A stretch of DNA of 41,016 bases from an uncultured Paraglaciecola sp. (GTDB lineage: Bacteria > Pseudomonadota > Gammaproteobacteria > Enterobacterales > Alteromonadaceae). Below are positions 1-41,016 of the stretch, in pieces. The translations under genes were made by a program, and so were the position numbers. How positions within the stretch are numbered: the stretch's first letter is position 1; every line of letters begins with the position of its first letter. Location of the stretch: contig NZ_CAJXPA010000017.1 in NCBI RefSeq assembly GCF_913058035.1, positions 1 through 41,016 on the forward strand, in the 5' to 3' direction. The notes under the pieces were generated by a model. The model saw only the letters and a program-made list of their open reading frames with translations. It was not told the origin of the DNA and searched no databases.

Positions 1-683
1 GCTCCGCACACTGCTACTGGCATCACTAGGAAATTAACAATGGGGATCACCGAAAATAGACTAACTGTAATCCCAAAGCTAAAACTCTGAGAACGATTAG
101 CTTGCAAGCTTTGTTTCATATCTGTAAAAGACACCTTATGATTATCAAAGGCATAATCACAATATTGAATGGCCATCATCCAAGCTGAGAATAAGAACCA
201 TAATATTTGGCCGAATACCGGTAAAATAAAAAACAATAATAAAAAGCCAATAGCTCGTGGAATGTAATAGGTGAATTTTGATAGTTCGCGCCCTAATGTA
301 CGTGGTATGTCTTTAAATATATCGCCCAAGCCAGTGTCATCCATGCGTTGACCTGTGAGGTGTTGTTCGACTTTCTCAGCTAATATCCCGTTAAAGGGTG
401 CAGCAATCCAATTGGCCAAGGTGCCAAATATTAATGCAAAAGCTAATAAAATAGTGATTACAGCAATCGGCCAAATTATGTAACTTAATCCATCTTTTAA
501 CCAACTTAGCCACTCCCAGTCGGGAATAAGGTCAGTTAACCAAATAATACCGCTGCTAATTTCACCAAATAAATAATAAAAACCTGCAGCAAACAGGATA
601 AGGTTTATGGCCAACGGGAAGAATACAAAACGTTTCAAACCTTTGGTTGTAATTAATTTAAAGCCTTGAAAAAAATATTCCAT
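1..683 (-). CDS. cysZ: CysZ sulfate transporter, C-terminal end cut by window edge
   Basis: Inner-membrane protein that brings sulfate into the cell for cysteine synthesis. The ATG at 683 (minus) begins MEYFFQGFKLITTKGLKRF, the typical CysZ opening. About 227 codons are visible with no stop, so the last roughly 20-30 residues lie outside the window, judging by the usual length near 250. Several long hydrophobic segments are visible, with the family-like stretch around LANWIAAPFNGILAEKVE near residue 90. It is divergent from smc, with zipA and ligA beyond. The cysZ-zipA-ligA neighbourhood is also known from enterobacteria, which supports the call. Function is by family; nothing in the sequence shows its regulation. 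Confidence 0.93.
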   Translation of the reverse strand, partial: MEYFFQGFKLITTKGLKRFVFFPLAINLILFAAGFYYLFGEISSGIIWLTDLIPDWEWLSWLKDGLSYIIWPIAVITILLAFALIFGTLANWIAAPFNGILAEKVEQHLTGQRMDDTGLGDIFKDIPRTLGRELSKFTYYIPRAIGFLLLFFILPVFGQILWFLFSAWMMAIQYCDYAFDNHKVSFTDMKQSLQANRSQSFSFGITVSLFSVIPIVNFLVMPVAVCG

Positions 684-719
684 ATTTCACCTATATTGCT
701 GATGGTTTTCGACGGTCCG

Positions 720-746
720 ACTATATGATAAACAATTGTTTTTCAA
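720..746 (-). promoter_or_regulatory. possible cysZ promoter
   Basis: On the minus strand a TTGAAA-like -35 (741-746) and TATAGT -10 (720-725) lie about 40 bases before the cysZ start. The spacer is only 15 bases, shorter than ideal, so this is a weak prediction from sequence alone. Confidence 0.25.
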
Positions 747-797
747 AAAAAACGCGAGTGCAGTATACGTATCCATAGCTATGGGTCAAAACGTCAA

Positions 798-826
798 TTG
801 TTACACTTGATGACTTTTGATACATT
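798..826 (+). promoter_or_regulatory. possible smc promoter
   Basis: TTGTTA (798-803) and TACATT (821-826) are separated by 17 bases and lie about 55 bases before the smc ATG. Each box matches four of six consensus bases. It is the best sigma70-like pair in the cysZ-smc divergent region, but unproven. Confidence 0.33.
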
Positions 827-879
827 TACCATCTAAAGAACAACAATAATAACAATTTTCGGAATCACTTTACTTTTAT

Positions 880-3800
880 ATGCGCTTAAAAAAAATAAAG
901 CTGGCTGGGTTTAAGTCTTTTGTTGACCCAACCACTATTCATTTTCCAGACGATATGACTGCAGTTGTTGGACCAAATGGTTGCGGCAAATCCAATGTGA
1001 TTGATGCTGTGCGTTGGGTATTAGGTGAAAGCTCTGCCAAAAATTTGCGGGGTGATTCAATGGTAGACGTTATTTTTAATGGTTCAACAGCTCGTCAGCC
1101 AGTTTCGCAGTGCAGCGTAGAATTGGTGTTTGATAATTCATTAGGACGTATTCAAGGGGAGTATGCTGGTTATAATGAGTTGTCGGTCAAACGAATTGTC
1201 ACCAGAGAAGCACAATCGAATTATTTACTAAATAACACTAAGTGCCGTCGACGTGACGTGACTGATTTGTTTTTAGGTACTGGTCTGGGTCCTCGCAGTT
1301 ACGCGATTATCGAGCAAGGTATGATTTCTCGTTTAGTTGAGTCTAAGCCTCAGGAATTAAGAATATTTATTGAAGAGGCTGCAGGGGTATCAAAATACAA
1401 AGAACGACGTCGAGAAACCGAAACTCGTATTCGGCATACCAATGAAAACTTAGAACGCTTAAAAGATGTGCGAAGTGAGTTAGGCCAGCAATTAGAAAAA
1501 TTGCAACGCCAAGCCACTGCTGCTAAACGTTATAAAGAGCTGAAACAAAGTGAGCGACGTTATAAAGCCGAATTAGCAGCTCTTCGCTGGTTGCAACATA
1601 GTCAAAAAATTAGTGCTTTAGAATCAGATATTGTCCAGAAAGGTACAGATATAGAAGCCTTCGTCGCTACTCAGCGTAATGAAGAAAAAGACATCGTTGA
1701 ATTCAAACAACAACAACAAGATTTAAAGCAACAATTAAATGATATTCAGCAACAAGTATTTAGTATAAGTACAGATATTACCCGTATCGAACAGAACCAA
1801 ATCCATACAAAACAAAGACGTCAGAAAATTGAGCAAGAATCCGATGCATTGCAAGTTGCTGTCACCGATAATCAAACCCATCATCAGCAAAATATGATTA
1901 AAATTGAGGTGTTATCTCAACAGTTAGCGTTAGCCGAGCCAGAGAAGTATCTGCTTGAAGATCAGCTAGAGCAAACACAAAGTATTCTGCTTGAAGCTGA
2001 AGAACAGTTTATTGAGCAACAGCATCAGTGGCGAAATCAAGAATTAAAATTTAATCAACGCAAACAACAAGCACAAAGTTGTCATGGTAAAATTCAGTCT
2101 TTAATGACAATGCAAATGCGAACTCAGCAGCGTATAAGCGAGCTTACAGATGAGCTGGGTGAAGTCTCAAATGGTGAGTTATGTTCTCAGATAGAAGCCT
2201 GCCAAAAAGAAATACAGATTTTTGAAGAACAGTCAGTGCAAAGCACCGAAAATGCAGAACACACATTATTTGCACAAGAAAGTGTGCAACGTAACCTGAA
2301 ACACAATGAACAAATCTATATGAAATTAAGAGGCGAGTTACAAAGCCTCGAAGCACAATTAGCTGCCTTAAATTCATTACAAGATATTAATAATCTTGAC
2401 GACAACTTAAACGAATTCGTTCAAAACCATCAGTTTAGTAGCCAGTCTTGGTGGCAAACTTTAGATATTCAAAATGATTGGGAAGAGGCGTTCGAAACGA
2501 TTACTCAACAATGGCAGAGCGCTATTTTATTACATAAAAATACTAGCCAAGAAAAATTAGTCGAAATGTCAGGTTCTGCTTGGATTTTTCAAGAAAACTA
2601 CACTGCAATCATCCCTGATAATAGCATTGCTACTAAACTAAACAATAACGTTGTACCAAGCTGGTTAACCCATATTATGTGTGCTGTTGACCTTGAACAA
2701 GGGCTTGCAATGTTGTCTGAGCTAACAAATTATCAAAGTGTTGTAACTCAAGATGGTTACTGGATAGGTCAGGGTTGGATGGTAATAGGTGCATCTCTAG
2801 GTAATGCGGATCAGCAAACAGGTTTATTAAAACGTGCCAATCAAATTAAACAACTTGAAAGTCAGCTTAAGCCACTTAAAAACGATGTTTTAGTTGCAGG
2901 AATAGCGATAAATGACGCTGAAATTAATATGGTTGCTGCTAGACAAATTGCTGAAACTGCAAAGCAGCAAAATGAGCAGCTGAAGTTAAATTTGCAGCAA
3001 TGCAATAATCAAGTGCAATTATTAACACTTCAGCAAAAACAAAATATAAGCCGCAATTCACGATTGTCGAAAGATTTATTGCGTCAACAAGAAACGTCAG
3101 AAGAGGAACAACAACAGTTTGAGGCGTTATCGCTGCAAGCAGAAGAACTGGAACAGGCAGTGAATATTTTGCAAGATAAGCAAGTTAAATTTGAGCTTAT
3201 CCGAGAACAGCAGCAACAAAAAATTTCTGACTATCGCACCCAGTTAGAAACGACTAAAAATAAACTGCACCAACTGGCTTTGCATTTACAAAGCGCACAA
3301 AGCCAATATCAAGGACTAACCATTAATCAACAACGCGAATCACAACTACTCGACAATATGCGTGAAAAGTTAGTTGTATTAATAACGGAGTCTGCTGAAC
3401 TGGCGATGCCCTTAGAAGACCAAAAAATATCGTTACAACATTTGTTAAAACAAAAAATTAGTTTGGATACTCTGCAACAAGAGCACAATAATAAGTTAGC
3501 CACAATAGATGAAAAATTATCTGTGGTAGAGAAAGGACAGAAAGGAATCACTGATAAAATTCAGTTGATGCTTGGCGAATTACAAAGTATTAAATTAGAT
3601 TGTGAAGGTCATCGGGTCAGAGCAGAAGGTGTACTAGAGCAACTCAAAGAGATGCAGCAAAACATTAAATCAGTCCTAAACACCTTACCTGTAGAAGCCG
3701 ATGAAAAGAGCTGGCAACATTTATTAGATAAAACCCTTATATTGTTAACTAAACTAGGTGCGGTTAATCTTGCAGCCGTCGAAGAATATGATGTACAAGC

Positions 3801-4368
3801 GGAGCGAAAACAACACCTTGATGATCAAAATGATGACTTAGTTGCCGCGTTGGATATTCTTGAGCAAGCTATTCGAAAGATCGATAAGGAAACTAAAACA
3901 CGATTTAAAGACACGTTTGATCAAGTTAATGAAGACCTTAAGTTATTGTTTCCTAAAGTTTTTGGTGGTGGAACGGCCTACCTGGAATTAACTGATGATG
4001 ATTTACTCGAAACGGGTGTGACTATTATGGCCAGACCCCCAGGTAAGAAAAACAGTACCATTCATCTACTTTCTGGTGGTGAAAAGGCGCTGACCGCTTT
4101 ATCATTAGTGTTTGCTATATTCAGATTAAATCCTGCTCCATTTTGTTTACTAGACGAAGTTGATGCACCATTAGATGATGCTAATGTCGTTAGGTTCTGT
4201 AAATTGGTGTCTGAAATGTCGAAAACAGTGCAGTTTGTTTTTATTACGCACAACAAAATAGCCATGGAAATGGCAACACATTTAACCGGAGTGACAATGA
4301 CTGAGCCAGGTGTTTCACGTATGGTTACTGTAGATGTTGATGAAGCGGTGGCAATTGCGCATGCCTAA
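880..4368 (+). CDS. smc: Chromosome partition protein SMC
   Basis: Structural maintenance of chromosomes ATPase (1162 aa), the DNA-bound motor that, with ScpA and ScpB, organises and segregates the nucleoid. The ABC head is split as expected. Walker A GPNGCGKS is at residues 31-38, the signature LSGGE at about 1064-1068, and Walker B CLLDEVD at about 1089-1095. Between them are two long glutamine-rich coiled coils around a globular hinge at roughly residues 500-680. Length is normal for a gammaproteobacterial SMC. The presence of SMC here suggests this organism uses it rather than the MukBEF system of enterobacteria, though other loci are not visible. It is the first gene of a plus-strand run with zipA 53 bases downstream. 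Confidence 0.98.
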   Translation: MRLKKIKLAGFKSFVDPTTIHFPDDMTAVVGPNGCGKSNVIDAVRWVLGESSAKNLRGDSMVDVIFNGSTARQPVSQCSVELVFDNSLGRIQGEYAGYNELSVKRIVTREAQSNYLLNNTKCRRRDVTDLFLGTGLGPRSYAIIEQGMISRLVESKPQELRIFIEEAAGVSKYKERRRETETRIRHTNENLERLKDVRSELGQQLEKLQRQATAAKRYKELKQSERRYKAELAALRWLQHSQKISALESDIVQKGTDIEAFVATQRNEEKDIVEFKQQQQDLKQQLNDIQQQVFSISTDITRIEQNQIHTKQRRQKIEQESDALQVAVTDNQTHHQQNMIKIEVLSQQLALAEPEKYLLEDQLEQTQSILLEAEEQFIEQQHQWRNQELKFNQRKQQAQSCHGKIQSLMTMQMRTQQRISELTDELGEVSNGELCSQIEACQKEIQIFEEQSVQSTENAEHTLFAQESVQRNLKHNEQIYMKLRGELQSLEAQLAALNSLQDINNLDDNLNEFVQNHQFSSQSWWQTLDIQNDWEEAFETITQQWQSAILLHKNTSQEKLVEMSGSAWIFQENYTAIIPDNSIATKLNNNVVPSWLTHIMCAVDLEQGLAMLSELTNYQSVVTQDGYWIGQGWMVIGASLGNADQQTGLLKRANQIKQLESQLKPLKNDVLVAGIAINDAEINMVAARQIAETAKQQNEQLKLNLQQCNNQVQLLTLQQKQNISRNSRLSKDLLRQQETSEEEQQQFEALSLQAEELEQAVNILQDKQVKFELIREQQQQKISDYRTQLETTKNKLHQLALHLQSAQSQYQGLTINQQRESQLLDNMREKLVVLITESAELAMPLEDQKISLQHLLKQKISLDTLQQEHNNKLATIDEKLSVVEKGQKGITDKIQLMLGELQSIKLDCEGHRVRAEGVLEQLKEMQQNIKSVLNTLPVEADEKSWQHLLDKTLILLTKLGAVNLAAVEEYDVQAERKQHLDDQNDDLVAALDILEQAIRKIDKETKTRFKDTFDQVNEDLKLLFPKVFGGGTAYLELTDDDLLETGVTIMARPPGKKNSTIHLLSGGEKALTALSLVFAIFRLNPAPFCLLDEVDAPLDDANVVRFCKLVSEMSKTVQFVFITHNKIAMEMATHLTGVTMTEPGVSRMVTVDVDEAVAIAHA

Positions 4369-4421
4369 GTACAAAAACATTACCTCCTTTTAATGAATAA
4401 TAAAGAAGTACGAGTAAGTTA

Positions 4422-5756
4422 ATGGAAGCAGATGGTTTACAATGGTCGTTATTGATAATTGGCAGTTTGGTAATTGTTGGAATTGCCGTTCACGGTATTT
4501 GGTTGTCCCGAAAAAATAACGAAAGTACTACAAGCATTGGCAGACACAAAAAAGACCAAGAGTATCAACCCTCCGGTTGGGAGTCTGATAATGATGTGTA
4601 TGATGACGTGGAGGACAGTACAAACTTCAATATTGATGAAAATGTAGATATGAATTTTGATACTGGTGAAGATAAGGTTGTATCTAAATCAACGGATTCT
4701 AAGTCACAAGAAAATAATTATGATGATTTAGGTTTAGGCACAGTGCGAGTTGTGTCTGGTGAGTCAAAGGTTGATGCTGAACAAGAGCAGAGCCCACCTG
4801 AAGACATTTTAGTAGAGCCAGAAATTTCATCTAGTAAAATTTATGCATCGGTTGTGACACGACCGAAGCCCGAATATGCTGCTAAATATGATTCCTTAGT
4901 TTCTGCAACTGGAGCTATCTCTAAACAAGAAAAAGCGACTTCAAATAAGCCTTATCGTTCACATGATCATTATCAAGCGCCAGAACCCCCTCCATTTTTA
5001 CTAAAAAAACAAGTATCACAACCAGAAGATAATAGTGAACAAGTTGAAGTTAATAAACAAACTAAGGCTAGTCAATCTTTGGGTGATGAACAAAAAGATA
5101 CCGAAGCTAATTCTAATCCAGTAGAAAAATTGAGTTTGTCTGAACAATCACGTCATGTACTCAAACATAAAAAAGTTGAATGGGGTAACGAGCGTCTGGA
5201 GCCTAAGTATACTAATGACCAAATGGGTATCGATTTTGATAATATTGATGAGGAGCCAAGCACCACAGAAGAACCTCAGAAAGAACCAATACAAGGATCT
5301 AAAACGGAGCCTGTTCAGCCTGAGCAACCGCAGGAAGTCCTAGTCCTGAATGTTAAATCGGCAGATGATAATTTAATCCCTGGCTCAGCTTTGCTTCCGA
5401 TGTTACTCACTTTAGGTTTTAAGTTTGGCGAGCAAGATATTTTTCATCGTCATATTCAATCAAACGGAAAAGGACCTGTGCTATTCAGCTTAGCCAACAT
5501 GTTTAAGCCGGGTAATTTTGATATCGATAACCTTGAAAACTTTACTACTGGGGGCATCTCATTGTTTATGATTTTACCCATTGAAGGTGAGCCTCATCAA
5601 GTGTTTAACATGATGCACAACGCCGCTCGAAAAATTGCTGACGAGTTCTCAGCTCAGATATATGATGGTAGACGAGTGTTACTAACGAAACAAAGTCTGC
5701 AACAGTATGTGGAAAAAATTCGAGAGTTTGAACGGAAGCGCATATTAAGGGGCTGA
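4422..5756 (+). CDS. zipA: Cell division protein ZipA
   Basis: Essential inner-membrane anchor of the FtsZ ring in gammaproteobacteria (444 aa). One transmembrane helix lies at about residues 8-27, followed by basic residues (LSRKNN). Next comes a long, low-complexity acidic and Pro/Gln/Glu-rich linker of about 280 residues. The C-terminal FtsZ-binding ZipA domain begins near residue 307 (VLVLNVKSADDNLIPGSALL) and includes GFKFGEQDIFHRH. E. coli ZipA is about 328 aa, so this linker is long, as is common in Alteromonadales. It sits between smc and ligA, the usual context. Confidence 0.96.
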   Translation: MEADGLQWSLLIIGSLVIVGIAVHGIWLSRKNNESTTSIGRHKKDQEYQPSGWESDNDVYDDVEDSTNFNIDENVDMNFDTGEDKVVSKSTDSKSQENNYDDLGLGTVRVVSGESKVDAEQEQSPPEDILVEPEISSSKIYASVVTRPKPEYAAKYDSLVSATGAISKQEKATSNKPYRSHDHYQAPEPPPFLLKKQVSQPEDNSEQVEVNKQTKASQSLGDEQKDTEANSNPVEKLSLSEQSRHVLKHKKVEWGNERLEPKYTNDQMGIDFDNIDEEPSTTEEPQKEPIQGSKTEPVQPEQPQEVLVLNVKSADDNLIPGSALLPMLLTLGFKFGEQDIFHRHIQSNGKGPVLFSLANMFKPGNFDIDNLENFTTGGISLFMILPIEGEPHQVFNMMHNAARKIADEFSAQIYDGRRVLLTKQSLQQYVEKIREFERKRILRG

Positions 5757-5767
5757 ACCACTTCTAA

Positions 5768-7897
<2,130 letters not shown>

Positions 7898-8230
7898 ATG
7901 GACTGGTTAAATTCTATACTAGCTCAGCTTAGTCAACTGACACAACCTTACAACAGTGAAATAGCCTTAACATTTTTGGCTACAATTTTAGTCGTATATG
8001 GTGATACGTTTAATAAACATATTAAACGTATGATCAGCCCTTATCATTTTGTCATCCGCACTTTCATATTTGTGCTGATCTGTGCTTTTGGGTATGGACT
8101 GTTCGTCGTGTTTGTTACACCTTATGTAGAAATGCTTATTTTGTGGGTCCCATACTTGTATCGAGGAACCGCTATTATTTCAATTTTTTTAGTCTTAGGA
8201 TATTTGGCTGAAAATAGGCGTTATATTTGA
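7898..8230 (+). CDS. DUF3392 family small membrane protein
   Basis: A 110-residue protein with about three hydrophobic segments (roughly residues 20-36, 50-70 and 82-102), so probably an inner-membrane protein. It resembles the DUF3392 family commonly found directly after ligA in Alteromonadales and Shewanella. It begins on the base after the ligA stop, with no intergenic space. No catalytic motif is visible and the function is unknown. It appears to be the last gene of the smc-zipA-ligA run. Confidence 0.85.
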   Translation: MDWLNSILAQLSQLTQPYNSEIALTFLATILVVYGDTFNKHIKRMISPYHFVIRTFIFVLICAFGYGLFVVFVTPYVEMLILWVPYLYRGTAIISIFLVLGYLAENRRYI

Positions 8231-8372
8231 TCTAGCGTTATAAGACGAAGTCTATTGAGAGCTTGGGAAAAGCCAAGAAAGAGCCTAGGGAGAGAGTAGA
8301 AAGAGTTATATGCTTGATTTTTTATTAGTATTAACTTTACCCTTTGCTTTAATCTGAGTGATGCTATTTATG

Positions 8373-8509
8373 CTAGTGGAAATTAAAATTGCATTCATAG
8401 ATGTTAAAAACGTGCTTGGATTATTTATCGACAACTCGGACCTATTAAACCGAGCTCTATACAATTAAAATTCAACACAATAGCAGTCAATATCTCCGGT
8501 GTTAGTCTA
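8373..8509 (+). pseudogene. possible decayed EAL-domain fragment
   Basis: Two plus frames joined by a frameshift read AFIDV, then AWIIYRQL and TIAVNISGVSL. This order resembles the AFIPVAE, DRWVI and VNLSxxSL segments of EAL phosphodiesterases, with missing sequence between. No start, no later EAL motifs and no stop-free frame remain. The opposite strand also has an open stretch, so this is a tentative reading. Confidence 0.22.
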
Positions 8510-8834
8510 AAAGTAATGGCTATGACTATTCCATCACTACCTAATGCGAGTTTAGTCGGCTCTCGATTTTCTTAGTAAACAGAAACACCAGTCTCAACTC
8601 GTCTTACCTTTCTAACTTAGGCAATGGTCTGCGTTTATCTCTAAACGTTATTTTTAATGGCACTCTCATATAATATATTTCAACAATATGTCGCCTGATA
8701 TCTGATCTTTCCATAAAAATAATACCTTACGTTACCGCGCAGATTTATATCTGTCGGATCTTTTCTGTTATTAGGTGTTTTAATTCTTTAAGACCAACCT
8801 TAATAACGCCGAATTTGTTGCATCAGCAACCGAG

Positions 8835-8874
8835 ATTATTTTATCGCAAATATGTTATTTTTCGATAAAATAAT
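8835..8874. promoter_or_regulatory. 12-bp inverted repeat, possible operator
   Basis: Perfect arms ATTATTTTATCG (8835-8846) and CGATAAAATAAT (8863-8874) with a 16-base loop, about 225 bases before the TIM-barrel gene. The only nearby downstream unit is the sugar-oxidation operon, so a regulator-binding or RNA-structure role is conceivable. There is no T-run for termination. Confidence 0.35.
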
Positions 8875-9098
8875 TAACATAAAATTAACTATTGAATATA
8901 TTGGCAACGATATTCACACATAAACTGTAAAATTTTTTGTGAGACATTAGACACTCGCACAGTTGAAGTCAGTGTTTTATAGTATTTCTTATCTTTTGAA
9001 TTTTACTCCATTGAAACAATTTTTTGTTTTCTGCTAGGTTTATGCTTTGGGCATTAAACATATTGTTGTCGGCATTCAAGTAAAAAAGGTGACTGTAA

Positions 9099-9986
9099 AT
9101 GAATAATCCTCGTCGTAACCTGCTTAAAGGTATCATACTTAGTGGAGCCGCTATGAGCAGTAATGTTGCTTTTAGCCTTGCTGCAAACACCAGTAAGACC
9201 AAATTGTTGCCACTTAAAGGCCGTATCAATCATTCTGTTGCACGCTGGACATATGCAGATTTATCTATCGAAGAATTATGCAAGGTGGTCACTTCAATAG
9301 GTTTTTCGGCCATCGACTTAGTGGGTCCCAAAGACTGGCCAATGCTCAAACGTTATGGTATCGAATCGTCTATGTGCAACGGTGCCGAAATCAATCTGGT
9401 TGACGGCTGGATACATCCGCAGTTCCATGACGAATTAGTTGAACGTTATATCCAGCATATTGATTTGTTGGCTGAAGCAGGATACACCAACCTAGTTTGT
9501 TTTAGTGGAAATGCTAGGGGCATGACCAAAGAAGTAGGACTTAACAATGCGATGAAAGGTTTGCAGCGCATATTACCCTACGCTGAGCAAAAAGGTGTGG
9601 TAGTACAAATGGAGTTATTTAACAGCAAAATTGATCACCCAGATTATATGGCTGACACTTCAGCTTGGGGTGTCGCTTTATGCCAACAATTAGATTCCCC
9701 TAATTTTAAGCTGCTATACGACATCTATCATATGCAAGTAAGCGAAGGCGATATTATTCGTACCATTAGAAATCATCATCAATATTTTGGCCATTACCAT
9801 ACAGCTGGTGTACCCGGACGAAACGAAATTGATGACAGTCAAGAGTTACATTATCCGGCTATTGCCCAAGCCATCCGAGAAACTGGTTTTGTAGGGTTTT
9901 TGGCTCAGGAATTTATTCCTACTCCAGATAATCAATCAGACAAAATTGAATCATTACGTCATGCCATTCAAATTTGTGATGTGTGA
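9099..9986 (+). CDS. Tat-exported hydroxypyruvate isomerase-like TIM-barrel protein
   Basis: A 295-residue sugar isomerase/epimerase of the AP-endonuclease-2 TIM-barrel fold, closest in wording to the hydroxypyruvate isomerase (Hyi) family. The N terminus (RRNLLKGIILSGAAMSS) is a twin-arginine-like export signal, which would place it in the periplasm rather than the cytosol where Hyi acts. Likely metal ligands are in QMELFNSK, LLYDIYHMQ, GHYHTAG and AQEFIPT, the usual Glu-Asp-His-Glu set. It leads an operon with a GMC dehydrogenase 45 bases downstream. That context favours a role on an oxidised sugar rather than hydroxypyruvate; the exact reaction is inferred only. Confidence 0.88.
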   Translation: MNNPRRNLLKGIILSGAAMSSNVAFSLAANTSKTKLLPLKGRINHSVARWTYADLSIEELCKVVTSIGFSAIDLVGPKDWPMLKRYGIESSMCNGAEINLVDGWIHPQFHDELVERYIQHIDLLAEAGYTNLVCFSGNARGMTKEVGLNNAMKGLQRILPYAEQKGVVVQMELFNSKIDHPDYMADTSAWGVALCQQLDSPNFKLLYDIYHMQVSEGDIIRTIRNHHQYFGHYHTAGVPGRNEIDDSQELHYPAIAQAIRETGFVGFLAQEFIPTPDNQSDKIESLRHAIQICDV

Positions 9987-10031
9987 ATATGAAATTACTT
10001 AATTCAGTCAATACAGTAGACGGAGCTAAAT

Positions 10032-11717
10032 GTGGCGAATAATCATTATGACGCAATAGTTATCGGATCAGGGATCAGCGGAGGCTGGGCCGCTAAGGAA
10101 TTAACCGAGAAAGGCCTTAAAGTATTAATGCTTGAGCGTGGCAAAAATATAGAGCACGTCAAAGATTATCAAAATATGCACAAGGAAACTTGGGATTATC
10201 CACATCGAGGTCGTCCTACTCAAGCAATGAAGAAAGACTTTCCAGTACTTAGCCGCGACTACCCTTTAAATGAAGCCACTTTTGGCATGTGGGCTAATGA
10301 ACAAGAGTCACCTTATATTGAAAAAAAACGTTTTGACTGGTACCGCGGTTACCATGTTGGTGGACGCTCTTTATTATGGGGACGGCAGAGTTATCGCTTG
10401 AACACTGAAGATTTTATGGCTAATGCCAAAGAAGGGATCGCTGTCGATTGGCCAATTCGCTATGAAGACATCGCTCCTTGGTACGGTTATGTTGAACGCT
10501 TTGCCGGTATAAGTGGTAATCGTGATGGTCTGAATGTACTGCCTGACGGTGAATTTCAACCGGCTATGTTACTAAACTGTGTTGAAAAAGATATATCAGC
10601 ACGTATTACAAAAGCGTTTAAAGGTTCAAGACACTTGATTTCAGGTCGAACCGCTAATATGACTGAGGATAAGCCCGAGCAAGGACGCACTAGTTGTCAG
10701 TACCGCAATAAGTGCTGGTTAGGTTGTCCCTTCGGTGGATTCTTCAGTACCCAATCATCAACACTGCCTGCAGCGGTTAAAACCGGTAATCTGACATTGC
10801 GACCGTTTTCGATTGTCAAAGAAATTTTGTATAACAAAGACAAAAAGCGCGCCACAGGTGTCTCTGTAATTGATGCACAAACCAACGAAATCTATGAATT
10901 CACTAGTAAAATCATATTTGTAAACGCTTCATCCTTTAATTCAACATGGTTGCTGATGAATTCGGCCACAGATGAATGGGAAGGCGGTTTAGGAAGCAGC
11001 AGTGGTGAATTGGGACACAATGTCATGGATCACCACTTCAGGGTTGGTGCTTCGGCCACAGTGGAAGGCTTTGACGACAAATATTATTATGGACGTCGTC
11101 CAAGCGGTTTTTACGTTCCTCGTTTTCGCAACTGGGGGAGTGATAAACGCGATTATTTACGTGGTTTCGGTTATCAAGGATCTGCTAGTCGCCAAGGTTG
11201 GAAACGAGATGTTGCAGAAATGGGCATAGGAGCCGATCTAAAAGACGCCATAAGCGAACCCGGTCCTTGGCAAATAGGCATGACCGCTTTTGGTGAAATG
11301 TTACCCGAACACAGCAATCGAATTTATTTGGATCCTAACAAAACTGATAAATGGGGACTACCGGTATTGGCCATGGATGTTGCTATAAGAGAAAACGAAC
11401 TGCGCATGCGAAAAGATATGCAACAAGATGCTGTCGATATGTTTGAGTCTGCTGGCTTAACAAACGTGCAAGGATTTGAAAAAGAATATTATCCAGGTAT
11501 GGGTATACACGAAATGGGAACAGCACGTATGGGACGCGATCCCAAAACGTCTGTACTCAATGCACATAATCAGGTTTGGGATGCACTTAATGTATTTGTT
11601 ACTGATGGTGCTTGTATGACGTCTGCATCTTGTGTCAATCCTTCTTTGACCTATATGGCTTTGACTGCCAGAGCAGCAAGCTTTGCGGTAGATGAGTTAA
11701 GAAAAGGTAACTTATAA
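10032..11717 (+). CDS. GMC-family FAD-dependent sugar dehydrogenase, large subunit
   Basis: A 561-residue glucose-methanol-choline oxidoreductase. The FAD-binding GSGISGGWAAKEL motif is at about residues 12-24. A cysteine-rich stretch (CQYRNKCWLGCPFGG) is typical of the glucoside 3-dehydrogenase/gluconate dehydrogenase branch. Near the C terminus are the catalytic His493 (GIHEMGTARMG) and Asn536 (CVNPSLT). The start is GTG at 10032, supported by GGAG six bases upstream. There is no signal peptide of its own; the next gene encodes a Tat-signal small subunit, so the pair is probably co-exported. By family it would oxidise a sugar or glycoside, likely at C3, passing electrons to a carrier. No cytochrome c gene is present in the operon. 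Confidence 0.92.
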   Translation: MANNHYDAIVIGSGISGGWAAKELTEKGLKVLMLERGKNIEHVKDYQNMHKETWDYPHRGRPTQAMKKDFPVLSRDYPLNEATFGMWANEQESPYIEKKRFDWYRGYHVGGRSLLWGRQSYRLNTEDFMANAKEGIAVDWPIRYEDIAPWYGYVERFAGISGNRDGLNVLPDGEFQPAMLLNCVEKDISARITKAFKGSRHLISGRTANMTEDKPEQGRTSCQYRNKCWLGCPFGGFFSTQSSTLPAAVKTGNLTLRPFSIVKEILYNKDKKRATGVSVIDAQTNEIYEFTSKIIFVNASSFNSTWLLMNSATDEWEGGLGSSSGELGHNVMDHHFRVGASATVEGFDDKYYYGRRPSGFYVPRFRNWGSDKRDYLRGFGYQGSASRQGWKRDVAEMGIGADLKDAISEPGPWQIGMTAFGEMLPEHSNRIYLDPNKTDKWGLPVLAMDVAIRENELRMRKDMQQDAVDMFESAGLTNVQGFEKEYYPGMGIHEMGTARMGRDPKTSVLNAHNQVWDALNVFVTDGACMTSASCVNPSLTYMALTARAASFAVDELRKGNL

Positions 11718-11719
11718 TT

Positions 11720-12313
11720 ATGAAAAGACGTGATTTACTAAAAATGATTGTCGCAGCTACTGGTACTGCATTGGTAGGCTCTAATGTCTTGGCTTACACA
11801 GTACTTCCCATGGAAGACAATCAGGGTAGTGGTTATTCAATAGACGACGTGGCATTTTTTAATGAAGTGGGCGAAAGCATTATTCCGCGAACTGATACGC
11901 CTGGAGCAAAAGATGCCAATGTGGGCAGTATGATTGCTATATTACTTGCAGATTGTTATTCACCAGACCAGCGAAAATTTTTTAATGAGGGTATGTTGGC
12001 TATAAAGTCTAATGCAAAAAGTCGTTATAGCAAAGAATTCGTGTTGTTAACACCTGAACAACGTTTAGCCTTACTTTCATCGTTGGATGAGGAAGCTAAC
12101 AGACATAATAAAAAAATGTTTTCAATCAAAACTGAAATCAATGCAAACGAGTCAGCACTGCCTCACTATTTTTCAATGTTTAAACAATTGGTATTGTTTA
12201 GTTTTTTTTCATCTGAAGTAGGCGCAACTAAAGTACTCAGGTACGAAGCGGTACCCGGATTTTACGACGGCGAAATACCTTATAAAAAGGGTGATAAAGC
12301 CTGGGCGACTTAA
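11720..12313 (+). CDS. Gluconate 2-dehydrogenase subunit 3 family protein (small subunit)
   Basis: A 197-residue protein with a twin-arginine-like signal (KRRDLLKMIVAATGTALVGS) and the family pattern FFNEVGESIIPRTDTPGAKDA just after it. Members pair with GMC flavoproteins and are thought to carry the Tat signal for the heterodimer. It starts two bases after the GMC stop, so co-translation is likely. The C-terminal part (SEVGATKVLRYEAVPGFYDG) is the conserved family ending. No cofactor motif is seen. Confidence 0.9.
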   Translation: MKRRDLLKMIVAATGTALVGSNVLAYTVLPMEDNQGSGYSIDDVAFFNEVGESIIPRTDTPGAKDANVGSMIAILLADCYSPDQRKFFNEGMLAIKSNAKSRYSKEFVLLTPEQRLALLSSLDEEANRHNKKMFSIKTEINANESALPHYFSMFKQLVLFSFFSSEVGATKVLRYEAVPGFYDGEIPYKKGDKAWAT

Positions 12314-12396
12314 AAGCAGCGTCTTGTCGTAGTAAAAATAAACGTAAAAATAGATGTAAAATCAGAATAAACCTTGTTTCAAAAAGGACGTAGATA

Positions 12397-13185
12397 GTGA
12401 GTATTAATAAAACACCAATCAATATTTTGTTATTTATAGGCATCATGATAGGTGTTAATACCTCTATCGGTACCTATAGCATTGCAAAAGATGTTCAAGC
12501 GCAGCGAAAAAAAATGGCACAAAAAAGTGAAGTATGGAAACCCGTCCCAGCGTTAGTAACCACGTTTGATGGAAAAGCCCCTTCAGATGCCACGGTACTT
12601 TTTAATGGTGAAGACCTCAGTGCCTGGCAGACTTTAAAAGGTGGTGAAGCTGATTGGTCTTTGACAGATGGCAGTTTTACGGTAAACCCTGGTAGTGGTG
12701 ATATCAAAACTAAGCAACGTTTCTGCGACATACAATTACACATGGAATGGAAAACACCTACCGAGGTAAAAGGACTCAAAGGTCAACAGCGTAATAACAG
12801 TGGTATATTTTTGCAACAACGTTACGAAATTCAAATATTAGATTCTTTTAATAATCCAACCTATGCCAATGGTCAGGCCGCCAGCGTTTATAAGCAAAGC
12901 ATCCCGCTGGTTAATGTTATGCGTCCTGCAGGTCAATGGCAGTATTATGATATTATTTATACAGCCCCACGTTTTGATGGCACAACACTAACAAACCCAG
13001 CTTTCGTTACTGTTATACACAATGGCGTATTGGTGCAAAATCACGTAAAAATTCAGGGTAAAACGGAATGGATAGGCTCTCCAAGCTATGAAGTTCATGG
13101 TTGTGCTCCTCTACAGCTTCAAGATCACGGCAATAAAGTGAGCTTTCGTAACTTATGGGTTAGGCACCTGAACACTCAAAACTAA
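12397..13185 (+). CDS. DUF1080 / 3-keto-disaccharide hydrolase family protein
   Basis: A 262-residue secreted or membrane-tethered protein. It has an N-terminal hydrophobic segment (about residues 8-26) followed by a concanavalin-like domain of the DUF1080 family (Pfam 3-keto-disaccharide hydrolase). Recognisable parts are DLSAWQTLKGGEADWSLTDG, RNNSGIFLQQRYEIQILDSF and the ending VSFRNLWVRHL. Family members cleave or modify glycosides already oxidised to the 3-keto form, which fits the GMC dehydrogenase upstream. The start is GTG at 12397 with AAGGA eight bases before it. The 83-base gap from the previous gene shows no terminator, so it is probably in the same transcript. Confidence 0.88.
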   Translation: MSINKTPINILLFIGIMIGVNTSIGTYSIAKDVQAQRKKMAQKSEVWKPVPALVTTFDGKAPSDATVLFNGEDLSAWQTLKGGEADWSLTDGSFTVNPGSGDIKTKQRFCDIQLHMEWKTPTEVKGLKGQQRNNSGIFLQQRYEIQILDSFNNPTYANGQAASVYKQSIPLVNVMRPAGQWQYYDIIYTAPRFDGTTLTNPAFVTVIHNGVLVQNHVKIQGKTEWIGSPSYEVHGCAPLQLQDHGNKVSFRNLWVRHLNTQN

Positions 13186-13725
13186 TCTGTTATTCAGAGC
13201 CATTGCTTATGATCCATAGCTGTTTTATTTATGATTGGACTAATAATTTTGATCCTATTTTACTCAGGCCTTTTCAGTGATTTCTGACATCACATATATA
13301 TTCTTTATTAGCTATTACATATTTTAACGTGAAGTAATTGATCTAAACGCACTCAACACACTCTACATAGCCAACACACTCCTCATAGCCCGAACATGAA
13401 TCTATTGTGTTCATTATTGATAGACTTTCCTAATATTTGGGTAATTAGTCTCTGAAATATATATAATTTGCATGTCAATCTTATATCAATAGCTTCAGGT
13501 AAAGTTTGGAGTGGAGAGAAAACCGTTTTCTAATCTTGATTTACTATTCAATTTATAATTTGGGTTATCCTAATTTTTTAGTCACATCATCAAATCTTAC
13601 TTGTTAATATTAGATAATAATAAGTCGATACCTTCGAACGGTATCTATCAATTATATTCTTTTAACTTTTGGATTAACCTCAGAACAATTTATTGTGAAT
13701 TTACGCAAGGTGTAGAATTAGGTAG

Positions 13726-14040
13726 GCTAAAAAAAACCAAATAACCACTGTAAATTTTACATATGTCGAGTGTTTTAGTTTTATTGGTATTACATCGTTT
13801 TATGTCAGCTTTAGCCAACAGGCATTTCTAGAAACGCAGTTTCAATATCACTCCGATGGCTTGCTTAAGGATGATGAACCCATTAATGAACTTATCTGTT
13901 GGTAACGTTTGTTAACTACTGAACAGCAAAAATTTTATCGTTTGTGCATCAAAAAAATTGGTTTTACCAAGGGAGTGAACTTCCAAGCCGATAAAAAGTT
14001 GCATATCAATATTATTGTCTTAGAACAGAAAAAGAAATGA
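13726..14040 (+). pseudogene. unidentified decayed coding fragment
   Basis: One plus frame reads about 59 codons (including SQQAFLETQFQYHSDGLL), a TAA at 13903-13905, then 44 more codons in the same frame (RLLTTEQQKFYRLCIKKIGF and onward) to TGA at 14038. The amino-acid composition looks protein-like on both sides of the stop. No convincing start was found and I do not recognise a family, so this is a tentative relic. Confidence 0.3.
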
Positions 14041-14122
14041 AGCCCGCTGCGCTGCAAATTTGGGTTTTTATGTTTTAGGTTGCTAAATTGCCCAAAAATT
14101 ATTAATAACACATTTTGGGTTG

Positions 14123-14143
14123 ACCGACACGTGAAGTGCCGGT
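14123..14143 (-). terminator. hairpin downstream of the CocE-like hydrolase gene
   Basis: Arms 14123-14130 and 14136-14143 pair over 8 bp with a 5-base loop. On the minus strand the one imperfect pair is a G:U, so the stem is fuller in that direction. It lies just past the hydrolase stop. A second weaker stem (14091-14097 with 14113-14119) follows. There is no clear U-tract. Confidence 0.33.
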
Positions 14144-14159
14144 GAGGAGGGTGTTGATA

Positions 14160-15944
14160 CTAATGCAACGGTAGCTGCACTGTGCCTGTTAGGTCCACTG
14201 CGCTAGGGATTCGTGAAAAGCCAAGTGTATATTGTGGGTGAAAACCGTAAAGCATCAGGCCGATTTGATCGCCTGAGCGCAATTGAGTACTGATCCCGAT
14301 TAGCTCCGTTTGACGTGCGCCAGTGCCACGCATCGGCAAGATCTGATCATGCAATAGTTTTGGGCTCAGCTGTCCAAGGCGCATCACTCCTAGTCCAACA
14401 AAAACACGCGGGTCAAGTGTGGTTTCACCTTCTATGTTAAAGTTTGCTAGAGGTATACCGGCGAGGATTTGATCACTGCTTGCTTGATACAGCGGTACAA
14501 AGCGTGGTGCAGTTCCAAGTTCTGCCAATAAAGCTGGCGGTTGAGTTTCGACAAGTTCGGTCAGCAGAATGGCCACTCGTTCTGGCTCGATAGTTACCAA
14601 ACCAATCAGCGCTTTAGTGAGTAAACTGACCGTGTCAGCAGAAAGTCGACTCAGTACCTCGGCCTGAGTGGCAGGGTTAAGCTTGCGAAGCAAATTGAGA
14701 ATTACGTCAACTGATGGCGGACCAACCAGCAAATTGCCACTAGAAAAATACTGCATTAAACCACCCTTAGGCACCTCATCGCTAATCACACCTTGACTTC
14801 GCTTTTGGGTCAGGCAAACACGTGGGATAGATATATTACGCTTTAGTTTACGTAGTTTGCCGTTGAGGAAAGTGTAAGACAAATCGGCGATAGTGTAACG
14901 GGTATCGCCGCACTGCACATCATTGAAAAAGCCCCCATAGTTGGTCGTTCCTCCGTCAGAACCGTCCTGAAAAGCTGGTAATATATGCCCACCCTTAGTA
15001 ACAAGCAGATACGCATCATTTCCAGCATTACGCAGACACTCGTAATTCCAATTGGCCTCGTTTAAATTGAATAGGGTGTCGTTGACCCCTTGAATAAATA
15101 AAGCGTCTACTTTTGGTACACCAAGGCCATCAGGCTTGCAATATGCTTTAAGACCGTTACTAGCAAGGCGTCGGACACCCTCTTCACTTGTTGTCCCAGT
15201 TAAGGATTCTGCGTATGCCTGCGTTACCCAAGGCGCCTGATTCTCTCTCGCAAGACCACTTAGTAATGATAGCCATAACGTTTTCGGAACGCGCTCTGGG
15301 CTCAAGCTGTAAGGCAAGTCGTGCCATGTCATCGCCGGTACTAACGCGTCAAAACGCGGATCGATACTGGAGCCAATCAGCTGAAACCCGCCGCCGTAAC
15401 TTAGGCCTATGCCACCCACTAGTGGATCACCTTTGAAATATGCTAAGTGTGGCGACATAATACCTTCAGCAAAATCAAGGAGAGTCTGAACGTCGCGGCC
15501 TTCAATAGCTGGGTCTTGAGAATTGGCTTGACCGCCGCTATCACCAAATCCGCGTTGATCAAAAGTGAGTACAAAGTAGCCTGAATCCCAAGCCTTGCGA
15601 GCCGTTTTAGTGAGCGAGTCTGCTTCACTCAGATCGGTGGAGCGGCTGCCGCCCCATCCGTGGCTATACATTAGAAGGGGGGCTGGCTGGCCTTGTTTCA
15701 GAGTTGGTTGATATATTGTTACTGCGATTTCTGTGCCATCAAATGAGGTAACGGTTAGGTTATATTTAAGCTGTGATAGCGCCGGTCCACCGCCATTAAT
15801 AGCTTTGACTACTTCTCTCTGATTTTTTTTATTTTTGCCTGCTGCATCAGCTTGCGAAGTGGTAAAGCCAAATAGTACAACACTGGCAATTACGAGACTC
15901 AAAGCAGCGCCACGAGCGATTCTAAGGTAGGGATTACAAGTCAT
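14160..15944 (-). CDS. Secreted CocE/S15-like alpha/beta hydrolase
   Basis: A 594-residue hydrolase with an N-terminal signal peptide (hydrophobic core about residues 13-28, end near ADA). The alpha/beta fold shows the oxyanion segment HGWGGS (95-100), the nucleophile Ser182 in GLSYGGG, a probable acid Asp289 (GVNDTLF) and His320 (KGGH). This matches the X-Pro dipeptidyl peptidase/CocE group, which cleaves peptides or esters. The last 100 residues look like the family's C-terminal beta-sandwich. Residues about 410-490 form an unusual helical, leucine-rich segment between the two. A strong GGAGAC site precedes the ATG. Sampled rows have roughly 48-52% GC against 33-40% nearby, suggesting acquisition by transfer. 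Substrate unknown. Confidence 0.85.
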   Translation of the reverse strand: MTCNPYLRIARGAALSLVIASVVLFGFTTSQADAAGKNKKNQREVVKAINGGGPALSQLKYNLTVTSFDGTEIAVTIYQPTLKQGQPAPLLMYSHGWGGSRSTDLSEADSLTKTARKAWDSGYFVLTFDQRGFGDSGGQANSQDPAIEGRDVQTLLDFAEGIMSPHLAYFKGDPLVGGIGLSYGGGFQLIGSSIDPRFDALVPAMTWHDLPYSLSPERVPKTLWLSLLSGLARENQAPWVTQAYAESLTGTTSEEGVRRLASNGLKAYCKPDGLGVPKVDALFIQGVNDTLFNLNEANWNYECLRNAGNDAYLLVTKGGHILPAFQDGSDGGTTNYGGFFNDVQCGDTRYTIADLSYTFLNGKLRKLKRNISIPRVCLTQKRSQGVISDEVPKGGLMQYFSSGNLLVGPPSVDVILNLLRKLNPATQAEVLSRLSADTVSLLTKALIGLVTIEPERVAILLTELVETQPPALLAELGTAPRFVPLYQASSDQILAGIPLANFNIEGETTLDPRVFVGLGVMRLGQLSPKLLHDQILPMRGTGARQTELIGISTQLRSGDQIGLMLYGFHPQYTLGFSRIPSAVDLTGTVQLPLH

Positions 15945-16395
15945 AATGGTGTCTCCTTTATTGTTTTTAGTGAAAAGCTATTACGTGCAAAGTGTTTATT
16001 TAAAATAGGTATCAAGTTCCGTTACACCGCTTGTGTATCCTGACTATAAACCTGTTTGGTTGAAGGTTAGTTTGAGTTTGCTGAATTGGAATCACGGTTA
16101 TTCATAGTCCTAGACGTTGTACTCAATACTTCCCCTGCATTCACTATTCCTGTTAAGGAACACATTAAAAAGCCTAAAATTAGATCCAAGTTCTAATGGT
16201 TAATATAAGATATGCGGGGCAGAGCGGTTGAAGTCTAGTTTCTAATCTATTTTCAAACATCTGACCCTGCAGATCTTATTGGAATAAACCATGGGTATAA
16301 AAAGTTGGCTGATTATCAATTTAAGATGATTTCATCTTCAAAATCATAGCTATGACCGCATCAAAAGAACTTTACCAATGGTTAAATTGACACTT
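15945..16395. other. intergenic region between two secreted hydrolases
   Basis: 451 bases with no gene seen. It holds the upstream region of the CocE-like gene, the 3' flank of the protease, and one copy (16210-16248) of an imperfect repeat that recurs upstream of the protease. Confidence 0.5.
16210..16248. repeat. imperfect direct repeat, copy A (3' side of protease)
   Basis: About 40 bases starting ATATGCGG and ending GTTGAAGTCTAGTTTCTAATCT-like sequence. It matches 17854-17895 in the same orientation, with roughly three quarters of bases shared and small indels. The two copies bracket the subtilisin-like protease gene. Confidence 0.4.
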
Positions 16396-17670
16396 TTATT
16401 GTGGTATTTCAGCATTAAGAAAATTTTCTTGGTGAGCGTCACCAGTGGAATTTGTTAAATTAGTATTTGGTTCACTATTGTCGAGTAACCAATCTCTTGC
16501 TTCAACAAAAGCGTTGCCATCAGCGATCAGTGATATGTTTTCTAAATAAAGTGCTAGAACACCTGCAACATGCGGAGCTGCCATTGAAGTGCCGCTGAGA
16601 GTTGTTGTTCCACCACCATTTTCGGTAGATAAAACATTGACACCCGGCGCTGCAATTGCAACCGGCGCAGATTGGTAAATAGTCCAATCTGCCGTTTCAT
16701 TTCCCCAGTTTGAAAAGCTAGCCCAATCATCATCAATATTGGTTGCACTTACTGTGATTACCGCATCATCATAAGCTGCTGGTGTTGATTGATTAGCATT
16801 CTCACCGTCATTTCCCGCCGCGACTGCAAAAATAACCCCTTGATTTTTTGCATTACAAATAGCGCGATGAAAGTTATCACTACCGACAAAACTGTCGCTG
16901 GTACATGTACCTGTTTTGGAGCCGCCGCCACCCAGACTCATATTAGCTATTACTGGTACACCTAAAGACTTTGCTTGTTTCGTTACCCAATCAATACCAG
17001 CAATAACACCTGAATTTGAGCCACTTCCGGCCGCATTTAGTACCTTAACTGCGTGTAAAGTTACTGCGGGTGCGACTCCAACAACATCAAGATTGTTATC
17101 AATTGCACCTATGGTGCCAGCCACATGAGTACCGTGACCTTGGTCATCATCCCAAGCATTCGAACAACCCAAACCAAGGCACATTTCAACACTATAGCCT
17201 TCAGCGACATTACTCGCTAAATCAGCGTGATCAGAATCTATACCGGTGTCAATGACATAAACATGAATGCCTTTACCAGTATTTTCAGAGGTATTTGCAG
17301 CAATGCGGCTAATGCCCCAAGGAGTCTGTTGCTGTGTGGTTTGACAACCAAATAAAAAGTTGCAGGCTGATATTTTATTTGAGGTACTTTTTATAGCATG
17401 GACTCTGCCATCTTTTGAAATACTTAACACACGTTGGTCGTTACTTAATTGTGTTAACAATTTTGGGGTGACGGTCGCAGAAAAGCCACTAAAAACGTGG
17501 CTGTAAGTATGTTGAGTTGATATTGCGTAACCATCGGCAAACTCAGCAACACTGGCGATCTGATTGGCATCAAGACTCACGATGATATTGCTCAATAGGT
17601 TGTCTTGTGCAGCAACAGTAGGTAGTCCGATGGAAGATAAAATCATTAAGCTTATTAATTTCTTTTTCAT
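16396..17670 (-). CDS. Secreted subtilisin-like serine protease (S8, proteinase K type)
   Basis: Extracellular endopeptidase. Starting at the ATG at 17670 (424 aa) gives a clean signal peptide ([20 protein letters not shown]) and places GGAG seven bases upstream. An ATG 15 bases earlier is in frame but less likely. An inhibitor-I9-like propeptide follows at about residues 30-95. Catalytic residues are Asp141 (VIDTGID), His179 (GHGTHVAG), oxyanion Asn287 (AAGNDG) and Ser362 ([11 protein letters not shown]). Several cysteines (for example CNFLFGC and CLGLGC) suggest disulfides, as in secreted marine proteases. No C-terminal PPC or secretion domain is visible after the catalytic domain. It is a single gene flanked by imperfect repeats. 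Confidence 0.95.
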
Positions 17671-17853
17671 ATTTGTGCTCCACATAGCATTAAATTTTTT
17701 AAAGTGACTCTGAGATTGAGTACTGTATTTTCACCTCACATCAAATAGGAAATGAGTTAGTTAATAATCATTAACCTTAATGGTTAGTTTCTCAGTAGAT
17801 AAGTTATCTGGAAATAGGGGTTTCCCCCCAACATATGAGTTATTAGCTGTGAA

Positions 17854-17895
17854 ATATGTGGAAGGGCAAGAGTAGTTGAAATCTAGTATCTGACT
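17854..17895. repeat. imperfect direct repeat, copy B (5' side of protease)
   Basis: Same orientation as the copy at 16210-16248, sharing the core GTTGAA-TCTAGT-TCT pattern. It lies about 185 bases before the protease start, so it could be a promoter-region element or part of a dispersed intergenic repeat. Confidence 0.4.
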
Positions 17896-17949
17896 TGGTG
17901 TAAGTGCGAGCTATGTCAGGACGAAACAAAATTTTATATGTTTTCTAGT

Positions 17950-18440
17950 TTAATTTTGTGCAGCTACAAATTGGTGGTAACGATTATTGCCTAAATTCTT
18001 AACTGTATACATGCCTCGATCTGCACGACTCATGAGTTGGTCAGCGTCTTCACCGTCGTGAATAAAAGGCAATACCGATACTTGCATATTGTATCAACTG
18101 AGTTGATAGGCTCAGGGGCAGTTTTTGATAGGATTTCTAATATAGGCACATTATCGTCGGTAATATCTGAATCAACCATGACTGCGATAAATTCATCACT
18201 ACCGATATGTGTCAACGGATCACTTAATCGTAAAGCTGCTTTCATTCGCTGGGACTGAGACGTGACTTAAATAAAACGATCTGCGAGATAAACACGATTT
18301 GGCAGATTGGTTAACATGTCATAATGAAACGAAGACTGGCACTTGATCAGCTTCGTTTTTTACAGCGCTAACAGTGAGCATCTTGACATAAATTTCACCA
18401 TCCTTATGTCGATTTCATCCTTATGTCGATTCCAGACTTT
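17950..18440 (-). pseudogene. decayed PAS-GGDEF diguanylate cyclase gene
   Basis: Reading the minus strand gives, in order, a PAS-domain end (VWNRHKD, then RHKDGEIYVKMLTVSAVKNE), a GGDEF start (HYDMLTNLPNRVYLADRF), then RMKAALRLSDPLTHIGSDEF, SIGIAFY, and finally DGEDADQLMSRADRGMY with VKNLGNNRY before a TAA at 17950-17952. These are the landmarks of a c-di-GMP synthase. The gene is broken by a short tandem duplication in the PAS part, a TGA before the GGDEF start, a deletion of the central LDxDxFKxxND region, and a frameshift after SIGIA. The signature is GSDEF instead of GGDEF. It cannot make an active enzyme. Confidence 0.75.
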
Positions 18441-18617
18441 GTGTCACTAGTTTTCTTGTGTTAATCGCGTACTCACCATTTGATGAAGTCAGCCATATCC
18501 CAAAAGCTATGGTTAGAATAGTAACTGAAAAGTTCAACAAACTTGGCGTTTAAGAGGTACCAAAATTGCAGTCAGCCATATTGAATTAAACCTATGAGGT
18601 TTTTATCCACTGACTAA

Positions 18618-18654
18618 CAAGTTGAGACAAATTCGGTGATTTTGTCCCAACTTG
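18618..18654 (-). terminator. hairpin downstream of glpT
   Basis: 14-base arms (18618-18631 and 18641-18654) pair with one non-Watson-Crick position, which is a G:U on the minus strand. The loop is 9 bases. It lies about 30 bases past the glpT stop. No strong U-tract follows, so it is a probable but imperfect terminator. Confidence 0.42.
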
Positions 18655-18685
18655 AATGGTGTATTTTGTTGAAAGCATGTTGTAG

Positions 18686-20041
18686 TTAACTTTTTTGAGG
18701 TGCTTGATTGCTCTCATGTGCTACTTCGTGTTTTAAAGTCATAGCTATTAATATGATGGCACAAATACAACCCCCTACTAAGAGTATAAAACCGCCGTCC
18801 CAGCCAAAGTGGTCGACTGTGTAACCCAGTACAATGTTGGCTACGACTGCACCACCCAAGTAACCAAATAAGCCTGTTAAACCAGCAGCGGTGCCTGCTG
18901 CTTTTTTAGGGACTAGCTCTAATGCAAATAAGCCAATCAACATTACAGGGCCATAAATTAAAAAACCAATTGCCATAAGCGCAAGGATATCAACGGTAGG
19001 GTTTCCTGGGGGATTAAACCAATAAACCAGCACTGCCACTAACACCAACACCATATATAAAATGGCAGGAGGCGCACGTCGACCTTTAAACCAAGCGTCG
19101 CTGATATATCCACACAACAGAGTACCGGGTATGCCGGCCCATTCGTATAAGAAATATGCCCATGAGCTTTTGTTAAACGAAAAGTCTTTTACTTCGTATA
19201 GATAGGTGGGTGCCCAGTCTAAAACGCCATAACGGATGAGATACACAAAGGCGTTAGCCCCTGCAATAAACCAGAGTAGTTTATTATTAAGCACGTACTT
19301 TAGGAATATTTCTTTAGCAGTAAACTCTTGTTCGTGTGATTCATCATAGTCTTTGGGATAGTCATTGCGGTATTCTTCAATGGGAGGTAATCCACATGAC
19401 TGTGGCGTATCTTTCAAAGTAAAAAAGATAAATACTGCTATTAAAGAAGCAGCAAAGGCAGGTACATAAAAAATACTATGCCACTCATTAAACCAAGCCA
19501 TACCTAATATAGACAAAGGTCCGATTAAACCACCACCAACGTTATGAGCAATATTCCAAAAAGAAACCGTTTTACCCCGTTCATTCCCTGAAAACCAGTG
19601 CACCATAGTGCGACCGCAAGCAGGCCAGCCCATACCCTGAGCCCAACCATTTAAAAATAATAAGATAAAAATTGACCCGATACTTTGGGTTGCCCAAGAA
19701 GTGAATCCAAATATGAACATCACACCAGCAGAAATCAGCAATCCGGTCATCAAAAAGAAGCGTGGGTTACTGCGGTCGGATACGCTACCCATCAAAAACT
19801 TACTCAAACCGTAAGCGATAGAAACAGCAGATAGAGCAATACCTAGCTCACCTTTACTAAAACCTTGCTCTTCTATTAAAAAGGGCATGGCTAGGGAGAA
19901 ATTCTTGCGAACTAAGTAGTAACCTGCATAACCGACAAAAATACCAATAAATACTTGCCATCGCAGATGTTTATAATCTTTGTCGATTTCTTCTTTGGGT
20001 TGCGATGGAATATGTGGTGCGGGTTTGAAAATACCAAACAT
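18686..20041 (-). CDS. glpT: Glycerol-3-phosphate transporter GlpT
   Basis: Inner-membrane antiporter of the organophosphate:phosphate family (451 aa, 12 predicted membrane helices) that imports sn-glycerol-3-phosphate in exchange for phosphate. It is recognisable end to end from FKPAPH at the N terminus, through [22 protein letters not shown] and [18 protein letters not shown], to LFGYLGG. The substrate-site residues known from E. coli GlpT are present: Arg45, His166 and Arg270 (one-residue offset for the last two). It is a single gene with no glp catabolic genes beside it. It lies next to the purine cluster but is separated from it by 619 bases and probably belongs to a different unit. Confidence 0.95.
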
Positions 20042-20660
20042 AAAGACTTAATCTAATTAATTTTGGTAATTAAAACAGAAATTATCACTCTATATATCAA
20101 TTATTTAACTTTAATTTTCGATCCTTACGTGGAACGTGGCAAATGATTACGTTTATTTACTTTTTTTTGCTGGGTAATTGGCCTCTTTTTGAAGGCTTAC
20201 TCATTTGGGTATATACCTAAGTTCCACATGGTGTGTAGAGGACTACGATAAGGATGATGAATGACCTGTGGCTATTGCTAAAACAGTGATTGATCAGGGG
20301 ATTTTTTGAGTTTTTAGCCAGAAACATATTACATAATTTTTTGTTTAATTAAGAATTGAATATTTTGGATTTTGGTTACGCCTCTATTTTTGTCAGCAGA
20401 GCCTACTAAATAATATCTGCATCTGGAAAATGTTATCCGCACAATGATGTTGTTAGGCTGATTATATTAAACAGTTAACAATACATCATTAATAATGTTG
20501 AGAGTAAGCTATGTATTCCCACAACATCATCATCATGGTGCTCATCTAATTAAAAGCTTGCTCAATTAGATAAATTTCAGACAAGCTTTAGTTAGGCCTT
20601 AGTTAGGCCTTAGTTAGGCCTTAGCTAGGCACTTCTTAGAAGACCTGTTACCCACAAGTT
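20042..20660. other. intergenic region between puuD and glpT
   Basis: 619 bases without a gene. The left part must hold the glpT promoter. A palindrome GGTATATACC lies at 20208-20217. Near puuD an inverted pair AAAGCTTG/CAAGCTTT (20553-20560 and 20582-20589) precedes a tandem 11-bp repeat. Confidence 0.5.
20588..20631. repeat. tandem 11-bp repeat after puuD
   Basis: Three perfect copies of TTAGTTAGGCC (20588-20598, 20599-20609, 20610-20620) and a fourth altered copy beginning TTAGCTAGGC at 20621. The array ends 30 bases from the puuD stop codon. The unit is one helical turn long. Confidence 0.9.
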
Positions 20661-21875
20661 CTAATCAGCAGATAGGCCCTCAAACCAAGTACCTATAATT
20701 TGTCTTTCATCTTCAGTCATGGCTGTTTTATTCATCAATGGCATATCTTTGATTACCACCGTTCGATTATGAATTATTGAAGCCCGCTTTTCTATTTGTG
20801 GCCATGTATCAAACATTAAACCCAAAGGTGCAATAACAAACATGTCGTCTGTGGGTTGTGCCGCATGACAATTTGCACAGTGAGTTTGTATAACATCATA
20901 TACCACTTGTTGTTGCACATTTAGTTCGATGGCAGGTGCGGAACTTTTTGTGGAGGTGGTTGTATCCACTTGAGAAGTAACAGGCATTGATACCATACCT
21001 GCGATGATCATCATGCCAATAGATCCAGTGACAAGAATCGATGGGCGGGAGATACCAATATGTTTAAGGTTGAAATAATGACGTATCCAAGCAGAGACTA
21101 CCCCGATTGCCATCAATATTAACCATGCATTATCATGCTGATAAGTCATAGGATAATGATTGCTGATCATAATAAATAGTAAGGGCAGGGTTAAATAGTT
21201 GTTGTGCACTGAGCGTAATTTGGCACCTAATCCCCAACTAGGATCAATCTCTGTTTTATTGGTCACCGCGTCAACCATGAGTCGCTGAGCCGGCATGATT
21301 TTGAAGAACACATTACCCGCCATGATGGTTCCGATTAGAGCCCCTACATGAATAAATGCTCCTCGACCACTAAACCAATGAGTGGCTAAATAACTCGCCG
21401 CTGCAAGAAGTATCAACACCATAATACCAAATACTTTTGGGTATCTAGATAATGGGCTGCGACAAGCGGCTTCATAAATAAATAATCCACCAAAAATCAG
21501 CCCTAAACCTCTACCTATTGCTTGGCTAGGGGTTAAATCCATCACTGAACTATCAATCAGGTATATGGCCGCTCCGTGATAATAAACCAAGCCAAGCAAT
21601 AAAAAACCACTGATCCAAGTGGTGTAGGCTTCCCACTTAAACCAGTGTAGTTTTTCAGGTATGACTTCAGGGCCATATTCGTATTTAGCCACTTCGTAAA
21701 AGCCGCCACCATGAACGGCCCATAAATCGCCTTTGATACCTTTTTGTTTTTTCCATTCAGGTGGTGTTCGTAGGTTATTGTCTAGCCAAATAAAATAAAA
21801 CGAGGCGCCTATCCACGCCACACCAGCAACAACATGAAACCAACGAAGAAATAACGAAATCCAATCAAGCAACAT
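20661..21875 (-). CDS. puuD: Membrane urate hydroxylase PuuD with C-terminal cytochrome c
   Basis: Converts urate to 5-hydroxyisourate in the inner membrane, an alternative to soluble uricase (404 aa). The N-terminal 300 residues hold about eight or nine membrane helices with conserved histidines (RWFHVVAGVAWIGASFYF, WAVHGGGFYE). The C-terminal region after about residue 315 is a cytochrome c domain with CANCHA (Cys333, Cys336, His337), as in the characterised family. It would hand electrons to the respiratory chain. The start codon overlaps the guaD stop by one base (TAATG), so the two are translationally coupled. It is the last gene of the minus-strand purine operon. Confidence 0.95.
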   Translation of the reverse strand: MLLDWISLFLRWFHVVAGVAWIGASFYFIWLDNNLRTPPEWKKQKGIKGDLWAVHGGGFYEVAKYEYGPEVIPEKLHWFKWEAYTTWISGFLLLGLVYYHGAAIYLIDSSVMDLTPSQAIGRGLGLIFGGLFIYEAACRSPLSRYPKVFGIMVLILLAAASYLATHWFSGRGAFIHVGALIGTIMAGNVFFKIMPAQRLMVDAVTNKTEIDPSWGLGAKLRSVHNNYLTLPLLFIMISNHYPMTYQHDNAWLILMAIGVVSAWIRHYFNLKHIGISRPSILVTGSIGMMIIAGMVSMPVTSQVDTTTSTKSSAPAIELNVQQQVVYDVIQTHCANCHAAQPTDDMFVIAPLGLMFDTWPQIEKRASIIHNRTVVIKDMPLMNKTAMTEDERQIIGTWFEGLSAD

Positions 21876-23191
21876 TATTGTGACCCTTTTAATATTTGTT
21901 TATCGGCTTGGTAGACAGCTTTACCCGCTACATATGTGGCCATAATGGCTCTATCATCGGCTAACATACTCAATGCAAAAATAATATCTTGCGGGGTACG
22001 GTGACTTTCAAAACGTAACGCACTGAGCTCATCAAATTCTGGATTGATAATAACAAAGTCTGCATCGGTTCCAGGATTAAGGTTACCAATTTCGTTTTCT
22101 AGACCTAATCCCACTGCTGCACCTTGGGTCATTAAGTACAAACCATGCATGGGATCCATCTGGTTACCTTTAAGCTGACAGATTTTGTAAGCTTCCCCCA
22201 TGGTTTTTAACATACTAAAACTGGTACCTCCACCTACATCCGTCGCCAGCATAACAGGAATATGGTGTTGTTCGGCTTTGGCTAAATCAAATAGGCCACT
22301 GCCCAAAAATAGGTTTGAAGAAGGGCAAAACGCAATGCTTGCTTGGGTTTCTTGTAAGCGTTGCCATTCGGCTTGCTCAAGGTGAATACCGTGACCAAGC
22401 ACTGTTCCTTTTCTAAGTAAGCCATAATGATCATAAACATCTAAATAATTTTTTCGTTCTGGAAATAATTCTTTGACCCAAGCTATTTCATTATGGTTTT
22501 CAGATAAATGTGTTTGAATAAACACATCTGGGTATTGTTGGGCCAATTCACCTAAAGCGTGCAATTGTTTAGCACTGCTGGTAGGCGCAAAACGTGGTGT
22601 GATAGCATATTTTAATCGACCATTGTTATGCCATTTATCTATCAAATCGGCACTGTCTTGTTGAGCACTTTTTGGAGTGTCTTGAAGCCAATCTGGACAG
22701 TGCCTGTCCATACATACTTTACCAGCAATCAATAACATGTTGTAACTTGATGCTTCTTGAAAAAGGGCATCGGCTGCTTGTTTGTGTACCGACGAATATA
22801 CCATGCCGGTGGTAGTACCATGGCGATGTAATTGTTTAATAAATATCTTAGCTATATGACTGGCATATTGGCTGTCAGCAAACTTGCGTTCTACTGGAAA
22901 AGTATAATCAGTTAGCCAATCTAGTAACTGTTCGCCAAAACTGGCAAGCATTTCTGTTTGTGGAAAATGTAAATGACTATCAATAAAGCCAGGTAACAGT
23001 AATTGACCAGAATAATCATGTAGATTAACGTTAAGATATTGATTTATATTATTATTGTACTCGCCAATAAATTCTATCTTACTGTTACGCGTAACTAAAA
23101 TCCCATCTTCAATGTATACATAGTCCTGTTTGGGACTATTACTTTGAGTTGGGAAATGTAATATCGATGCGCGATAAGCTTGAGTCGTCAT
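21875..23191 (-). CDS. guaD: Guanine deaminase
   Basis: Zinc amidohydrolase that deaminates guanine to xanthine (438 aa, normal size). The metal-binding DSHLHFPQ motif (His73, His75), DWLTDYTFPVERKF, QTHLSEN and ATDVGGGTSFSM are the guanine-deaminase landmarks. It feeds xanthine to XdhAB encoded upstream in the same operon. The ribosome binding site is unclear (a C-run precedes the ATG). A 49-base gap separates it from uraH, the largest gap in the operon, though no terminator is visible there. Confidence 0.95.
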   Translation of the reverse strand: MTTQAYRASILHFPTQSNSPKQDYVYIEDGILVTRNSKIEFIGEYNNNINQYLNVNLHDYSGQLLLPGFIDSHLHFPQTEMLASFGEQLLDWLTDYTFPVERKFADSQYASHIAKIFIKQLHRHGTTTGMVYSSVHKQAADALFQEASSYNMLLIAGKVCMDRHCPDWLQDTPKSAQQDSADLIDKWHNNGRLKYAITPRFAPTSSAKQLHALGELAQQYPDVFIQTHLSENHNEIAWVKELFPERKNYLDVYDHYGLLRKGTVLGHGIHLEQAEWQRLQETQASIAFCPSSNLFLGSGLFDLAKAEQHHIPVMLATDVGGGTSFSMLKTMGEAYKICQLKGNQMDPMHGLYLMTQGAAVGLGLENEIGNLNPGTDADFVIINPEFDELSALRFESHRTPQDIIFALSMLADDRAIMATYVAGKAVYQADKQILKGSQ

Positions 23192-23240
23192 AAAAGGGGG
23201 GTCTCTCTAACTGTCTTCAACTACAGCAATAAATGCCAGA

Positions 23241-23567
23241 CTAACTGCCACGATAACTACTAAAACCAAAAGGCGAAATAAGCAGTGGTACATGGTAATG
23301 CCCACCATCCTCGGTAAGCTCAAAATGTACATCTACGAAGGGATAAAAAGCGTTGCTGTGGTGTGCCAATAAGTAGTCTTTCGTAAAAAAACGAAGACAA
23401 TATTCACCTGCATGAAAATGGTAATCTTGCCATTCATTACAACGCCCGTCTTTATCAGTTTGTGCCTGAATAATTGTCCCATCAAGAGTGGTTAAAGCTA
23501 ATGCCATATTAGCAGCAGGTTTACCCAACGTAGTATCTAATACATGACTCGAAAGACTGATGCTCAT
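23241..23567 (-). CDS. uraH: 5-hydroxyisourate hydrolase (transthyretin-like)
   Basis: Hydrolyses 5-hydroxyisourate, the PuuD product, to OHCU. 108 residues, the usual size. The N terminus SSHVLDTTLGKPA and the C-terminal YRGS tetrapeptide are the family signatures that separate it from vertebrate transthyretin. There is no export signal, so it is cytoplasmic. The ATG overlaps the uraD stop by four bases (ATGA) and has an AAGGAA site about ten bases upstream. Confidence 0.96.
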   Translation of the reverse strand: MSISLSSHVLDTTLGKPAANMALALTTLDGTIIQAQTDKDGRCNEWQDYHFHAGEYCLRFFTKDYLLAHHSNAFYPFVDVHFELTEDGGHYHVPLLISPFGFSSYRGS

Positions 23568-24115
23568 GATGCTTGTATTCCTTTTTCTAGTTCATTTTCT
23601 AATCCCTTCTCTACTCTTAACAAGGTGATTTTAATTTGTTCTGCTGCGGCAAGTGTAATTTCTGTTGCGGTATCATTTTGTAAGCGTGACATCAAGGCAT
23701 CCAGCATCGTTTTTGCGCTTAACCCACTGGCACAAATAATAAAGATAAAACCATGTTTATTTAAATAATTATGATTGGCTAAGGCTAAATCATGGAGCGT
23801 TTTATCGTCTGCATCGTTAGCACCTTGTTGTTCGTTGCTAGCCATATTCTTAGTAGCTGCGTACTTTTTACGTAAGCTATTTACGTCGCCTATCATTGGA
23901 TGAGCTTCAAAGGCAGTTAAAAAGTCTGGCGTAGAACACTGTTGCCATATTTGTTTTGCTGCTTTTACAAGACTATCAAAATCTGTCAAAGGTAGGGCTT
24001 TAGCCATGCCTTTAGACCATTTAGGTGCGGCGCAACATTGGCTAAACCATTGTTCAGCTTCTTTATTGGTGAAGTTATTTAAAGCCTGCAACGACAAGAT
24101 ATTTTGTTGACTCAT
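23564..24115 (-). CDS. uraD: OHCU decarboxylase
   Basis: Decarboxylates 2-oxo-4-hydroxy-4-carboxy-5-ureidoimidazoline to S-allantoin (183 aa). His72 in the EAHPMIGD segment is the expected catalytic histidine. The middle part has the conserved LANHNYLNKHGFIFIICASG stretch. It overlaps xdhC upstream and uraH downstream by four bases each, showing tight coupling. Together with uraH it ensures stereospecific allantoin production. Confidence 0.95.
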   Translation of the reverse strand: MSQQNILSLQALNNFTNKEAEQWFSQCCAAPKWSKGMAKALPLTDFDSLVKAAKQIWQQCSTPDFLTAFEAHPMIGDVNSLRKKYAATKNMASNEQQGANDADDKTLHDLALANHNYLNKHGFIFIICASGLSAKTMLDALMSRLQNDTATEITLAAAEQIKITLLRVEKGLENELEKGIQAS

Positions 24116-24978
24116 TTAGTTGTTACCAAAGATTGAATAAGTTGTTGATTATCTCGCCATGCCTGTTTTTGTTGAGATTTTGTGGCCTTTTCAGGTTCTA
24201 ACAGCTGAATTAACTGTGCTGCCATGGATACGGCTACTTCAATGGGTCTTTTTCCCGGAATATTTAACACACCTACAGGAGAAACCAGTCGCTGAATATC
24301 TTGCTGCTGAAATTCTCGGTGTGCCAATCGAGTTCTAAAGCGCCTCGCTTTAGTATTTGAACCTATCATGCCAACAAAGGCCATATCTTTTCGGCGTAGA
24401 GCGGCTTCGATGATGTCAAAGTCTAATTGGTGGCTGTGAGTCATGACAATGACCCAAGACTTGCTAGCTAGACTGGAAATGGTATCAGCTGGCATTTCGC
24501 TTATCATTAATTTCACGTTACTTGGCACAGTTTGCAGGGCGATGTCATCAAGCATCTGTTGGCGATTGTCTATCCAGCTTATTTGCAACGGTAGCTGCGC
24601 CAAAATAGGCACCAATGCTCTAGATACATGACCTGCGCCGTAAATAGCAATGTGCTGAGTATGTTCAGTGAACGCTTCAAACAATACGTTGGTAGCACCA
24701 CCGCAACACTGGCCTAATTTACTTGAAAGGGGATAATGTTCAACTTTTTGCGTTGTGGTGCTATCCATTAGCAAGTTACGCGCTTGTTTAATCACTTCAA
24801 ATTCAAGATGCCCACCCCCTATCGTGTCAAAGGCGCTATCGTCACATACCAACATTTTTGTACCACCATTTCGGGGAGTAGAGCCTGCCGTGGCGAGTAA
24901 TGTAACTAACACATAACTTTTGCCTTGTTGCTGGCATTGGTGTAGAGCGTCAAACCATGTTTTTATGGGTAGACTCAT
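24112..24978 (-). CDS. xdhC: Xanthine dehydrogenase accessory protein XdhC
   Basis: Binds and sulfurates the molybdenum cofactor and delivers it to XdhB (family role). The start at 24978 (288 aa) has GGAGG seven bases upstream and overlaps the xdhB stop as ATGA. A start 18 bases earlier is possible. An N-terminal XdhC domain includes ATAGSTPRNGGTKM and GQCCGGATNVLFE. A Rossmann domain begins with IAIYGAGHVSRAL, and VGMIGSNTKARRFRTRL is the C-terminal XdhC signature. Placement between xdhB and uraD links maturation to the pathway. Confidence 0.94.
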   Translation of the reverse strand: MSLPIKTWFDALHQCQQQGKSYVLVTLLATAGSTPRNGGTKMLVCDDSAFDTIGGGHLEFEVIKQARNLLMDSTTTQKVEHYPLSSKLGQCCGGATNVLFEAFTEHTQHIAIYGAGHVSRALVPILAQLPLQISWIDNRQQMLDDIALQTVPSNVKLMISEMPADTISSLASKSWVIVMTHSHQLDFDIIEAALRRKDMAFVGMIGSNTKARRFRTRLAHREFQQQDIQRLVSPVGVLNIPGKRPIEVAVSMAAQLIQLLEPEKATKSQQKQAWRDNQQLIQSLVTTK

Positions 24979-27326
24979 GCTTGTTCCTCCAGCCATGTCT
25001 GTGCTTGTTCAACCGCGTTATAGACTTTTTCTGGGGTTGCAGGGGTATGTAGTACAGGGTCAATTTGGTAATCAGTGATGCTAGATACCGCATCTTTTAA
25101 TGCACACCAAACCGAGTTAGCCAACATCAACGGGGGTTCTCCCACCGCTTTTGAATGATAGATGCTGTCTTCATCGTTTGCCCTAGGGTATAAATCGACA
25201 TTAAAAATTTCCGGTGTGTCACCAATTGCTGGAATTTTGTAGGTTGCGGGGTTGTTGCTGATAAGTTTACCGTTATCGTCCCATAACAGTTCTTCAGTGG
25301 TTAACCAGCCCATGCCTTGGATAAAGCCACCTTCAATTTGGCCAATATCAATAACAGGATTAAGGCTTCTGCCTACATCATGTAATATATCTACTCGGTC
25401 GACTTTGTATTCACCCGTTAACGTATCAATGGATACTTCTGAACAACTTGCACCATATGCAAAATAAAAAAACGGTCTACCGTTACCTGATGCTCGGTCG
25501 TATTTAAGCTTGGGTGTTTTGTAAAAGCCTGATGCTGATAACGAAATGCGGTCCATATAGGCTTGTTGGATCAAGTCACTAAAAGCAATACTGTGTTCAC
25601 CTATATTGACTTGTTGGTGAGTAAACTTTGCTTGTTTTGCTTGATTAACATTCGCATTGACTTGTTTGGCAAAAAACTCGGCCAAGCGTTGTTTGATAAT
25701 TAAACAGGCATTTTGCGCCGCCTTACCATTCAAGTCTGTGCCGCTTGATGCTGCAGTAGGAGAAGTATTAGGTACTTTGTCAGTTCGTGTCGAAGTGACT
25801 TCAATATGTGATAAAGGCACCCCAAATTCATTAGCCACTATTTGACCAATTTTGGTATGTAAGCCTTGCCCCATTTCAGTCCCTCCATGGTTTATTTGTA
25901 TGCTCCCGTCGGTATAGATATGCAGTAAAGCACCAGCTTGATTAAGGTGTTTAGCGGTAAATGAAATACCAAATTTAACAGGGGTTAACGCCAAGCCTTT
26001 TTTAATGATAGGGCTATTTTTGTTAAATACAGTCATTTGTTTGCGGCGCAGTTGGTAATCGCTTGAAATTTCTAATTTATCAATCAGATCAGCTAACAAA
26101 TTGTGTTCGACCTGCATTCCATATTGAGTGGTGTTTCTGGTGTCTTTGCCATATAGATTGAGTTTACGTATGGCGAGAGGATCTTTGCCTAATTTACGGG
26201 CGATTGCATCCATCATAGCTTCTGCCACTATCATACCTTGGGGACCACCAAAGCCACGGAAAGCGGTATGTGACACTTGATTGGTTCGACATCTGTGTCC
26301 TTCAATAGAACAATCGGCTAAAAAATAACCATTGTCTGCATGAAACATTGCCCGGTCTACTATTGCATCTGACAAGTCGGGTGAGTGCCCACAATTACCG
26401 TTTATTTCGATGTGTGTTGCTTGGATCAAGCCTTGATTATCTGTGGCTACTTTAAATCGGTTTTCGAATGGATGACGCTTACCCGTTGCCATCATATCTA
26501 ACATGCGCGGCAGTCGAAGTTTGACGGCTACTTTATTGCGGCTAGCAAATATTGCTGCTAAACAAGCCCACTGAGCAGCCTGTGTTTCTTTACCGCCAAA
26601 ACCTCCACCCATGCGGCGCATATCGACCACTACTTTATGTAGTTTTATATCTAATACTTCGGCAATAAGTTTCTGAACTTCACTGGGATGTTGGCTTGAA
26701 GAGTAGACTAACATTCGGTCCTCTTCTTCAGGAATAGCCATAGATATCTGACCTTCAAGATACATATGTTCTTGGCCACCAATAATCATTTCGCCTTCAA
26801 TATGAATGGGGCTTTGGTCATAACTTTGTTGAAAATCGCCGCGGCGCATAAAGTGTGGTGGTCGCACAAAGTTTTCTTGCTCTTTGGCTTGCTCAACAGA
26901 CAAACAAGCTTGAGTCGGTGTAATCACAATGTGTGCTTTTAATGTTGCTTGGCGAGCTAGGTTTACACTGGTTGCTAAGACCGCGAAGATAGGTTGACTA
27001 TGATATAAAATATTTGTACCAGCTAACAAGGGATCTCCTGGAAACACTGGCCCTATATCTTTATGACCAGCAATGTCATCTACAGTGATCACGTCTATTA
27101 CGCCTTCACTGGCTTTCACTCGTGACAAATCAATGGATGTGATTATTCCCGTAGTTTCCGAACTTACACCTACTGCAACATGGTGGATGTTTGCTGCTTC
27201 TGGCATATCGTCTATATAACGAGCTTGACCGCTGACATGACGCTCAGCACTTTCATGCTTGTGAGACTTGCCAGCTGCTCCTTGAGGTGCAGTATCAAAT
27301 ATAGGTTGGTCAATCAGTTTACGCAT
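24975..27326 (-). CDS. xdhB: Xanthine dehydrogenase molybdopterin-binding subunit
   Basis: Catalytic subunit that oxidises hypoxanthine and xanthine to urate. With the ATG at 27326 (783 aa) it has GGGAAG seven bases upstream and overlaps the xdhA stop by eight bases. An ATG at 27353 is in frame but lacks a good site. Molybdopterin-domain motifs in order are RMGGGFGGKE, HTAFRGFGGPQG, GGTEMGQGLHTKIGQ and VGEPPLMLANSV, whose Glu corresponds to the catalytic base of bacterial XDH. Length and split from xdhA match the Rhodobacter-type two-gene enzyme. Cytoplasmic. Confidence 0.96.
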   Translation of the reverse strand: MRKLIDQPIFDTAPQGAAGKSHKHESAERHVSGQARYIDDMPEAANIHHVAVGVSSETTGIITSIDLSRVKASEGVIDVITVDDIAGHKDIGPVFPGDPLLAGTNILYHSQPIFAVLATSVNLARQATLKAHIVITPTQACLSVEQAKEQENFVRPPHFMRRGDFQQSYDQSPIHIEGEMIIGGQEHMYLEGQISMAIPEEEDRMLVYSSSQHPSEVQKLIAEVLDIKLHKVVVDMRRMGGGFGGKETQAAQWACLAAIFASRNKVAVKLRLPRMLDMMATGKRHPFENRFKVATDNQGLIQATHIEINGNCGHSPDLSDAIVDRAMFHADNGYFLADCSIEGHRCRTNQVSHTAFRGFGGPQGMIVAEAMMDAIARKLGKDPLAIRKLNLYGKDTRNTTQYGMQVEHNLLADLIDKLEISSDYQLRRKQMTVFNKNSPIIKKGLALTPVKFGISFTAKHLNQAGALLHIYTDGSIQINHGGTEMGQGLHTKIGQIVANEFGVPLSHIEVTSTRTDKVPNTSPTAASSGTDLNGKAAQNACLIIKQRLAEFFAKQVNANVNQAKQAKFTHQQVNIGEHSIAFSDLIQQAYMDRISLSASGFYKTPKLKYDRASGNGRPFFYFAYGASCSEVSIDTLTGEYKVDRVDILHDVGRSLNPVIDIGQIEGGFIQGMGWLTTEELLWDDNGKLISNNPATYKIPAIGDTPEIFNVDLYPRANDEDSIYHSKAVGEPPLMLANSVWCALKDAVSSITDYQIDPVLHTPATPEKVYNAVEQAQTWLEEQA

Positions 27327-28833
27327 GACGATGCTTCCCAGTTGACTCATCATTTAAAGAGGGAATATGAACCACACGAGTTTCAATCTGTTGGGAACTG
27401 TGGTTTGTTTCTAACCAGAAACGTTTCCATAAATTGATTAACATAGCAATGCGATAGGTTTTGCTGGCACGCACATCATCTAGTGGAGTAAATGCTTGTT
27501 TGAGAATTTCTTTGCCAATATCAAAGGCTTCGCTGCTGGACCATGTTTTACCTTGAAGTTGAGTATTGAGCTCTAACACAGTTGCTGGGATTGCAGCGAC
27601 ACCACCAAAACCAGAATCGATATGGTGTATCTTTCCATCAATGACGTGTAAATTGAATACCGCACATACTGCCGAAATATCATCTTCATAACGTTTAGAT
27701 ACTTTATATGCCCGGACTAGGTTGCTGCGATGAATGAAAGGAATAAAAATCGCTTCTATCCATTCCGATGTCTTCAAAGCTGTCTTGCGATAATCCAAAA
27801 AGAATTCACTTGCCACTACTTTTCTTCTTTGCTTGCCATCGTCCAAATGAATAACCGCATTAAGCGCTAACAATGCAGGTGGCATATCACCTATTGGCGA
27901 ACCATTAGCAACATTTCCACCTAAACTGGCTTGATTACGAATAGGCGTAGCAGCAAAGCGCCATAACAGCTCAGATAGCTGAGGAAAATGTGTTAATAAG
28001 CTCGCCTCAATTTTACCAAAGGGCAGGGCAGCACCAATTAATAATCCATGATCTTGTTCAACAAGTTGGTTCAAGTCTGGCATCGCGCTTAAGGCAATGA
28101 GTTTATCGAAGGATTTCAGCTGTTGCGTGACCTGCAGCGCTAAGTCAGTACTACCGGCGAATACATTAGCATCAGGGTATTGGGCTTTGGCAGCCGCCAG
28201 TGCTTGTCTTGATGTAGGTATTAATAAATTGTTTGTGCTAATAACAGAGTCATTTATATCGTTTAAACGTTTAACTATCTCGATTTCTGTTTTTTTAAAC
28301 TTATCAGACCGCTTGTTTTGGCAAACACTCAATGTGGCATCAATGATGGGGCGATAACCTGTACAGCGGCATAGATTGCCTGAAAGTGCTTGAATAACGG
28401 CTTCTCTGTCTGGCAGCTCTGCCTGATGGTATAAAGCAAACATTGACATAATAAATCCCGGTGTGCAAAAACCACATTGTGAACCATGATGGTCAATCAT
28501 GCTCTGCTGCACGGGGTGTAAATCTTTTCCATCTGGTAAATGTTCTACGGTTATCAATTGTTTGCCATGTAATGCAGATAAAAATGTCACACAACTATTG
28601 ATGGTTCTATACTCAAGTTTATTCTCAAGGTCATTCGCAAATTGGTTATGAATTGCACGGTTATTGTCATCCACTTCTGCTAAAACTACAGTGCAAGCAC
28701 CACAATCACCCGATGCACAGCCTTCTTTAGTGCCTGTTAAATTTTGTTGTTCACGCAAATATTCAAGTAAAGTCAAGTCAGCTCTAGCTTGAGCAATAGA
28801 CATTTTTTTGTTGTTTAGCAAAAAGCTAATCAT
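27319..28833 (-). CDS. xdhA: Xanthine dehydrogenase FeS/FAD subunit
   Basis: Electron-transfer subunit carrying two [2Fe-2S] clusters and FAD (504 aa from the ATG at 28833, which has GGAG six bases upstream; a TTG further 5' is less likely). The plant-type cluster ligands are in KEGCASGDCGACTVVL. The second cluster ligands are in CGFCTPGF and LSGNLCRCTGYRP. The FAD domain starts near residue 195 with FAGSTDLALQ and ASLGGNVANGSPIGDMPP. It is the first gene of the minus-strand purine operon. A RutR-type palindrome sits next to its probable -10 box. Confidence 0.96.
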   Translation of the reverse strand: MISFLLNNKKMSIAQARADLTLLEYLREQQNLTGTKEGCASGDCGACTVVLAEVDDNNRAIHNQFANDLENKLEYRTINSCVTFLSALHGKQLITVEHLPDGKDLHPVQQSMIDHHGSQCGFCTPGFIMSMFALYHQAELPDREAVIQALSGNLCRCTGYRPIIDATLSVCQNKRSDKFKKTEIEIVKRLNDINDSVISTNNLLIPTSRQALAAAKAQYPDANVFAGSTDLALQVTQQLKSFDKLIALSAMPDLNQLVEQDHGLLIGAALPFGKIEASLLTHFPQLSELLWRFAATPIRNQASLGGNVANGSPIGDMPPALLALNAVIHLDDGKQRRKVVASEFFLDYRKTALKTSEWIEAIFIPFIHRSNLVRAYKVSKRYEDDISAVCAVFNLHVIDGKIHHIDSGFGGVAAIPATVLELNTQLQGKTWSSSEAFDIGKEILKQAFTPLDDVRASKTYRIAMLINLWKRFWLETNHSSQQIETRVVHIPSLNDESTGKHRHA

Positions 28834-28894
28834 GTTGCGCTCCGTTAGCAATACTGAAGATTGACAGTAGCCCGACTAATGATATTAAATTTGA

Positions 28895-28900
28895 TTTATA
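28895..28900 (-). promoter_or_regulatory. xdhA: probable xdhA -10 box
   Basis: TATAAA on the minus strand, 62 bases before the xdhA ATG. The expected -35 position carries only a weak TTAAAG-like hexamer. The operator fills the spacer, so a bound repressor would block polymerase. Confidence 0.45.
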
Positions 28901-28901
28901 C

Positions 28902-28917
28902 TAGACCAAATGGTCAA
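28902..28917. promoter_or_regulatory. RutR-type operator palindrome
   Basis: Minus strand TTGACCATTTGGTCTA. It matches the known RutR consensus TTGACCA-NN-TGGTCAA at 13 of 14 specified positions. It lies directly upstream of the probable xdhA -10 box. The divergent neighbour encodes a RutR-like TetR protein, the obvious candidate to bind here. The match and location are seen; binding is inferred. Confidence 0.75.
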
Positions 28918-29051
28918 CTTTAACATCAATTTTTTCTGTTTCCATAAAATACTTATCAAAAATTATATTATGGCTGGATTGATATGTACTGATAATTTTA
29001 AAGGTTACGCATCGACCAAATTTAGAAGCAATATAAATGCCGATTATTGGT

Positions 29052-29081
29052 TTGACAGTAATTTATATCTAACAGCATTAT
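29052..29081 (+). promoter_or_regulatory. possible promoter of the TetR-puuE unit
   Basis: A perfect TTGACA (29052-29057) with CATTAT (29076-29081) after 18 bases, about 87 bases before the TetR ATG. The -10 match is four of six. A TATGAT with a longer spacer is an alternative. Confidence 0.38.
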
Positions 29082-29167
29082 GATTCTAGCAATCAATCAG
29101 ATTGGGTGATATTTTTGTGATGTTAAATGAGGCCCATAAAGATTTTAAAATGGAAATAAAATAGTAA

Positions 29168-29812
29168 ATGTGTGCAAGTAAAAATTACAAAGAAATCAGT
29201 ATTGGAGAACTTAATCGAAGCAAAATATTAGATGCTGCGGAGAAGGAGTTCGCTCTGCATGGCTTTAAAGGCGCACGCGTTCAGCAAATAGCTGACAGAG
29301 CCGAGCTACCCAAAACCAATGTGCTTTATTATTTTAAATCCAAAGAGTTTTTATATTTAGCTTTGTTAGAGGATATTTTGCGGTTATGGAATAGTCGGTT
29401 TGATGAAGCAACGGCTAGCGATGATCCAGCAGAAGTTTTGGCGCATTATATTGCTGATAAAATGGAAATTTCCCGATGTCGCCCCAACGCATCCAAAATG
29501 TTTGCATTAGAAATTATCAATGGTGCACCTAATTTAACCGAATTTTTTAAAGACCAACATGCCTCTTGGATGGCAGGACGGGTGGCGGTTATTAAACAAT
29601 GGATTGAGCAAGGTAAGTTAGCTGTAACTGATCCTCACTATTTATTATTCAATATTTGGGCAACATCACAACATTATGCAGATTTTTCTATACAAATAAA
29701 TGAACTTAGAGGTAAACCGATGACTCAAACAGACTTTGCTGAAGCTACCAATAACTTGGTGAAATTAATATTAACCGGCTGCAGTTTATCTGTTCCGACA
29801 GAATTTCAATAA
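29168..29812 (+). CDS. RutR-like TetR-family transcriptional regulator
   Basis: A 214-residue regulator similar to E. coli RutR over its whole length. The N-terminal helix-turn-helix contains KILDAAEKEFALHGFKGARV and the recognition-helix segment LPKTNVLYYFKSKEFLY. The C-terminal ligand domain has KMEISRCRPNASKMFALEII and ATSQHYADFSIQI, typical of the RutR/YcdC branch. RutR senses uracil/thymine; here the setting suggests a purine or purine-derived ligand, an inference. It is divergent from xdhA with a RutR-type operator between them, and is followed nine bases later by puuE. It probably represses xdhA and perhaps itself. Confidence 0.92.
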   Translation: MCASKNYKEISIGELNRSKILDAAEKEFALHGFKGARVQQIADRAELPKTNVLYYFKSKEFLYLALLEDILRLWNSRFDEATASDDPAEVLAHYIADKMEISRCRPNASKMFALEIINGAPNLTEFFKDQHASWMAGRVAVIKQWIEQGKLAVTDPHYLLFNIWATSQHYADFSIQINELRGKPMTQTDFAEATNNLVKLILTGCSLSVPTEFQ

Positions 29813-29821
29813 AGGAACTCG

Positions 29822-30736
29822 ATGAAACATGCATACCCAAGGGATCTAATCGGTTACGGTCAATATCCTCCCCATCCCAAGTGGCCAAATCAAGCTAAGA
29901 TAGCCGTACAATTTGTGCTTAATTACGAAGAAGGTGGCGAAAATTGTGTTTTGCATGGGGATGACCAATCTGAAACTTTTTTATCTGAGATTATTGGTGC
30001 ACAAGCATATTCAGACAGACATTTGAGTATGGAGTCGATGTATGAATATGGTAGCCGTGCTGGATTTTGGCGTCTGCATAATCTGTTTGTTCGTTATCAA
30101 TTACCCGTCACTGTATTTGGTGTAACGATGGCATTACAACGCAATCCAGAAGCGGTAGCTGCTATGAAGGAAGCAAACTGGGAAATAGCCAGCCATGCAA
30201 TGCGTTGGATCCCATTTCAAGATATGCCCGAGGATCAAGAAAGAAAAATGATCAATGCATCCATACAGTTACATCAAGCGATCACTGGCAGCAAACCCAA
30301 TGGATGGTACACTGGCAGAACAAGTCCTAACACGCTCAAGTTAATAGCAGAACGAGATGACATTTTATACTGTGCCGACTCTTATGCGGATGACTTACCT
30401 TATTACGATACACAATACATTAAACCATTATTGATGATCCCTTATACACTAGATACCAACGATATGCGTTTTGCCACAACTCAAGGTTTTAATAGTGGCG
30501 AACAGTTTTTTCAGTATCTGAAAGACGCATTTGATGTGTTATACGCTGAAGGTGAAACGGCGCCAAAAATGTTGTCTATTGGTCTACATTGCCGAATCAT
30601 TGGAAGGCCGGCACGCATGGCTGCCTTGCAACGATTCATTGAGTACGTGCAAAGCCACGATCAAGTCTGGTGTTGTACAAGAGAGCAGATTGCTTTGCAC
30701 TGGAAAGAACATTTTCCAGTGCAAAGTGCTGAGTGA
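29822..30736 (+). CDS. puuE: Allantoinase PuuE (polysaccharide-deacetylase fold)
   Basis: Opens S-allantoin to allantoate, using the NodB-like fold rather than the amidohydrolase fold of classical allantoinases (304 aa, usual length). Family landmarks are YPRDLIGYGQYPPHPKWP at the N terminus, VQFVLNYEEGGEN, EYGSRAGFWRL, EIASHAMRWIPFQDM and GWYTGRTSPNT. An AAGGA site lies about six bases before the ATG. It is on the opposite strand from the rest of the purine genes, coupled instead to the regulator. It completes guanine to allantoate; no allantoicase or ureidoglycolate enzyme is present in the window. Confidence 0.95.
   Translation: MKHAYPRDLIGYGQYPPHPKWPNQAKIAVQFVLNYEEGGENCVLHGDDQSETFLSEIIGAQAYSDRHLSMESMYEYGSRAGFWRLHNLFVRYQLPVTVFGVTMALQRNPEAVAAMKEANWEIASHAMRWIPFQDMPEDQERKMINASIQLHQAITGSKPNGWYTGRTSPNTLKLIAERDDILYCADSYADDLPYYDTQYIKPLLMIPYTLDTNDMRFATTQGFNSGEQFFQYLKDAFDVLYAEGETAPKMLSIGLHCRIIGRPARMAALQRFIEYVQSHDQVWCCTREQIALHWKEHFPVQSAE
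30693..30726 (+). terminator. perfect 14-bp hairpin at the 3' end of puuE
   Basis: Arms 30693-30706 and 30713-30726 are exactly complementary with a 6-base loop. The structure lies inside the last codons of puuE and ends eight bases before its stop. No U-tract follows, so it may stabilise the mRNA 3' end or act in a Rho-dependent context rather than be a classic terminator. Confidence 0.4.
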
Positions 30737-31108
30737 CACACTTTAAGTCAAGCGCTTTGGAATAAATTTAAAAAATACAACTCAACGGATTATCAATGGA
30801 AAATTAAGCCTACTTTTTGATAACGTAGTAGTGTTATTAAATATTAAGAAGTTGAAACCTAAAACCTCTTATCTACAGGCAGCAAATTGTATGCTGTCAG
30901 GTAAACCTATCCCAAACCGAAAACATACTTTTTATCAACTTCTTGTCATGATATATGTACCCAGTATCACAAGTGAGATTTTGTAAAGCTTGTCATCTTT
31001 TATTCGTTAGTAATAAAAGCGAAGGTTATGTCATTGCTGATGGTAAATGTAATTGGCACAAATATGTAATCAACCCTAATAATACGAGAGTAATTCAAGC
31101 TAAACACT

Positions 31109-31136
31109 CAACCACAACCATTCAACCACAACCATT
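31109..31136. repeat. 14-bp tandem duplication
   Basis: Two perfect adjacent copies of CAACCACAACCATT (31109-31122 and 31123-31136), in a non-coding stretch. Confidence 0.85.
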
Positions 31137-31308
31137 CAATCAAAGTTACGCTCAGACTCATGAGTGAACATCATTTATCACCCAATGTGCGAGAGACTAA
31201 GAATTTTGACTTGATTTGTACTGGTGCATGACTTTCTTATCTGTATTCAAATAAAATGTCTTTAAATTCTGCTTAAACATTCTAGAAATAGTTAAATATT
31301 TACATCTA

Positions 31309-31330
31309 AAATAGGTATTTTTACCTATTT
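31309..31330. other. 9-bp-stem, 4-base-loop hairpin
   Basis: AAATAGGTA, TTTT loop, TACCTATTT. It lies 336 bases before the response regulator gene. There is no T-run after it in either direction. It could be an operator or an RNA structure; the role is unknown. Confidence 0.4.
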
Positions 31331-31666
31331 ACCATTCTGATAATTCGCATAAAGTATATGTAAGTTAGTAATTTATAGCACAAAGTTTAGGGTCACGGTT
31401 AGCAACAATAAATAGCCCTTATTTTTTGAGAGTTACAGTTGAGCACTGGCTTATTTATAATGTAGGCAAGTTTATTTGTTTATGAGTTATTACTTTGCAA
31501 TGGTTTCAAAATGTTAATAATAATGAGGCTACTACTGCCATATTTAGTAAGTGCGGGGTTGTATTCAAGCTTATTTAGCCTTTGTGAGTGTCAACCATGA
31601 TTTATCAATACTTGCTAATTATCAGATGTTTACGATTTTCAATAGCAACTAGATACAAGGGTATCT

Positions 31667-32230
31667 ATGCACTCGATAAGAATACTTGCGGTAGATGATC
31701 AAATATCTAGCCTCATTGCGTTAGAAGATGTGTTAAGCGATATTGACGCGCATATTATAAAAGCAACCTCTGCAAAAGAGGCATTGTTGATCATGTTAAA
31801 ACAGTCAATTGATTGTATTTTATTAGATGTCAGTATGCCTGATATGGACGGTTTTGAATTTTTAAAAACGTTATGTAATGCGCCAGCTCATTCGCAAATT
31901 CCTGTCATTATGATCACCGGTAAGGTCTTCAGTGAAAATGAAACATTAAAAGCCTATAAACTTGGTGCTGTGGACTTTTTGCTTAAACCTGTCGAACCTG
32001 AAACTGTATATCGTAAAGTAGGTTTTATCGTGCGCCAAGCCCAGCGCATTAATGCTGTTAAGGGTATAGAGAAACAATTGAATTCTCTGCAAAAAGATCT
32101 TATCAAGCCTCTCGAAAGCCTCATAAAAGAAGATGTATCAAACAGTAATCAAAGTTTTAAACTATCTGAAGTAACACAAAAATTGAAACATCTACATAAT
32201 GCTTGGCAGGTCTTAAATGAAAGTAAATAA
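31667..32230 (+). CDS. Response regulator: receiver domain plus C-terminal helix
   Basis: A 187-residue cytoplasmic signalling protein. The receiver domain (about 1-125) has the acidic pair Asp10-Asp11, phospho-acceptor Asp54 (ILLDVSMPDMDG), Thr84 and Lys107 (LLKPVE). The C-terminal 60 residues are predicted helical and carry no DNA-binding, GGDEF or other output domain, so it probably acts by protein contacts. It overlaps the next gene by 14 bases, implying translational coupling with the CheR-kinase that may phosphorylate it. Confidence 0.92.
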   Translation: MHSIRILAVDDQISSLIALEDVLSDIDAHIIKATSAKEALLIMLKQSIDCILLDVSMPDMDGFEFLKTLCNAPAHSQIPVIMITGKVFSENETLKAYKLGAVDFLLKPVEPETVYRKVGFIVRQAQRINAVKGIEKQLNSLQKDLIKPLESLIKEDVSNSNQSFKLSEVTQKLKHLHNAWQVLNESK

Positions 32231-35200
32231 CACCTCCGATAATAAAGAAAAAGATGGTCAACAAATTGAGCCTGACGTTGCTGTCACATCAAAACAACCA
32301 ACAGTATCCAAGAATGCCTCAGCTGAAAGTGATGTTAGTTTATATGCAAGTAAACTACCCATTGCGCTGGTTGAAGATTCTAAACACACAACTAGAGAAA
32401 ATCAGCAATTTGGTTTGGGGAATCTAGACGCAAAGGTCAGCGAGTTTTATGAAATATTAATTTTATTAAATAGCCGCTTTGACCTTGATTTCTCGCAGTA
32501 CAAACCTTCAATGATCACTCGACGCCTGGAACGCAGAATATATTATCAAAACTCAGCCTCATTAAAAAATTACATCAGTATTTTGCTATCTAATAATGAT
32601 GAATTAGAAGCGTTATATTATGATTTATTAATTGGTATTACTCAGTTTTTTCGCGACCCTGATGCCTATGATTCTGTCAGAATATTGATACCTAATTTAC
32701 TTGCGCAGTTTAAGGATGAGCCAGAAATTAGAATTTGGGTTTCAGCCTGTGCTTCTGGGCAAGAAGCTTATAGCATGGCCATGATGTTCGCAGATATCAT
32801 GGGCAAGGACCCTCATGGTAATAAACCGTTTAAAATATTTGCTACTGATATTCATCAAAAGTCTATACATCATGCCGCGGCGGGAGTTTATGATGAAGAG
32901 GCCATACAGTTTGTGAGTCTTGAGTATAGAGCTCGATTTTTTACACCATTGCTTTCAGGGCAATATCAGATCTTGCCTAAAATCCGTAAGACAATTGTGT
33001 TCGTCCAACATAACCTTTTGAAAGATCCAGCTTTCACACGGATCCATTTTGTTTCTTGTCGCAATCTGTTGATATATTTGAATGCTGCAGCCCAAAAAAA
33101 AGTGCTGAGCTTATTGTCATTTTCGCTGATGGAAAAAGGGCTATTATTCATAGGTCCTAGTGAAACGATTGGTTCACACGTAAGCGACTTTGAGAAAGTT
33201 GATGTGGTAAACCTTCTATTTTGTAAAGTTCGGAACACACTGAGACCCAATGGATTATCAGCGTTATTGCGTAATAGCTCAGCAGCAAACATGCCTTTTC
33301 CTAGAAGTGCGGTAGATACCCCCAAAAACAGTGTTAAAAGTAAAAAAGCACTGGAGATGTTGTTACAAAGATATGTGCCAACAAGTGTTTTGGTAGACAC
33401 AAAAGGTCATATATTGCATGTGTTCGGTGACGCCGGAAAATATCTGACACTTAACATTGGTGCTGCATCATTAATCATCACCTCTATGGTGGACGATAAG
33501 GCAAAATTTGTACTGTCCCAGATGTTGCACAGCATTGTGAAACACCAAAAACCTATTAAAGCCAAAGCAATAAAGGGTTTTAATAACTGCGAAGCAGTTG
33601 ATGTTTCGATGAGTGTATTATCTGAGGCCTCAAGTGATTCGGATTACATTATCATTTCTTTATCTGAGGCAGCTGCTACTCACACCGATAATACCAAAGC
33701 ATCTGGGATGCTTGATTTAAGTATTCCGAATCAAATGACGCCCAACGTGAACATCAAGATTAAGGAATCTGAAGAGAAACTGGTATTTACCCTAGAATGT
33801 CTACAAACAACTATTGAAGAATTGGAAACCAGTAATGAAAAATTGCAGGCCGCCAATGAAGAATTGATGTCTTCTAACGAAGAGTTACAAAGCTCCAAGG
33901 AAGAGATGCAGTTGATCAACGAGGAATTATTATCGGTTAATGCTGAATTTCAACAAAAAGAGCGGGAGCGTGAAGAACTTATATCAGATGAACTCAGCAT
34001 TATTGACGAATCAAATTTAGGCATTTTATTTTTAGATGCAGATCTTAAAATTCGTAAATTTTCACCTATGGCAGGTCAACTCTTTAGCCTTGTTGCAAGT
34101 GATTTTGGTAGGCCTTTTATCGCGGCTAAAGGATGTGTGGTCCAAGAAATACAGGGCGATGTATATAAAATTTTTCATGGTGGTGAACTAATTGAAAAAG
34201 AAGTAAAAGATGAGAGTGGATTGTTTTATCTGGTGCGTATTAATGCACACACATCAAATGTAAAAGGCGCCGAAGATTTTACTAACAAGGGTGTGGTAAT
34301 TACCTTTGCTAATGTGTCTAAATTACATGCCACAAAAAAAGCCTTAGAAAGATCCCAAATCCGATTCAACAATACCTTAAATGCTGTGTCTGACGGTTAT
34401 TTTGAATGGATATTAGAAACGGATGAACTTTACTTTTCACCTTTATTTTATCAAAAACTGGGGTATGGCGATAATCGCCCCAACCTTGATGATCTTTTGG
34501 GGCCACATGCCAAGGAATTTAAGCTTAAGTTTTCAAAAACACAGCTTAGCGGATTAAAAGTTGAAGAGGTTTTGTCTTTTATATCAGCTGATGGAGAGGT
34601 TTTTTGGATGATATGTAAAGGTGAGTTTCAGCTAGATGAGCAGCGCCAACAAACAAAGTTAATAGGTATTACTATCGACTTTTCCACTCAAAAAGCAGTG
34701 GAAAACACACTTCAGGCCCAGGCAGTTGAGTTGGAACGTTCTAACAATCTTCTTGAAAAGTTTGCCCACATTGTTTCGCACGACATGAAAGCACCTATAA
34801 GACACATTCAAAATTATCTGGTTTTCTTACAAGAAGCCATCGAAAGCAAAGATAATAAAGCAATAATACAAGAAATGCAGGGCATTCAAAAAAGCACGGA
34901 TATCTTAACCGAGTTAATCGACGATGTGATTACCTATTCGCGAGTGACATCTGAAAAAAAACAAATGGGTGATGTAAATATCAATAATATTTTAGATTAC
35001 GTTATCAATATTATGACGCCCACCATAGAGTCCAAAAACATAAAGATAAAGCGAGATGATTTCCCATCGATTAAAGGTGATAAATCATTGTTGACCCATT
35101 TACTGCAAAACTTAATTAGTAATGCCTGTAAATACAACGATAAACAACAGCCACTGATCTTTATCCTATATTCAGAGGTGGATCAACATCACATCATCAC

Positions 35201-35408
35201 AATCACTGATAACGGTATTGGTTTTGATCAGGCGAATACAAATAAAATTTTTGACCCTTTCACTCGCTTAGTTACCAAAGATCAATTCGAAGGAAGCGGC
35301 ATCGGTTTGTCTATATGTAAGACTGTCGTTGAACAACATAAAGGCTCTATTCGAGCAAAATCTAAGGTCGGTGAAGGAGCCTCTTTCACAGTCACACTTC
35401 CGTTTTAA
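32217..35408 (+). CDS. CheR methyltransferase-PAS-histidine kinase fusion
   Basis: A 1063-residue soluble sensor. After a disordered N terminus of about 70 residues comes a CheR domain (about 75-325) with YKPSMITRRLERRIYY, the SAM-site stretch VSACASGQEAYSMAM and FVSCRNLLIYLN. A PAS-like region (about 375-500) follows. Then comes a strong Glu-rich coiled coil (519-583) and two PAS domains (about 590-705 and 710-830). Next is HisKA with His855 (IVSHDMKAPIRH), and an ATPase domain with Asn969, Asp998 (TDNGIGFD) and GSGIGLSI. The CheB methylesterase domain that usually precedes CheR in this class is absent. No membrane helices. There are receiver genes on both sides. Confidence 0.93.
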   Translation: MKVNNTSDNKEKDGQQIEPDVAVTSKQPTVSKNASAESDVSLYASKLPIALVEDSKHTTRENQQFGLGNLDAKVSEFYEILILLNSRFDLDFSQYKPSMITRRLERRIYYQNSASLKNYISILLSNNDELEALYYDLLIGITQFFRDPDAYDSVRILIPNLLAQFKDEPEIRIWVSACASGQEAYSMAMMFADIMGKDPHGNKPFKIFATDIHQKSIHHAAAGVYDEEAIQFVSLEYRARFFTPLLSGQYQILPKIRKTIVFVQHNLLKDPAFTRIHFVSCRNLLIYLNAAAQKKVLSLLSFSLMEKGLLFIGPSETIGSHVSDFEKVDVVNLLFCKVRNTLRPNGLSALLRNSSAANMPFPRSAVDTPKNSVKSKKALEMLLQRYVPTSVLVDTKGHILHVFGDAGKYLTLNIGAASLIITSMVDDKAKFVLSQMLHSIVKHQKPIKAKAIKGFNNCEAVDVSMSVLSEASSDSDYIIISLSEAAATHTDNTKASGMLDLSIPNQMTPNVNIKIKESEEKLVFTLECLQTTIEELETSNEKLQAANEELMSSNEELQSSKEEMQLINEELLSVNAEFQQKEREREELISDELSIIDESNLGILFLDADLKIRKFSPMAGQLFSLVASDFGRPFIAAKGCVVQEIQGDVYKIFHGGELIEKEVKDESGLFYLVRINAHTSNVKGAEDFTNKGVVITFANVSKLHATKKALERSQIRFNNTLNAVSDGYFEWILETDELYFSPLFYQKLGYGDNRPNLDDLLGPHAKEFKLKFSKTQLSGLKVEEVLSFISADGEVFWMICKGEFQLDEQRQQTKLIGITIDFSTQKAVENTLQAQAVELERSNNLLEKFAHIVSHDMKAPIRHIQNYLVFLQEAIESKDNKAIIQEMQGIQKSTDILTELIDDVITYSRVTSEKKQMGDVNINNILDYVINIMTPTIESKNIKIKRDDFPSIKGDKSLLTHLLQNLISNACKYNDKQQPLIFILYSEVDQHHIITITDNGIGFDQANTNKIFDPFTRLVTKDQFEGSGIGLSICKTVVEQHKGSIRAKSKVGEGASFTVTLPF

Positions 35409-35420
35409 CTGGAGGATTTT

Positions 35421-35852
35421 ATGATAGTTAACAATCGTCACTTTTTCATTCTCCATGGTGAGGATGATGACTGTGATATTAGAGTAATGGCGAGAATTTT
35501 AAAGAAAATTAAGTATCAAGGAGAATACCGTAATATCGTCATAGGCTCTGATTTATTGACATGGATGAATGATTTAAATAGGACTAAGTTACCAGATTTA
35601 TTGATTTTGGATATTGGCTTGCCAGGTGCCAATGGTAAGGAAATATTAGCTTCGTTACGTCAAGAAGATAGAACCATGAGTATTCCAATTATTATGATGT
35701 CTGGTTCTAATTCACAACGTGATTATCACGAATGTATATCTCTTGGTGCTAATGCTTACATTCAAAAAAATTTAGACTCAAGTAGTTTAGAGTTTAGCAT
35801 TAAATGTTTTATTGAAGGTTTTATGTGCTTAAACGCACAAATCTTTTTTTAG
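35421..35852 (+). CDS. Stand-alone receiver domain protein (Rcp1-type)
   Basis: A 143-residue single receiver domain, cytoplasmic. It has the acidic pocket GEDDDCD (about 13-19), phospho-acceptor Asp64 (LILDIGLPGANG), MMSGS and Lys in AYIQKN. Proteins of this type often pass phosphate to or from bacteriophytochrome-like or PAS kinases with HisKA domains like the one upstream. It starts 12 bases after the kinase stop with a strong GGAGGA site, so it is in the same operon. Confidence 0.92.
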   Translation: MIVNNRHFFILHGEDDDCDIRVMARILKKIKYQGEYRNIVIGSDLLTWMNDLNRTKLPDLLILDIGLPGANGKEILASLRQEDRTMSIPIIMMSGSNSQRDYHECISLGANAYIQKNLDSSSLEFSIKCFIEGFMCLNAQIFF

Positions 35853-35914
35853 TCATCAGCACGTCTATCGACTGAGCGACAAATATTTTTAAACAGCACA
35901 TTGAGAATCTGCAT

Positions 35915-38900
35915 ATGAATGTAAAAGAGTTAAGTTCACAAGACATCCTCAAAGCATTGCAGGCATGGAAAGATGAATCTAATGTGATAGATCATAAGGG
36001 ACTACTTAAGGTGTTGAGGGCCTACCGCAACGGTAGCTTTTCCACCCGTTTGCCAGATAATCAAACGGGTATTGCTGGCGAAATTGCTAGGGCACTGAAC
36101 GAGTCTATTGAATTGAATCAACTGTTACTTAAAGAGTTTAGTAGAGTAGGCAAAGCGGTAAGTAGAGAAGGCAAACTGAGCCAACGAGTATCAATTAATG
36201 GGGCAACAGGTCACTGGGCTGAAACCGTTAACGCTTACAATAGCACCATAGACGGCATGGCCGAGCCTGTCGGTGAGTTTGGCCGAATAGTGGCTGCTAT
36301 TGCTAAAGGTGATCTAACCGAACCAATGGCCCTAGAAATTGAAGGTCGCCCATTAAAAGGTGAGTTTTTAAGGGTCGCTAAAATCACCAATCAAATGATT
36401 AACTTACTTAATTCATTTTCTTCAGAAGTCACAAGAGTATCACTAGAAGTAGGAACCGACGGTATTTTAGGAGGGCAAGCCAGAATTAGAGGTGTATCTG
36501 GGGTGTGGTTAGAGCTAACCAATAGTGTAAATGGTATGGCTGATAATTTGACTGGCCAAGTTCGTAATATCGCGACCGTCGCTACAGCGGTCGCCAATGG
36601 CGACTTATCACAACGTATTACAGTGGAAGCCAAAGGTGAAGTGCTGCAACTGAAAGAAACGTTGAATACTATGGTAGAAAGGTTAACCCAGTTTTCGTCT
36701 GAAGTCACAAGAGTAGCGCGTGATGTGGGCACTGCTGGTAAGTTAGGTGGAAGTGCTGATGTGCGAGATGTTTCAGGCGTATGGCAAGAACTGACCAATA
36801 ATGTTAACGGCATGGCTTATAACCTCACTTCTCAAGTACGCAACATTGCTACTGTGGCAACAGCGGTAGCAAATGGCGATTTGAGTAGAAAGATAACCGT
36901 TGATGCTCAAGGTGAAATGTTAGAGTTGAAAGACACCATCAATACTATGGTTGACAGATTAACTCAGTTTTCTTCCGAAGTGACCCGTGTTGCCCGTGAG
37001 GTAGGCACAGATGGGCAGTTAGGTGGTAAGGCTAAAGTGCCTGATGTAGCGGGCGTGTGGCAAGATCTAACCAATAATGTAAATAATATGGCTGATAATT
37101 TAACCAGCCAAGTGCGAAATATTGCAACAGTGGCCACCGCTGTTGCTTACGGAGATTTAAGTCGAAAGGTCACGGTAGATGCTAAAGGCGAAGTGTCAGA
37201 GCTTAAGACAACCATCAATACCATGGTAGATAGTCTGACCCAATTTTCTTCTGAAGTCACCCGAGTTGCTCGAGAAGTAGGTACTGAAGGAAAGTTAGGT
37301 GGAAAAGCCGAAGTAAGAGGTGTCGCTGGTGTTTGGCAAGATTTAACGAACAACGTTAATGGCATGGCAGATAATTTAACAGGGCAAGTACGAAACATAG
37401 CAACAGTGGCGACTGCAGTAGCGAACGGTGACCTTTCACAAAAAATCACTGTAGATGCTCAAGGTGAAGTACTCGAGTTAAAAGACACCATCAATACTAT
37501 GGTTGATAGATTGACTCAGTTTTCCTCTGAGGTAACCCGAGTTGCTCGTGAGGTAGGAACAGATGGGCAGTTGGGTGGACAGGCTCAAGTACCTGATGTA
37601 GCCGGTGTATGGCAAGATTTAACTAACAATGTAAATGGTATGGCCGCTAATCTAACTGGGCAAGTTCGTAATATCGCTACAGTCGCAACGGCGGTAGCAA
37701 ACGGTGATTTAAGCCAGAAAATTACCGTTGAGGTAAAAGGAGAAGTTCTAGAATTAAAAAATACTTTAAACAACATGGTAGAAAAGCTTAAAAAATTCTC
37801 TAGTGAAGTCACAAGAGTTGCACAAGAAGTAGGTACTGATGGCGTACTAGGAGGAAAAGCCAATGTAGAAAATGTGGCGGGCGTTTGGCAAGAATTGACC
37901 AATAACGTAAACGGTATGGCGGACAATTTGACCAACCAAGTGCGCAATATCGCTACAGTAGCAACAGCCGTGGCCAATGGTGACTTGTCGCAAAGTATTA
38001 CAGTAGAAGCTAAAGGCGAAGTCTTAGAGCTTAAAAGTACGATTAATACTATGGTCGAAAAATTGACACAGTTCTCATCTGAGGTCACACGTGTTGCCAG
38101 AGAAGTAGGTACAGAGGGGGTATTAGGAGGTAAAGCAAATGTTGTTGGGGTAGGGGGGACATGGCAAGACCTGACCAACAACGTAAACGGTATGGCTGAT
38201 AATTTAACTAGCCAAGTACGTAACATCGCTACTGTTGCCAAAGCAGTGGCAGAAGGCGATTTATCACAACGGATCACTGTTAAAGCCAAAGGGGAAGTAG
38301 CTGAACTAAAAGATACTATAAACACTATGGTAGAAAAGCTCACTCAGTTCTCATCAGAAGTGACCCGAGTAGCTCAGCAAGTAGGAACTGAAGGTATCTT
38401 AGGCGGTAAAGCTGAAGTTCAAGACGTAGCCGGTGTATGGCAAGACCTAACCAATAATGTAAACGGCATGGCAGATAATTTGACCAATCAAGTGCGTAAC
38501 ATTGCCACAGTCGCTACAGCCGTCGCCAACGGGGATTTAGGTCAAAAAATCACCGTTGATGCTAAAGGTGAAATTCTTGAATTAAAAAATACTATTAATA
38601 TCATGGTAGATAAACTGACTCAGTTTGCTTCAGAAGTAACCCGCGTCGCCCAAGAAGTAGGAACTGACGGCATACTTGGTGGTAAAGCTGAAGTTAAAAA
38701 CGTGTCGGGTGCTTGGCAAGACTTAACCAATAACGTTAATGGCATGGCAGATAATTTGACCAATCAAGTGCGTAATATCGCTTCTGTAGCTACCGCTGTA
38801 GCCAACGGAGACTTAGGCCAAAAAATTACTGTTGATGCTAAGGGTGAGATCCTAGAATTAAAAGATACCCTCAATACTATGGTCGACAGATTAACCCAAT

Positions 38901-41016
38901 TTGCCTCTGAGGTAACACGTGTTGCTCAAGAAGTAGGTACGGATGGTATTTTAGGTGGCCAGGCAGAAGTAGCTGGTGTGACCGGCGCCTGGGGTGACTT
39001 AACCCGCAATGTAAACCGCTTAGCCAACAACCTTACTGATCAAGTAAGAGATATCTCTCGAGTCACTTCTGCTGTGGCAAAAGGTGATCTGGAACAGAAA
39101 ATTACAGTGGAGGCACAAGGTGAGGTACTGGAATTAAAAAATACCATCAATTCAATGACTGACACCTTGTCATTGTTTGCTAATCAGGTGACTTATGTTG
39201 CTAAAGAGGTCGGTGATGAGGGTAAACTTGGTGGTCAAGCCGATGTACCAGAAGCCCAAGGTATATGGCGAAATCTTACGGATAATGTAAATGAGCTGGC
39301 GGACAACCTGACTCGTCAAATACGTGCAATTTTAACGGTAGTAACCGATGTTACTCAAGGTAACCTTACCGGCAGTATTGATGTCGCGGCAAAAGGTGAA
39401 GTAGAGACATTAAAAAACGGTTTGAACCAAATGATCCTGACATTGAAAGAAACGTCGGATATCAACAATGAACAAGATTGGTTAAAAAGTAATTTATCTT
39501 ATTTTGTTCGTTTGATGCAAGGTAATAGCAACTTGCAGGCTCTGGCCGATGTAGTAATTACCAAAGTATGTACAGTGCTAAATGTGCAACATGGTGTGTT
39601 CTATGCTTTAGAGAGCAACTTTAATAAAGACATCGATAAGCCAATGTTGTACATGTTGGCTAGCTATGCTTTTCACGAACGAAAATCAGTTGCCAACCGC
39701 TTTGAGATTGGCCAAGGATTGGTAGGACAAGCGGCTCTCGAAAAGAAGCGTATTCTGGTACACAATATACCAGGTGATTATATTCAAGTAAGCTCAGGAC
39801 TAGGTAATGCCCAACCATTAACAGTAGTGGTATTGCCGGTCGTATTCGAAAATGAACTATTAGGGGTGCTGGAATTAGGCTCATTTTCACCTTTCACTGA
39901 AATTAGCCTTAACTTTCTTGATCAGCTAATGGAAAGCCTAGGAATTGTCGCCAATGCGGTGGTTGCCAGTGCACAAACAGAGAGTTTACTAACTGAATCT
40001 CAATCATTATCTGAAGAACTACAAAAACAACAGGAAGAGTTGAAGAACAGTAATGTGAAACTTGAAACACAAGCGAAAAACTTACAAGACTCAGAAGCAA
40101 AACTAAAAAATAAACAAGAAGAGCTACAACAAACAAATGAAGAGTTAGAAGAAAAGTCACGTGTATTAGCGGACCAAAAACACGAAGTTGAAAGTGCCAA
40201 GATACAACTCGAAGAAAAAGCACAACAGCTGGCTATTTCATCGAAATATAAGTCTGAATTTTTAGCTAATATGTCCCATGAATTAAGAACACCACTGAAT
40301 AGCTTAATGGTGTTGTCTGATGGTTTACGAAAAAATATAGATAAAAACTTTACCGATAAGCAAGTAGAAAAAATGGCAACAATTCATGATTCTGGTATTG
40401 AATTGTTGGAATTAATAAATGAAATTCTTGACTTGGCCAAAATTGAAGCTGGAAAAATGTTAGTTCAGGTGGGAGATATTTTCCTACAGCGCATTCAAAA
40501 TTGGGCTGCGCGTGGTTTCAATCAGATGGCTGAAAATAAAGGGATTACATTTGAAACTGAGCTCGATCCGTCACTACCTAAAACAATATTGACCGATGAA
40601 AAACGCCTACAACAAGTGATTAAAAACTTCATTTCTAATGCAATTAAATTTACTAATAAAGGTCAGGTGACCCTGAGTATTTATCACGCAAAAACAGGTT
40701 GGACACAAAATAATAGGCATTTAAATGAAGCATCTACTGTTGTAGCCTTTAGCGTGACTGACAGCGGTATCGGTATTCCTGCTGATAAACATCAAGTTAT
40801 TTTTGAGGCATTCCAACAAGCTGATGGGAGCACCAGTCGAAAGTATGGCGGCACAGGATTAGGGTTATCAATTAGTCGAGAAATTGCGCATTTACTTGCG
40901 GGTGAAATTATTTTAGAGAGTGGGGTAGGTAAAGGCAGTTCATTTACCCTATTTATACCGCATACTTACCCAGAGCAAGCTGATGATGATGGCAATAGCC
41001 GCTTGCTTGATTACAG
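35915..41016 (+). CDS. Giant poly-HAMP GAF histidine kinase, cut by window edge
   Basis: An open frame of 1700 codons from the ATG at 35915 with no stop before the window end. Residues about 25-1180 are a HAMP array: an N-terminal HAMP, a divergent 93-residue unit (75-167), then 11 units of exactly 92 residues (168-1179). Each unit joins a divergent HAMP ([14 protein letters not shown]) to a canonical HAMP ([19 protein letters not shown]). A GAF domain (about 1185-1350), a long coiled coil, and HisKA with His1455 ([11 protein letters not shown]) follow. The ATPase has Asn1575, Asp1616 (DSGIGIP) and GGTGLGLS. No membrane helix is seen, so it is cytosolic. The layout resembles fungal group III (Nik1/Os-1) kinases; receiver domains probably follow beyond the edge. 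Confidence 0.93.
36416..39451 (+). repeat. 11 tandem 276-bp coding units (poly-HAMP)
   Basis: The Phe of the FSSEV/FASEV/FANQV motif recurs at 36416, 36692, 36968, 37244, 37520, 37796, 38072, 38348, 38624, 38900 and 39176, exactly 276 bases apart each time. Middle units are nearly identical in protein but differ at many third codon positions. Units 10 and 11 are the most divergent. Confidence 0.97.

Follow-up and report, generated by a model that had tools for sequence, protein, structure and literature searches.

Described kinases with chained HAMP domains

Fungal group III kinases have a single receiver and are not known to carry a GAF domain. CaNik1p, DhNik1p, TcsC and Bos1 are likened here, by their description in excerpts of the sources, to the poly-HAMP kinase encoded in the window (the whole 41,016-nucleotide stretch analysed), with which they share the HisKA-HATPase-receiver series and tandem HAMP pairs, stated to be of 92 residues for CaNik1p (PMC3848655, PMC11253588). 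As an earlier sequence-only reading of this DNA had held, the fungal kinases have fewer units; in the excerpted account, the nine HAMPs of CaNik1p are four 92-residue pairs plus one single (PMC3848655). AskA and AskB of Myxococcus xanthus and Amb07 of Sorangium cellulosum, again compared by description, combine a poly-HAMP region longer than that of NIK1 with a kinase and several receivers, as the window kinase does, and HTH-like stretches overlapping their HAMPs, together with DNA binding, are reported for them in the excerpted source (PMC7643160). The partner of AskA and AskB is AskC, whereas the candidate partner of the window kinase is a CheR-PAS-kinase fusion.

RsbM of Bacillus cereus is a CheR-like methyltransferase. 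Its gene lies in the same operon as that of RsbK, which in the excerpted account has the order GAF, signalling helix, kinase and receiver also found in the window kinase (PMC4574943). The N terminus of RsbK consists of CHASE3 and HAMP where the window kinase has a HAMP rod, and the methyltransferase neighbour in the window is fused to PAS and kinase domains and encoded upstream. Soluble chained HAMPs are likewise described for Aer2 of Pseudomonas aeruginosa (PMC3570549, in excerpt), which matches the window array by sequence (3vol) but has five HAMPs, a PAS-heme domain and a chemoreceptor output without a kinase. PDB entries 9trk and 9trj, a histidine kinase poly-HAMP fused to Gcn4, show by sequence the same N-cap and following units, as a fragment of another kinase. 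The common build links kinases that are widespread in bacteria to their fungal counterparts, which some fungicides attack and which are targets of phenylpyrroles and ambruticin.

Layout of the kinase in the window

The kinase ORF, recognised by its domain matches, occupies 35915..41014 on the + strand (1700 codons) and is open at its 3′ side, where the contig end cuts it off. The sequence-only reading had proposed obtaining the rest of the gene. Its probable C-terminal part was located on contig C111 of the same genome (G000:C111:2-1312, 437 residues, three receiver domains), while a short stretch between the two contigs, which have zero overlap, stays unseen.

The N-terminal array is strictly periodic. 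When the first 1230 residues were compared with themselves at lags of 20–199, identity was 64.5% at lag 92 and 61.8% at lag 184, the next best lag giving 13.3%, and at the DNA level TRF reported a repeat of period 276 (36516-38958). Ungapped self-alignment and Pfam define 11 di-HAMP units of exactly 92 residues each (residues 159–1170; 36389..39424, + strand). They are preceded by a diverged N-cap di-HAMP unit of 97 residues (about 62–158; 36098..36388, + strand), which was detected by an HMM made from the window's own units and of which PF18947 (HAMP_2) covers residues 98–144 with 35.2 bits. Over the whole array, PF00672 (HAMP) scored 344 bits in 11 stretches and PF18947 330 bits in 12, so that the HAMP models match the units, the point on which the sequence-only reading had staked itself. 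Matches in the PDB were 9trk_A (E 2e-87), 9trj_A (E 1.2e-46) and Aer2 3vol_A (E 1.3e-4); an AlphaFold monomer of three units gave a poor model (pLDDT 47.5). Residues about 27–61 (35993..36097, + strand) are read as HAMP-like because of their position and because a canonical half-unit of the window aligns weakly with the first HAMP of 9trk (i-E 6.3); Pfam gives no HAMP match there. The eleven units in register and the diverged unit before them were thus borne out by the lag-92 peak, Pfam and the unit HMM. The earlier HAMP total stands for 22 plus the diverged unit and is less secure for the extra N-terminal HAMP, giving 23 firm HAMPs and a likely number of about 25.

Two elements that had gone unremarked separate the array from the kinase: a GAF domain (residues 1205–1344; 39527..39946, + strand; PF13185 54.5 bits, PF01590 43 bits) and a long signalling helix, judged to be a coiled coil by its sequence, which runs for 100 residues from the GAF domain to the phospho-acceptor histidine (39977..40276, + strand). 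HisKA (40250..40453, + strand; PF00512 59.8 bits), with His1455 as phospho-acceptor by motif, and HATPase_c (40592..40963, + strand; PF02518 95.9 bits) follow. No membrane segment is evident by Kyte-Doolittle hydropathy, the one measure used, in which the highest 19-residue mean was 1.69 at residue 1301, within the GAF domain; the protein therefore appears soluble, as first read. The Pfam scan gave no CHASE3 match, the N terminus being HAMP rod, and no MCP signalling domain at E 0.001. Tandem 92-residue HAMP pairs at the N terminus, absence of a transmembrane segment by hydropathy, and HisKA, HATPase_c and receivers are the features of a poly-HAMP (group III-like) hybrid kinase, the receivers being those on C111, which is not joined to the window. 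We are close to certain that the protein is a cytoplasmic poly-HAMP hybrid histidine kinase in the order rod, GAF, signalling helix, HisKA, HATPase and three receivers; presumably it is dimeric.

An assembly artefact, which the sequence-only reading had named as a way for its unit count to fail, is scarcely credible. The assembly is a draft of 348 contigs with an estimated contamination of 5.48%, but the units share a mean of 68% and at most 80% of their bases, so short reads can distinguish the copies, and this divergence argues against an artefact. Arrays of 5–15 units are moreover intact in 90 genes, six of which belong to genomes recorded as a single contig, and the contig is genus-typical by its SMC-like gene, which is present in 22/22 genus genomes with up to 82% identity in a congener and rules out a contaminant. 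The contig is bacterial, not fungal. Synonymous agreement over all inner pairs of units was in line with the value expected from codon usage (0.396 observed, 0.388 expected), which likewise speaks against an assembly echo and gives no general sign of recent expansion; single inner pairs exceed expectation by up to 0.14.

Unit number and length rules among relatives

Relatives were compared in a survey of 90 intact genes, window included, and a tree of 94 genes. From 561 loci the 80 most similar to the query were taken, so the set is biased towards window-like units; 66 of these 80, in which the array-GAF-kinase gene is intact, entered the survey, together with 22 of the 23 loci from a phylum search. 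Left out were L070 (by hand), loci broken or cut by a contig end, L200 (broken, two frames) and L036 (three frames), and the survey does not include further array fragments that G709 carries on C18 and C32.

Unit count ranged from 5 to 15. At least 12 units were present in 27 of the 90 genes, among them the window kinase, which has 12 by survey counting, and its G033 relative, counted in the same way; in G107, a disrupted gene shows 16 matches to the unit. The array length, which had seemed striking from the sequence, is therefore ordinary, and the kinase belongs to a widespread bacterial type, a known kind and not an oddity. The comparison of unit number among relatives, suggested with the first reading, showed that unit number follows clade by inheritance while unit identity turns over. 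On the 94-gene tree unit number changed 30 times, against 60 in shuffles. Positional identity of the inner units decays with distance, and the inner units of the window and G033 did not match significantly by position (permutation p 0.07), a result that leads to the reading of unit turnover. The window kinase and that of G565 have 12 and 10 units, respectively, with kinase cores 81% identical.

Spacing was nearly invariant. Measured from the N-cap, the first step among the 90 intact genes was 97 residues in 79, 102 in 4, 94 in 3, 92 in 3 and 98 in 1, and later steps were exactly 92 in 706 of 707. Eight units whose step differs from 92 were sampled, and in these the additional residues sit in the loop that joins GDL to GE. 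L227 and L228 have mixed steps of 92 and 93 (5 and 4 of 9 in each).

The signalling helix differs among genes by heptads or half-heptads: of 93 genes, 89 have a helix length of 2 mod 7 and the other 4 one of 5 mod 7, and among 11 distinct lengths eight were 2 mod 7 and three 5 mod 7. Control intervals were spread over the mod-7 classes, with 6/7 classes occupied by the GAF interval (64 genes) and 7/7 by both the H-to-GTGLGL (91 genes) and kinase-to-receiver (45 genes) intervals, although one H-to-GTGLGL length, itself 2 mod 7, is common to 58 of the 91 genes. A further control, H-to-DxxRLxQ, was nearly constant (106 in 42 of 43). What is new here is the clade-inherited unit number, the near-unbroken 92 step and the length rule of the signalling helix. 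Searches of open-access literature turned up no account of unit number being fixed by clade, nor of a CheR gene next to a poly-HAMP kinase. The single protein is ordinary, but the family makes the question of long HAMP chains testable, since it supplies natural length variants (window 12 against G565 10), the 92 step, the helix rule and a possible methyltransferase partner.

Proposed action of the rod and the neighbouring CheR fusion

The best overall explanation, to which we give a probability of about 65%, is that the rod is a phase-locked relay restraining the kinase. The rod would be an unbroken series of HAMP bundles, divergent and canonical in alternation, and their packing state would be relayed to the GAF domain, the signalling helix and the kinase. 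The domains, the array homologues in the PDB, the rules of step and helix length, the CheR neighbours, the gene order shared with G565 and the precedents of fungal Nik1 and RsbK speak for this explanation; the mixed steps of L227 and L228, the near-constant control intervals, the scarcity of CheR in the wider set of loci and the missing CheB and separate CheR of the window count against it. The phase-locked relay taken by itself is quite probable. That the rod restrains the kinase, holding it back until an input shifts the rod, seems rather less secure but still the better guess; it is argued from fungal Nik1, for which deletion of HAMPs in CaNik1p and DhNik1p gives a precedent in the excerpted source (PMC3848655). 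The input would most likely be a ligand of the GAF domain, a partner protein at the rod, or both, and the phosphate of His1455 would be handed to the receivers and then perhaps to the two small regulators.

The sequence-only reading held that the array itself must be a sensor, spring or scaffold. A sensor role is not forced, given the GAF domain between array and kinase, and we consider it unlikely that osmotic strength, crowding or strain is sensed by altered HAMP packing, with unit number setting gain or threshold. Such a role agrees with the clade-inherited unit number and with the osmosensing suggested for fungal group III HAMP repeats (PMC3848655, in excerpt), but the GAF domain is an ordinary input route, and in the excerpted account of M. 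xanthus in vitro binding of ambruticin VS-3 was absent for the poly-HAMP kinases AskA and AskB and weak for the neighbour kinase AskC (PMC7643160). Less likely again is a rod serving mainly for scaffold or reach, which would place the kinase on DNA or partners with no signal running along it. In its favour, the same source describes in vitro binding of AskB to the mrpC promoter and recovery of AskA in a pull-down with that promoter (PMC7643160), and the inner units, whose positional identity fades with distance, behave as if interchangeable. A passive spacer, however, should accept small indels, yet 706/707 steps after the N-cap are 92, and the sampled indels are confined to one loop.

The gene module that includes the kinase begins with a response regulator (31667..32230, + strand; PF00072 83.6 bits), whose G565 counterpart is 64% identical over 203 positions. 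Next come the fusion of CheR methyltransferase, PAS and histidine kinase (32217..35408, + strand; PF01739 159.6 bits, PF13596, PF00512, PF02518), a homologue of which, 58% identical, adjoins the G565 poly-HAMP kinase, and a single-domain response regulator (35421..35852, + strand; PF00072 60.3 bits). The order response regulator, CheR-PAS-kinase and poly-HAMP kinase is kept in G565. The fusion may adjust the set point of the kinase by helix methylation, as argued from RsbK and RsbM, the latter of which methylates the signalling helix of the former in the excerpted account (PMC4574943). We regard methylation of the window kinase by a CheR-type partner as possible, at somewhat less than even odds.

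CheR adjoins the array gene in 6/7 loci of the same family and order (window, L035, L036, L225, L227 and L228, not L226), but is found within 3 kb at no more than 11 of the 77 loci whose flanking sequence extends for 3 kb in either direction, which rules out methylation as a core function of the type. It also adjoins 11 of 16 loci of kinases with the same chassis and no such rod, which ties CheR to the chassis and not to the rod. More tentatively, array length may be a selected, heritable setting of gain, threshold or reach, with middle units replaced or homogenised and selection bearing on the length of the rod, not on particular units, and in the proteobacterial branch that includes the window CheR-type methylation may reset the rod-driven kinase, making it a methylation-adapting kinase without a chemoreceptor; we think this combination rather doubtful.

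G565 has CheB and a separate CheR, the window neither; a separate CheR occurs in near relatives of the window. A CheB remnant before the window CheR was considered and rejected, as the match of the 270-residue G565 query was confined to its final 46 residues and lay at the border with CheR. The contig-cut locus L134, outside the CheR count, has an adjoining CheR. The window's own genome gave only a weak match (E 7.3e-5) to the KaiC-like gene that comes next after the kinase in G033.

Architecture of the poly-HAMP kinase

The last gene of the window (35915-41014, + strand) encodes 1700 residues and is open at the contig end. Its array spans residues 159-1170 and consists of 11 units of exactly 92 residues each, matched by Pfam HAMP (344 bits, 11 stretches) and HAMP_2 (330 bits, 12 stretches). 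The sequence-only reading had described an exactly periodic poly-HAMP array lacking a membrane segment, and was accurate. By hydropathy, no part of the protein resembles a membrane helix. A diverged unit of 97 residues (the N-cap) lies directly before the array, and we infer an additional HAMP-like stretch N-terminal to it. After the array, the Pfam domains run in the order GAF, HisKA, HATPase_c. The window is positions 1-41016 of contig C17 in a draft genome (G000) of 348 contigs. Another contig, C111, starts in frame with 437 residues carrying three receiver domains; these match the C-terminal part of the homologue in genome G565 with 77% identity across 428 aligned positions. The two contigs do not overlap, and it is across the short gap between them that we infer the receivers to belong to the kinase. 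With these features, the protein is a poly-HAMP hybrid kinase.

The window units share on average 68% of their bases (maximum 80%), and synonymous codon agreement over all inner unit pairs is 0.396, compared with 0.388 predicted from codon usage. This divergence, together with agreement at the codon-usage level, indicates that the copies are old and resolvable. Judged from sequence, it is improbable that the assembly created the number of units.

Frequency, length and turnover of the arrays

Scanning bacterial genomes with a pattern yielded at least 561 confirmed places; titles for the best 80 of these came from Actinomycetota, Cyanobacteria, Verrucomicrobia, Planctomycetes, Acidobacteria, Myxococcales, Alphaproteobacteria, one Flavobacterium and others. 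Units were detected at E 1e-15 in 24 of 398 sampled genomes of the window's phylum, its own genome included. A four-unit stretch was matched by 173 of 72,556 plasmid records (array matches, not kinase counts), 84 of the 173 being called conjugative or mobilizable.

The sequence-only reading had called the array length striking and proposed comparing unit number among related genomes. In 90 intact genes, including that of the window, unit number with the N-cap counted ranged from 5 to 15: 10 (22 genes), 7 (19), 12 (15), 8 (10), 11 (6), 13 (5), 14 (5), 9 (3), 5 (2), 15 (2) and 6 (1). The window kinase has 12 units, well inside this range, so its length is not exceptional; the earlier surprise reflected unawareness of how common poly-HAMP kinases are. 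The longest array met, with 16 unit matches, is in a kinase (6520-14240 of locus L036, G107:C15:112000-130000) split over three frames, through either sequencing error or decay; CheR, CheB and a receiver-kinase lie downstream.

In the same 90 genes, the N-cap is followed by a first step of 97 residues in 79, 102 in 4, 94 in 3, 92 in 3 and 98 in 1, while 706 of the 707 later steps were exactly 92, the remaining one being 149. Two additional family genes mix steps of 92 and 93 (five and four of nine in each). Eight units with another step were sampled; it is the loop linking the GDL motif to GE that holds their additional residues.

Unit number is passed on within clades. A tree built from the GAF-kinase portion needed 29 changes of unit number for the 90 genes, whereas 200 shuffles averaged 58.6 and never fell below 53; with four family members added, the values were 30, 60.0 and 52. 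Since these were quick trees with some long branches, and close kin supply much of the signal, the pattern reflects inheritance and is not proof of selection. Units also turn over. In gene pairs with equal numbers of units, inner units correspond by position where the cores are more than about 70% identical. Below that level, same-position and other-position identity are equal (0.855 and 0.856 in the 0.6-0.7 band, 170 pairs). Units inside one protein were more alike (0.898), which may reflect homogenisation or shared constraint. The window and G565 kinases, with cores 81% identical, align unit by unit save for two that the window kinase has in addition (7 and 8 of 12), so unit number does change between near kin.

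A phase-locked relay as the best reading

Across 93 genes, the signalling helix that links GAF to the histidine came in 11 lengths between 40 and 107 residues. Every one of these is 2 or 5 mod 7, and 89 of the 93 genes have 2 mod 7. Each length is the distance from one pattern anchor to another, and the genes are related, so the fairer count is of distinct lengths: 11 of 11 fell in two of the seven classes. No mod-7 rule was seen in the distinct lengths of three other segments, the GAF interval (n = 64 genes), H-to-GTGLGL (n = 91) and kinase-to-receiver (n = 45); H-to-DxxRLxQ (43 genes) was nearly constant, hence uninformative as a control.

The strict 92-residue step and the heptad rule, taken with precedents, suggest that the array most likely acts as a phase-locked helical relay restraining the kinase. 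The HAMP chain of Aer2 has two packing states whose outputs are opposite (PMC3570549). CaNik1p without any HAMPs inhibits growth via the HOG pathway, and DhNik1p becomes constitutively active when it lacks four of its five repeats (PMC3848655). As to input, GAF is the plainest candidate. A partner may also bind the rod, by analogy with AskC, the partner of AskA and AskB; for AskA the mapped contact is a receiver domain (PMC7643160). As in the family at large, phosphate would pass to the receivers and perhaps also to the small regulators beside the gene. Resetting by methylation through the CheR-PAS-kinase may occur, and is the weakest step.

AskA, AskB and Amb07 are the closest described bacterial proteins by described build. 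Filing as RsbK-type was rejected, the window kinase having no CHASE3 sensor; it may work like that type. PDB entries 9trk and 9trj are deposited structures of a homologous N-terminal array, and our literature search found no paper describing them. It is the census that gives these results their value. Rod length is inherited by clade, units turn over, the step is almost unbroken and the output helix is quantised in heptads, which together allow the reason for long HAMP rods to be tested.

Origin and gene neighbourhood

The array was found in 1 of 22 genomes of the genus, the window's alone, and in 6 of 395 sampled genomes of the family, so the gene was probably acquired. The contig is otherwise genus-typical. 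At its opposite end (880-7897) sits a group of genes with domains of SMC, ZipA and NAD-dependent DNA ligase, a likely core-genome anchor. At 20588-20639 is an 11-base tandem repeat of about 4 copies, TTAGTTAGGCC.

The window module reads response regulator, CheR-PAS-kinase (32217-35408), single receiver, poly-HAMP kinase; that of G565 reads response regulator, CheB-CheR-PAS-kinase, poly-HAMP kinase, CheR, CheB. The window CheR-PAS-kinase lacks the CheB domain borne by its 58%-identical G565 counterpart. CheR directly follows the poly-HAMP kinase in G033, G749 (L227) and G762 (L228), CheR and CheB follow it in G107, and no CheR was found adjoining it in G709 (L226). Thus CheR adjoins the array gene in 6 of 7 loci of the family and order searches, the window's being the upstream fusion. 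Overall, 13 of 94 array loci have CheR within 3 kb; among the 77 that extend 3 kb on both sides the number is 11. Among kinases of the GAF-kinase chassis without such units, 11 of 16 loci have a CheR gene no more than 2 kb away, which indicates that CheR goes with the chassis. One of these 11 is the window genome's second kinase with this chassis and three receivers (L049, contig C149, 3758-7753), whose N terminus is a 4HB_MCP-like four-helix bundle and which adjoins CheR and a receiver-kinase. CheR beside this chassis recalls RsbM, encoded with RsbK; this methyltransferase from the same operon methylates the RsbK signalling helix (PMC4574943).

In G033 (L035; 797-4495 and 11260-12822), CheR, a response regulator and a KaiC-like ATPase (PF06745, 404.7 bits) come after the poly-HAMP kinase, and a GGDEF-EAL protein lies on its other side.
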